Virus record (IMG/VR): IMGVR_UViG_3300035388_000077
Location: 1 to 45,959 of that record
DNA: 45,959 nt
Direction: 5' to 3' (one strand)
DNA from: a virus
Made by a program: the position numbers and the translations under genes
Shown here: in pieces, positions 1 to 45,959 of the stretch
How positions within the stretch are numbered: position 1 is the stretch's first letter
Layout of the letters: each line of letters opens with the position of its first letter
Notes under the pieces: model-generated
The model's input: only the letters and a program-made list of their open reading frames with translations
The model's database searches: none
Told to the model about the DNA's origin: nothing

Positions 1-275
1 ATGTATCCAACACTAAAAAAACTTAAAAATGTAATAAATCCAAACAGTACATATCCATCTTCTGGCTCGTGGGGTGCTATTGGCACCAAAGGTATAAACA
101 GCACGGAAAATGTAATTGCAAATAAGACAAAAGAAATTACTCCACCATATAAATACAATTTCGGTTGTTTAATAATCAAGTTACTGCTCTTTATTTTGTT
201 TCCTATCAACATCTTTCTTATGAGAGTTGAAACAATAATTGTTAGCGCTATAAATACATATTTAAACAAATTCAG
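1..275 (-). CDS. Small membrane protein, candidate immunity protein of a displaced toxin tip (3' end outside window)
   Basis: This minus-strand frame is open from 275 to the window edge and encodes about 91 residues, mostly hydrophobic. Three likely membrane segments are visible: VFIALTIIVSTLI near the N-terminus, GGVISFVLFAITFSVLFIPL in the middle, and VLFGFITFLSFFSV near the edge. An AAAGGAG ribosome-binding site at about 285-291 favours a non-ATG start: CTG at 275 has the best spacing, TTG at 269 is the alternative. It lies 14 bp downstream of a toxin-tip fragment, the same order and spacing as the intact RHS/membrane-protein pair at 1292-8591. I infer an immunity role from that context only; the family is not recognised and the C-terminus is not in the window. 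Confidence 0.6.
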   Translation of the reverse strand, partial: MNLFKYVFIALTIIVSTLIRKMLIGNKIKSSNLIIKQPKLYLYGGVISFVLFAITFSVLFIPLVPIAPHEPEDGYVLFGFITFLSFFSVGY

Positions 276-289
276 AAAAATCACTCCTT

Positions 290-550
290 TTAAATTAGAT
301 TGTCAATTATTGATGTTACTAAATCAAGTATCACTCCACCTTTAATGTCCTTCATAGCCGAATCTCTAAGACGCGTAGTATATTTTGCTAGCTGTTTGTT
401 AAGATTTCTAAAATGTCTTGCTTTGTTATTTGGATCGCTATATCTTTCTAAAGTATGAGCCCTATTGTATAACTTACCATGTTGGGCACCAGGTCCACTA
501 AGAAATGAGAAGAAAGCCCCAGTTAAACCAGATACTACGACTGAGTTGTC
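290..550 (-). pseudogene. Displaced RHS/polymorphic-toxin C-terminal tip, no start codon
   Basis: This open minus-strand frame of 86 codons ends with TAA at 290-292. It has no start codon with a ribosome-binding site at its 5' end, where a stop and a 22-bp repeat begin. The visible sequence includes SGLTGAFFSFLSGPGAQHG, then a basic stretch with NRAHTLERYSDPNNKARHF, then an amphipathic C-terminus ending SIIDNLI. This looks like the last ~85 residues of a secreted toxin cut from its parent, as in orphan tip/immunity modules downstream of RHS genes. The catalytic family is not recognised. Its partner membrane gene follows 14 bp later. It could be a silent donor for tip exchange or simply decaying sequence. 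Confidence 0.5.
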
Positions 551-619
551 TTACCCAATCTGCTACGAAATCAAGTTGTCTTACCCAATCTGCTATAGTT
601 GTCTTACCCAACCTGCTAT
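545..619. repeat. Three tandem copies of a ~22-bp repeat
   Basis: Three copies of GTTGTCTTACCCAATCTGCT start at 545, 575 and 598; the third has one change (CAACC for CAATC). Spacing is 30 bp and then 23 bp, so the spacers differ in length (8 and 1-2 bp). They sit exactly where the displaced toxin-tip frame loses its upstream sequence, marking a recombination junction or the edge of a degraded mobile element. There are too few copies, and too short spacers, for a CRISPR array. Confidence 0.85.
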
Positions 620-1103
620 ATTGATATAAATAAAGCTCAAGGTCTTTACTAAGGTGTATTTCAAATTATTTTTCGAGTTTCCTTGTTTTTTAAGTTCAAA
701 TCCCCCCGAGACACAGGTAGTTGACAGGGCCAAGATGAAATAAAAGTAAGTTGATTATAAAGGTTGGTTAAGAAATACAATTATAGTAAGAATCAATACA
801 ATAATCACCACTTGCTTTTCTTGTGTATATTCAGTTCGTTTACCTAGCATCATTTATTCTTCCCTATATTTATATGCATATGATGAACAGATACCCATTG
901 TTTAACTAACATCACAGTCCACTTTCTAAGGATATGGTTGGAACTCCAAATGCTGTGTACTCGTATTTCACGAATTGTTTTCCACTAATATCAATTATAC
1001 TATTATACTGACTATTACTGGTAAACATCATTTTGAAAGGGATAACATTTCCCTTATGATTCTAAAAATCGGCACTTTGAATTGTCTAGTTGACACTGAC
1101 GAA
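620..1103. other. Gene-poor stretch between toxin modules
   Basis: I see no convincing gene here. Frames on both strands are short and broken. The right part (about 880-1103) runs into a transposase remnant and may be its frameshifted upstream portion, but no diagnostic motif before 1104 is clear enough to call. The left part begins at the triple repeat. Confidence 0.5.
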
Positions 1104-1184
1104 TACATGGTATTTTTCAACGAAAAACGTCCACATTCATCCCTAAGATATAGAACCCCAGTAAAATTTGAAAATACGGTTTAA
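1104..1184 (+). pseudogene. IS3-family transposase OrfB, C-terminal remnant
   Basis: The plus-strand frame ending at 1184 carries YMVFFNEKRPHSSLRYRTP, the characteristic C-terminal signature of IS3-family OrfB transposases (F/YN..RPHSSL.Y.TP). The upstream catalytic DDE core cannot be read in this frame, so only a decayed 3' end is left. A terminator hairpin follows at 1190. It is evidence of past insertion-sequence activity in the toxin locus, consistent with rearrangement of the toxin tips. Confidence 0.75.
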
Positions 1185-1189
1185 AAAAA

Positions 1190-1212
1190 CCATCAAACAA
1201 ATGATGGCTTTT
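1190..1212 (+). terminator. Intrinsic terminator after the transposase remnant
   Basis: CCATCA at 1190-1195 pairs with TGATGG at 1202-1207 around a six-base loop and is followed by CTTTTCT. It lies just after the stop of the transposase remnant. Confidence 0.5.
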
Positions 1213-1291
1213 CTATTTAAAACGGTATGTCCAACTTTAACAGTCTAAATTACCGTCAACAATCCAAGTTTTTACCTACAAATCTTTTAAT

Positions 1292-1642
1292 TTACTTAAA
1301 ATTTTCTTTGGGTAGAATCTTTGTATAATAGAAGAAAAAAGCTCCTGACTGAAACAAAAAGATTATTGAACATATTATAATTGCAGTCATACCTCTTTTT
1401 TCTACAAATGCATGGAGTAAAAGTGAAAATGCACTTGCTGTAAATACTACATTATGAAGAACAAATACCCAGAGCACCTTCTTTTTCAGTAATTTGTTAA
1501 AGCCCCATATAATTGCTGAAATCACCATATAAGTACAAAGAACAATTATTGACATGTTTGCTAAACTTTTATCATATGTAAATACTTGACTCAAAAATAT
1601 ATAATCCAATATAAAAACCAATAAAGTATAAAATATCTTCAA
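1292..1642 (-). CDS. Four-helix membrane protein, candidate immunity protein to the RHS toxin
   Basis: The product has 116 residues and almost all are in four predicted membrane segments: about residues 3-22, 28-50, 58-80 and 85-108. I choose TTG at 1642 as the start because GGAGGAG lies 6-7 nt upstream, inside the last codons of the RHS gene (its ...FGGE stop). An ATG 30 nt further upstream in the same frame has no comparable ribosome-binding site. The gene begins one base after the RHS stop codon, so translation is probably coupled. Small genes directly after an RHS/WapA gene usually encode immunity proteins, and the toxin tip also carries a membrane segment. The immunity role is inference; the family is not recognised. 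Confidence 0.7.
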   Translation of the reverse strand: MKIFYTLLVFILDYIFLSQVFTYDKSLANMSIIVLCTYMVISAIIWGFNKLLKKKVLWVFVLHNVVFTASAFSLLLHAFVEKRGMTAIIICSIIFLFQSGAFFFYYTKILPKENFK

Positions 1643-1643
1643 T

Positions 1644-2170
1644 TTATTCTCCTCCAAAATCATACTTAACACTTAAATTCCAAGAAAATCCAACTAGAGC
1701 AGCCGCACCACTTCCTAAGTGTAATCCATTACTATCATAAATAGCACCAACATGAGCACCAATACCTGCTTGAGCATTCGCAGAAAAAGACACATCAAAT
1801 TTACCTATACTAAATATTTCTTGAGCAAGAGTAGCTTCTCCAAACATTAGTTCAAACTGAGCAATCAAACCAGATGGATTTTCACTAGAAGAGTCATATC
1901 CTAACATCCCTCCTACTTTATAACCTAAAGCTTCCAAAGTCAAATTTTCAGTTGGTCGATCCTTATATACGTCAGTTTCATAACTTGTGAATATTCCGAC
2001 CTTATAGTGCTCAGCATCCCTTTCAGCACCAATAAAAAAGTCAGCTTCTTTTGAGCTATTAGGAGCGAGCGGTTCTCCAGTATCTACGACTTCAACTATC
2101 AGAAGAGTCTCTATCAGGATCACTGCTAACACTATTATAGCAATGATTATCCAACTTTCTCCAGATGAGT
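1644..2170 (-). other. Variable toxin tip of the RHS protein, with a membrane segment
   Basis: After the conserved core end (NYLDSSG) the protein changes character: a 20-residue hydrophobic helix (IIIAIIVLAVILIETLLIV), a polar linker, then a glycine- and alanine-rich C-terminus including AQAGIGAHVGA and GSGAAALVGFSW. There are no cysteine or histidine clusters resembling known nuclease or deaminase tips. The composition suggests a membrane-acting or beta-rich domain. Its activity is unknown to me. Confidence 0.5.
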
Positions 2171-5100
2171 CCAAATAATTAATTGGATTATTTGCGGTAT
2201 ACGAATACATATTATTCGATAATATACTACCTCTAGCCCCAACAAGCCCATCAGCATTCAAGAATCTACCAACAGTAGGATTATAGAACCTACTGTTTAA
2301 GTAATACATCGAGATTTCAGAATCATATCGATACCCTCTATATGTATACTGGTTGATTGTTGCTAATGGGTTTGTGTTAATGTCTTCCCAGTTGATAATG
2401 TTACCCCAAGCGTCATATTCATATTCTAACTCAATATTACCATCTTTATCAAGAATTTTTGTTATATCCCCTTGTTGGTTTCTTAAATAGAAGTAATCAA
2501 CACCATCAACTGAGTCACTTATATTTGAATCATAATTGAAACTTATTATTGCTCCATCTTGACCGTATGTATAAATTATACCATAAGTTCCATCAGTTTC
2601 GTAATATACTTTATCACCATTTAATTTGTAAGTAATTGTTTGAACATTAATACCATCATCAATAGATTTTTCTACTCTATATCCTTGATCGTTGTACTTG
2701 TAAGATATGGTCATATGTATATTTGTTCCCGAGTTATCATTGTGCACTTCAATTTTTCGTAGTTGTCTACCATCATATTCTAGCACAGCATGATGATATT
2801 CAACTCCTTCATAAACGAAGTTTGTGATCCCTGTTGGATTCCCTTGTGAATCATATGTGTATTCTTGCACCGCTACTTCCGTTTGAGCAACACCATTTAC
2901 ATAATCTATAGTTCCATAGCTTGTCATTTGATCTAACCATGTTGCATCATAATTATAATGTATATGTTCTTGTGGAGTGACTGGTCCTGAAATTGGATTC
3001 CCAACAATTATTTCAATTCTAAAGAAGAAAAGGAAATCCCCATAATCATCCGATACTTCACAGTTCACATAATAATTGTTCTCAATTGAAGTGTTTACAT
3101 TTGAGTTACAATATTGATTTGATACATAGTTCGTAATATCAATTTGCTCAGTAGCTTCAACAAAAGTATAATCCATATCAGTTAATGGATCAAAAGTCTC
3201 TCCCACATTAAGTTGAACAGGAATAGTATAATGAAGCCCATTTGAATGATATACATCAGCGGATTCTCTACCATAGTTTTGCAAAACAGTACTGATGTCT
3301 TCACCTGTAAAGTATTCATTTTGATATACCAAGAAAGTCTTGACATCTGTAATGTTTCCCCTGTCATCGTAATAGTAGTATTTCCTGTAGTTTGTATCAG
3401 TTAATTGAGTGCTTTCAGCATCAAAATCACTGACTTTCTCCATTATTAGTTGATTCATTTCATCATACTCATATGCTGCTGATTTCTTTACACTTCCACC
3501 CTCATAATAATATACAGCAGTTATATTCCCTAAAGAATCATATGTATATTTGTATTTAAAATCAACACTTGTACTTGAAGTTATTGTGTATTGAATTTCT
3601 TTTATTCTGGTTGTATCCCCATCAAATACATAATCTTGTTTATATAAGTTCGTAGTTCCTGTAACTAAATTGATATAATCTAATCTAAGCAATGCTGTTT
3701 TTTCATAATTATAATCTCGAACAACATCTATACCACTTAATGTTTCATACGCAGTATTGTCATAAAGACTTGATTCAGTTACACATGTTTCTCCGGAATA
3801 CTCTAAACATTTATTATGATTGAAATATGTTGTAGTCTCATCACCATTTATTTCAAGTATCAAAGCACTTAGGTTTCCATCTTCACTATAACCAAACTCA
3901 AATGAATCCCCTTCGTTATCAACAACTTTTTTAACACGACCTGATGAATCGTATGTATAGTGTTCGCTTGATACAACCGTGTATTCTTGGGTCTGGCTAT
4001 CGTATTCAAAAGTATTGAATACAGCCAAGTTGCCAGATTGGTCATACTCATACCCGAATCGTTTGATTGTAGCTTCACCAGAGTTTCCAAACCATACTTC
4101 AGAGGTTTGTCCTTCATCAGTATACTCGAATTCCCATTTGTCACCATTTCCATATTCTTGAGTGTCCATTCTATTCGTAAATACAGAACCTTCTTTCTCG
4201 TAAGTATATTTCATTAATCTTTGAGAATTAACTTTTACTTCATCAATTCGATTTTCTGTATCATACAGAATTTCATAGTAATAAGTCATTTCATCAAGCT
4301 CATTACGCTCCATGATGATGTACTTCAATCTATCTTGTGAATCATACTCATACTCAACTTGTCCATAGACATTTGCCGATTGATTATTGTGATCTTTTAA
4401 ACTCACTACTTTAATAAGCTTACCTTCATTATCATAATCATAATACAGTTCATTTCCTTTAGAGTTTTCAATAGCCGTTAGTAACCCCGTCAAAGTATCA
4501 TGATAATTTGTAGTTGTTTTTCCGAACTCATTTGTTTTAGATTGCACATATTGACTGAACCCAGATGAAAGATAACTAGTAGATGTTGTGAAATACATTG
4601 CTGCTGTATCTCCAATAACAATTTGAGTAGTTTGCCTATAACTATTTTTTGTAGGAAAACTCTTAACATTATTGTAAATTATCTCACTAACAAATGACTC
4701 TTCATCTGCTATTGCCAACTCGATTACATCATTTTCTCCATGTAATATCCTTGTCGGTCTGCTATCCTTTGGATTATCATACTCAAACGAAGTCTTTACA
4801 TTACTTGAATCTGTTACTGAAACGACATGACCGTTCGAGTCATATTCATATTCAGTCGACATCTCTTCAAAATAAACCTGAATAGAATCAAAGTAAACTT
4901 TCCCTTCACCTTGATAGTCTAGTGAGATTTCCAACCATTCTACATCTGTGTCTAGTTTTACCTCTTCTAAAACATACTGCCACCCTTGAACAGTTGCATC
5001 AAAATCAATATAATGCTCTTCAAGAAGAACATAACCTACACCTGGTTCAGAGTCATATACTTTTACGCTTATTCTGAATACTCTATCTATGTCATCAGTA

Positions 5101-8100
5101 CTAAACTCATTTTGTGGACCAAATATTTCCATTGATGTAGGGGTTCCTTCAGAATATGCCCAACCACCAACAACAATTGTACCGTCTGCATAGCCATAAC
5201 TCATAAAATCAGTAACACTAGTCCATGCATTATTTATTTCATTCGGATTTCCTACTATTTCTATTGATTTGCTACCGAGAATATCTTGTTCAAGAGATGT
5301 AGTAATTGAATCGTTATCAATAAGACTTACGTCCGGATCAGAAATAACCCACCCAGAAGATGATGGTGTTGATAGTTCAAACGACGAGTCATCCAACTGA
5401 TTAATTCTAGTATCCCTAAAACCTTCTATTATTTGGACATTGTCAAAATACACTTTTCCACCATTACCGTTCTTTAGACTTATCGTCACATCCTCAAAAT
5501 CAGCATCAGTATCAAACTGCACTCTAACTTCATTCCATTCCCCATCATTCGGTATGTTGTCAGATGTGAATGTCTCAATCACACCACTGCGATCAATGTT
5601 TACTTCAATAAGGGCATCATTACCATCCGACTCATTCTTCGCATATACAATCATGGTATAAAATCCATCTTTTAACTCAACATCTTGTCTAAGTTCTTTA
5701 TATCCATTCGCCGACGAATAGTCCAATAATGCAGAACGAGCACCATACAAACTTTCATCTGTTGTACATATAGGTAAACTTATCTGACTACCGTCTTTAT
5801 ATATACCATCAGTATATAAATCCCACCTTTTACCACAGGTAATAGTGTTTGTCATTTCAAAGCTGTGATTTATAACAGGATTGTTTATGGTTTTCATTGG
5901 ATCTGATTTGCTTATCAGTTTATGATTATTCATATAGTTTGGTTGCATATTTGTAAATAATATATCCGCAATCTGTTCACCAACTGTTCCTGTATCAAGA
6001 TTATACTTAAATAGATTCAAATAACTAAAGAACTGAGTGTTTCCAAACTTGTCTAAAAGGTTCACTGTATGTCCAAAACTATCGAACTTATAGATTACAT
6101 AGTTATTCTCTAAATCAGTAATTGTTGTTTTTCCAAACTGATAATTGTAACTAACTGCACCAAAGTTTCTACCATTCGAGTAAGAAATTACACTATATAC
6201 TTTGTCTCCAGTATATGAAAACTGCTTTTTCTCTTGCTCCTGAATTAATGCTGACTCTAGTTTTCCATCAGTTTTATATGTATATTCAACAGTTTCATCT
6301 AATGTTAAAGAGCTTGTTGTATCATAATTCCTATAGAATTTAACTTCATCAAGAACACTTTTTCCAGTAACAATCGTACTATCATAAAAGTATTCGACCT
6401 TCTCAACAACATTGAAACTTAAATCTTGTTGTTTCAAAGATAATGTGGTGTACTCAAGCAAACCATTATCATATGAAAAATCAATTTTATTACCAACTTG
6501 ATCTTGGACTTTTTTAATTAAGTTCTTATCAGTTGCTTCTCTTGATATTAATATTTGCTGATTTGTTTTGTTATTTTTAATGTAATCTAAATGAGCATCG
6601 GATCCAAAATAATATCCAATTTGATCCATCGTTAAAATATAATGTTCATAAAAATACTTATGTACTTCATCATCAAGAGTTGCTCTTACATATATATTTC
6701 CACTTCCATCTTCTGCTACATAACAATCATTGTAAATTGGATATGAATCAGCAACTCTAGAATCACATGTTGCTGGATAATAATGAACTTGATTTCCAGT
6801 ATTGTCTGTAATCATATACTCTTCATTTTCCTCTATTTCTGTAATAAAAATATTGTAATTCGTTCTCCAACCTAAACCGTATCCTAAATCAACGTTTTTA
6901 TTTGTTGTATCAAAAGAAAACGATAAGTTTAATGATTGTCTTTCTGTTGAAAAATCTAAATCATTTCTAACAAGAGTAAGGTTACCTGTGTAATCAGAAA
7001 CAAATCCAGTACCAGCTTGACCTGCACTATATTGACTATATGTCCAATAATCCTTTATACCTGCAGTATCTATATAACCAATCTCAATTACTGGTTTTAC
7101 TCCACTGTAATTATTTGCCGAATCAAATAGAACATAATCACCAGTTACATCTGTTTCCGCTCTCATTTCAATAATTCCTGAGGTATCACCATCAAAATTC
7201 CACTTTTGGATTAAAGTAGTGATATCCCACGAGTACATCTTGTTCATTGCATCACTAGAATTTACCCAATTATAGTCAATTATTCTATCTTCTACATCAT
7301 CTAAAATACCTTGATTATCCAAATTATCATCGTTTGCATTTATAATACTGGAAAAAGTAATATGACTTTTCACTTCCCTAATATTAATTTGACAGGTAGC
7401 ATCACAATAATTTGAGTTTCCATAAGAATTCAATCTTAAAAATGCATAAGTTAGATTCCTGTTCAATGAACTATCCAATAAATCTAAATCTATTTCTAGA
7501 TAGCTTCTGTAAGCATTTGAAGATACGGATCCGACTGCTAAGACTGATGATGTATCATTTACTACTGAAGAATTAGCATACAAATCCTGAATAAAACCAT
7601 CCTCTGGCTTGATTTCAAGTGATGGATCTACTTTTACAGGATATACCGCATTTTCTAACCACTCATCACTTGGTGTGATAGTAATTTCATATCTCTTATT
7701 CCCTGTTTTAACATAAGTAAAGTCTATATCAAATGATTCATTCATTTCATTATCTAGCATAAACAAATCACTAAAAACAAAGATTACGTCATTATTATCA
7801 TTAACGAATACAATCTCTCCATTTTCAGCTGTGATTAACTCTAAATCTTTTAATTTATATTCAAATGTCATACTAAAATCTTCTACATATTGATTTAGTA
7901 TGATATTTTCTTTAATTTTAGAACCTGTAATGATATATTCAATATCAACATGTTGTTGAATATTTCTATAGAACACAGTTTGATTGATATTCACAAGTTC
8001 TTTAATATTGTTTGGTGTAATTTCTGATTCATCATATTCAACAGCTGATGAATCAATATCAAGAATACTCCAATCAATAGAATACCCATCCATTGATAGC

Positions 8101-8591
8101 TTGATTTTTTTGTTATCATCAAGTTTCTTTGGTAATTTCAACTTGAACTTATTTGCCTTGTTTTCTAATTCAGTCCCAAGATCAAAAAAACTATTATCCA
8201 CTTGATTATATTTACCATCTTCTAGGTAATGAATAACATCGTTGTACATCGCTACTTCATATGTTCCATCTATCTTTCTAAATGTCTTTGAAGTTTCTGT
8301 ACGTTCACTTTCTACCTCACTATCGATTTCAACTTGACTTGGATCAAAGTCCGAATCAGTTGTAGTTGGATATTGTGATAATAAATTACTTACTTCTTCT
8401 ATATCGTTTGTATCAATAATGACATTTTCAAAGTCTTGCGGTGCCATAGCATTCAAAAATTGCATCGGTCCACTAGACCAAATAATACCTAACATAGCAA
8501 TTATCGCAGTTAACTTCTTTGTTTTTTTTACAATTTGAACAATAGCGTTTAATTGTCTGTTTGTTATTGGTTTTCTTATTCTCTTAAACAT
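1644..8591 (-). CDS. Giant secreted RHS/YD-repeat polymorphic toxin, WapA-like
   Basis: The product is 2315 residues, close to Bacillus WapA in size. The start is the ATG at 8591, 8 nt after AAGGGG; an earlier in-frame ATG at 8624 lacks a ribosome-binding site. The N-terminus is a signal peptide: basic residues, hydrophobic LTAIIAMLGIIWSSG, possible cleavage after NAMA. A DNRLRE-type region follows (about 335-517), then the WapA-like linker DYWTYSQYSAGQAGTGF. Two jelly-roll-like modules ending YFDNVQI and YFDSIQV lie at about 910-1240, then many YD repeats such as YEYDSNG and YTYDSLG (1245-2100), interrupted near 1800-1865 by an Ig-like insertion. The RHS core ends at about 2142 with RFYNPTVGRFLNADG and SYTANNPINYLDSSG. 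The last ~170 residues are the variable tip. No wall-anchor motif is visible. Likely role: contact-dependent toxin delivery. Confidence 0.9.
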   Translation of the reverse strand: MFKRIRKPITNRQLNAIVQIVKKTKKLTAIIAMLGIIWSSGPMQFLNAMAPQDFENVIIDTNDIEEVSNLLSQYPTTTDSDFDPSQVEIDSEVESERTETSKTFRKIDGTYEVAMYNDVIHYLEDGKYNQVDNSFFDLGTELENKANKFKLKLPKKLDDNKKIKLSMDGYSIDWSILDIDSSAVEYDESEITPNNIKELVNINQTVFYRNIQQHVDIEYIITGSKIKENIILNQYVEDFSMTFEYKLKDLELITAENGEIVFVNDNNDVIFVFSDLFMLDNEMNESFDIDFTYVKTGNKRYEITITPSDEWLENAVYPVKVDPSLEIKPEDGFIQDLYANSSVVNDTSSVLAVGSVSSNAYRSYLEIDLDLLDSSLNRNLTYAFLRLNSYGNSNYCDATCQINIREVKSHITFSSIINANDDNLDNQGILDDVEDRIIDYNWVNSSDAMNKMYSWDITTLIQKWNFDGDTSGIIEMRAETDVTGDYVLFDSANNYSGVKPVIEIGYIDTAGIKDYWTYSQYSAGQAGTGFVSDYTGNLTLVRNDLDFSTERQSLNLSFSFDTTNKNVDLGYGLGWRTNYNIFITEIEENEEYMITDNTGNQVHYYPATCDSRVADSYPIYNDCYVAEDGSGNIYVRATLDDEVHKYFYEHYILTMDQIGYYFGSDAHLDYIKNNKTNQQILISREATDKNLIKKVQDQVGNKIDFSYDNGLLEYTTLSLKQQDLSFNVVEKVEYFYDSTIVTGKSVLDEVKFYRNYDTTSSLTLDETVEYTYKTDGKLESALIQEQEKKQFSYTGDKVYSVISYSNGRNFGAVSYNYQFGKTTITDLENNYVIYKFDSFGHTVNLLDKFGNTQFFSYLNLFKYNLDTGTVGEQIADILFTNMQPNYMNNHKLISKSDPMKTINNPVINHSFEMTNTITCGKRWDLYTDGIYKDGSQISLPICTTDESLYGARSALLDYSSANGYKELRQDVELKDGFYTMIVYAKNESDGNDALIEVNIDRSGVIETFTSDNIPNDGEWNEVRVQFDTDADFEDVTISLKNGNGGKVYFDNVQIIEGFRDTRINQLDDSSFELSTPSSSGWVISDPDVSLIDNDSITTSLEQDILGSKSIEIVGNPNEINNAWTSVTDFMSYGYADGTIVVGGWAYSEGTPTSMEIFGPQNEFSTDDIDRVFRISVKVYDSEPGVGYVLLEEHYIDFDATVQGWQYVLEEVKLDTDVEWLEISLDYQGEGKVYFDSIQVYFEEMSTEYEYDSNGHVVSVTDSSNVKTSFEYDNPKDSRPTRILHGENDVIELAIADEESFVSEIIYNNVKSFPTKNSYRQTTQIVIGDTAAMYFTTSTSYLSSGFSQYVQSKTNEFGKTTTNYHDTLTGLLTAIENSKGNELYYDYDNEGKLIKVVSLKDHNNQSANVYGQVEYEYDSQDRLKYIIMERNELDEMTYYYEILYDTENRIDEVKVNSQRLMKYTYEKEGSVFTNRMDTQEYGNGDKWEFEYTDEGQTSEVWFGNSGEATIKRFGYEYDQSGNLAVFNTFEYDSQTQEYTVVSSEHYTYDSSGRVKKVVDNEGDSFEFGYSEDGNLSALILEINGDETTTYFNHNKCLEYSGETCVTESSLYDNTAYETLSGIDVVRDYNYEKTALLRLDYINLVTGTTNLYKQDYVFDGDTTRIKEIQYTITSSTSVDFKYKYTYDSLGNITAVYYYEGGSVKKSAAYEYDEMNQLIMEKVSDFDAESTQLTDTNYRKYYYYDDRGNITDVKTFLVYQNEYFTGEDISTVLQNYGRESADVYHSNGLHYTIPVQLNVGETFDPLTDMDYTFVEATEQIDITNYVSNQYCNSNVNTSIENNYYVNCEVSDDYGDFLFFFRIEIIVGNPISGPVTPQEHIHYNYDATWLDQMTSYGTIDYVNGVAQTEVAVQEYTYDSQGNPTGITNFVYEGVEYHHAVLEYDGRQLRKIEVHNDNSGTNIHMTISYKYNDQGYRVEKSIDDGINVQTITYKLNGDKVYYETDGTYGIIYTYGQDGAIISFNYDSNISDSVDGVDYFYLRNQQGDITKILDKDGNIELEYEYDAWGNIINWEDINTNPLATINQYTYRGYRYDSEISMYYLNSRFYNPTVGRFLNADGLVGARGSILSNNMYSYTANNPINYLDSSGESWIIIAIIVLAVILIETLLIVEVVDTGEPLAPNSSKEADFFIGAERDAEHYKVGIFTSYETDVYKDRPTENLTLEALGYKVGGMLGYDSSSENPSGLIAQFELMFGEATLAQEIFSIGKFDVSFSANAQAGIGAHVGAIYDSNGLHLGSGAAALVGFSWNLSVKYDFGGE

Positions 8592-8633
8592 ATTTTGATC
8601 CCCTTCTTGATTTATATTATACAAAAATTATAC

Positions 8634-8664
8634 AAAAAAATGACTAAAAATATAAAATTTAGTC
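8634..8664 (-). terminator. Terminator-like hairpin in the RHS leader
   Basis: On the minus strand GACTAAA (8664-8658) pairs with TTTAGTC (8648-8642) over a nine-base loop, then one A and seven Ts (8640-8634). It lies between the consensus promoter at 8719-8747 and the RHS start at 8591. The stem is AT-rich and may be weak. A second -10-like TGTATAAT follows near 8620-8640, so an internal promoter is possible. Confidence 0.45.
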
Positions 8665-8718
8665 TAAAAGTTCTCTCACTATATACCACTTCCCTTAAAT
8701 AGCATGTATTTTAATTTT

Positions 8719-8747
8719 ATTATACTTGAAGGAAATTCGAATGTCAA
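8719..8747 (-). promoter_or_regulatory. Consensus sigma-70/SigA promoter for the RHS gene
   Basis: On the minus strand TTGACA (8747-8742), a 17-bp spacer and TATAAT (8724-8719) match the housekeeping consensus at every position. The distance to the RHS start at 8591 gives a leader of about 120 nt containing a terminator-like hairpin. Confidence 0.8.
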
Positions 8748-8995
8748 AATAAATTTATTGCAAGTATAGTTTTATGTTTCTATGTCACTCCACTAAAAAT
8801 ATTATTGAACGAGTAGCGTTTAGATCTTTTATATCGAATGAATACAACCCTCTGTATCACTTGAAAGAAATTATTCACTTAATATGCAATACAATGTAAC
8901 GTAACTATTACAAGCAAAACATAATCTTTTTTAAAAACAAGCTCCTCTCCTCTATACATTAATATTATACTGGTATCGGATGCAATTTACTCAAA
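8748..8995. other. Non-coding stretch, likely left prophage boundary region
   Basis: No gene is visible between the RHS promoter and the terminator of the SSB-like gene. This is where chromosomal toxin DNA gives way to phage DNA, so one attachment site is expected here. The other end lies at or beyond 45959, so no att repeat can be identified within the window. Confidence 0.4.
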
Positions 8996-9021
8996 TAAAA
9001 AAAAGCTCCATCTAAGGAGCT
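8996..9021 (-). terminator. Intrinsic terminator of the SSB-like gene
   Basis: On the minus strand AGCTCC (9021-9016) pairs with GGAGCT (9009-9004) around a six-base loop and is followed by a run of eight Ts. It begins a few bases after the stop of the SSB-like gene and marks the end of the phage minus-strand transcription. Confidence 0.85.
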
Positions 9022-9026
9022 AAATT

Positions 9027-9287
9027 TCACTTTGTGTTAATGAATGTCAATTTGTCCGCTACAACGGAAACAATTCCTTCTGCAACTTCTAGACTTGCTT
9101 TAATACCAAGGGTTGTTCCCTCCCTGATATATTCAAATGACGACTCTGCCAACGCTCTTGTTAGTTTAATTGGTATTAAGTCCTCTTCTCTATTTATTTG
9201 GTTTGTTCTATCAACTCTAATTGTAACTCTTGGTTCGTTGTTTTCAATCTCTACTACTTTTCCTACTAGAATAACTTGGTTTAACAT
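9027..9287 (-). CDS. Short SSB-like OB-fold protein
   Basis: This 86-residue protein begins MLNQVILVGKVVEI, very like the first strand of bacterial single-stranded DNA-binding proteins (MLN.V.LVG.L). The middle reads RVTIRVDRTNQI and IPIKLTRALAES, where SSB has a strand and IxC/VW motif, and the end VVADKLTFI matches the usual strand. It lacks the acidic C-terminal tail that recruits partners and is shorter than normal SSB (~150 residues). GGAGG lies 8 nt upstream of the ATG. It stands apart from the tail genes with its own likely promoter and terminator, an unusual place for an SSB-type gene. It may bind ssDNA or have a different OB-fold role. Confidence 0.6.
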   Translation of the reverse strand: MLNQVILVGKVVEIENNEPRVTIRVDRTNQINREEDLIPIKLTRALAESSFEYIREGTTLGIKASLEVAEGIVSVVADKLTFINTK

Positions 9288-9310
9288 TTTTAATTCCTCC
9301 TTTTTTGTTA

Positions 9311-9345
9311 GTACACATGTTACCTAATGTACACAGTGATAGCAA
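9311..9345 (-). promoter_or_regulatory. Possible promoter with overlapping GTACAC repeats
   Basis: On the minus strand TTGCTA (9345-9340), 17 bp and TAACAT (9322-9317) make a weak promoter upstream of the SSB-like gene. GTACAC occurs at 9311-9316 and 9329-9334, 18 bp apart, overlapping the -10 and spacer, and could be an operator. Both are tentative. Confidence 0.3.
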
Positions 9346-9362
9346 CTAGTATTTTTTTATAG

Positions 9363-9854
9363 TTACAGTTGCGTTTTAAGTTTATCTTCTATCAGTTTTT
9401 CTGCTTCAGATAGAGTTTGTTTACCTTCCATTTTATTAGAGAAGGCAATGAAGTCATTGATCACTTTCTCAACTTTTGCTTTGTTGTCATCAATAAAAGC
9501 TACTGCTTGATCAGAGGATCCTGTTAAATTTGAAATCCAATCTGTTAAACGTTTAAATACCTCTAGTTTCTTTTCATTACCTTTAAGGGACACATCCCCA
9601 TTAGATTTTGCTATTAGATTCTTTTCTTCTACTATCAGAATGAATTCTTTAATTGCATCCGTGAACTGTGAATCAAATATAATCTCTTTTGATTTCATAA
9701 CTAGGTCACCAATGTTTGTTGCTGATTCATGTAAATCAGACTTTATGTCATCAATAATCTTTGTAAGTCCTTTATTTGATTCTAGTTTGTCATTTAAGTA
9801 TAAAACCGTAACAATTATTGCATAGACGATTACTACTGTAAATATAGTTTCCAT
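9363..9854 (-). CDS. LLH-type phage holin-like membrane protein
   Basis: The 163-residue product has one N-terminal membrane helix (about 3-20, TIFTVVIVYAIIVTVLYL) and a long charged helical region, the architecture of the LLH-type phage holins. It overlaps the stop of the preceding gene (TAATG), and AAGGAGG lies about 10 nt upstream. Its place after the tail-fibre genes is where lysis genes normally sit. No endolysin gene is next to it. The assignment rests on architecture and position, since holins show little sequence conservation. Confidence 0.5.
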   Translation of the reverse strand: METIFTVVIVYAIIVTVLYLNDKLESNKGLTKIIDDIKSDLHESATNIGDLVMKSKEIIFDSQFTDAIKEFILIVEEKNLIAKSNGDVSLKGNEKKLEVFKRLTDWISNLTGSSDQAVAFIDDNKAKVEKVINDFIAFSNKMEGKQTLSEAEKLIEDKLKTQL

Positions 9855-10174
9855 TATTGTTTTTCCTCCTTGTCAATTCTTTTATACAGATTAGCATGAG
9901 ATGTTTCTAGGCGAGTCACTCGATGTTCCAACACTGAAACATCTTTTTTTATGATTTTTATATCGCTTGAATGATCATCTAACTTGTTTAGTATTTCCGA
10001 GTTTTGCTTTTCAATTCTTGCTAAATTAGAGAGAATAGATTTTCCTTGTATGTCTTTCTTTTTATCCTGAATATTAAACTGTCTAATAGTGGTTAGGATG
10101 ATAACAATTATCGATACTATCCAATATATAAGATTCTCCAATTTAAATAAAATCAGTATATTTTCCCAGTTCAT
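9854..10174 (-). CDS. XhlA-like membrane/coiled-coil protein, holin accessory
   Basis: This protein of 106 residues has one membrane segment (about 15-33, LIYWIVSIIVIILTTI) followed by a coiled coil with heptad-like ARIEKQNSEILNKLDDH and VSVLEHRVTRLETSH. This resembles haemolysin XhlA-like proteins found with holins. I place the start at ATG 10174 because AAGGAGG is 8 nt upstream; the GTG at 10180 is only 2 nt from it. The stop overlaps the next gene by one base. Function is inferred from shape and position. Confidence 0.5.
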   Translation of the reverse strand: MNWENILILFKLENLIYWIVSIIVIILTTIRQFNIQDKKKDIQGKSILSNLARIEKQNSEILNKLDDHSSDIKIIKKDVSVLEHRVTRLETSHANLYKRIDKEEKQ

Positions 10175-10187
10175 TATCACTACCTCC

Positions 10188-10469
10188 TTAACAGTCTATT
10201 GCATTTTCAAAACCAACTGCATTACGTTTTACCCATTCATATAACTTAGTTATTAGCTGTTCAGATCCCGATGAAACATCAAGATCCAGTACAACATTTA
10301 TATCTTGTGTCTCAACTGGATCTCTTTCCGTTCTTCTTGTATACTCAGATAAGTAAGAAGCTACAGTGAATGTTATTTTTTTATTTATCCAGTTTATATT
10401 TGTTGAGATTATTCTATGGTATTCAACATCTATACCTGCCGATGTTTGAATTCTTAATTTTAGTGCCAT
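10188..10469 (-). CDS. Small phage protein of the tail-fibre/lysis junction, unknown
   Basis: This protein of 93 residues starts MALKLRIQTSAGIDVEYHRI and contains the beta-type sequence INKKITFTVASYLSEYTRR. No membrane segment, signal peptide or known motif is apparent. It lies between fibre-like genes and the holin-like pair in the same operon, so a small virion or fibre-associated protein is most likely. The family is not recognised. Confidence 0.6.
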   Translation of the reverse strand: MALKLRIQTSAGIDVEYHRIISTNINWINKKITFTVASYLSEYTRRTERDPVETQDINVVLDLDVSSGSEQLITKLYEWVKRNAVGFENAIDC

Positions 10470-10480
10470 ATTTTCACTCC

Positions 10481-10972
10481 TTAATAATTCGTGTCGATGT
10501 ATATTGTAATTAAAACTCCACTTGTATATGACGATACATAAAAGTTACTCCCTGTAATTCCTATGGAAATGATTGCTTGTTCAATTTCCATACTGTCCGG
10601 GTTTGCCCAAATTAATGAGTGATACCCATCTCCATACTTATAGTCATTGGGATTATCTATTTCAGTATTTGATGAATTACCAATAATAATTTTATTTGGT
10701 ATAATAATCTGACCAATTTTAAAATCAATACCAAAGTCTTTCTCAAATACAATCATTATCGATTTTGCATCTTCTAAATAGGATGATGGCATTGACGAGT
10801 ATTTTGTTTGTCTGTTGGTAACTCTTCTCCATGCTTTACCTGCCATTCGAACAATGGATGTTCCATCATGTATATACATTTGATTAGAACTCTTGTTGTA
10901 GCCTAGTTCATATGGCTGAGTATTTGATGTGGTTGGAATACTTGTCCCTCTTCTAAGCTTGATTACTGACAC
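10481..10972 (-). CDS. Tail-fibre-like protein, short
   Basis: The 163-residue product begins MSVIKLRRGTSIPTTSNTQP, the lead-in shared by many phage fibre and head-fibre proteins that attach through a short IKLRRGT strand. LGYNKSSNQMYIHDGTSIVRM follows, as in fibre trimer stalks. The C-terminus is beta-rich. It overlaps the stop of the previous fibre gene by one base. Likely role: host recognition or a fibre accessory. The start motif resembles that of its neighbour at 10972-11820, suggesting duplication. Confidence 0.55.
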   Translation of the reverse strand: MSVIKLRRGTSIPTTSNTQPYELGYNKSSNQMYIHDGTSIVRMAGKAWRRVTNRQTKYSSMPSSYLEDAKSIMIVFEKDFGIDFKIGQIIIPNKIIIGNSSNTEIDNPNDYKYGDGYHSLIWANPDSMEIEQAIISIGITGSNFYVSSYTSGVLITIYIDTNY

Positions 10973-11820
10973 TAAAAGAACCCACCGTTAATTACACTTT
11001 GTGGTGTCAGGACCATATTTTTATTTACACCCCATTTATGCTTAATTGTAGGAACTGTACCAGATGTGTCTATTACTTGATTTAACAGAATTCCATACTG
11101 AATTGCATCATGTTCAAAATCTTCATTTCCAACAATAACATGTCCTAAACTCTCTTCGTTTTCAATTCGACGTACACTATCGATAATATCTCGTTGGGTC
11201 TGATTAAGATGTAGATTACTTCCTACATGAGAGCTAAATGTTCCAGTTGAAATACCGCCTAGTGCAGCTAACGATATAGTTACTGCACCCGTTGAACCGT
11301 TTACACTAGTTACTACATCTGTTGGTGATTCTAGTATCTGCCAGTTCGCTAGAGTTGATGACGGTGTGGCTTTAAGGATATATGTTTTTTTAATGTCTGT
11401 TCTAACTGCGACATCACCTTCTTGAGCAGTTGATAGGCCTAACATAGTAGCCTGACTTGAAACAACAAACGTATTTGTAATAGCGATCTTCGGAATAATT
11501 GAATCAGATAGTTTTCCACTGCTATCTAGAATCGGAACATTTCCACTTCCCGTTCCAGTGTTTTTAGTTGAAACTGATCCTAAATTCAGTCCAATTAGTG
11601 CAGTTGTAACAAGTGCTTGTATTTTTGGTGTACTTAAAAATTCTATATAATCAGCTTCAGTAATTTGTGTTCCTGCCGATGCTACTTTTGTTGCTTTTGC
11701 AATGAATAACTTTCCTGCATCTGTATCAACTTGTGGTTCCGCTTGATATATTTTACCCGAACTTCCTACTAATGGGCCAGAACCTGCTGTTGTTCTTCTT
11801 TTGATTTGTATAACTGCCAT
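10972..11820 (-). CDS. Tail fibre protein
   Basis: The product has 282 residues and begins MAVIQIKRRTTAGSGP, with GKIYQAEPQVDTDAGKLFIA, a common N-terminal attachment module of siphophage fibres. The middle contains SSGKLSDSIIPKIAI and VTSVNGSTGAVTISLAALGG, repeat-like collagen-free stalk sequence typical of fibre shafts. The end, KHKWGVNKNMVLTPQSVINGG, is probably the receptor-side tip. It overlaps the next gene by one base. Fibre identity is well supported by composition and order; receptor specificity cannot be read. Confidence 0.65.
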   Translation of the reverse strand: MAVIQIKRRTTAGSGPLVGSSGKIYQAEPQVDTDAGKLFIAKATKVASAGTQITEADYIEFLSTPKIQALVTTALIGLNLGSVSTKNTGTGSGNVPILDSSGKLSDSIIPKIAITNTFVVSSQATMLGLSTAQEGDVAVRTDIKKTYILKATPSSTLANWQILESPTDVVTSVNGSTGAVTISLAALGGISTGTFSSHVGSNLHLNQTQRDIIDSVRRIENEESLGHVIVGNEDFEHDAIQYGILLNQVIDTSGTVPTIKHKWGVNKNMVLTPQSVINGGFF

Positions 11821-11829
11821 GTCTTCCTC

Positions 11830-12603
11830 CTATTTAATTACCCAAAGTCCAGTTACTTCATGCGAGCTGGATGCTGTGGTTATTACTATTCTTGTATCAT
11901 ATCTGACTAACTCAGCTAAATATGAAGTTCCGTTTAAAATATAATGAATCCCAGTACCTGGACCAAGGGAAATTATATTACTACTAAAAACTCTATCTGT
12001 TACATCGTTAATAGTCATCATTAACAATACTTTCCCAGTTTCATTCAAAGATAAATTAAAATAATGTGATGCATTTAGATGATCTGTTCTAGTTACTTCT
12101 CTTGTACCTACTGATTCAAAATGATACTTAAGTTCCTCAACAGTCTCACTCTTTATTGTTTCTATGTTTTTCACTAATAATTCTTCAGTATTTTGTAGAA
12201 TGCTAACTGCAGTTAAAGTCTTTTGATATTTAACCAATGGCATTTCAAAAACACCTGGTGATACAGAAAGATTATCTTGTTGCAAACTTGGCAAAGATGC
12301 ACTTTCCTTTAACTGTAGTAACACTGTATCATCGTGAGTACTTACATAAAGAACCAAGTACCCATATAAGTGTCCATCAGGTTCCAATCTTACTTCTGTA
12401 CTTTCTTCAATTTCTACCATTCTTCCATACACTGAAACAAGGCCACTCTTGAATGTGATTTTATTATTTGCAAAAGTGTAGGCACATTCACTACCTATAC
12501 CTTCCAAAACCCCACAAGGGGATGACTGCAAAGCTAGATGTATTTTACTAGCTTGTTCAGCTGTATTATTCTCTCCGTTAAACGTTAGCTTTTTCACTGC
12601 CAT
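11830..12603 (-). CDS. Baseplate/upper tail structural protein
   Basis: This protein of 257 residues lies between the tail hub protein and the fibre. The N-terminal half (KITFKSGLVSVYGRMVEIEESTEV, LYGYLVLYVSTHDDTVLLQL) is like the ~120-residue jelly-roll-type domain found in baseplate upper proteins of siphophages, where a region of zero-order coefficients is followed by a stalk. The C-terminal part ends with GLWVIK. No enzymatic motif is seen. It abuts the previous gene with one base between them. Confidence 0.55.
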   Translation of the reverse strand: MAVKKLTFNGENNTAEQASKIHLALQSSPCGVLEGIGSECAYTFANNKITFKSGLVSVYGRMVEIEESTEVRLEPDGHLYGYLVLYVSTHDDTVLLQLKESASLPSLQQDNLSVSPGVFEMPLVKYQKTLTAVSILQNTEELLVKNIETIKSETVEELKYHFESVGTREVTRTDHLNASHYFNLSLNETGKVLLMMTINDVTDRVFSSNIISLGPGTGIHYILNGTSYLAELVRYDTRIVITTASSSHEVTGLWVIK

Positions 12604-13722
12604 TTAAAACTCTCCTCCATCTAAATTATTGATTATTGTTGTAACACCATTAGATTGATTACTGGTTATACTTTTTGACAAAATGCTTATCTTTTCAGTG
12701 AGTTTATTTCGGTATTCACCTAGTGTAATAGTCGCGATTTTTGTAGTAGCAAGATACTTAATACTTGTAACTATTGTTTGATACTTTAAATCTTTGTCTA
12801 TAAACTCGATTGCATCACCAACATTGAAGTCTACTGTTGGTGTAATTAAATTATTACTCATCTCAATATCAAACGTTACATTATGATCATAGTTTGAACT
12901 CTTTAATTCTTGTACCGCTTTAACATCAATTGTCGAATATTCATCATCCTTAAAAAGAATTGATTTCGCTCTAGGGATTTCAAATCGCAATGCATGATTT
13001 GAGTCTTTTGTAATTGTATTGTCTTTCAGTAAAAAGAACTCAACATTTTGCTTGTATGTTGTGTTCTCTTTATTTGGAATATATATCATTTTATTAATTG
13101 ATTGATTACTGTTCTTTTTGATAATTAGATTACGAATCAGTCCTGCTTGATTCTTAATAATTCTTTTATTTGACACATCTTCTATATATAAATCTAACCC
13201 ACTAATTCTACCCCGTATAAATGTAAATATTGGTTTTAAAACGACTGCATAGTTTTTGTAACACATCTCAATAATCGTACTAACTTTTATTAACTTGCCT
13301 TCTTCAAATTGAAGTTCACCAGCTGCATTAGAATTATTGATAATATTCAAATAAGACATCGCTTGGTATCTATCATTACAAGATATATAGTTTGCTTGAA
13401 TAATAGTCTTCAGTAATAATCCAATATTACCTGAATAATTATCTACAGATATATCAACGTTAAATATTTGAACCAAATCGAAGGATAATAGTTTGAACTT
13501 GTAGTACGATTCCTGTTCGATTGTATCAACTACACCAATATAGTTAATCACATCCTCTTTGATTGTAACTAGGTCACCAACATTCACGTTGATCACTTCT
13601 TTTTCAATTCCAAATGAACTCTTTTTTGGAATCACTAAATCCATGTTGATTTCATAGTTTCTATCTATAAAATAATAGTCTTTCACCTGGAGTGAATGTC
13701 TGTCTAGAACTAGTAATTGCAT
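12604..13722 (-). CDS. Tail hub / tail-associated (Tal-like) protein
   Basis: The 372-residue product directly follows the distal tail protein and overlaps it by one base. The position and beginning (LVLDRHSLQVKDYYFIDRNYEINMDLVIPKKSS) match Gp37-like tail hub proteins, which replace a long Tal. Repeated phrases such as VNVGDLVTIKEDVINYIGVVD and FNVGDAIEFIDKDLKYQTIV show the paired beta domains of these hubs. No peptidase or lysozyme domain is fused to the C-terminus, so no wall-degrading function is visible on the tail tip. Confidence 0.6.
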   Translation of the reverse strand: MQLLVLDRHSLQVKDYYFIDRNYEINMDLVIPKKSSFGIEKEVINVNVGDLVTIKEDVINYIGVVDTIEQESYYKFKLLSFDLVQIFNVDISVDNYSGNIGLLLKTIIQANYISCNDRYQAMSYLNIINNSNAAGELQFEEGKLIKVSTIIEMCYKNYAVVLKPIFTFIRGRISGLDLYIEDVSNKRIIKNQAGLIRNLIIKKNSNQSINKMIYIPNKENTTYKQNVEFFLLKDNTITKDSNHALRFEIPRAKSILFKDDEYSTIDVKAVQELKSSNYDHNVTFDIEMSNNLITPTVDFNVGDAIEFIDKDLKYQTIVTSIKYLATTKIATITLGEYRNKLTEKISILSKSITSNQSNGVTTIINNLDGGEF

Positions 13723-14555
13723 TAGCTAGATAAGTAATTCTCGACAAACATAATATTACATGTCGCACTACTTAGTTTTCCAGGATCAAACACTACTTTG
13801 GTTATTCCAACAGGTAAATATAAAAATGTATCTTTTGTAAAATCTTGTTGATCATATATATTTGTAACAAGATGATTTTCTAGCTTCACAATTTTTTGAA
13901 GATTCTCGCGTGAATCGATTATCACTTTGTGAAATTCATTGTCTGTTTCAATATATACTCGTAGGGATGATACTAGTATGTCATCTTTATAAAGTAATAC
14001 TTGTGGGTTTTTAACCGATCCATTTATTTGAATTATTGTTGGTGCAGGACGATACCCTTTATTGTTTAGTTCAACTATTCCCTGATAGGACTCATTATAT
14101 AGATAAGGAAAGGTATGAGGGTATACCTTTCCTACTACTTCATTATTTAATTCAATGCTATTCATTACATCTAATAACCACATGCTCGTCTTCTCTAGTT
14201 TCAATTCGCTAATTATGCTATTAGCTGATATATCTGATTTCGTTAACTCCCTTACGTTTACTCTACAATATCGTTTTTTACTTTTAGTTACAAAATATAA
14301 TCGTAGTTCGCTGTTATTCTCTAAATACTCTACAAACCTTCCGTATCCTTCATAACCATTTAGGAACAGCAAGGTTGCACTTATATCCGTTAAAGGAATA
14401 TTCTCTAAATATTTTTTATAATTATCATTGTATGATATATATCCATTCAACAGATTTATACCAAACCCTGAAAGATTTGTAACAAGTGTTCTATTCGCTT
14501 CGTTAAATTCAAACACGGATCCTGTTTCACTTTCAAGCCAAATTTTTCTTATCAT
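13722..14555 (-). CDS. Distal tail protein (Dit)
   Basis: The product has 277 residues, begins MIRKIWLESETGSVFEFNEANR and has GFGINLLNGY, typical of the phage tail family/Dit N-terminal ring domain. PYLYNESYQGIVELNNKGYRPAPTIIQINGS in the middle is the linker and start of the galectin-like C-terminal domain (NKG..PAPT.I.I.G). It starts four bases inside the tape measure gene, as is usual. It forms the hexameric hub between tail tube and baseplate. Confidence 0.75.
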   Translation of the reverse strand: MIRKIWLESETGSVFEFNEANRTLVTNLSGFGINLLNGYISYNDNYKKYLENIPLTDISATLLFLNGYEGYGRFVEYLENNSELRLYFVTKSKKRYCRVNVRELTKSDISANSIISELKLEKTSMWLLDVMNSIELNNEVVGKVYPHTFPYLYNESYQGIVELNNKGYRPAPTIIQINGSVKNPQVLLYKDDILVSSLRVYIETDNEFHKVIIDSRENLQKIVKLENHLVTNIYDQQDFTKDTFLYLPVGITKVVFDPGKLSSATCNIMFVENYLSS

Positions 14556-16387
14556 AGATACTCACTTCCTAATGCATTATTAATTGAGTTAATATCAAAC
14601 TGTTGTGCTGTAGTGTTTACCGTGACATTATTTGATACGTTTGTAGTATTTGTATTACTTGAACTAGATGTTTGTGCTCCACTGTTTAAACCTAGCAGAT
14701 CAAGTATCCAGTTTCCTGCACTTGCAACACTATTTACTATTTCTGTGATTGCAGAAACAATTGGTTCAATAATCATAAACAACAATTCCATAGCAGGAAC
14801 CATTACACTAGATATTACATTGGCCACTAATCGAAGTAATGGCACGAATGGCTCTATTAGTTTTGCTAACAATCCAAAACTAGCTTGCAGTGGTAACAGA
14901 GCAACTTCAAGTAAAGGCATAAGTAAGTCGAGTAGTATTTTTACAGTATCTGCAACAAATAAAAAGATGGGTGCAAGAGCCTCCATCAATATTTCTACTA
15001 TATTCATTATTGGTGTCACTAATTCCATGATAGTTTCACCCAACTGCATTAGTATTTCTTTGAACTCTTCACTTTGCATTAGTGCCATTGCTATAATAGC
15101 TATTAATGCTCCAATTCCAAGTGTAGCAAAGTTAATCCCAGTTCCTGCGAATATTCCGCTCTGTCCGAGCATTTTAAATGAGGAGCCAAGTGTCTTCACT
15201 ATCGGAGTTACCTTTCCAACAGCGAGCAACACAGGACCGATGCTGGCAACTATACCAATCATTGTAAGTATAAACTTTTGTTGTCCTGTAGTTAATGACT
15301 TCCACTTTTCAACTACACTATTTAAGACGGGGATTACATTATCCTGAAAGGATGTCATTAGATTAGTTAATATTGGTAGTAGAACCTCAGCTATATTTGC
15401 TCCAACAGCTGTAATTCCCATTTTTGTTTTATCTAATTCATCATTGAACTCACCTGAAATATCTGCTTGTTCTTGTGTTAACATTCCAAGACCATGTAAT
15501 TCTTCTTTAAGGTTGTTTACTTCAGTTTGTTCTAATAATAAAATAGGCATCATCTCAGACGCTATTTTTTCTCCAAATAGATCGTTCGCTACTGCTACTC
15601 TAGTTGTTTCATCTGTAACTCCGCTCATCGCTTCGCGTATAGTTTCAAACGCACCGTCAGCATCTTGACTTTTTATATCCTCAATCGAGAGTCCGATTCT
15701 TCCCAAAGACTCACTTAACTTATCCGTATCACCGCTAGCAATATCACCTAAAGCACCATTCAATTTAATAAATGCTTTTTCAAGTGACGTACTTTCAATT
15801 GCGTTTAACTTTGCAATATAACTCCACTCCTGGAGTTGTTCCATAGATAAGCCAAGTTTTAAAGCTTGATCATTAAATTCATCTGCTACTGTTCCAGAAG
15901 CTATAGCAAACCCTGTTAGTGCTGCAGTTGCTCCGAGGATTGGAGCAGTAAGGCTTTTAGTTAAGGTCCCACCAACTTTCGCTATCTTATCAAACTTAGC
16001 GTTACCAAGCGATGTAATCCTTTCTTTCGTCCTTACCAATTCAGAATTGAGTTTATCAACTTCCGCAGTGGAGTACATTACGCCACGTTCTAAGTATTTA
16101 AATTCTTTTTCACTAATATCTCCTAAAGCTAAAGCTTTTTTAGCTTCATCTAATTTTTTGTTTTGCAAATCTAATCTTGATTTAGTTGTATTGATTGTAT
16201 CGTTCAACGTTGATTGTTTTTTCTTCCATAAATCTATGTTTGAACTATCAAAACGCAATGACTTATTTATTACTGAGAGGTCTTTCTTTTGTTCTTTAAG
16301 TTCCCCTTTAACATTCTTTAGTTTATTCTCAAGTTCACTACCATCAAGACCAAGTTTTATATTTAATCCTCTAATTGTTTCAGCCAT
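14552..16387 (-). CDS. Phage tail tape measure protein
   Basis: The product has 611 residues. It has the N-terminal coiled-coil start MAETIRGLNIKLGLDGSELE, long helical segments up to about 150, then the conserved AKVGGTLTKSLTAPILGATA and DQALKLGLSMEQLQEWSYIA motif of siphophage tape measures. Hydrophobic segments follow (LGIGALIAIIAMALM and others) and a polar Asn/Thr-rich tail. The length implies a short tail by the usual 1.5 Å per residue rule, about 90 nm. GGTGG lies 5 nt upstream of the ATG. It follows the tail chaperone as expected. Confidence 0.9.
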   Translation of the reverse strand: MAETIRGLNIKLGLDGSELENKLKNVKGELKEQKKDLSVINKSLRFDSSNIDLWKKKQSTLNDTINTTKSRLDLQNKKLDEAKKALALGDISEKEFKYLERGVMYSTAEVDKLNSELVRTKERITSLGNAKFDKIAKVGGTLTKSLTAPILGATAALTGFAIASGTVADEFNDQALKLGLSMEQLQEWSYIAKLNAIESTSLEKAFIKLNGALGDIASGDTDKLSESLGRIGLSIEDIKSQDADGAFETIREAMSGVTDETTRVAVANDLFGEKIASEMMPILLLEQTEVNNLKEELHGLGMLTQEQADISGEFNDELDKTKMGITAVGANIAEVLLPILTNLMTSFQDNVIPVLNSVVEKWKSLTTGQQKFILTMIGIVASIGPVLLAVGKVTPIVKTLGSSFKMLGQSGIFAGTGINFATLGIGALIAIIAMALMQSEEFKEILMQLGETIMELVTPIMNIVEILMEALAPIFLFVADTVKILLDLLMPLLEVALLPLQASFGLLAKLIEPFVPLLRLVANVISSVMVPAMELLFMIIEPIVSAITEIVNSVASAGNWILDLLGLNSGAQTSSSSNTNTTNVSNNVTVNTTAQQFDINSINNALGSEYL

Positions 16388-16535
16388 ACGTCACCACCTT
16401 TTTCTTTAAAAGAAAAACACAAGAAATTAATCATGTGCTTCTCATTCGATTTATGTACTCCGTTTTACTTTTTCTTAAATATGAAAAACTTATTATAATT
16501 GCAACTTCTACTTCTAAACAAATGTAAGCACAGTT

Positions 16536-16727
16536 CTAAGAGAACAGTAAATCTATTTCAAACTGAGATGGTTCTTCAGAAGGCTTATTTATTACTTGGG
16601 CCTGTATTTCTAAGATATCAATATATGTTTCAATATCTATATCCCTTGAATCTAGAAGTGAAATTTTTAACTGAGATAGATTATAAATGATCATCGCAGT
16701 TGGAGAGTGTTTCAGCTCTCTATTTGC
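16536..16727 (-). CDS. Tail assembly chaperone extension (GT-type), reached by +1 frameshift
   Basis: An open frame directly after the chaperone stop encodes about 63 residues (ANRELKHSPTAMIIYNLSQL to EEPSQFEIDLLFS) and ends with TAG at 16536-16538. No ribosome-binding site precedes any start in it. Its frame is +1 relative to the upstream gene. If ribosomes slip at ACA-CCC-A near 16728-16734, the product would be a ~175-residue fusion, like the gpG/gpGT pair of lambda and other siphophages (there by -1 shifting). A -2 shift would reach the same frame. The short region between the chaperone and the tape measure is otherwise unexplained. Confidence 0.6.
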   Translation of the reverse strand, partial: ANRELKHSPTAMIIYNLSQLKISLLDSRDIDIETYIDILEIQAQVINKPSEEPSQFEIDLLFS

Positions 16728-16734
16728 TGGGTGT
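16703..16734 (-). promoter_or_regulatory. Candidate +1 programmed frameshift site with stem-loop
   Basis: On the minus strand the gene ends ACA CCC AGC AAA TAG. CCC-A is a known type of +1 slip site, and AAA-T next to the stop is another possibility. GAGAG (16720-16716) pairs with CTCTC (16707-16703) over an eight-base loop right after the stop, a possible stimulator. The stem is short. Confidence 0.45.
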
Positions 16735-17064
16735 TTTCGGTTTCACACTTCCTAACATCTTCGCAATAGTTGATGATAATTCTTCTAATCCTTTTGTATC
16801 ACTTAAAATATCGAGTTCTAATGAACTGATAAAGTCTTCATAACAATCAAATTTATGATTTCTGTATAACACATATGTAATCTTAAGAATAAGATCTAAG
16901 ACTTCACTTATATTATCTTCTGCTTTATTTGAGTTTACAAACTCTAGTTTTTTAACATCCGTAAATAGTTCAGTACCAAACAAACTTTTATACTTAATAA
17001 TCGAATAAACACTAGAGTGTAACACTAAAGTTTTACTTCCTAATTTCACTTTACTTTCCATCAT
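16720..17064 (-). CDS. Tail assembly chaperone (gpG-like)
   Basis: This 114-residue protein sits between the major tail protein and the tape measure gene, the fixed place of the tail assembly chaperone in siphophages. The sequence is mainly helical (VLHSSVYSIIKYKSLFG, EVLDLILKITYVLYRNH, LEELSSTIAKMLG), as in this family. It binds the tape measure protein and recruits tube subunits. Its stop lies in a context suited to frameshifting into the next frame. Confidence 0.7.
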   Translation of the reverse strand: MMESKVKLGSKTLVLHSSVYSIIKYKSLFGTELFTDVKKLEFVNSNKAEDNISEVLDLILKITYVLYRNHKFDCYEDFISSLELDILSDTKGLEELSSTIAKMLGSVKPKTPSK

Positions 17065-17634
17065 CTACACCCCAAACACTGGTAGCATTGGTGTAGTTGA
17101 TAAGAACGTTTCATAATTCGAATCTGCTTTACTTGCTATTCTTCTTAGTACTAATTTATCAGAAACTTCAATAGGTCTTGCTGTGACGTTTAAAGTAGAT
17201 GAGTTTGCTTCTGCTGAGTCTGTTTTAGATTTCGTTGCGTCTCCAGCTGGCGTAGCTGTACATAAGTAATACCATACACGTCTAGCTTTTGAATCTCCCT
17301 GAACCTCGTACCCTAATGCAAAAGTTACTACTTGTGAATTAGTTACTTCAACAAGGTTTCCAGTTGAGTCAACTTCCCAACCAAATATGTCCTTTTTGAA
17401 TTCATCACTGATTTCACTCATTTTCAATGATATTGTTTTACCTGAATTACTAATAAGAGTTCCAATAACTTGATCGTCACCGTATACCTCAGTTTTTCCA
17501 CCAATAATATCTGCAGTTAATTCCTGTGCTCCTATTAATGCTTTTGACTCTCCCCATGAAAAAACTCCTTCAGGTGAAAGTGTTGCTAATGCATAATGAA
17601 CATTGGATAGCCCAAATGTCACTTTATTACTCAT
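17065..17634 (-). CDS. Major tail (tube) protein
   Basis: This protein of 189 residues begins MSNKVTFGLSNVHYALAT and has VFSWGESKALIGAQELTADI and GWEVDSTGNLVEVT, characteristic of phi13/SPP1-like major tail proteins of Gram-positive phages. ARRVWYYLCTATP and the NVTARPIEVSDK region are also typical. It builds the tail tube around the tape measure. It follows the tail terminator gene by 12 bp, with AGGAGGAACAAG before the start. Confidence 0.85.
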   Translation of the reverse strand: MSNKVTFGLSNVHYALATLSPEGVFSWGESKALIGAQELTADIIGGKTEVYGDDQVIGTLISNSGKTISLKMSEISDEFKKDIFGWEVDSTGNLVEVTNSQVVTFALGYEVQGDSKARRVWYYLCTATPAGDATKSKTDSAEANSSTLNVTARPIEVSDKLVLRRIASKADSNYETFLSTTPMLPVFGV

Positions 17635-17646
17635 AACTTGTTCCTC

Positions 17647-17976
17647 CTAGTATGTTATTTCAAATACAACAGTTAATGAATTATCTTGATTCAAAAACTC
17701 AGTTATTTGATTTGTTTCGAGATCTGATTTTGCAAATTCAGTCTCTAATGTTTGTTCTAATAAAATGTCTTTTTCTTGAGTAACTAGATTCACTTGAAAT
17801 GTAGTCTCTTTTAAGATTGATTGATTGTCAGCAAACGTTACTGATTTTTTCCTGACAGTTTGATACACAATAAAAGGAACTTGATCCCCTTTATCACTTT
17901 CGTTTTTCATATACGATACCTTACCAGGTAATACTTTCTCAAGGATCTGATAGACTTGATTAATCTTTATAACCAT
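17647..17976 (-). CDS. Tail terminator / completion-like protein
   Basis: This protein of 109 residues has the pattern of gp17/DUF3168-like tail completion proteins: an N-terminal helix (VYQILEKVLPGKVSYM), PFIVYQTVRKKSVTFADNQSI (the 'P.I.Y' strand), then TTFQVNLVTQEKDILLEQTLE, where a strand is followed by a helix. Its place between the HK97-gp10-like and major tail genes fits. It begins one base from the previous gene's stop, so the pair is probably coupled. Confidence 0.65.
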   Translation of the reverse strand: MVIKINQVYQILEKVLPGKVSYMKNESDKGDQVPFIVYQTVRKKSVTFADNQSILKETTFQVNLVTQEKDILLEQTLETEFAKSDLETNQITEFLNQDNSLTVVFEITY

Positions 17977-17977
17977 A

Positions 17978-18367
17978 TCACTGTTCTCCTTTAATAATCG
18001 ATTTTATATTTTCTAATGTCTTTGGTAACTGTTCATCTGCTATCGGACTCATGAATGGCCTTGGTGCGATCAACTTTCCACTCTTATGTACAAAGCCAAA
18101 CTCGACTAAATGTATGAGCGTTCCTTTTTCCTTTGAATGAATTGTAATTGTTTTATTTGTTCCTATTCCACTCACTGTCTTTTGAAAGGAATCTGCCAGT
18201 GCATTTGTTCTTCCACTTCTAGGAGCCTTTATTTGAATGTTGTTTAATATAATATCACTACTTCGTTCCAGTTCTTTCTCAATTTCTGACTGAACATCTT
18301 CAGAGTATTTATTAATGATATCCATCATATCGTCTGGTAAGTCGTCAATTGTTATAGTTTTACTCAT
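17978..18367 (-). CDS. HK97 gp10-like head-tail / tail component
   Basis: The product has 129 residues. The N-terminal helix is followed by ILNNIQIKAPRSGRTNALADSF, GTLIHLVEFG and KSGKLIAPRPFMSPI, which are the HK97 gp10 family hallmarks (A.....G.L..S, ...EFG, P.PF..PA). It starts eight bases inside the previous gene. The protein acts at the head-tail junction or in tail completion. Confidence 0.8.
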   Translation of the reverse strand: MSKTITIDDLPDDMMDIINKYSEDVQSEIEKELERSSDIILNNIQIKAPRSGRTNALADSFQKTVSGIGTNKTITIHSKEKGTLIHLVEFGFVHKSGKLIAPRPFMSPIADEQLPKTLENIKSIIKGEQ

Positions 18368-18668
18368 CTTGCATCGATAGATACAATTCTATAAAAGAAG
18401 CAGTTTGATATGTTCTTTCAATCTTGTATAATTCTTCCTTCACAATGACATACTTCTGATTGGAGTATAGAAACGCAAGAATTTTTACAACCTTACTAAT
18501 TTTTGTATCTTCACTAGAATTATCTTTATAAACTTGCGATGAAATTGATAACTCAGTCGCAATTAAATCTTTTTGTGATGTTACAATTTTATTACGATTT
18601 CCAATAGCGTCTTTCGTAAACGATATATTCACTAAACTGATTTCAACATTACCACTATTAGGAAACAT
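18360..18668 (-). CDS. Head-tail closure-like protein
   Basis: The 102-residue product overlaps both neighbours (11 bp upstream, 8 bp downstream). NVEISLVNISFTKDAIGNRNKIVTSQKDLIATELSI resembles the 'DE.G......V.A...S' beginning of the phage head-tail joining family, with KYVIVKEELYKIERTYQT where the final strands are expected. It would close the connector after packaging. Assignment comes from sequence pattern plus position. Confidence 0.6.
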   Translation of the reverse strand: MFPNSGNVEISLVNISFTKDAIGNRNKIVTSQKDLIATELSISSQVYKDNSSEDTKISKVVKILAFLYSNQKYVIVKEELYKIERTYQTASFIELYLSMQDE

Positions 18669-18954
18669 TCAGATTGTCCCCTTTCGTTAGAACTAACTGT
18701 TTTGTCAACATATCAAAACTCTTAGGAAGCTCTTTGACACTTCCATCGGTTTTATATCCAAAGAAAGTTTTGCAATAAATAATAATCAAAGAATCAACGA
18801 GAGCGTTCTTGCCCTCGTCGACTTCTTCTTTCTTTACTCCCATGGATGTAAGTAGTTCTCTGCAGGAATTGATATAACCTGTCAATTCCGTATCTGCATA
18901 CGTTTCGCTAATTGGTATAAGTAGTGATTTTTTCACAGTATCTAGAATTGCCAT
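18658..18954 (-). CDS. Head-tail connector (gp6/gp15-like adaptor)
   Basis: The product has 98 residues, all helical. It reads DTVKKSLLIPISETYADTELTGYINSCRELLTSMG, then VDSLIIIYCKTFFGYKTDGS near the middle, the DNA-packaging adaptor pattern (K..LRI......D..L...I..A...I). It follows the capsid gene by 23 bp. It builds the ring under the portal. Confidence 0.7.
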   Translation of the reverse strand: MAILDTVKKSLLIPISETYADTELTGYINSCRELLTSMGVKKEEVDEGKNALVDSLIIIYCKTFFGYKTDGSVKELPKSFDMLTKQLVLTKGDNLNVS

Positions 18955-18977
18955 ATTATGATTCCTTTCTCGCTATA

Positions 18978-20111
18978 CTAAGCTGCAGCCTTTTTCTTGA
19001 TTCTTAGGAATCCTTTGTATCCTACTACATTTCCACCAGTAAACACTGAAGCTTTGTAACTGATAATTCCATCTTTAAATTTATAGTCATTTGATTTGCT
19101 AATCTCAACTGCTGAGAACACAGGTACTTCGTAGTTTTGAAGTGATCCGTAAGCCATACAATATGTTTCGGCAGCTGTCGCTGTATTAGTTAAAGCACTA
19201 CAATTACTGTTAATGATGTATGGTATACCATCAATTGTTTTATTTATGTAATCAACTGAGTGTACTTTTCTACCTTCTTGAGTTTTCAGACCAGCAAAAG
19301 CACGCAAGTCTGATTTGTTAAGAATCAATACTGCTCCACCTTCTACTTCTTCATCTCCACCATAAGCAAAAATAATATCATCAAGTGTAGTATCTGTAAT
19401 TGCCTCAACCTCTAGTGCTACTGTATCTGCTAGAGCCACAGCACTTTCACTAAATATTCCAGTAAATGTATTTGCTGTACCTGCACCTCTTAATATTTGT
19501 TCACTGATTTTTTTCTTAAGTGATATATTAATGTTTTTAAGAACTTCAGCTTGATAAGGCAATGATGGAAGTTTTTCTAGTTCTTCAGTGATTTCTGTAT
19601 AGGCTGTAATTTTAACTTTATTAATAGTTAAATACCCAAATGAAGGTTCTGTTTCACTATATGGTTTTCCTTCAAGAGTTGTTCCTGCAATACCATTTCC
19701 TTTTAAGAAACTTTTAGTATACGTTTCTCCACCAGCAAGATCTACAAGATGCACTTTATCAACTAATGTAGATACTTGTTTGAACTGTAATCCTGCTATT
19801 CCAGTTCCTGTATGTTTTGGTAATAAAATTTCAGGGCTTGATACTTGAATAACTCTAGATTCTTTTAAGTCTAGACCACGTTTTTCTAATACTTTTGAGT
19901 CTTCCACTTTCTTTGTTTCAATTACTAGTGGTGGAACATCCATCTTGTCAGATATTTCAATTTTTTTATCAATAGTCATTCGTTCTTCTTGAAGACCATT
20001 TGTTTCTATATCAAGTTCATTTAATCTTTCTAAATTTGTCTCAGCATCTACTGAGCTTCTAATTTCTTTCAAACGTTCTTCTATTTCTTTTCTTCTTTTT
20101 AGTAAATTCAT
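18978..20111 (-). CDS. HK97-fold major capsid protein
   Basis: The product has 377 residues. Residues 1-80 form a charged coiled coil (LLKRRKEIEERLKEIRSS), the delta/scaffold domain removed by the prohead protease. The HK97 core follows, with KITAYTEITEELEKLPSL, FTGIFSES, GGAVLILNKSDLRAFAGLK, GIPYIINS and YKGFLRIKKKA. AGGAGGAAAT precedes the ATG. It directly follows the protease gene, as in HK97-like phages. Confidence 0.92.
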   Translation of the reverse strand: MNLLKRRKEIEERLKEIRSSVDAETNLERLNELDIETNGLQEERMTIDKKIEISDKMDVPPLVIETKKVEDSKVLEKRGLDLKESRVIQVSSPEILLPKHTGTGIAGLQFKQVSTLVDKVHLVDLAGGETYTKSFLKGNGIAGTTLEGKPYSETEPSFGYLTINKVKITAYTEITEELEKLPSLPYQAEVLKNINISLKKKISEQILRGAGTANTFTGIFSESAVALADTVALEVEAITDTTLDDIIFAYGGDEEVEGGAVLILNKSDLRAFAGLKTQEGRKVHSVDYINKTIDGIPYIINSNCSALTNTATAAETYCMAYGSLQNYEVPVFSAVEISKSNDYKFKDGIISYKASVFTGGNVVGYKGFLRIKKKAAA

Positions 20112-20119
20112 ATTTCCTC

Positions 20120-20716
20120 CTAGGTTGTAGTTTTAATTTTTATTCTTCTTTTTATAAGTTCTGATTCACTTTGCTCATCCGCCACATCCATAGCCTTTAG
20201 TTCTAATTCCATAGATTCTAAAGATCGAGCATGAATATTGGTTTGATCATATGCTGGCGTATCCACAACCGACACATCATGTAACCGATTAATCTTAGTA
20301 ATCGTTCTTTTAGGAATGTCTCCTTCACGATTCCATATTTGTTCATCAACTGTAAATGCAAAACTCATCTTGTCTAACAAACCACTTTCAACCATTTTAT
20401 AAATATCCTGGTTGGTTGTTGTATCTAATAACTCTGCTCTTACCTTTAATCCATAATTATCTATAGTTAGTTGTAGCGATTTGTTTTTAGTTCTTGCAAT
20501 GATTAAGAAAGAATCTACATGGTTATATTTCATGGGTACATCCTTTAATGCATTATCTGACAACGCACCTCTGTCTACCTCTTCATAGAATCCGTAGTCT
20601 TTATCTCCAATAAGTGTTTCTTGATTAAAGACTATCGCATAACCTTCAAGTACCATTTTTCCTTCTTGTTCTTGAAGTGTTACATCAGCTAGTCTAGTTT
20701 CCTTTATTCTTTCCAT
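20120..20716 (-). CDS. HK97-family prohead protease
   Basis: This protein of 198 residues reads MVLEGYAIVFN at the start, has MKYNH (His66 as the expected catalytic His), LLDKMSFAFTV (Ser118) and HDVSVVDTPAYDQT (146-160), the signature of the U35 prohead protease family. It cleaves the capsid delta domain. It lies directly upstream of the capsid gene and overlaps the small gene before it by 23 bp. Confidence 0.9.
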   Translation of the reverse strand: MERIKETRLADVTLQEQEGKMVLEGYAIVFNQETLIGDKDYGFYEEVDRGALSDNALKDVPMKYNHVDSFLIIARTKNKSLQLTIDNYGLKVRAELLDTTTNQDIYKMVESGLLDKMSFAFTVDEQIWNREGDIPKRTITKINRLHDVSVVDTPAYDQTNIHARSLESMELELKAMDVADEQSESELIKRRIKIKTTT

Positions 20717-20921
20717 CTCTAACCTCTACTTCCTTAGCTTTTGGTTTAGTTTCTTTTGTTTCGTGTGAATACTCATATTCAAGCTCAGCATCCTTGTAGT
20801 GAAATGATTGTAGTTTTTCTTTTTTACAAAAATCGCTTATTACCATAGTTTTCTCTTTTTGAGTTTCCAATATGGACTTCAATGCTTCTTTCCCAATTTT
20901 TCCGTTAATCGTTATCTTCAT
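20694..20921 (-). CDS. Small portal-protease junction protein, unknown
   Basis: The 75-residue product starts at ATG 20921, after AAAGGAT and 10 A-rich bases; a longer start at 20969 lies inside the portal gene without a ribosome-binding site. It is highly charged (KITINGKIGKEALKSILETQ, then YEYSHETKETKPKAKEVEV). No cysteine or membrane segment. It overlaps both the portal and the protease genes. The family is not recognised; a scaffold or protease cofactor role is possible from position only. Confidence 0.6.
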   Translation of the reverse strand: MKITINGKIGKEALKSILETQKEKTMVISDFCKKEKLQSFHYKDAELEYEYSHETKETKPKAKEVEVRDGKNKGN

Positions 20922-22122
20922 TATTTTTTTTATCCTTTCCCACTTGATATAAGTTAGCTTTGCTAGCATCTACATAATTTAGTGATTGTAGTCTTTTGTT
21001 TCCGCCTTCTACTGGTTCAAGTCCTAGAAGGGATCTAGACTCATTCAATGACATTATTCCAAGAGCCATCAATTTCTCAATCGCTTGGACCTTTGTATTC
21101 CATGATGCATACTGCAAGCGTTCTGCATAAAAGATGATTTGTTCACCTCTTTGAACTTCGTTGTCAGTTAGTAATCCTATAGTAAAAGCCTCCGACAATT
21201 GAATTGACAAAGGCTCTATTGTTGATTCATAAAAAGAGTTAAACTCATCTTCTGAGTAATTGTTTTCGAACACTGGTACAGAAACTCCATAGTAGTCTAA
21301 TACCTTTGCCTGCAAGAACTCCAAGGTCTCTTTGTCAATTAGTTTTGGATCCAACGATAAAGGAATGTATTCCGACTTTAAATCTAACGGAATAATTGAA
21401 CTTCCTTTTAACTTTACAGAATCACTTAACGCTTTATCAAATAGATCTCGTTGTTTTCTTTTGTCATCTTCACTTAACATTCCGTTCATTTTTACAATCC
21501 CACGAATTTGCATTGAAGATTTAACTGCATTATCTATTCCCTGTAGTAAATTATCATTAATCTGTATCGTTTTAAGAATAGCTTCATGGTCTCCAGCGGA
21601 TCCACTACCACCAAACAAATCATGGTCCGAATAATATCTTCTTAAATGAATCACATTTTCATAAGGTAATGTAAAATCTCTTCCATCACTGAAGTAAAAC
21701 TTTAAATAATATGACCCAAGTGAATCGACTTGTGTTTCTATCATACTTGGTTTAAGTGGATATAAAGCCTTTACTCTTCCGGTTAATTTATCAAACTGTG
21801 GATAAACAAAGGCGTTATCATTTAACAACAATAAGCTGACAATTCGATAAATGAAATCATATGGAGTCATTACAGGGTTTGGTTTATGTTGTAACAAAAA
21901 AGACAGTGCTCCTTTTTTTTCGGAGACCGTCTTATCTTCTTTGGTTTTAATATACTTTGGTTTTAGTTTTGCACACTGGCTCGCTACTCTATCTATGCAT
22001 ATTTTTACTACTTCACTATTCGAGACATTATTCCCAAATGGAACAAATGAATTACTTAATCCACTTATCAAATCAAAGCCTTGTGTATTACCTTGCTTCT
22101 TTTTTCTAGTAAATATTCCCAA
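20905..22122 (-). CDS. HK97-family portal protein
   Basis: The product has 405 residues with MGIFTRKKK at the start, VVKICIDRVASQCAKLKPKY (the conserved 'V..ci..ia..va..p' helix), LLQHKPNPVMTPYDFIYRIV, NAFVYPQFD, ALYPLKPSMIE and SLNESRSLLGLEPVEGGNK near the end. These are standard HK97 portal landmarks. The start is TTG at 22122 with AGAGGTGAT upstream. It forms the dodecameric DNA entry ring. It is separated from TerL by a plus-strand gene, which is unusual. Confidence 0.92.
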   Translation of the reverse strand: MGIFTRKKKQGNTQGFDLISGLSNSFVPFGNNVSNSEVVKICIDRVASQCAKLKPKYIKTKEDKTVSEKKGALSFLLQHKPNPVMTPYDFIYRIVSLLLLNDNAFVYPQFDKLTGRVKALYPLKPSMIETQVDSLGSYYLKFYFSDGRDFTLPYENVIHLRRYYSDHDLFGGSGSAGDHEAILKTIQINDNLLQGIDNAVKSSMQIRGIVKMNGMLSEDDKRKQRDLFDKALSDSVKLKGSSIIPLDLKSEYIPLSLDPKLIDKETLEFLQAKVLDYYGVSVPVFENNYSEDEFNSFYESTIEPLSIQLSEAFTIGLLTDNEVQRGEQIIFYAERLQYASWNTKVQAIEKLMALGIMSLNESRSLLGLEPVEGGNKRLQSLNYVDASKANLYQVGKDKKNNEDND

Positions 22123-22161
22123 TTTATCACCTCTTTTCTTTTTCTTTTAATTACTATCTTG

Positions 22162-22167
22162 TATAAT
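22162..22167 (+). promoter_or_regulatory. -10 element of the plus-strand moron gene
   Basis: TATAAT stands 24 bp upstream of the ATG of the opposite-strand membrane gene, with GAGAGG between them as ribosome-binding site. No clear -35 is present; the region 17 bp upstream is T-rich. Confidence 0.5.
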
Positions 22168-22190
22168 GGTTGTGAGAGGTAGTTGATATT

Positions 22191-22658
22191 ATGAATGGTT
22201 ATATTATAGGTGCAGTGTTAACTGTTGCTGGATGGTTGATAGGTTTCGCTTCTAGTTTACTTCTACAACATTTAAATAACAAAGCAAATGAAAGAAAGGA
22301 GTTAGAAGCTCTACTGATTGATTTTGAACATGCTTGCATACAAGAAGAAACTCTAAGTCGCACAATAGACTTTGTAGGATTTAAGATTATATTATCTTCG
22401 GTAAGTAATGCCTTGAGTAGAACACGAATCTATATTTCGCTCTTTAGTATTACGAAAGTAAAATTCACGATCGACATACTTAAGACCTACGATAAATTAA
22501 AAGCAGATGTTAGTAAGTTAGTATATGATTCAATGAATGGACCATTAGAGATTCCAATGACTGAAAAACTAACAACTATACAAGAAGAATTTATATATTT
22601 ACGTTCTTGCATTACCAGTGGTGTTACAATTCATCTATCTAAAAAGCATGTAAAATAA
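22191..22658 (+). CDS. Plus-strand membrane protein, phage moron candidate
   Basis: The 155-residue product has one N-terminal membrane segment (about 4-26, IIGAVLTVAGWLIGFASSLL), then HLNNKANERKELEALLIDFEH and a mostly helical cytoplasmic region. It is the only plus-strand gene in the packaging/structural block, inserted between the portal and TerL genes, with its own -10 and a terminator that overlaps its stop. That layout is typical of a moron, expressed from the prophage independently of the late operon. Membrane helix plus helical tail would fit a superinfection-exclusion protein, but no family is recognised. Confidence 0.7.
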   Translation: MNGYIIGAVLTVAGWLIGFASSLLLQHLNNKANERKELEALLIDFEHACIQEETLSRTIDFVGFKIILSSVSNALSRTRIYISLFSITKVKFTIDILKTYDKLKADVSKLVYDSMNGPLEIPMTEKLTTIQEEFIYLRSCITSGVTIHLSKKHVK

Positions 22659-22669
22659 TCATGCTTTTT
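22641..22669. terminator. Bidirectional terminator after the moron gene
   Basis: AAAAAGCATG (22641-22650) pairs with CATGCTTTTTTT (22660-22670) across about nine bases. The T run follows on the plus strand, and the A run gives Ts on the minus strand. It overlaps the moron's stop codon and abuts the TerL stop at 22670. Confidence 0.8.
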
Positions 22670-24316
22670 TTATATCATATTTTCATAATCATTTCTATAC
22701 CTTGATAAAACTGCATATGCAATAATAAGTGCCACTGTTCCATCAATTCTTTTATATTGAGAATTAAGCTTCGAGGGTTGTATATTTCCATTAACATCAA
22801 CTTTAGCTTGTGTATTTGCTAAGCACCATTTTAATATCGGATTGTTACTATAGTTAATTAGACCATTCTTTAGATCTGCTTCTAATTGCTTCATTGGTTC
22901 TGAAAGTGTATAAATTCCTTGTCTAACCTTTTCCATATTGAATCCAGAGTCATCCATTTCCTTTACCCAGTATTGACTGTTCCAAGGATCATACCCTATC
23001 CATAATGGTCTGATACCGTAGGTTCTTACCATATCTAGATACCATTTAGTTACAAGACTAAAATCATTTTGATTACCATCAGTAAGTGTTATAAGTCCTC
23101 TTTTAACCCAAATATCATATGGCACATTATCTTCTTCTATTCTTTTATCAAGTACGTCTCTTGGCATAAAGAAGTGTGGTATTACCCATTTTTTATTTGA
23201 GTCCCTTTTTTGGATTAATAGTATGCTTGCTGTTAAGTCTGTTGTTGATGATAAATCCACTCCACCAACAGCATAGCTATCTCGTAATTCATCTAGGTCA
23301 TATACTTCCTCATTAGATAAATCATCAAAGTTCAACCATGCACCTTGATCTGTTTGTTTTACGTTAAAGTCTTTACACAACATGGTTACTCTTGTTGATA
23401 AATCGTTTCTTGATTTATTCATTAAGTCCTCTAGATATGTTGGAAGTTTAATCGCTCCAAGACTTGGATTCGATTTATACCAACTTTTAGGATCATCAAA
23501 CACTTCTTTGATTGAGTCTTGAGTATATAGCCATGGCAAAACTCTCTCGTCTTCTATATCACCTTTTAGCATCTTTCGTGCATATGCTAGTTTGTTATCT
23601 AGAAAGCCACCAACTGTTGTACCTTCAGTTGTTATGATAAAAATTAACGGTTCTTTTTTAGTCGACTGTGATTGCTTAATTGCATCGTAGACTTTTGAAT
23701 CAGTCATCTCATGTACTTCATCAATACATCCAACTTCTATATTGTATCCATCTTTGTTTCGTGACTGAGCAGATAACTTTTTAATTTTGTTTTTAGTCTT
23801 TGGACTGTAGATAAAGAAGATATTCTTTTTACTGCGTTTCTCATTTCTTAGTGCTTTAGATTGCTCACGCATATTGTTAATCTCTTCAAAGAGAATGTTA
23901 GCTTGCTCTGTTGTATTTGATGCACATACAATATCAACTCCACCTCTTGAAAGAAAGAACTCAGCTAAATCAATACCAGCAATGAATGTAGTCTTACCAT
24001 TCTTCCTTGCAACTAGCAATAGGACTTCGTTAAATCTACGGAGTCCCGTTTCTCTATATTTAAAACCATAAGCGGTTTGAAGTAATGCTTTTTCCCATAG
24101 TTCAAGTTTGAAAGGGATCCCATTAAATGGTGACTTTGTGTGTCTGCAAAAAGTCTCAATAAACTCAATTCTTAGATTGCCAGGCTTTGGATCAAACACA
24201 TACTTTTCATTATTTAGATCAGCAAGGAGCAGTTTGAGCTCTTTGATTAATTCCTTGCCTGCAATAATCTCACCAGTTTCAATTGCATTACTGTACTCAA
24301 CTAAGTAATTTGTCAC
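22670..24316 (-). CDS. terL: Terminase large subunit
   Basis: The product has 548 residues. The ATPase domain has Walker A-like LLLVARKNGKTT (100-110) and Walker B CIDEVHEMTD (197-206). The nuclease domain has AVGGVDLSSTTDL (D354), WIGYDPWNS and AKVDVNGNIQPSK. It belongs to the P27/Terminase_1 type used by HK97-like phages. It starts with GTG overlapping the TerS TGA stop (GTGA). It packages DNA into the prohead through the portal. Confidence 0.93.
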   Translation of the reverse strand: MTNYLVEYSNAIETGEIIAGKELIKELKLLLADLNNEKYVFDPKPGNLRIEFIETFCRHTKSPFNGIPFKLELWEKALLQTAYGFKYRETGLRRFNEVLLLVARKNGKTTFIAGIDLAEFFLSRGGVDIVCASNTTEQANILFEEINNMREQSKALRNEKRSKKNIFFIYSPKTKNKIKKLSAQSRNKDGYNIEVGCIDEVHEMTDSKVYDAIKQSQSTKKEPLIFIITTEGTTVGGFLDNKLAYARKMLKGDIEDERVLPWLYTQDSIKEVFDDPKSWYKSNPSLGAIKLPTYLEDLMNKSRNDLSTRVTMLCKDFNVKQTDQGAWLNFDDLSNEEVYDLDELRDSYAVGGVDLSSTTDLTASILLIQKRDSNKKWVIPHFFMPRDVLDKRIEEDNVPYDIWVKRGLITLTDGNQNDFSLVTKWYLDMVRTYGIRPLWIGYDPWNSQYWVKEMDDSGFNMEKVRQGIYTLSEPMKQLEADLKNGLINYSNNPILKWCLANTQAKVDVNGNIQPSKLNSQYKRIDGTVALIIAYAVLSRYRNDYENMI

Positions 24317-24648
24317 ATTTGAGACTTTCTTAAAAACTCATCGAACTCATCATCCATATCTTTTTCTTGTTTACCTAATACAGAATTAAGTGTTTTAATT
24401 ACAGTTCCATATGAATTAACCAGCTTTGTATAGTACTTTGCTGATTCTGTCTGCCTTTGTGCTCCTCTACTTGACACTTGAACTGCACCAAACTCTCTAA
24501 TTTTACTTTGAAGTTGATCTAGCTCTACTTTCATAAAGGAAGCTTGTTGAATTAAACTATCAACAAGCTCTGATTTTGTTTCATCACTATCTTTAAACAA
24601 AGATTTTAATCGTTCATATTCTAAATCAACATGTGATGTTTTTGACAT
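24313..24648 (-). CDS. terS: Terminase small subunit (P27-like)
   Basis: The product has 111 residues. The start is ATG at 24648, 6 nt after GGAGTG; a TTG at 24666 in the same frame overlaps that site. The helical sequence with LIQQASFMKVELDQLQSKI and RQTESAKYYTKLVNSYGTVIKTL is typical of P27-type small terminases, and it overlaps TerL by four bases. It binds the packaging site and hands DNA to TerL. A terminator separates it from the SIR2 gene upstream. Confidence 0.8.
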   Translation of the reverse strand: MSKTSHVDLEYERLKSLFKDSDETKSELVDSLIQQASFMKVELDQLQSKIREFGAVQVSSRGAQRQTESAKYYTKLVNSYGTVIKTLNSVLGKQEKDMDDEFDEFLRKSQM

Positions 24649-24665
24649 TACTTTCACTCCAAACA

Positions 24666-24692
24666 AAAAGCCACCTTGATAGTGACTTTAAA
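24666..24692 (-). terminator. Intrinsic terminator between SIR2 gene and terS
   Basis: On the minus strand AGTCAC pairs with GTGGCT (one G·U pair) over a seven-base loop, followed by TTTTTG. It ends the SIR2 transcript before terS. Confidence 0.6.
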
Positions 24693-24711
24693 TTTATATT
24701 TTATATCTTAT

Positions 24712-26322
24712 CTATTCTACTTCCATTTGCTCAACCTTTGCTAAATAACAAACTAATTGCCTAAATTGAGTAATATTCATTACTTCGTTTTGATTTTCAA
24801 ATATCTCCTGCAATTTTGGTCTAACCTCTGAAACATTAAAATCACCATTTATAATTAAATAAAGTAACTTAGTATATTCATCATTCTTAATACTCTTATC
24901 TTTCTTAAAAAATGTTTCAAAATGCTTTTCCCAAGTGTTCTTATAATTTGGGTTCTTTTCTTTAAATAAGCCAGCCTTATCCACAATTTTAAAATATTTG
25001 TCCTCTCTTTTTTGAAAGTTCAATTTATATTTTTCATGTACAGGATCTTCCGGACTAAGATTTTGTGAAATATAATAACATGGAAAATTCAGAGTATCTG
25101 TTAAACTCTTTTTAGCCCATTCATTTGCTATATTCTTAAAAAGAATCTTTTTACTATTATAAAGAGCATACTCAATAATCTTTGCAGTTGTTGTCCCGAT
25201 AATTCCAAAAACATTATCAGAAGCAATTGAAGTTTTAGGATATACCCCTAGAACTAGTCTGTCTGAATCTATTTTATCGATATCAATTGCATCTGCTATA
25301 AATACTTTCTTTCCCTTTTTTTCATGAATTGCTAATAAATCATATATAATCTCGTTATATTTTTTAATTTCCTTAATACTAATTGCTTGTTTTGTATCAG
25401 CAATACATTTATATATTAAGGAAAAGTTATCGGTTTTAATTCTTTGCATTTCAATGCTTTTAGAAGTTAACTGAAAGCTAGTTGTAGAGAAGTCTAAGTT
25501 TTCATTCCCGCAATCATATTCAACGAAAAACATATTGTTGGATACTTCTTTAAGAATATCCATCGAAAAATGTTTAATGAAATTTTGAAGAATCGCTTTA
25601 ATATTTGGGTCTTCCATGCTGAAGCCCATAAAAATAAGCGGCCTATTTATTAGTGTATTGTACATCTTTGAAATAAAGATGTTCATATTTTCATTATATT
25701 CTGTATAATCTTTTGTATCAATAACTATGTTCTTTGGTTCACTAATACATCCGTGAATCTTGTATGCTTCACCAATACCAAATGAATTTGAGAAATATAG
25801 ATCCTGCTGGTTAACAAAAACATTGTAGTCTAATCCAACTAATATTTCATTTTCAAGTAACGTATCATAATTAGTTGTAAATACATTATTAACTTTATAC
25901 ATAGCTTTTTTTAAGTCTTCAATTTCATCTACAATTTTTGGATTACGTTTTAAGTTCTTATTACGAACTTTTTTTGTTACCAACAACTTAAAATAGCTAG
26001 CTCCATCAACTAAATGTTTAATATCGCATTCTTCAACTAGAGTTTCAGCATTAATTTCATTATCCTCAATTTTTTTGACTAACAATCTAGAAAGTTCGGT
26101 TGCCAAAGCTGGATACAAGACATTTGTCTCTGGACCTTTTTCATTTATCAGTCTCTCTTTAATTGCATAGAACTGAAGTTTGCTTATATTAATATCATTT
26201 GCAACATCAATCAACAACTCTTCCCAAGTCAACATGTCCTCTAAGTATCTTTTAGAAAATCCCGCCCCAAGAAACAAAGCCGGTAATCTATTTCCCTCTA
26301 ACATTTTTTCTAAAGCATTCAC
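24712..26322 (-). CDS. SIR2-like defence protein
   Basis: The product has 536 residues. The N-terminal half is a SIR2 domain: LPALFLGAGFSKRYLEDML (GAGFS at 19-23, NAD-binding), NNVFTTNYDTLLE (149-157), YKIHG with the expected catalytic His190, and PLIFMGFSMEDPNI (229-241). The C-terminal ~250 residues have no recognised domain. Bacterial SIR2 effectors of this kind deplete NAD during phage infection. It starts with GTG after GAGGTGAT and has its own extended -10 and terminator, so it is an autonomous unit. It lies between the cos-like block and terS. The phage carries it as cargo, presumably against competitors. The sensor that activates it is not known. Confidence 0.85.
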   Translation of the reverse strand: MNALEKMLEGNRLPALFLGAGFSKRYLEDMLTWEELLIDVANDINISKLQFYAIKERLINEKGPETNVLYPALATELSRLLVKKIEDNEINAETLVEECDIKHLVDGASYFKLLVTKKVRNKNLKRNPKIVDEIEDLKKAMYKVNNVFTTNYDTLLENEILVGLDYNVFVNQQDLYFSNSFGIGEAYKIHGCISEPKNIVIDTKDYTEYNENMNIFISKMYNTLINRPLIFMGFSMEDPNIKAILQNFIKHFSMDILKEVSNNMFFVEYDCGNENLDFSTTSFQLTSKSIEMQRIKTDNFSLIYKCIADTKQAISIKEIKKYNEIIYDLLAIHEKKGKKVFIADAIDIDKIDSDRLVLGVYPKTSIASDNVFGIIGTTTAKIIEYALYNSKKILFKNIANEWAKKSLTDTLNFPCYYISQNLSPEDPVHEKYKLNFQKREDKYFKIVDKAGLFKEKNPNYKNTWEKHFETFFKKDKSIKNDEYTKLLYLIINGDFNVSEVRPKLQEIFENQNEVMNITQFRQLVCYLAKVEQMEVE

Positions 26323-26338
26323 AATATCACCTCAAATA

Positions 26339-26347
26339 ATTATAACA
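26339..26347 (-). promoter_or_regulatory. Extended -10 promoter for the SIR2 gene
   Basis: On the minus strand TGTTATAAT ends 16 bp before the GTG start, with GAGGTGAT between as ribosome-binding site. The transcript would have a very short leader. Confidence 0.6.
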
Positions 26348-26392
26348 CGTTCTTCTTTATAAATATCATCAAATAAGAAATTCTAATTTTCA

Positions 26393-26467
26393 AAATTTTT
26401 GCCCTGCGTATTTTAAAGGTTCCCCCACTCGGTACCCCTTGGTTCAAGACTGTTTATGTATGGGGGG
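26393..26467. other. GC-rich block between HNH and terS, candidate cos site
   Basis: In strongly AT-rich DNA this stretch stands out: minus strand CCCCCC, CCAAGGGGTACCGAGTGGGGG, then GCAGGGCAAAAATTTTGAA. In HK97-type phages of Gram-positive hosts the cohesive-end site lies between the HNH and TerS genes and often has such short G and C runs beside an A/T-rich palindrome. The stop codon of the HEPN-like gene abuts it. Nick positions cannot be read. Confidence 0.5.
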
Positions 26468-27364
26468 TTATTTTTTATATACAAACGAATGAACTGGAAA
26501 AGGTTCACCATATTGATCCTCATACTCATTTCCGTCATCTGTAATGTATATTTTATTATAATCATTGAGTAATACTAATCGTCGATAAAGTTCGTACTGA
26601 GTTACTTTTACGGGAATGTCAAACCCATCTTCTCCCCAATCCAAGTTAAACATTTGATACGCGATACTAAAAATGTTATCGTTTCCGTGGTAATCCACTC
26701 TCAATCCAAGATTATCAGGATTATTTTTATCATTAAGATGTTCTAATATTGCGTTATTCGTATTGGAATTGAGCACCAACTCATTGTACGAATTACAAGT
26801 TAAAGAACTATAATTAAAGTGTTTTAACGAGTCTTTATTTGTGACGCTCGGATCTCCAAAGAAACCTAAAAAAGCATCCCTCTCAAGAAAATCATAGACG
26901 TCTTTGATCAGTTTTCGCAGATCTTGAAACTGAGAGAAAGTCAAGTATGAGTTATCAATATAAAAATGAGTTTCTTCATTTCTTAGCTTATTTAAAATGT
27001 GTAACCCACCTCGGTTGAAAGTAGAGTTACTTGGTTTAATAAGTTGGTAAATTTTCTCAATCAAGTTACTAAACTTAATTGTGTATATAGAGTTTGCTCG
27101 AGTAGGATCAGTCACTAAATAAGAATTTAAATCACTTTCTGATTCAAATAATGCTCTTTGATGAGTCTGGTGTGTTCTCCAAGTTGCTAAACTATGATCA
27201 TTTCTATCAATTAAGTATTGCTTAAAAATTAGTTCAATTACATTTTGTAGAGAGGAAACAAATTCTTTTCTTGCTGTAAGATCTATCAGCCCATCCAGCA
27301 TATTGTTATGATTGTTCATCATATCAATCCAAGAGGACTCAATGTGTTTTTTCAAAAATCTCAA
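26468..27364 (-). CDS. HEPN-like protein, candidate RNase effector
   Basis: The product has 298 residues. The best motif is LNKLRNEETHF: R128-N-E-E-T-H133, the RNxxxH form of the catalytic HEPN RNase motif, at the end of a helical N-terminal region (KEFVSSLQNVIELIFKQYL). The C-terminal half (GLRVDYHGNDNIFSIAY, ITDDGNEYEDQYGEP) is a separate domain of unknown type. The start is TTG with AAGGAGTG upstream, and an extended -10 lies just before it. It is separated from SIR2 only by the cos-like block. HEPN and SIR2 proteins both act in abortive defence, so the pair may be one or two cargo systems. The HEPN call rests on one motif. Confidence 0.55.
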   Translation of the reverse strand: MRFLKKHIESSWIDMMNNHNNMLDGLIDLTARKEFVSSLQNVIELIFKQYLIDRNDHSLATWRTHQTHQRALFESESDLNSYLVTDPTRANSIYTIKFSNLIEKIYQLIKPSNSTFNRGGLHILNKLRNEETHFYIDNSYLTFSQFQDLRKLIKDVYDFLERDAFLGFFGDPSVTNKDSLKHFNYSSLTCNSYNELVLNSNTNNAILEHLNDKNNPDNLGLRVDYHGNDNIFSIAYQMFNLDWGEDGFDIPVKVTQYELYRRLVLLNDYNKIYITDDGNEYEDQYGEPFPVHSFVYKK

Positions 27365-27387
27365 AATATCACTCCTTTTTATTTAAT

Positions 27388-27396
27388 ATTATAACA
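27388..27396 (-). promoter_or_regulatory. Extended -10 promoter for the HEPN-like gene
   Basis: On the minus strand TGTTATAAT lies 24 bp before the TTG start, between the HNH gene stop and the HEPN-like gene. It is the same form as the SIR2 promoter (TGTTATAAT). Confidence 0.6.
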
Positions 27397-27419
27397 AATA
27401 TAATATGTAAAAACGAGTA

Positions 27420-27704
27420 CTAATTTCGAATCATATCTCCATTTGAATCAAACTCAATAGTCTTTGAGAAACGATTGTGTTCTTTGTTATGACATACTTT
27501 ACACAAAAACTCTAAGTTCTTAGGGTTTAACGATATATTTACATCCTTTATGTTTTCACTGTTTAAACGAATAATGTGGTGAACCTCTTCGCCAGGTATA
27601 CCACATCTTTCACATAATCCGTTTGCATCAGTAATCTTTTGGAGTCTTGCTAACCTCCAAGCTTTGGATTTATAAAACCTATGTATTGATTTAGCTTTTC
27701 TCAT
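27420..27704 (-). CDS. HNH endonuclease of the packaging module
   Basis: The product has 94 residues: basic N-terminus (FYKSKAWRLARLQKI), CERCG zinc knuckle at 31-35, EVHHIIRL (HNH strand), NLEFLCKVCHNKEHNR with the second CxxC and the final H. This is the small phage HNH family found next to cos sites and terminase genes in HK97-type phages, where it helps the terminase to cut. It overlaps the metK stop region by 14 bp. Here it is separated from terS by ~2.8 kb of HEPN and SIR2 cargo. Confidence 0.88.
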   Translation of the reverse strand: MRKAKSIHRFYKSKAWRLARLQKITDANGLCERCGIPGEEVHHIIRLNSENIKDVNISLNPKNLEFLCKVCHNKEHNRFSKTIEFDSNGDMIRN

Positions 27705-28821
27705 ATAGACTTCTTAATTCTTTAATCTTATCATCTACATGTTCCCAACGAACTGGTAGATCTTCTCGCCCAAAGTGTCCATAGGTCGCTAAATCCTTAA
27801 ACTTAACATTATCTAGATCAAGTTCTTTTCTAATGTTTTGTGGTCTAAAATCAAAAATGTAATTGACTAATGCTTCTAATTCTTCATCACTTGTCACTCC
27901 TGTACCAAATGTACTCACTAAAACACTTGTTGGTTCTGCTATTCCAATTGCGTAACTTAAACAAACCTCGCAGTGTTCCGCTAAACCTGCCCCAACAACG
28001 GCTTTTGCAACGTATCTCGCATAGTAAGCACCACTTCTATCAACCTTGCTTACGTCTTTACCTGAGAAGGCACCGCCTCCATGCCTTGCATAGCCACCAT
28101 AAGTATCTACTATGATTTTTCTACCAGTTAATCCTGAGTCAGCATAAGGTCCACCAACTACAAACTCACCAGTTGGATTCACTAATACTTCAGCATCAAT
28201 GATTGTATCCCAATCAAACACTTTCGATAGCACTTCATTAATAATGATATCTTCTATTTCAGTTTTAGTTACACCCTTAGCGGTTTGGACAGACACAACA
28301 ATTGTTTTTATTGTTGTTGCCTTTCCATTTTCATAACCAACAGATACCTGACATTTACCATCAGGCTTTAGTATGTCTGAGTATTCTTCTTTTCTTAACT
28401 TTTCTGTCTCTCTAGCAATCTGATGAGCAAGCATAATTGGTAATGGCATTAACTCTTGAGTTTCGTTACATGCATACCCAAACATCATACCTTGATCGCC
28501 TGCACCCTGCTCTTTATTTTCATTGGATGTTACACCTATTGATATATCAGGTGATTGTTTACTAATTTTTTCAATCATAACAAATTTTTCATCATATCCT
28601 ATTTCTTTCAGTGTATTTAGAGCTACCTGAGAATAGTTCACAACAGCTGTAGTTGTTATCTCTCCGAAGAGAAATACCAAGTCATCTTTAATCGCAGTTT
28701 CAATTGCCACTCTAGCATTCTTATCTTGTTCCCAAATCGCATCTAGAATAGCATCACTAATTTGGTCGCACACTTTGTCAGGATGCCCGCTAAACACAGA
28801 CTCACTTGTTATTACTCGCAT
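27691..28821 (-). CDS. metK: Phage-borne S-adenosylmethionine synthetase
   Basis: This protein has 376 residues, close to the usual ~390. It has ESVFSGHPDKVCDQISDAIL (7-26), GAGDQGMMFGYA (106-117), the phosphate loop GGGAFSGKDVSKVDRSGAY (248-266) and AEHCEVCLSYAIGIAEP. These cover both MetK signatures and the active-site His, Asp and Lys positions. It makes SAM from methionine and ATP. It overlaps the HNH gene, so it is a phage gene, not a host gene next to the prophage. The phage encodes at least three SAM-dependent DNA methyltransferases, which probably explains why it carries this enzyme. Confidence 0.93.
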   Translation of the reverse strand: MRVITSESVFSGHPDKVCDQISDAILDAIWEQDKNARVAIETAIKDDLVFLFGEITTTAVVNYSQVALNTLKEIGYDEKFVMIEKISKQSPDISIGVTSNENKEQGAGDQGMMFGYACNETQELMPLPIMLAHQIARETEKLRKEEYSDILKPDGKCQVSVGYENGKATTIKTIVVSVQTAKGVTKTEIEDIIINEVLSKVFDWDTIIDAEVLVNPTGEFVVGGPYADSGLTGRKIIVDTYGGYARHGGGAFSGKDVSKVDRSGAYYARYVAKAVVGAGLAEHCEVCLSYAIGIAEPTSVLVSTFGTGVTSDEELEALVNYIFDFRPQNIRKELDLDNVKFKDLATYGHFGREDLPVRWEHVDDKIKELRSLYEKS

Positions 28822-28847
28822 ATCGATTCCTCACTTTCGTTATGTAT

Positions 28848-28871
28848 TTAAAAAGGGCTTCTTAGCCCTTT
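28848..28871 (-). terminator. Intrinsic terminator upstream of metK
   Basis: On the minus strand AAAGGGCT pairs with AGCCCTTT around AAGA, then TTTT. It overlaps the stop of the DUF6329-like gene. It should reduce late transcription into metK and the packaging genes unless antiterminated. Confidence 0.75.
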
Positions 28872-29161
28872 AAGTTTATCTTCGGTAAGTATGCTGTATA
28901 CCTAGCATAATTGTATCCTTCACTTTCAATGAGGACCCCGAAGTCATGTTCGCTTGATGTAACAAATATACAATGGAATACTCCGTTGTCATCTACATAC
29001 ATTGATTCCTTATTTTCTGCAATGAAATAAATATCTTCTAGTGGGCTTTGAATGAAATCATCAAATTCGCCTTTTTGTAATCTAACTTCTTTTTCAATTA
29101 TAAACTCATCTTCTGGAATCAATTCATATTCCATTGCTTTTCTTATAAAGTTTGCTTTCAC
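28862..29161 (-). CDS. DUF6329-like small phage protein
   Basis: I choose GTG at 29161 as the start because GGAGGT lies 6 nt upstream and the GTGA overlaps the previous gene's stop. The 99-residue product has ANFIRKAMEYELIPEDEFII, PLEDIYFIAENKESMYVDD, NGVFHCIFVTSSE and EGYNYARYTAYLPK. This is a conserved phage protein pattern I associate with DUF6329. Its function is unknown. It is co-translated with the peptidase-like gene. Confidence 0.6.
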   Translation of the reverse strand: MKANFIRKAMEYELIPEDEFIIEKEVRLQKGEFDDFIQSPLEDIYFIAENKESMYVDDNGVFHCIFVTSSEHDFGVLIESEGYNYARYTAYLPKINLKG

Positions 29162-29535
29162 TTTGTAACCTCCCATGCTGTATAAACGGAACGGTATGTG
29201 CAATCCCAAGTGTCAAGAATCACTCCATCGATGCATGCACTAATGTGACCAGCCATCTTTAAGATGTAAGTTCCTCCTGGATGTAGTTTTGTAAAGTCTT
29301 CTCCTTTAATTCTAGGTTCTCCTTTGATTGCTTTATATTTCAATCTTGGATACCCTTCAAAGTACTTGTATAAAAACTTAGTGTCTTTGTAACTTGTGAA
29401 GCCGAGTTCCCTTTTCTTTCTGTTTAATTCTCTTCTGCATTCCATGTAATCTGTTTTTGTCGCTGTTGCAATTGCTCTTACAACACAGTCTGTCGTCTTT
29501 AGTCCTTTTGGATGAGCGTTAAATTCTTTATACAT
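29158..29535 (-). CDS. Small cysteine-peptidase-like phage protein
   Basis: The product has 125 residues. The order TTDCVVRAIATAT (Cys17 near the start of a helix), GGTYILKMAGHISACIDG (His97 in a strand) and ILDTWDC (Asp109) matches the Cys-His-Asp layout of papain-like/C39-like peptidases, seen in several small phage proteins. It is shorter than most. Activity is not proven. AGGAGGAAATT precedes the ATG; the stop TGA overlaps the next GTG. A role in processing a phage or host protein is possible. Confidence 0.5.
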   Translation of the reverse strand: MYKEFNAHPKGLKTTDCVVRAIATATKTDYMECRRELNRKKRELGFTSYKDTKFLYKYFEGYPRLKYKAIKGEPRIKGEDFTKLHPGGTYILKMAGHISACIDGVILDTWDCTYRSVYTAWEVTK

Positions 29536-29607
29536 AATTTCCTCCTAGTGTTATTTTGTTACACCATATATCACTCAAAAGGCACTATATAGCAAGCTAT
29601 TTTTTCA

Positions 29608-30819
29608 CTATAGAGGGTTTTTCTCAAATACCCCCAAAGAACTAAGTGGAGTCTTTTCATCATCTCTAATCAAGTAACATTTATCATTGTTTCCTTGATG
29701 ATTAACGAACCGTGTAACGATTACATCAACAAACCTTTCATCAAGTTCCATTAGGAGTGATGTTCTGCCAAGTTGATCCGATGCAATCATAGTAGATCCT
29801 GAACCACCAAATAGATCCAATATCTTTTCTCTAGGTTTAGATGAGTTACTTATTGCTTTACCAACTAACTCAAGTGGTTTCATTGTTGGATGTACATCAT
29901 TTCGTTTTGGTTTGTTATACTCCCAGATAGTATCTTGAGTTCTGTCATTAACAAAGTAATGAGCTGAACCTTCTTTCCAACCATATAATATGGGTTCATG
30001 TCTCCAATGATAATCTTGTCTACCAAGAACCAATGCATTCTTAACCCATATCAAACATTCCGCTAGTTTAAATCCTGCGTTTTTAAATGCTGTCCTAAAA
30101 TTAAGTCCCTCTGTGTCTGCATGACAAACATAAATTGAACCACCGGTACGAATCGATTCAAACATATTAGTGAACGCACTGTATAAAAAAAGATAGAAGG
30201 TATCATCTTCCATCTTGTCGTTTTTGATTTTCCCAGCTGCTCCTTCATAGTCAACATTATATGGAGGATCGGTAAATATCATATCAGCCTTGTTTCCATC
30301 TAACAAAACTTGAACATCTTCTGGTTTAGTTGAATCACCACACATAACTCTGTGGCCATTCAACTCATAGACGTCACCAGGTTTTGAATATGGTACTACT
30401 GGTAATTCTGTATCTTCATCAAACTCATCATCAGTAGCATTATCAGGTATCTCACCAAATAGTTCATCAAAACCGAACTGTAACATATCCATATCTATAT
30501 TACTTAATTCTTCTTCCAGCTTTGACATGTCCCAGGTAGCAAACTCTGCAGTTTTATTGTCTGCGAGTCTGAACGCTTTTATCTGTTCATCTGATAAATC
30601 ATCAGCAACAATACATGGAACTTCTGTTAGACCGAGTTTTTTACTAGCTAGTATTCTTGTGTGGCCAGCAATAATAACATTACTAGAATCTATAACAATA
30701 GGAACTTTAAATCCAAACTCCTTTATAGAACTTGCAACAGCATCCACTGCTTCTTCATTATTTCTTGGATTATTATCATAAACTGACAACTCATTAATGT
30801 TTTTGAACTGTATTTTCAT
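29608..30819 (-). CDS. ParB-like domain fused to an adenine/cytosine-N4 DNA methyltransferase
   Basis: The start is ATG 30819, 5 nt after AAGGAG; an in-frame ATG at 30852 lies upstream without such a site. The 403-residue product has an N-terminal ParB/Srx-like domain (LSVYDNNPRNNEEAVDAVA, IIAGHTRILASKKLG, GHTR at 52-55). The methyltransferase follows, with TDPPYNVDYEG (DPPY at 184-187) before the SAM-binding LDLFGGSGSTMIAS (335-347), the permuted order of the beta class. HPTMKPLELVGKAI is also typical. This fusion is common in phages and plasmids. It may protect phage DNA against restriction. No restriction partner adjoins it. Confidence 0.9.
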   Translation of the reverse strand: MKIQFKNINELSVYDNNPRNNEEAVDAVASSIKEFGFKVPIVIDSSNVIIAGHTRILASKKLGLTEVPCIVADDLSDEQIKAFRLADNKTAEFATWDMSKLEEELSNIDMDMLQFGFDELFGEIPDNATDDEFDEDTELPVVPYSKPGDVYELNGHRVMCGDSTKPEDVQVLLDGNKADMIFTDPPYNVDYEGAAGKIKNDKMEDDTFYLFLYSAFTNMFESIRTGGSIYVCHADTEGLNFRTAFKNAGFKLAECLIWVKNALVLGRQDYHWRHEPILYGWKEGSAHYFVNDRTQDTIWEYNKPKRNDVHPTMKPLELVGKAISNSSKPREKILDLFGGSGSTMIASDQLGRTSLLMELDERFVDVIVTRFVNHQGNNDKCYLIRDDEKTPLSSLGVFEKNPL

Positions 30820-30842
30820 AGTCTCTCCTTGAAGATTGTTTT

Positions 30843-31298
30843 TTACTTCCATTCTTCTTCTTTATCTCTGTATCTTTTATCCATTAGATCAAGTTCTTCT
30901 TTACGTTCATTATAATCTCTACCAAACTTAGTAATAAGCAGGTATCTAGCGGATTGAAAGTCAGGTGGATACGATTTTGTTGTTTTAACGATTTTTTTCT
31001 TTCTTCCAGTCTTGGATTCTTCGATTGTTGTATTGGTATCTTCAAGTTTTATTCCTATTGCTTTTTCATAAATCGAGTTAACCAATGTGTCTTTTAATTT
31101 CATATCTCCAAAGATAAATGCGTTTCGAATACACACTTGTTCTTTTTTTAATTTGATAAGAACTCTCTCTGAAATACCTAGAACTTTTGCAATGTCTCTT
31201 TGTGGGATTCTCTTTGATACAAGCTCTTTAATGGTTGCGATTCGTTCATCAATACTATCTTCGTTTTCCCACGTTTCATAAATTGATATTCTACTCAA
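30843..31298 (-). CDS. HTH phage protein, TerS-like, first gene of the late operon
   Basis: I place the start at TTG 31298, 7 nt after AAAGGAG; the ATG at 31319 has no ribosome-binding site. The 151-residue product has a helix-turn-helix (IPQRDIAKVLGISERVLIKLKKE) and, after a linker, DFQSARYLLITKFGRDYNERKE, a phrase found in small phage DNA-binding proteins of the phBC6A51/TerS type. It is the first gene after the late promoter. A P27-like TerS already exists at 24313-24648, so this could be a regulator of the late genes rather than a terminase part. Confidence 0.6.
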   Translation of the reverse strand: MSRISIYETWENEDSIDERIATIKELVSKRIPQRDIAKVLGISERVLIKLKKEQVCIRNAFIFGDMKLKDTLVNSIYEKAIGIKLEDTNTTIEESKTGRKKKIVKTTKSYPPDFQSARYLLITKFGRDYNERKEELDLMDKRYRDKEEEWK

Positions 31299-31350
31299 AG
31301 ACATGCTCCTTTCATTCAAAATTGACTTTACTTACCATTGAAAATTAGAA

Positions 31351-31376
31351 AAGGAACTCAACTGAATGGGTTCCTT
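31351..31376 (-). terminator. Terminator-like hairpin in the late leader
   Basis: On the minus strand AAGGAAC (31376-31370) pairs with GTTCCTT (31357-31351) over 12 bases, followed by TTCTAATTTT. It lies between the late promoter at 31411 and the first gene start at 31298. The U tract is interrupted, so strength is uncertain. Confidence 0.55.
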
Positions 31377-31410
31377 CTTTTGTCTAATTACAACTGTCTA
31401 CTATATTGAA

Positions 31411-31457
31411 ATTATAGCAAAACAGTCAACTTTTATCTACCTGCAAACTGCACAGTT
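31411..31457 (-). promoter_or_regulatory. Late promoter with 21-bp upstream motif
   Basis: On the minus strand the 21-bp motif (AACTGTGCAG...TGCAGGTAG, 31457-31437) is followed exactly 20 nt later by TATAAT (31416-31411) with TG one base before it (TGCTATAAT). There is no -35 match at the right distance, so an activator probably replaces it. It would drive the packaging and structural genes. Confidence 0.65.
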
Positions 31458-31538
31458 CTAGTTATTTCAATATATCACCCTAAAAAGGGGTGTTTTGATC
31501 GTCTTTTCACTCGTCTTTACTAGGCTGTTTTTATAACA

Positions 31539-31565
31539 CGTTACCGTTCACAAGGATTACCGGTA
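31539..31565. repeat. 27-bp direct repeat, copy A
   Basis: CGTTACCGTTCACAAGGATT plus ACCGGTA: 25 of 27 positions are identical to 39247-39273 (two changes). It contains TTACCG...CGGTAA as an inverted repeat (14-base centre) and the palindrome ATTACCGGTAAT at 31556-31567. Copy B overlaps the end of the excisionase-like gene; here the same sequence lies between genes. Confidence 0.85.
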
Positions 31566-31619
31566 ATAGAAATTATAATATTGTTATAGAACACTAGTCC
31601 ACATTAATTTATAACTATT

Positions 31620-33113
31620 TTAAAGTTCTTCTAACTCCGGAAATCTGGCAAGAATTGTCTCCATCTGTTCGTGAGCTCTTATTCTATATTCAGCACATCC
31701 TTTTAGAATTCGAAAAGCTATTTTTCTCATTCTAGCATCTTTGCTCAGTTTGATATAATCACACATTGCAGTAGAGAATACCTCGTAGTTTTGAAAGCCA
31801 CCATACCCTGTTGCATCAACATAATTATCAAGTAGGGACTCCAATATAACTGCTTGTGATTTATTTAAAAGTTTTACGAGTAATTTACCAAAATTGTAAA
31901 AACGATTTTCAACAATATATTTAGATAGCCCTAGACTCCTATCTATCTTTAATAGATATCTTTCAACCTCTGGGCTACATTCAAGTTGTTTTATTTGTAG
32001 TTCTAAGGTTTCAGTTCTTTGACCTCTATTTTCTTCGTCAATTATCAAACTCAAATCATTAATAATTGATAAAATGCTCTGATATCTTTGTCTGCGATCG
32101 CGATCTGTACATTTATCAATTAAATATGACAATTTCCTATTAAGTGAACACCCCCTTGTAATGAAGTCAATTATTTTCCCTATTGAGTATATATCACTCA
32201 ATTTATCGAGTCTACAAAAATCAGTATGTCCGATCGGATCCATAAACATATGGGAGTTCTTTGGCGTATTCGAGGATTTAAAAGATACAACTTTCATCAT
32301 GTCCTTGCTTAATCCAAAATCTGCCAAAATAAAGTGATTGTCTTTTCTCAAGATATTACCTAAATGTAAATCCCTATGAACTATTCCTGAACTATGAACA
32401 TCTTGTAATCCAGCAAGAATGTCATTAATCATTTTCAATAGTAAAGAGTCTTCAATTTGAAGATCATTAATTTCAAGATAATCACCTAAATCACATTCGC
32501 AAGCCTCCATCAAGTAAGAATGTTCTACCTCGTTGAAATCAAATACTTTAAGTACAAAATCTGAATTGCTAAGTTTTGTCATGTTATCAAACTCTGTCTT
32601 CATTCTAATTTTCCATTGTTCATTATTAAAATGCTTTTGGTTAAGACGCTTTTTCAAACATACTTCGCTAACGAATATAATATCACAATATGATCCATGA
32701 AATTTTACAATCTCAGTATTAAGTTCAACAATTCCATCTATCGTTTCAATACTCACGCCGAGTCTTTGTAAAAAGTTACAACTTTTACTAATAACTTCTT
32801 TCATGTTTGTTTCATTGTATGACGATTTAGAAATTAGATTTATAATAGATTCGATAACTTTTAACTGATAGTATATCCCCTTTTGAAGAATACTTTCAGA
32901 AAGTGAAACAAAATCAGAATATATATAGCCCGCAGTTGATTGAAAGTAATCATATACATCCAGGTAATCAATGGAGTAAATTGAGGATTCAAAATACTCA
33001 TCAAAAGTGAGACCAATATAATGAGTTCCATAATTACCCCACTCATCAATATCAGTTTTTTCAGTTAAGAAAACAGAATCAAAATAAGTAATCAATCGTT
33101 CTATTTGTTCCAA
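31620..33113 (-). CDS. Ser/Thr protein kinase-like protein in the defence operon
   Basis: The product has 497 residues. Residues 1-140 are unrecognised and mostly helical. The kinase domain (about 140-360) has Lys154 in FVSEVCLKKRL, Glu174 in a helix, VHRDLHLGNILRK (246-253, HRD and Asn) and ADFGLSK (DFG 265-267), so all key catalytic residues are present. A helical region follows, ending RIRAHEQMETILARFPELEEL. The start is TTG after AGAGGG. It is the last gene of the operon after the IIG enzyme and methyltransferase. Kinases occur with modification-based defence systems such as BREX type 2 (PglW), but this is smaller and has no PglZ or other BREX genes around it. Confidence 0.8.
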   Translation of the reverse strand: MEQIERLITYFDSVFLTEKTDIDEWGNYGTHYIGLTFDEYFESSIYSIDYLDVYDYFQSTAGYIYSDFVSLSESILQKGIYYQLKVIESIINLISKSSYNETNMKEVISKSCNFLQRLGVSIETIDGIVELNTEIVKFHGSYCDIIFVSEVCLKKRLNQKHFNNEQWKIRMKTEFDNMTKLSNSDFVLKVFDFNEVEHSYLMEACECDLGDYLEINDLQIEDSLLLKMINDILAGLQDVHSSGIVHRDLHLGNILRKDNHFILADFGLSKDMMKVVSFKSSNTPKNSHMFMDPIGHTDFCRLDKLSDIYSIGKIIDFITRGCSLNRKLSYLIDKCTDRDRRQRYQSILSIINDLSLIIDEENRGQRTETLELQIKQLECSPEVERYLLKIDRSLGLSKYIVENRFYNFGKLLVKLLNKSQAVILESLLDNYVDATGYGGFQNYEVFSTAMCDYIKLSKDARMRKIAFRILKGCAEYRIRAHEQMETILARFPELEEL

Positions 33114-33151
33114 AAGTTATCCCTCTTTCTTTATTGAGTATGTGTTCATGT

Positions 33152-33250
33152 TTATGTTAATTTGTTGTAGTCTATTAGTAAATCATATTTACCAGCACCT
33201 TGGTATGTAGCTAAATTTTTAAGTATCAAGATGCTCCGAAAAGCAATATA
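33152..33250 (-). other. In-frame continuation of the methyltransferase beyond TGA
   Basis: The 32 codons downstream of TGA are in the same frame: YIAFRSILILKNLATYQGAG then KYDLLIDYNKLT, ending TAA. No start or ribosome-binding site is present. If read through (for example TGA from TGG Trp), the gap to the kinase shrinks from 137 to 38 bp, as normal in an operon. Confidence 0.5.
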
Positions 33251-34873
33251 TCACCTTGACCTACCTAATCGTCTATTTTGCATTTTTTTCCAAATACCTC
33301 TAAATTCCTTACACTCAAACTCACTTAAACCTACATGGTCAATTAAGATAGTTTTATCAACAAGATCAAGTACCAGTTCGATATCTTTCCTTTTTCTAAT
33401 TATTTTATCTATTTTCATTAAAAGGTCATTTTGGACTTCCAGTGACACGTTCTCAATTTTGGGTAACAAAACCTCCCCAACTTCACTTGGTAAAATTTCT
33501 AAGACTCCTCCTCCATAGCTTCTACCGTTGATTTCTGTAAAAGCAAAAGAAATACTATTATAATACGACAATAAAATGTTCTCTTTACTAAAACCTTCCT
33601 TAAACGCAATTCTATGCATTGTATCTGTTGATACAGCATTAATATCATTCAGTACCATCTTAGGATATATATTATTTCTTCTCAAAAAGAAAGCGTCTGG
33701 TACCCACATTGAAGGAATAGCAAACCAGTATTTCCTGATAGAACATTTATAACCTGTATGTTCACCATTTTTTTCACCTAATGTGATGTATTCATTTTGT
33801 AAATCATTATAATTAGATCGGTTCTCTGTTAATGCTAATAATCTTGATTTTCTATTGTCATTATAGTTATCTAGATAATCCTTTTTTCTGAAGTGCAGCC
33901 CTTTAACATGAGAACTTCTTCCAATTAATGGACAACTGACGTTGTGTAGATCATATTTTTCAACTAGACTCTTTTCAAGTGAAAAGAATTTGTTATTCCC
34001 AGTTGTGATTCCAACATTAATCTTTGCTACATCCGAGAACTTTTGGAACCTAACATCATTCTTCATACTATTTATTAACATAATATCATTCCTGCTTGTA
34101 AAATACTTTGTCCACTTTTCTTTCGAACATGGTGCACTAATATACTCAAAATCACTTAAATCAATACTTGAAAAACTATCAACATCTCTTGTTTCAACAA
34201 TTCTAATACCTTTATTTTCAGAAGATTTAGTACACTTCAACAGAACAGTTTCTTGCTCTATATCATCAAAAACTAATTTTGTAAAAGTAATAATTGTAAT
34301 ATCATTAAATCTTTTTAGCAACATTTCTCTTAGGTCCTTCGCATAGACTACTTGTAATAATTCAGCAGGCAAAACAAAAACTAATGTACCCTTATCAGAT
34401 AACATTGTTGAACATGCAACGGTGAATCCAACCCAAGCATTAATAAGTTTATTCGATTTCATTCCTTCGGTTTCCAGTATAATGGACAATTCACTTCTTT
34501 GTTCAGTAGTTAAATATTGATATCTGATATAAGGTGGATTCCCAACTATCAAATCATACTTAGTTGTAATTTTATCAGAATGGAAATTAAAGAAATCACT
34601 ATGAACAATCTCCAAATTGGAGTTTTTCAAGTACTTTTTCTTTAGTTTTCGGGTTTCATGCTCATCAATTTCAACCCCAGTAATACTAGCATTTTGAAAC
34701 ACACCACTTTCTAATATACTTTCTATAAAGACTCCGTCCCCGCAACTGGGTTCAAGAATGTTTTGCACTTTATTAGAATCTGTCAACTTTTCGATTATAC
34801 AATCTGCCAATTTTTTCGGGGTATAGTAGGCACCTCTTAGTTTTTTGGCAGATGTTTCAGACTTTAATTTCAT
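33251..34873 (-). CDS. Eco57I-type N6-adenine DNA methyltransferase, TGA near its end
   Basis: The product has 540 residues. It shows RGAYYTPKKLADCII (motif X region, 13-27), LEPSCGDGVF (motif I, 40-49), DLIVGNPPYIRY (NPPY at 112-115, motif IV), and a C-terminal part with TaqI/Eco57I-like target recognition (IGRSSHVKGLHFRKKDY, SIRKYWFAIPSM). It starts inside the stop of the IIG gene (ATGA). After the TGA at 33251-33253 the same frame stays open for another 32 codons, ending GAGKYDLLIDYNKLT, up to TAA at 33152, 38 bp before the kinase. The gene may originally have ended there, with a nonsense change removing the C-terminus. Confidence 0.85.
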   Translation of the reverse strand: MKLKSETSAKKLRGAYYTPKKLADCIIEKLTDSNKVQNILEPSCGDGVFIESILESGVFQNASITGVEIDEHETRKLKKKYLKNSNLEIVHSDFFNFHSDKITTKYDLIVGNPPYIRYQYLTTEQRSELSIILETEGMKSNKLINAWVGFTVACSTMLSDKGTLVFVLPAELLQVVYAKDLREMLLKRFNDITIITFTKLVFDDIEQETVLLKCTKSSENKGIRIVETRDVDSFSSIDLSDFEYISAPCSKEKWTKYFTSRNDIMLINSMKNDVRFQKFSDVAKINVGITTGNNKFFSLEKSLVEKYDLHNVSCPLIGRSSHVKGLHFRKKDYLDNYNDNRKSRLLALTENRSNYNDLQNEYITLGEKNGEHTGYKCSIRKYWFAIPSMWVPDAFFLRRNNIYPKMVLNDINAVSTDTMHRIAFKEGFSKENILLSYYNSISFAFTEINGRSYGGGVLEILPSEVGEVLLPKIENVSLEVQNDLLMKIDKIIRKRKDIELVLDLVDKTILIDHVGLSEFECKEFRGIWKKMQNRRLGRSR

Positions 34874-37851
34874 ATAATTCCCCTTTTTAGATATATTCTA
34901 CCTATCTCACTATCAATGTCCACTAACAGCTTTCTTTTTCTTTCTTTCAAAACTTTAATTTTCAATCTGTTATCTTGATTCATCAAATCATTAATTTTAT
35001 TGATCTCCTTTGATTTTCTTACAATTGTATCATGAGAAGATTTTTCAATTTTGTTTGTAAAGTCTAATGGATAAATACCAACTCTCTTCAACACAGCTGT
35101 TCCTCTTGACACAAAGCCACCTTCAAAAGGACTACCATACTCTCTTATGACTTTTTCAGTTACTGAAGAAGTCAACCATGCCTGAATATACTCTAAATCG
35201 TACGGACATGTTTTTTTCAGTTTGATCGCGCAGTAACCTGCAGTTCCTCCTGATGAGATAATCATATCATTCTCATCAATAATATACATAGGTTCTTTAC
35301 TTAAAATACCTACGATAATTTTTCTTGTATTAATCAATGAAGTAATACCTTGAGTTCTTCCGTACTGATACCAAGTATCTTTTGTAGCACCGGGTACATC
35401 TCTTACGCCATTATAAGTTTTAATTTGCTTCGGAACAAGTATATCAAAATGATCAAACAAATATTCATAAGCCCCTGGATACATTTTTTTAAAATTGTTA
35501 ATTAAAATTAGTGATCCATCTTCGTTATACGGGAATATTATCCTTTTATTAGTTAAAAGTTCGGAATAAGAATTAAGTCCCTTTTCCGATTTTTTCGTAG
35601 GTTTAAAATAGTTCTTTGTTATTTCTTTTTCAATATTATATTTTTTATTATTCTTGCAAATATAGTATTTAGAATTGTCTTCTCTATAAACTTCTTCATT
35701 CGTAAACCAATAAACAGGAGGTCTCTCTGCAGAAGTTTGAATACCATTATATATATCTACAAAATTGGTCAGCGGTACAATTTCATCACTTATATTACTT
35801 AAGTATTTATCAGCAATAAAACTCCATATTTTATTATCTATAGTGTCAATTTTTTTCCTAATCTGGAAAGTAAATTCATTGTTTAGCAAACTAGTGAAAC
35901 TATCCACAGTTTTAAATAGTAATTCATTATTCTGAGTTTTCTGATAAACTAAAATAGAACTATAAATAGTTTTATTTTTAAACAACTGAGAATCGCCAAA
36001 GTCAACAATTTCAACAAACTGCTTTTTTTCTGTTAAGATTTCTCTTAATTTAATGCCAGAACTGACCTTCATAAATTTATTAGGAATTAAAAAACTCAAA
36101 ACCCCATTTGTATTCAAGTTGTTAATAGCTTTTTCAACAAAAATAAAGTATTTATCAAATTGTTTGTATGCCGACTTGTAAATGTCTTTATACATCTTAA
36201 ATTCAATATCATTTAACAAATTATGCATATCTTCTGTTTTTACATAAGGAGGATTTCCAATAATTAAATCAAACTGTCTACCCTTTGCGATACTATTCCA
36301 ATCAAATGGAACTATCTCGTATAAATCGTAATGATTATACTTGTAATCATCAATCATTGAATAATCTATGAGTGAGTTTCCACACTGAATATTCATATCA
36401 ATGACCGGTAGTAAGGGGATATGGCTTTCTACAGTTGCCCTAGTTTCTCCCTCTAAAAGTTTTACTAAAAGTGAAAACTTAGTCACTTCTACTGCCTGTA
36501 AATCAATATCAATTCCATAAATGCAATTAACAATTATACTCTTTTTGATATCGATTGGTAACTTTAATTGGCCTCCATCAGAATATTCCAAAACTGAAAC
36601 ATCGTTCTTCAAATACCAATTAACAAACGTTTCTGAAACATAGTCATACAACTCCTCTAAAAATATTCCAGACCCACATGAAATATCTGCAAACTTCATT
36701 AACAAAATCTCAGCAGGTGTTCTATTCTCAAAAAGTCTTTTTAATGAATTTTCCACCATAAACTTAACTACTTCAATAGGAGTTGTGACGATTGATCTAT
36801 TAATGAAATCCTTCTTTTTAGTTAGAACTACCCGACCTTTATCAATAATTAGGCTCTCCGTTAAAAACATTTCATAAATTCTTCCTAATATATTAGGCTC
36901 GATTATATTAAACAAGTACGGACTTTTAGGATAATACAAGTCTTCAATCACACTCATAATGCAAGCATTTTCAAGATCGAAAGTAATTTCATTGTTGGTA
37001 AATAAACCGGAATTGTATCTCATATCTGCTTCTAAAAATAGCTCGTTAAGTTTTACAATTACGTCATTAGTATTTTGAGAAATTACCTTTAATTTATGAT
37101 ACTCTGCTAAATTCCTATCCTCACAAATTCTAAGAAAAACAAGTTTATTTATGAATCTCTGAACTGAGTCGTTTAAAAACTCTAAATCGCAGTATTTTAT
37201 TTTGTCCTTAAGGTAAAGTTCATTACTGATTTTAACTCTCCAACTATTCATTTTTCTTAAGAAGTGATCATCAACTTTCATCGCGAGTCTTTCATTTTCA
37301 ATTAATCTTTCCGAGTGAAACTTATCCAATCCTCCCTCATAGACTGATTCCTTTGAAAGTAACTTGAAAATCTGTTCTTTATTTTCTATATACTCTGAGA
37401 AATGAAATTTCCTAAATAACCCAATATTAACATTGTCATCATCAACTGGTACTATACCAGTGTCATATATGAGCAAATACTCAAAGTTTGTAAGTACTGA
37501 AAAATTATGGTTTGCATTCCATCCGTATTTTCTACATTGCATTATTGAGTCAATTGAATTTAGTATGTCCACTGAGGGTTTTTTCGCCTCAATAAACAAT
37601 TTTGTCACACCTCGAATTGTCAAAGTATAATCAGGTCTACTTGAATTGTCATCATATTTCTCTACAATTACTTCTCTATACTGTGGTGGAGTATTTTTTC
37701 CATTATTTACATCCCATCCGAGAAAGGATAACAGTTTATCGATATATTCAAGTCTACATGAATCTTCATTATACGAGTTTTTAGAATTCTTATAATATTC
37801 AAGATTTTTGTCAAAGTGTTCAATAACACTTTTAAATTCATTAATATCCAT
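34870..37851 (-). CDS. Type IIG restriction-modification enzyme (Eco57I-like)
   Basis: The product has 993 residues. The N-terminus is a PD-(D/E)xK nuclease: RLEYIDKLLSFLGWDV (33-48), RPDYTLTIRGVTKLFIEAKKP with D74, E88 and K90. A helical linker leads to the gamma-type methyltransferase: IVTTPIEVVKFMVENSL (354-370, motif X), FADISCGSGIFLEELYDYV (388-405, motif I), YGIDIDLQAVEVTKFSL and FDLIIGNPPYVKTEDM (NPPY 533-536, motif IV). The rest is probably the target-recognition region. Cleavage and methylation in one chain is typical of type IIG. It overlaps the next gene by four bases and has its own promoter and palindrome. Confidence 0.88.
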   Translation of the reverse strand: MDINEFKSVIEHFDKNLEYYKNSKNSYNEDSCRLEYIDKLLSFLGWDVNNGKNTPPQYREVIVEKYDDNSSRPDYTLTIRGVTKLFIEAKKPSVDILNSIDSIMQCRKYGWNANHNFSVLTNFEYLLIYDTGIVPVDDDNVNIGLFRKFHFSEYIENKEQIFKLLSKESVYEGGLDKFHSERLIENERLAMKVDDHFLRKMNSWRVKISNELYLKDKIKYCDLEFLNDSVQRFINKLVFLRICEDRNLAEYHKLKVISQNTNDVIVKLNELFLEADMRYNSGLFTNNEITFDLENACIMSVIEDLYYPKSPYLFNIIEPNILGRIYEMFLTESLIIDKGRVVLTKKKDFINRSIVTTPIEVVKFMVENSLKRLFENRTPAEILLMKFADISCGSGIFLEELYDYVSETFVNWYLKNDVSVLEYSDGGQLKLPIDIKKSIIVNCIYGIDIDLQAVEVTKFSLLVKLLEGETRATVESHIPLLPVIDMNIQCGNSLIDYSMIDDYKYNHYDLYEIVPFDWNSIAKGRQFDLIIGNPPYVKTEDMHNLLNDIEFKMYKDIYKSAYKQFDKYFIFVEKAINNLNTNGVLSFLIPNKFMKVSSGIKLREILTEKKQFVEIVDFGDSQLFKNKTIYSSILVYQKTQNNELLFKTVDSFTSLLNNEFTFQIRKKIDTIDNKIWSFIADKYLSNISDEIVPLTNFVDIYNGIQTSAERPPVYWFTNEEVYREDNSKYYICKNNKKYNIEKEITKNYFKPTKKSEKGLNSYSELLTNKRIIFPYNEDGSLILINNFKKMYPGAYEYLFDHFDILVPKQIKTYNGVRDVPGATKDTWYQYGRTQGITSLINTRKIIVGILSKEPMYIIDENDMIISSGGTAGYCAIKLKKTCPYDLEYIQAWLTSSVTEKVIREYGSPFEGGFVSRGTAVLKRVGIYPLDFTNKIEKSSHDTIVRKSKEINKINDLMNQDNRLKIKVLKERKRKLLVDIDSEIGRIYLKRGII

Positions 37852-37881
37852 TCATTTCAGCTACCTTCATATTATATTATT

Positions 37882-37915
37882 TTTACTGCAGTAAATTCAT
37901 GTTTTTATTATACCA
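37882..37915 (-). promoter_or_regulatory. Promoter and palindromic operator of the restriction operon
   Basis: On the minus strand TGGTATAAT (37915-37907) is an extended -10 without a good -35. Immediately downstream, TTTACTGCAGTAAA (37882-37895) is a perfect 14-bp palindrome placed at the likely transcription start. The IIG gene starts at 37851. This is where a repressor would block transcription. Confidence 0.6.
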
Positions 37916-37931
37916 CGTAAAATAATATATA

Positions 37932-38408
37932 TTACATATTGTTTTCATTAAAGTGTGACTTGCATTTTGGTGGTTTTATATTGAACTCTTTCTTTTTTAA
38001 CATAATCATTAATTTGTTTATAACGGTATATATTCTATTTTTACTCACATCATAATTATTTGCTATTTGCCTAATCGAGTAGTTATCAAAAATAATGTTA
38101 TGTAAGATTTTTCTCTTTTCGATATCAATAGTATTTACTAGTCTATAATACTCGTCTATTTTTATAGTAACTTTTTTAATAGCAGCTGTTACTTCTTCTA
38201 TTTTACCAATAGTATACAATAGATTATTCTCAACATTGTTACCTGATGTCCCAGGTCCTATTGAATCAAAGGAAACAGCGTTATAGCTATTAAGCCTCTG
38301 CTCATATTTCTTTAACTCCTCTGCTAACTCATCCTTCTTTCTAAAAGATCTCCTTACGTCATCTATCCACTGATAAAAATCTTTGTTTAAACCATTTCTC
38401 AATATCAA
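37932..38408 (-). CDS. RinA/ArpU-like late transcription regulator
   Basis: The 158-residue product has a helical N-terminal part and, at its C-terminus, a sigma-70 region 4-like helix-turn-helix: EKRKILHNIIFDNYSIRQIANNYDVSKNRIYTVINKLM. Proteins of this shape at the end of the early region (ArpU, RinA, DUF1492) activate late promoters. AGAAAGGA is followed by GTG (38411), TTG (38408) and a later TTG (38402); 38408 has the best spacing. It overlaps the DUF4373-like gene by 50 bp. It is the natural candidate to bind the 21-bp motif before the late promoter, but no evidence is direct. Confidence 0.6.
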   Translation of the reverse strand: MILRNGLNKDFYQWIDDVRRSFRKKDELAEELKKYEQRLNSYNAVSFDSIGPGTSGNNVENNLLYTIGKIEEVTAAIKKVTIKIDEYYRLVNTIDIEKRKILHNIIFDNYSIRQIANNYDVSKNRIYTVINKLMIMLKKKEFNIKPPKCKSHFNENNM

Positions 38409-39225
38409 CACGATCCTTTCTGTTCCTAAACTTCTCCAGGTTATTATATAGCGAAGTACTCATAAAGTTGTACCTGTCATCTATGGGGGTTTCTGTCTTG
38501 TTAGAGTATGCAATTATATAGTTAACTGCACTTAGTACATTCTCATATTCATATTTATCAATCACAGCTTCAAATAAACTGTTATACTTTAAAACTTGAG
38601 AATCACAATCTTTTATGTACTTTCTTTGAATTATCAATTTAGTAATGAAATGCATTTTGGGGGTCCCATAAATGCTTTTATCATATATTGTCTTTATATC
38701 ACTTTTACTTTTACTTTTACTTTGTGTACTATTGTTAACATTAATTGGGTTATTGCTGTCACAAACTAGGTTGTTGTCTACATTAACTATATTTTTTTGC
38801 ATGCTTAAAGGAGCTCCTAATTGTTCCATGGTTGCCGAGTCCAACAACCAATACTTGTTTATATTGATATTCCTTCTTCTTTTCGTTGAAAGAATAAATT
38901 GTTTCTGGATGGAGATTGAAGTGATAACACCTTGTGTGAAGAACGCTCTTTCAAAGAGTCTAAGTTCCACACAAGCGTGAATCATTTCCGAAATCTTGTC
39001 CACTCTTACCCAAAATGGTCCAACTAATCGATGTAATGTCAATAGTAGTTCATCGTGTGTCTTTTCTAAGTAATAGCCGTTCTCATAAACAAGAGCTAAG
39101 ATACGAATATATACAAACACTCCGATGGGTCCATGGTGGTAATGAAGTGACTCCAGTTTAGGATCATCAAAAGCATGCACGTCCAGTGGGAAATACTCTA
39201 ATCCACTTTTATACGGGCGTGCCAT
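38359..39225 (-). CDS. DUF4373-like (Lin1244/Lin1753) replication-associated protein
   Basis: The product has 288 residues. MARPYKSGLEYFPLDVHAFD at the start and the following VFVYIRILALVYENGYYL are diagnostic of the Lin1244/Lin1753 N-terminal (DUF4373) domain of phage replication proteins. A Ser/Asn-rich linker (about 150-175) and a helical C-terminal region resemble DnaD-like initiators. It ends with TGA. The 5' end lacks a good Shine-Dalgarno. It is the only replication-type gene visible apart from the SSB-like gene. Confidence 0.75.
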   Translation of the reverse strand: MARPYKSGLEYFPLDVHAFDDPKLESLHYHHGPIGVFVYIRILALVYENGYYLEKTHDELLLTLHRLVGPFWVRVDKISEMIHACVELRLFERAFFTQGVITSISIQKQFILSTKRRRNININKYWLLDSATMEQLGAPLSMQKNIVNVDNNLVCDSNNPINVNNSTQSKSKSKSDIKTIYDKSIYGTPKMHFITKLIIQRKYIKDCDSQVLKYNSLFEAVIDKYEYENVLSAVNYIIAYSNKTETPIDDRYNFMSTSLYNNLEKFRNRKDRVDIEKWFKQRFLSVDR

Positions 39226-39246
39226 TTTTAGCCATTTATCGTGTGG

Positions 39247-39273
39247 CGTTACCGTTCACAAGCATTATCGGTA
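39247..39273. repeat. 27-bp direct repeat, copy B
   Basis: CGTTACCGTTCACAAGCATT plus ATCGGTA: 25 of 27 match copy A at 31539-31565, in the same orientation, 7.7 kb apart. It covers the last codons and stop of the excisionase-like gene (minus strand DNACER stop). A third partial match, TATCGGTAAG, lies at 42311-42320. Confidence 0.85.
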
Positions 39274-39473
39274 GACCCCTTACACTTTTTTGTTTTTAAC
39301 GTAGACAAATATTTTTTGTAATGGATTTCTGTTACTTTCCATTGGTTTCCTATTTTGTATGCTAACAATTTTCTTTGTTTTATATGAGACATTATTGTTC
39401 TTCTGGTATATCCTGATGCTTCCATTATTTCATTTATGGTGTATGTTTTTTCTTGTTCTTTAAGTTTTAACAT
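39249..39473 (-). CDS. Excisionase-like small HTH protein
   Basis: This 74-residue protein has a MerR/excisionase-type winged helix: YTINEIMEASGYTRRTIMSHIKQRKLLAYKIGNQWKV (the '..l..a..l.vs..tv...i..g.l.a.k.g..w.i' pattern of excisionases). It overlaps the antirepressor stop by 14 bp. It may assist the tyrosine recombinase or act as a transcriptional regulator. Its last seven codons contain the 27-bp repeat that recurs before the late promoter. Confidence 0.75.
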   Translation of the reverse strand: MLKLKEQEKTYTINEIMEASGYTRRTIMSHIKQRKLLAYKIGNQWKVTEIHYKKYLSTLKTKKCKGSTDNACER

Positions 39474-40191
39474 TTCTAGTTACCTCATACTCCTTGAGAA
39501 TTTTCTCAATAAATCTTATTCCGCTTTTATATACAAATGTTCGGATTGTTGTGATAACACTTCCTCCCACTATCACTTTTGATTCTACTACTCTAAAAAG
39601 TTTTCTATCACAAAACTCTTGGTAGGGTATGTTTCCTTCATCAATTATATATGAAGCTCTCAATATCTTTAATAAACCATTATTACGGATTCCTCTATAT
39701 TTAACAACTTCATGGACTACATCTAAGTCGACACAACTGGTTGATCCCAGAAGTTTCTCTATAAATCTCAGTTTTGGTGCATCAAGTTTCATTGTTGATT
39801 CCAATATGTTATTTCGTATTTTCAAGTCCTGGTATTCATCTAAGAACTGGACTACTGTACTTGGATCAGTAAAATCTTCTACCTTGTAATCAATATACTT
39901 CACCAATTGAGGAAGCACTGTGCGAAACATCCAGTCGTATATCATGTCTGCTTCCGGTTTTCTTGATAGAAACAAACATGTCGTTAAGTATTTCGCACTG
40001 ATAAACAATTTAGTTTTCTCTTTTTTCACTGTAACGTACTTTATGTCATTGGAGGGGATTATTTTTCTACACTCCTGTACGCTTTTAATATTTAGTAGTC
40101 TTGCTACGTCTAGTAAACAGAAATACGGTTCTTTCTCTACTATAGAAGTTCTTAGCTTTCCATGTTCAACATTTACAAATTCCTTAATCAT
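39460..40191 (-). CDS. Phage antirepressor (Bro-N plus C-terminal ANT/KilA-C-like domain)
   Basis: The product has 243 residues. The N-terminus (GKLRTSIVEKEPYFCLLDVARLLNIKSV, ISAKYLTTCLFLSRKPEADMIYDWMFRTVLPQL) is a Bro-N domain; the C-terminal part (DAPKLRFIEKLLGS..., KILRASYIIDEGNIPYQEFCDRKLFRVVE, TTIRTFVYKSGIRFI) is the phage antirepressor KilAC type. GGGAGGATC precedes the ATG. It overlaps the excisionase-like gene. It should counteract the CI-like repressor on induction. Confidence 0.9.
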   Translation of the reverse strand: MIKEFVNVEHGKLRTSIVEKEPYFCLLDVARLLNIKSVQECRKIIPSNDIKYVTVKKEKTKLFISAKYLTTCLFLSRKPEADMIYDWMFRTVLPQLVKYIDYKVEDFTDPSTVVQFLDEYQDLKIRNNILESTMKLDAPKLRFIEKLLGSTSCVDLDVVHEVVKYRGIRNNGLLKILRASYIIDEGNIPYQEFCDRKLFRVVESKVIVGGSVITTIRTFVYKSGIRFIEKILKEYEVTRNVKT

Positions 40192-40219
40192 ATTTGATCC
40201 TCCCAGTAAGTTATGTTAG

Positions 40220-41134
40220 TTAAGGTTTACCAAACAACCTATCACTAATCTTATGTTCGTATTTTTCTTTTCTTTTTTTCATTCGATGAATATATATTTG
40301 TGTTGTTGCTGGATCTTTATGTCGTAATAATTGTTGCGTTTCATCGATTGTTGCTCCCTCTTCTAATGATAAGGTTGCTGTTGTGTGTCTTAAGCTATGT
40401 GCAGAATATCTAGGGTTGTCAATCCCTATTTGACGCAAGTATTCTTTTACTATTCCTCGAATCATCCTTGTTCTTAATCTTGTCCCTTTATGAGTTGAAC
40501 AATGGTTAATGAATAATGATTCATAGTTATCTGATCTTGCTTGTTGATATATTTCAAATAGATTATAAACTTGCGGTGACAGTTTCACATATTCATTCTT
40601 TTCATCACGTCCTTTTCCTCTTACGTATAGAACTTGTTCATCATCAACTCTGACAATATCATCAATATTGGATCGTTCGACTTCTATAGTTCGTAATCCA
40701 GTAGTTATAAGCAGTGCAATCAAAGTGTAATTTCTGATTCCTATGATATCTATTTCTGCTAATGTCTCTGCTCTTTTTAATAATCGTTGTGAGTCCTTAA
40801 TCGATAGAGCTTCTCGTTTAAAGTCTGATTCAATTTTCATTCCTTTAACACCTTCAGCTATGTTTGCTCCATAACCTTCAATGTAGTACCACCTGTAGAA
40901 ATTTCTAATCACAACAATATGTTTTTGGACTGAAGAAGCTTTCAGTCGTTTTTTTATTAACTCTCTATACTTTATAACATCCTGCCTAGTTGGTAAGTTA
41001 GGTAGTTTATCAACATACGATGCAAACTCTAATAGAATCCTGCTGTACCCGACTTTAGTATCCGATTTCACATCAATGTAATCAATATATTGTTTAATGT
41101 GGGTACGCAGAGAATTGCTTTTTTTCATGTTCAC
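40220..41134 (-). CDS. Tyrosine recombinase (XerC/D-like)
   Basis: The product has 304 residues. The N-terminal SAM-like core-binding domain is at about 5-95; the catalytic domain has R148 (TTGLRTIEV), K174 (VRGKGRDEK), H246-xx-R249 (AHSLRHT), H272 (LLRHKDP) and Y281 (TTQIYIH): the full set. It lacks an arm-binding domain, so it resembles XerC/D more than lambda integrase. It sits inside the minus-strand early operon between the Cro-like HTH and the antirepressor, not next to an obvious att site. The prophage also has two serine recombinases at its right end. Confidence 0.92.
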   Translation of the reverse strand: MNMKKSNSLRTHIKQYIDYIDVKSDTKVGYSRILLEFASYVDKLPNLPTRQDVIKYRELIKKRLKASSVQKHIVVIRNFYRWYYIEGYGANIAEGVKGMKIESDFKREALSIKDSQRLLKRAETLAEIDIIGIRNYTLIALLITTGLRTIEVERSNIDDIVRVDDEQVLYVRGKGRDEKNEYVKLSPQVYNLFEIYQQARSDNYESLFINHCSTHKGTRLRTRMIRGIVKEYLRQIGIDNPRYSAHSLRHTTATLSLEEGATIDETQQLLRHKDPATTQIYIHRMKKRKEKYEHKISDRLFGKP

Positions 41135-41359
41135 TTAGTATTTCTTATTAATATTATTTAAATCAGTAATATAGTCCGCTTCACTGTTTAACAACTTGAT
41201 TGGTTCCATATCCAGTGCCTTTACTAAATCTAGAAGTACTTTGACTGTTAAATGTTTACCTCGTTGCCCATTCTCTAATTGAAAATAATAGTATTGAGAT
41301 ATATCCATTATTCTAGATACCATTTCTGCTGAGTATCCCAGTTCAATTCTTCTTTGCAT
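41135..41359 (-). CDS. Small XRE-type HTH (Cro-like) protein
   Basis: The 74-residue product matches an XRE helix-turn-helix: RRIELGYSAEMVSRIMDISQYYYFQLENGQRG then LTVKVLLDLVKALDMEPIKLL. The ATG at 41359 has no ribosome-binding site. The frame stays open for 26 codons upstream, to AAGGAAGG at 41443-41450 with an ATT codon at 41437, so the real start may be upstream with a rare initiator. It is the first gene opposite the CI-like repressor and ends at the tyrosine recombinase start. Likely it controls the early promoter. Confidence 0.75.
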   Translation of the reverse strand: MQRRIELGYSAEMVSRIMDISQYYYFQLENGQRGKHLTVKVLLDLVKALDMEPIKLLNSEADYITDLNNINKKY

Positions 41360-41663
41360 TAAGTAAAATCTTGGTAGCGGTACATTTTGTCCCTTCTGTT
41401 TTTCATATCTTATGCGTCTCTTATCTAAGTTTAAAATATAATCCTTCCTTTACTGTAAAATTTGATGGCAATCCGATTATATAACAAATATTTAATTAGC
41501 GAAATAACCTAGAGCAACATATCGCATTATACTACAAATAGAGTTATAATCATTATCATTAAGCGATTAATTCACTAATATTATTGTTTTTACATACGTT
41601 TTCATTTGACAATGCAACGTTTGTTACTGTATACTTTTAATTAGAAAACGAAAGGATGTTTTT
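41360..41663. promoter_or_regulatory. Divergent early/repressor control region
   Basis: This ~300-bp region separates the CI-like (plus) and Cro-like (minus) genes. Plus strand: TTGACA (41606-41611), 18 bp, TATACT (41630-41635) for the repressor. Minus strand: TATAAT (41481-41476), no clear -35, for the early operon. Repeated ACGTTT elements (about 41596, 41617) and AAACG (41646) could be operators. Confidence 0.65.
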
Positions 41664-42260
41664 ATGGATAATTCAACCCAAAGTGATCAGTTTAACAAAC
41701 TATTTATCAGTGAAAACCTCAAGCGACTAAGAAAATCGTATAACTTATCACCAAAAAAAGTAGCTTCAATTATTGGTAAATCTCGGCAAGGATATGTCAA
41801 CTATGAAAATGGATCAAGGGAAATTGGAATACATGATTTAATTACCCTGTCAGGATTTTACAACACTTCGATAGATGCAATTGTAGGAAACCCCTTTTCA
41901 CTTAAAAACAACAATTCGCTCTCCTTCAGAACTTACGAACGTTCAGAAGGTATTCTCAAAGAAGTTATGCCTAATACCATATCAACTCTACTTGATGATG
42001 TTATCTGTGTTAATGAAAGTGAGAATCTTAATTTGTTCTTTTGGAAGACAAATGCAAATCAAAAAGGTCATGTAATGCTCTTTGAATATTATGATAAGCC
42101 ATTTATTTCCAAAGTCCATTATAACAAAAACCATGGTGGCTATTTTTATATTAATGATGAACCACTCTTTTTTAATAAAGCCCAAGCAGAAAGTCTGCTC
42201 TTTAAAGGCATTTACATGTCAAAATTGAAAAAAAACATGTCGATTCCGTATTTCTTTTAG
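41664..42260 (+). CDS. CI-like phage repressor
   Basis: The product has 198 residues. The N-terminal XRE domain reads ISENLKRLRKSYNLSPKKVASIIGKSRQGYVNYENGSREIGIHDLITLSGFYNTSIDAIVGNP. The C-terminal half (GHVMLFEYYDKPFISKVHYNKNHGGYFYIND) has the strand order of S24 LexA/CI dimerisation domains but no clear Ser-Lys catalytic pair, so RecA-driven self-cleavage is doubtful. GAAAGGATG precedes the ATG. The antirepressor at 39460 may be the induction route. It is divergent from the Cro-like HTH and maintains lysogeny. Confidence 0.88.
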   Translation: MDNSTQSDQFNKLFISENLKRLRKSYNLSPKKVASIIGKSRQGYVNYENGSREIGIHDLITLSGFYNTSIDAIVGNPFSLKNNNSLSFRTYERSEGILKEVMPNTISTLLDDVICVNESENLNLFFWKTNANQKGHVMLFEYYDKPFISKVHYNKNHGGYFYINDEPLFFNKAQAESLLFKGIYMSKLKKNMSIPYFF

Positions 42261-42261
42261 C

Positions 42262-42308
42262 AACTGTGCAGTTTGCAGGTAGTTTTATGTTTTGATACAT
42301 GATAAACT
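42262..42308 (+). promoter_or_regulatory. Second 21-bp motif with extended -10, faces recombinases
   Basis: The 21 bases at 42262-42282 are identical to the reverse complement of 31437-31457. Exactly 20 nt after it lies TGATAAACT (42300-42308), an extended -10-like element (TGN plus four of six -10 matches), the same spacing as at the late promoter. It lies just behind the CI stop and points to the recombinase genes. Confidence 0.55.
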
Positions 42309-42363
42309 ACTATCGGTAAGTTAGGAATCAACATTTACAAACTTTTTTAAGTCCCCCATTCTG

Positions 42364-42395
42364 AGAGGAATTGCTATATGCAATTCCTCTTTTTT
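42364..42395 (+). terminator. Strong intrinsic terminator before the recombinase operon
   Basis: AGAGGAATTGC (42364-42374) pairs with GCAATTCCTCT (42380-42390) around TATAT, followed by TTTTTT. It ends the CI transcript, and is also between the 42303 promoter and the first recombinase-operon gene at 42415. Confidence 0.9.
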
Positions 42396-42414
42396 CATGT
42401 CCGGAAAGGAAAAA

Positions 42415-42576
42415 ATGGAAACTAAAGAGAGTAATAATTATAATCACATGAAAATGCTTCTAGAACATCTATATAAAAATAATGAAATCCACTTTCTTGA
42501 ATATTATAAAACACTTCTTGATATCAATGAATTGTTTGGTGTTCCTGTAGCAAGACCGCTTGTTAAGTCAAAATGA
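42415..42576 (+). CDS. 53-codon small gene preceding the serine recombinases
   Basis: ATG at 42415 is preceded by GGAAAGGA and begins 20 bp after the terminator. The product METKESNNYNHMKMLLEHLY, then KNNEIHFLEYYKTLLDINEL and FGVPVARPLVKSK, is charged and helical, without a membrane segment. Its position directly before two large serine recombinases suggests a recombination directionality factor or cofactor, or a leader peptide; none of this can be confirmed by sequence. It is short but has a proper ribosome-binding site and ends with TGA. Confidence 0.6.
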   Translation: METKESNNYNHMKMLLEHLYKNNEIHFLEYYKTLLDINELFGVPVARPLVKSK

Positions 42577-42634
42577 CTTGCTATTAGGCCAACTATAAGT
42601 GATATATGAATAAACCAACAAGGAGGTGGCAATA

Positions 42635-44329
42635 TTGCTGCAAAAGCAAATAAGAATCATTGAACCAACAAGACCCTTTAGTTCTATCGAAGGGGAAGTT
42701 GGAGTAAAAATCAAACGTGTATGTGCGTATGCAAGAGTATCTACTAATACAGCTGATCAACTTAATAGTTATCGAGTTCAAATCGAAGAATATACTGGAC
42801 GTATAAAAAAACACCCCAATTGGATATTCCAAGGGATGTATGCAGATGAAGGTATATCAGGTACTAGCATTAAGAATCGAACACAGTTCTCAAAAATGCT
42901 ACAAGACGCTAGAGAGAATAAGATAGACCTAATTCTAACAAAGTCTTTATCAAGGTTTGCCCGCAACACCGTTGACAGTTTAACAGTAATCCACGAATTG
43001 AGAAATCTAGGGGTTGAAGTTTTCTTTGAGAAAGAAAATTTATCCTCCACAGATAATAAGGTGGACTTTCTATTAACTATCTTCTCTTCGATAGCCCAGG
43101 AGGAATCAAGAAATATTAGTGAAAATATTAAGTGGGGCTATAGAAAGAAATATCAAAAAGGAGAGGTCCATATTAATACTAAGCGATTCCTTGGTTATGA
43201 CAAGGACGATGATGGAGTAATTGTTATAAACGAAGAACAGGCAGAAACAGTAAGGCTTATATTTAACTTGTACATTTCTGGACAGTCGACTCGTGAAATA
43301 GCAAATCATTTATTGGATAACAATTTCAAAAATGGTCGTCAAGAGGTGATATGGAAGCCAGCATCCGTTACAACCATTCTCACGAATGAAAAATACTGTG
43401 GAGATGCAATTTTGCAAAAAAGAGTAACAGTCGACTACCTAACACATAAGTCTGTAAAGAACACAGGACAAGCTCCAAAATATCATATAATGAACAACCA
43501 CGTACCGATCATTGATAGAGAACTATTCAATGCTGTACAACAAATTAAAAGTAATAGAGCCAATAGAATTGAGCATTCACGTTATAGAAACAGGTACCCA
43601 CTTAGTGGACTTGTATTCTGCGGAGAATGTCTAAAAAAACTAAACAGAAAACACTACAACCCAAACACAAAGAATAGTAGAATTGTTCTAAGTTGTAAAA
43701 GTACCGGTGCAAGCAACTGCTCAAATAAGCCGATTGAGAATTCATTAATTGAATTAGCTTGTGGTGATGCAATTAAAAAATTAAATAAAAATACGATTAT
43801 TAAAGATTTTATCCGAATATTAGAAAAAAATCTAGATACAACCAAACATCAGGAATCCTTAGCCGGAATAAGAAAACAAACTGAGAAAATCGAAACAGAG
43901 ATTAAAAACCTTATCGAACTTAGAATAGCTAGCACAGATGATATTGAAAATGCAAGTTTTAAAAGTATCTACAATGAAAAAATCGTCATACTTGATGAGT
44001 TACAAAAAAAAGAATTAGATCTGCAACAGTTACTTGCTGAAAGTCATTTAAACAGAGAAAGAATCAAGCAGATAAAGAATTTTCTATTTACAAGTGGAAC
44101 AATACTATCTAGAGAAGCTTTAGTTTCAATAGCTAAGAAAATAATCCAAGTAAATCAAAATGAAATTATAATATGCGTCGGTAGTGAAGATATTGAGCAA
44201 AAGGTTACAAGACAATTTATAGACACACTATATATTCAACCATCGATCCTTACTTCTTCTGTTGAGAGTAAAGGTCTAAAACTAAACTATAGAGTAGTAG
44301 ATGTTGGAGTAAACAATTATGAGAATTAG
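42635..44329 (+). CDS. Large serine recombinase 1
   Basis: The start is TTG at 42635, 8 nt after AAGGAGG. The product has 564 residues. The catalytic domain reads VCAYARVSTNTADQ (Ser36), GMYADEGISGTSIKNR and LILTKSLSRFARNTVDSL; the recombinase domain has LGYDKDDDGVIVINEEQAETVRLIF and NEKYCGDAILQK; the zinc ribbon is CGECLKKLNRKHYN plus SCKSTGASNC. A coiled coil follows. These are the features of phiC31/TP901-1-type integrases. It overlaps the second recombinase by 11 bp. Confidence 0.93.
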   Translation: MLQKQIRIIEPTRPFSSIEGEVGVKIKRVCAYARVSTNTADQLNSYRVQIEEYTGRIKKHPNWIFQGMYADEGISGTSIKNRTQFSKMLQDARENKIDLILTKSLSRFARNTVDSLTVIHELRNLGVEVFFEKENLSSTDNKVDFLLTIFSSIAQEESRNISENIKWGYRKKYQKGEVHINTKRFLGYDKDDDGVIVINEEQAETVRLIFNLYISGQSTREIANHLLDNNFKNGRQEVIWKPASVTTILTNEKYCGDAILQKRVTVDYLTHKSVKNTGQAPKYHIMNNHVPIIDRELFNAVQQIKSNRANRIEHSRYRNRYPLSGLVFCGECLKKLNRKHYNPNTKNSRIVLSCKSTGASNCSNKPIENSLIELACGDAIKKLNKNTIIKDFIRILEKNLDTTKHQESLAGIRKQTEKIETEIKNLIELRIASTDDIENASFKSIYNEKIVILDELQKKELDLQQLLAESHLNRERIKQIKNFLFTSGTILSREALVSIAKKIIQVNQNEIIICVGSEDIEQKVTRQFIDTLYIQPSILTSSVESKGLKLNYRVVDVGVNNYEN

Positions 44330-45959
44330 AGAAGTCGTTAACCCACAAGACCTAATACTAGAAAAACCAAAAAAGAATGTTTGTGCCTACGCAAGAATTT
44401 CATCAAGTAAAGACGTCTCACATATGAGTTTTGAAAATCAAGTAGACACTTACACATCTCAAATAATGAGAAATAATGATTGGAACTATGTAGGTGTTTT
44501 TGCAGACGAAAGTAAAAGTGGAACAAATACATTAAAAAGACCACAGTTTAATCAGATGATTAACATGGCAAAGAATGGACTAATTGATTTAATACTTACT
44601 AAATCAATATCAAGATTTGCAAGAAATACGATTGATTCACTTTCGACACTCCAAGACCTACGGAATCATGATGTGGAAGTCTTTTTTGAAAAAGAGAATA
44701 TTTCATCATTTGATACAAAGATTGAGTTTGTAATTTCTATTATGTCTGGAATGGCTGAAGAAGAAGCTAGAATAGTAAGTGAAAATGTTAAATGGAGCGT
44801 ACGAACAAACTTTAAAAAGGGTAACTTCTATTTTTGCACACAAGCCTTTTTAGGCTACGATAGGGACAATGATGGTAATATCATAATTAACGAGCCACAA
44901 GCCAAGATTGTGCGGAGAATATTCGATTTATACGCAACCGGTACAAGTGTTTCTGACATTATATCTGAATTAAATAATATTAATGCTAGAACGGTGTATG
45001 GGAATACATCGTGGTATCCAAATGCTGTAATGAACATTATAAAAAACGAGAAATATTCAGGTGATGCTTTGCTTCAAAAGGATTATAGACCAAGCTTCAA
45101 ATCTAAATTAAAAAAGGTCAACGATAATGTTCTACCCAAATATTATGTAGAAAACAATCATCAACCTATTGTATCAAAAGAACTATTCAAAAAAGCAAAT
45201 AAAGTACGCTTAGCAAGAATTGACAAATATATTAAACAGGACCGAAATGTCTACTCAAAAAAATCGATTTATGCTGATTTTATGTATTGTCCTTACTGTG
45301 GACAAAACTACAATCACAGAGTCAGTCATAGTGGTACAGAATACTCTAGGTCAATGATGCATTGTAGATCAAACAAGTCAAAAAAGCTATGCGAATCTGA
45401 TAAAGTATCTTTGAAAGTTTTTGATCAACAATTGTTAAAAATGATAAACTCAATTATTAAAAATAAGAAGGAACTATTATCAAAATACAAAACACACCTT
45501 GATTCAAGTAATGAGAGAAAGAAACTGATAAAGCGTAAAGACTTACTTTTGCATAAACTAAATCCATACCTACTAACACTAAACACAATAAACTCTTCTG
45601 ATGATTTTAATGCTATTGTTGAATCTAGGGTTAAAGAAAAGATTAAACCAGTAAGAAGTGAAATAATATCTATAGACAATCTTCTACTTACTAAATACAA
45701 TACACTCGATCACTACACAAGAATCAAGAAACTATTACATAATTATACGAGTCCAATTACTGAAATATCTGAATTTCCTTTTAAAGAACTATTCAGTAAG
45801 GTAATCGTCGATTCAAAAGACAACATAAAATTCGTTGTAGGGTCCAGAGATGATTACAATAATTTCAACAGTAAGAAAAAAGGTTTATACTCGCAATCTA
45901 CAGACTACTTAATGCGAAAATGCACAAAAAAGTCATTCCATGGATTATATTTTTTTTAG
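44319..45959 (+). CDS. Large serine recombinase 2
   Basis: The product has 546 residues and ends exactly at the window edge with TAG. It reads VCAYARISSSKDVSHMSFENQ (Ser28), FADESKSGTNTLKR and LILTKSISRFARNTIDSL, then LGYDRDNDGNIIINEPQAKIVRRIF, NEKYSGDALLQK, zinc ribbon CPYCGQNYNHR plus HCRSNKSKKLC, and a coiled coil. It is a clear paralogue of the first recombinase; ATG at 44319 overlaps it. Two overlapping serine recombinases may form a heteromeric integrase or have separate roles in integration and excision. The attachment site should lie just beyond this gene. Confidence 0.93.
   Translation: MRIREVVNPQDLILEKPKKNVCAYARISSSKDVSHMSFENQVDTYTSQIMRNNDWNYVGVFADESKSGTNTLKRPQFNQMINMAKNGLIDLILTKSISRFARNTIDSLSTLQDLRNHDVEVFFEKENISSFDTKIEFVISIMSGMAEEEARIVSENVKWSVRTNFKKGNFYFCTQAFLGYDRDNDGNIIINEPQAKIVRRIFDLYATGTSVSDIISELNNINARTVYGNTSWYPNAVMNIIKNEKYSGDALLQKDYRPSFKSKLKKVNDNVLPKYYVENNHQPIVSKELFKKANKVRLARIDKYIKQDRNVYSKKSIYADFMYCPYCGQNYNHRVSHSGTEYSRSMMHCRSNKSKKLCESDKVSLKVFDQQLLKMINSIIKNKKELLSKYKTHLDSSNERKKLIKRKDLLLHKLNPYLLTLNTINSSDDFNAIVESRVKEKIKPVRSEIISIDNLLLTKYNTLDHYTRIKKLLHNYTSPITEISEFPFKELFSKVIVDSKDNIKFVVGSRDDYNNFNSKKKGLYSQSTDYLMRKCTKKSFHGLYFF

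Follow-up and report, generated by a model that had tools for sequence, protein, structure and literature searches.

A matched operator at the late and serine-recombinase promoters of Acholeplasmatales-type prophages points to a possible late timing of excision

The genes int and xis have long been regarded as early genes. In phage lambda, CI acts at PRM from an operator centered near -42, and Q sites lie downstream of -53 to -33. In Gram-positive phages, late transcriptional regulators (Ltr activators) bind several direct repeats upstream of terS promoters; these targets comprise about four imperfect direct repeats, located from -76 to -32 in TP901-1 and from -107 to -42 in phi13 (PMC13123087). 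No recombinase promoter has been reported among Ltr targets in the literature that was searched. In P22, int/xis transcripts and excision come late after SOS induction, with in situ replication and packaging of the DNA preceding them (PMC8575938). A literature search, itself incomplete, found no published report of an operator common to late and excision promoters. Here we describe a candidate for such an operator in the window, by which we mean the whole 45,959-nucleotide stretch of viral DNA that was analyzed (IMG/VR record IMGVR_UViG_3300035388_000077), and in its relatives. The record is probably a provirus excised from a metagenome contig, because it starts and stops exactly at ORF limits.

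The features of the window are collected in Table 1. Downstream of terS lie the terL, portal, protease, capsid, tail, and tape measure genes, and defense-like cargo is found between the early operon and terS. For the XRE protein, coding homology reaches upstream of the listed ATG. The small ORF that opens the recombinase operon has no Pfam match and is possibly an accessory or directionality factor.

Table 1 Features of the window discussed in the text (positions are those of the whole stretch)
Feature	Position	Strand	Remarks
terS, first gene of late operon	30843..31304	-	PHROG_309 terminase small subunit, 1e-12
Late-leader hairpin	31343..31389	-	U-rich 3' side, terminator-like; -13.9 kcal/mol; includes inner hairpin marked earlier
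Extended -10 of P_late, TGC TATAAT	31411..31419	-	TATAAT at 31416-31411; spacing fixed in relatives
Operator copy 1	31437..31457	-	AACTGTGCAGTTTGCAGGTAG; dyad GCA-GTT-TGC centered at about -43 of P_late
ArpU/sigma-4-like protein, end of early operon	37932..38411	-	PHROG_36, 2e-8
Replication initiator, early operon	39225-38359	-	
HTH_17 excisionase-like protein, early operon	39249..39473	-	Pfam HTH_17, 2e-6
Antirepressor, early operon	40191-39460	-	
XerC/D-like tyrosine recombinase, early operon	41134-40220	-	
XRE/HTH_3 protein, first gene of early operon	41135..41359	-	Pfam HTH_3, 4e-7
Prophage repressor (HTH_3)	41664..42260	+	Followed by P_rec
Operator copy 2	42262..42282	+	Same word, directly 3' of repressor stop codon
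Extended -10 of P_rec, TGA TAAACT	42300..42308	+	TAAACT at 42303-42308
Rec-leader hairpin	42363..42391	+	Terminator-like, with U run; -17.9 kcal/mol; both clades
Small conserved ORF, first gene of recombinase operon	42415..42576	+	53 aa
Large serine recombinase 1	42626..44329	+	Pfam Resolvase + Recombinase; PHROG_95, 2e-126
Large serine recombinase 2	44319..45959	+	Pfam; PHROG_95, 7e-110

The two copies of the 21-bp word AACTGTGCAGTTTGCAGGTAG are identical and are its sole matches at up to 3 mismatches in the whole 45,959-base record, the closest other 19-mer having 6 mismatches to it; the number expected by chance is 0 (100 dinucleotide shuffles). Relative to the start, the word spans -53 to -33, with 20 nt between it and TATAAT at P_late and 20 nt between it and TAAACT at P_rec. 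At P_late and P_rec alike, the center of its dyad, GCN-N3-NGC, lies 31 nt before the -10 hexamer (about -43), which is the geometry of a class II activator site, with a dyad near -41.5 to -43 at fixed spacing. Neither window promoter has a -35 element at the proper distance; the TTGACT of the terS promoter, also present in relatives, lies only 7 nt before the -10. The combined pattern GCN5GC-N23-TGN-TANNNT occurs exactly twice in the window record. Much of what the initial annotation had described therefore stands: the identical 21-mer pair and its strands, the 20-nt spacing to a TGN-type -10 (TGC and TGA precede the hexamers), the missing -35, and a hairpin with a U-rich tail in both leaders. 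It had also placed the late operon behind the first hairpin, correctly, and the serine recombinases behind the second, where the 53-aa ORF comes first and the recombinases follow. An attachment site for the serine recombinases was considered as a reading of the word and rejected: one of the copies stands before terS, and both keep a fixed distance to the -10.

Further copies of the exact 21-mer were absent from the viral and genome collections searched, because the letters of the word are lineage-specific, and relatives were therefore reached through proteins. A recombinase search led to IMG/VR contigs at 50-53% identity; a genome scan gave its best matches in Tenericutes/Acholeplasmatales MAGs, whose orders supplied further loci, and others came from alignments of the repressor and the tyrosine recombinase. 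Relatives of terS and of the ArpU-like protein were not found from the single window sequence. The prophages fall into two clades with a common layout: clade A, which includes the window, has the ArpU-like gene, and clade B does not. In about 20 syntenic Acholeplasmatales-type prophages, a word with lineage-specific letters is common to two places, directly after the repressor stop codon and upstream of terS. The search for the motif in related prophages, suggested in the initial annotation, thus shows matching words at the promoters before terS and the recombinases, and chance is further excluded because the architecture is kept with different words. For instance, TTTAGTGCTTTGCGCTAAT occurs twice in L216, TTGTGCCACTGGCATGTAG twice in G259, and AATGCTAAAAGTTCATAAA twice in G266. 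The word is ATTGTGCTWAAAGCTT in L204, L212, and L218, TTATGC..TAAGCATATAG in G268, and AAACGTCNNCACT in clade B, and GTGCCACTGGCATG is an example of another lineage's operator.

The geometry is equally well kept. In clade A (sampled as W, L203, L204, L207, L209-L213, L216, L218, and L220, and later the G257-G270 set), the 31-nt distance from dyad to hexamer is found at both promoters of all sampled prophages except at P_rec of L220, where it is 1 nt shorter; the -10 of P_late is without TGN in G257 and G259-G263. Clade B has a looser spacing (29 versus 28-31 nt from the core) and a non-palindromic word. In one clade B contig, L214, the late promoter is duplicated, word included. Of 26 post-repressor stretches, 20 had the pattern GCN5GC-N23-TGN-TANNNT (0.00025 per stretch in shuffles); 14 of the 26 came from loci that were retrieved once the geometry was known, and 12 of these 14 had it. 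The recombinase and terS sites of a genome are more similar to each other than under shuffled pairing (permutation p 3.7e-4 in fixed register and 1.5e-5 with shifts of up to 2 nt; 2 of 720 orders in clade A alone), all of this site-pair evidence being comparative, with rows that share ancestry and several contigs that are fragments. In the adjacent downstream stretch, which served as a control, pairing was weak in fixed register (p 0.039) and not seen with shifts (p 0.27). The two sites co-vary across lineages at a conserved geometry, with two sites per prophage.

From this pattern, we think it probable that the word is the operator of a phage-encoded dimeric activator of P_late and P_rec, with excision joining the late program. 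A predicted activator dimer would bind the dyad and its flanks some 43 bp upstream of the start and touch RNA polymerase at the class II position, a contact that is possible because the dyad is centered there at extended -10 promoters without a -35. P_late would drive terS and the morphogenesis operon, while P_rec would drive the 53-aa ORF and the two large serine recombinases, and an activator made after induction would switch on packaging, structural, and excision genes together. With one activator for both promoters, exit from the chromosome would become a late step of the viral program; late timing of excision and its coupling to packaging are predictions from sequence comparison. We infer activation rather than repression because the spacing is fixed and the -35 is missing.

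Alternatively, the word could be the operator of a repressor, either the Cro-like XRE protein or the prophage repressor, that silences both promoters in the lysogen or early after induction, late and excision genes then being derepressed together. A dyad over the -35 region could keep polymerase out, an activator is not always needed at extended -10 promoters, and the XRE gene is in the Cro position. However, nearly all clade A promoters keep the spacing to the -10 to the exact base, for which repression has no need; -35 elements are consistently missing; and none of the genomes tested has a third copy of the word at the early divergent promoter. The prophage repressor in particular is an unlikely binder, because its recognition helix is nearly invariant in clade A although the word varies; the invariant helix and the missing copy at the early promoter led us to reject the word as its operator. 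Taken together, silencing of both promoters through the word seems unlikely.

The shared activator had been attributed in the initial annotation to the RinA/ArpU-like protein. A regulator common to both promoters is in keeping with the co-varying pair and the fixed spacing, but its identification with this protein is not supported. The ArpU-like gene is conserved in clade A between the replication genes and terS, its place at the end of the early operon is that seen in Ltr phages (PMC13123087), the protein matches PHROG_36, and a weak correlation with the motif is seen for its N-terminal part (partial r 0.30, p 0.027). However, only this N-terminal part is conserved, and the C-terminal part is exchanged between genomes: within two sets that each have identical sites (L204/L212/L218/G258 and G259/G260/G261/G263), the C-terminal HTHs are 20-47% identical or cannot be recognized. 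Clade B retains the shared sites and lacks the gene. Each promoter has one dyad, and several imperfect direct repeats were not found upstream of the late promoter, against the four reported for Ltr targets. NCBIfam gives only sub-cutoff YlxM/sigma-70 matches and no ArpU match, and a Pfam UPF0122 match scores 24.6 bits against a cutoff of 22.7. The hypervariable C-terminal HTH and the absence from clade B led us to reject the ArpU-like protein as best candidate, and we find it quite improbable that it is the shared activator.

For the dimeric activator that we favor, the XRE protein or the HTH_17 protein would fit better than the ArpU-like protein. Partial Mantel correlations with the site, corrected for the distances of the tyrosine recombinase and the replication protein, were 0.45 for XRE and 0.48 for HTH_17 (both p 5e-4, with rows related by descent), 0.40 for the repressor and 0.28 for its DNA-binding domain, and 0.15 for the ArpU C-terminal part (p 0.14, not significant); the test does not discriminate between XRE and HTH_17, and a gene that evolves fast may follow any other feature that does so. 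In the XRE recognition helix, grouping by the residue ahead of the conserved Gln (F, Y, R, small, or Q) gives classes that coincide with those of the words. This match of recognition helix to word, together with the fit of a dyad operator to an XRE-fold dimer, is no more than suggestive of XRE. As candidate activator, XRE would be our first choice and HTH_17 our second.

Every prophage examined, of either clade, has a terminator-like hairpin with a U run that separates P_rec from the small ORF (-10.7 to -18.3 kcal/mol), and terminator-like hairpins are found in the P_late-terS leader of nearly all clade A relatives, window included, and in none of clade B. Both hairpins probably act as terminators. 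In the recombinase leader, such a terminator may serve the repressor transcript as well, and one in the terS leader implies that polymerase is antiterminated or reads through in part. A near-invariant RNA segment, TATCGTGGARTACTGGCT...GCCTAGAAG, opens most late leaders of clade A, and the terS leader of most relatives holds a 5' RNA hairpin that is conserved, UACUGGCU..GCCUAGAAG; its stem carries a single compensatory change, from GGCT/AGCC to GACT/AGTC, in G266. The leaders had no Rfam family match. A blind pattern scan of viral contigs for the leader RNA gave 39 stretches, most of them upstream of terS, with its start about 100-120 nt downstream and a promoter in front; the rest were chance matches without that context or contigs ending before terS. 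The conserved stem is missing from the window and its closest relative, G257. Because both keep the operator, operator and leader RNA are separate devices.

These leaders could be taken to mean that the word loads a Q-type antiterminator at the promoter, so that polymerase passes the terminators in both. Terminator-like hairpins after both promoters in nearly all clade A prophages and the conserved RNA hairpin with its compensatory change would suit such a device, as would the joint absence from clade B of the ArpU-like gene and the terS-leader terminator. However, the word lies upstream of the position of lambda Q sites, the RNA hairpin is absent from the window's late leader and from all recombinase leaders, and clade B has shared words without a terS-leader terminator. 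No Q family match was found among the regulators scanned, and no Q-binding element was found inside the promoter. Loading of an antiterminator by the word is therefore very unlikely. Of the antitermination proposed earlier, the terminator-like hairpins in both leaders remain, but coupling through it is not supported, because clade B is without the hairpin before terS and the two leaders have no element in common beyond the terminator-like hairpin. Recent promoter duplication or gene conversion without shared regulation would account for the identical copies in the window, but it has next to no probability, and the lineage-specific pairs largely refute it: nothing beyond the operator is identical, the -10s and leaders differ, and because many lineages have different, internally matching words, conversion would have had to happen repeatedly between precisely the same boundaries.

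Going further, the activator reading can tentatively be extended to a late regulon that takes in the tandem serine-recombinase operon by means of a co-evolving class II operator. Excision would then be hard-wired as late, with the Cro-position XRE protein and not an Ltr protein as the putative activator. If true, a mollicute-type prophage would replicate, and may begin packaging, in situ before leaving the chromosome, which would favor lateral transduction. A conserved late/excision operator would be a concrete cis-acting way to time excision that can be read from sequence, and lineage-specific operator pairs are well suited to working out which phage activator recognizes which site. Attention also shifts from the ArpU-like protein, the usual suspect, to the small XRE protein.

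How do these prophages compare with the known systems? Like members of the Ltr super-family (RinA, ArpU, LtrC, and TP901-1 Alt), they are predicted to encode an activator that works at the promoter upstream of terS and the other late genes, and an ArpU-like gene ends the early operon of the window. Unlike in that super-family, a single dyad at -43 would serve two operons, with better candidates at hand than the ArpU-like protein. The resemblance to lambda CI at PRM, a class II arrangement, is in a dyad at about -43, the predicted operator of an HTH_3-type dimer, beside a promoter without a good -35; the difference is that the targets here are the late and recombinase operons and not the repressor gene, with activation as the suggested outcome. 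As with lambda-type Q, the late leader has a terminator downstream of the promoter, here in clade A prophages such as the window and not in those of clade B; the operator, however, is farther upstream, and the recombinase leader has only a terminator-like hairpin in common with the late one. In the lateral-transduction phages, namely P22 and the S. aureus pac phages, excision is delayed but no operator shared by excision and late genes has been described, whereas in the prophages analyzed here the excision genes carry the late operator, and a similar delay may follow.

Comparison among related prophages shows the left edge of a 26-bp dif-like element (TTACCGGTAATCCTTGTGAACGGTAA) to be a sharp homology boundary. 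Loci L315 and L312 share one backbone and differ in cargo, with the right flank of the element agreeing at 100% and the left at 45%, whereas L316 and L348 share one cargo on differing backbones, with 85-97% agreement to the left and 62% to the right. The window carries two copies as direct repeats, one upstream of the replication gene and the other upstream of the predicted late promoter; the element was also noted in L204, L212, L218, L214, L315-L317, L348 and others, and L214 and L218 have additional copies at the ends of individual cargo modules. Because homology breaks at the element's left edge and extra copies end cargo modules, these sequence comparisons suggest that defence cargo is exchanged by a site-specific route.

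The natural candidate for the enzyme acting on the 26 bp is the XerC/D-like tyrosine recombinase, whose expected catalytic residues (R148, K174, H246, R249, H272 and Y281) are present and invariant in the 11 aligned homologues from both clades, that is, relatives with the ArpU-like gene (clade A, including the window) and those of the same layout without it (clade B). The gene is carried although the same phage already encodes two serine recombinases.

Features of the window and of relative L204
Feature	Position	Strand	Remark
XerC/D-like tyrosine recombinase	40220-41134	-	early operon
dif-like element	39249-39274	-	
ArpU-like protein	37932-38411	-	
Cargo region	31620-37851	-	between early and late operons
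dif-like element	31541-31566	-	
TTGACW and -10	31430-31411	-	late promoter
S-adenosylmethionine synthetase	27691-28821	-	phage-encoded; within late operon
PDC-S25-like defence candidate	24712-26322	-	PADLOC 5e-90; within late operon
Late leader of L204	L204:5285-5441	-	RNA element

The cargo region encodes an Stk2-like kinase (PADLOC 1e-44), a type II methyltransferase and a type IIG restriction-modification enzyme; its other edge is a homology break within the ArpU-like gene, whose product, in the window and relatives, has a conserved N-terminal half and a replaced C-terminal half. Clade B carries AbiEi/AbiEii-like pairs (names assigned by eye) in the equivalent place. A ParB-methyltransferase fusion lies near the PDC-S25-like candidate and the S-adenosylmethionine synthetase of the late operon.

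Most clade A late promoters have a TTGACW hexamer 7 nt 5' of the -10, a distance too short for a -35, and the recombinase promoters lack it. Late leaders of relatives (e.g., L204, L315 and L324), though not that of the window, carry at their 5' end a conserved RNA element of the form UACUGGCU-loop-GCCUAGAAG; a terminator hairpin comes next, and both lie 5' of terS. The RNA element has no Rfam match; it shows a compensatory base-pair change among relatives and is possibly an antitermination RNA.
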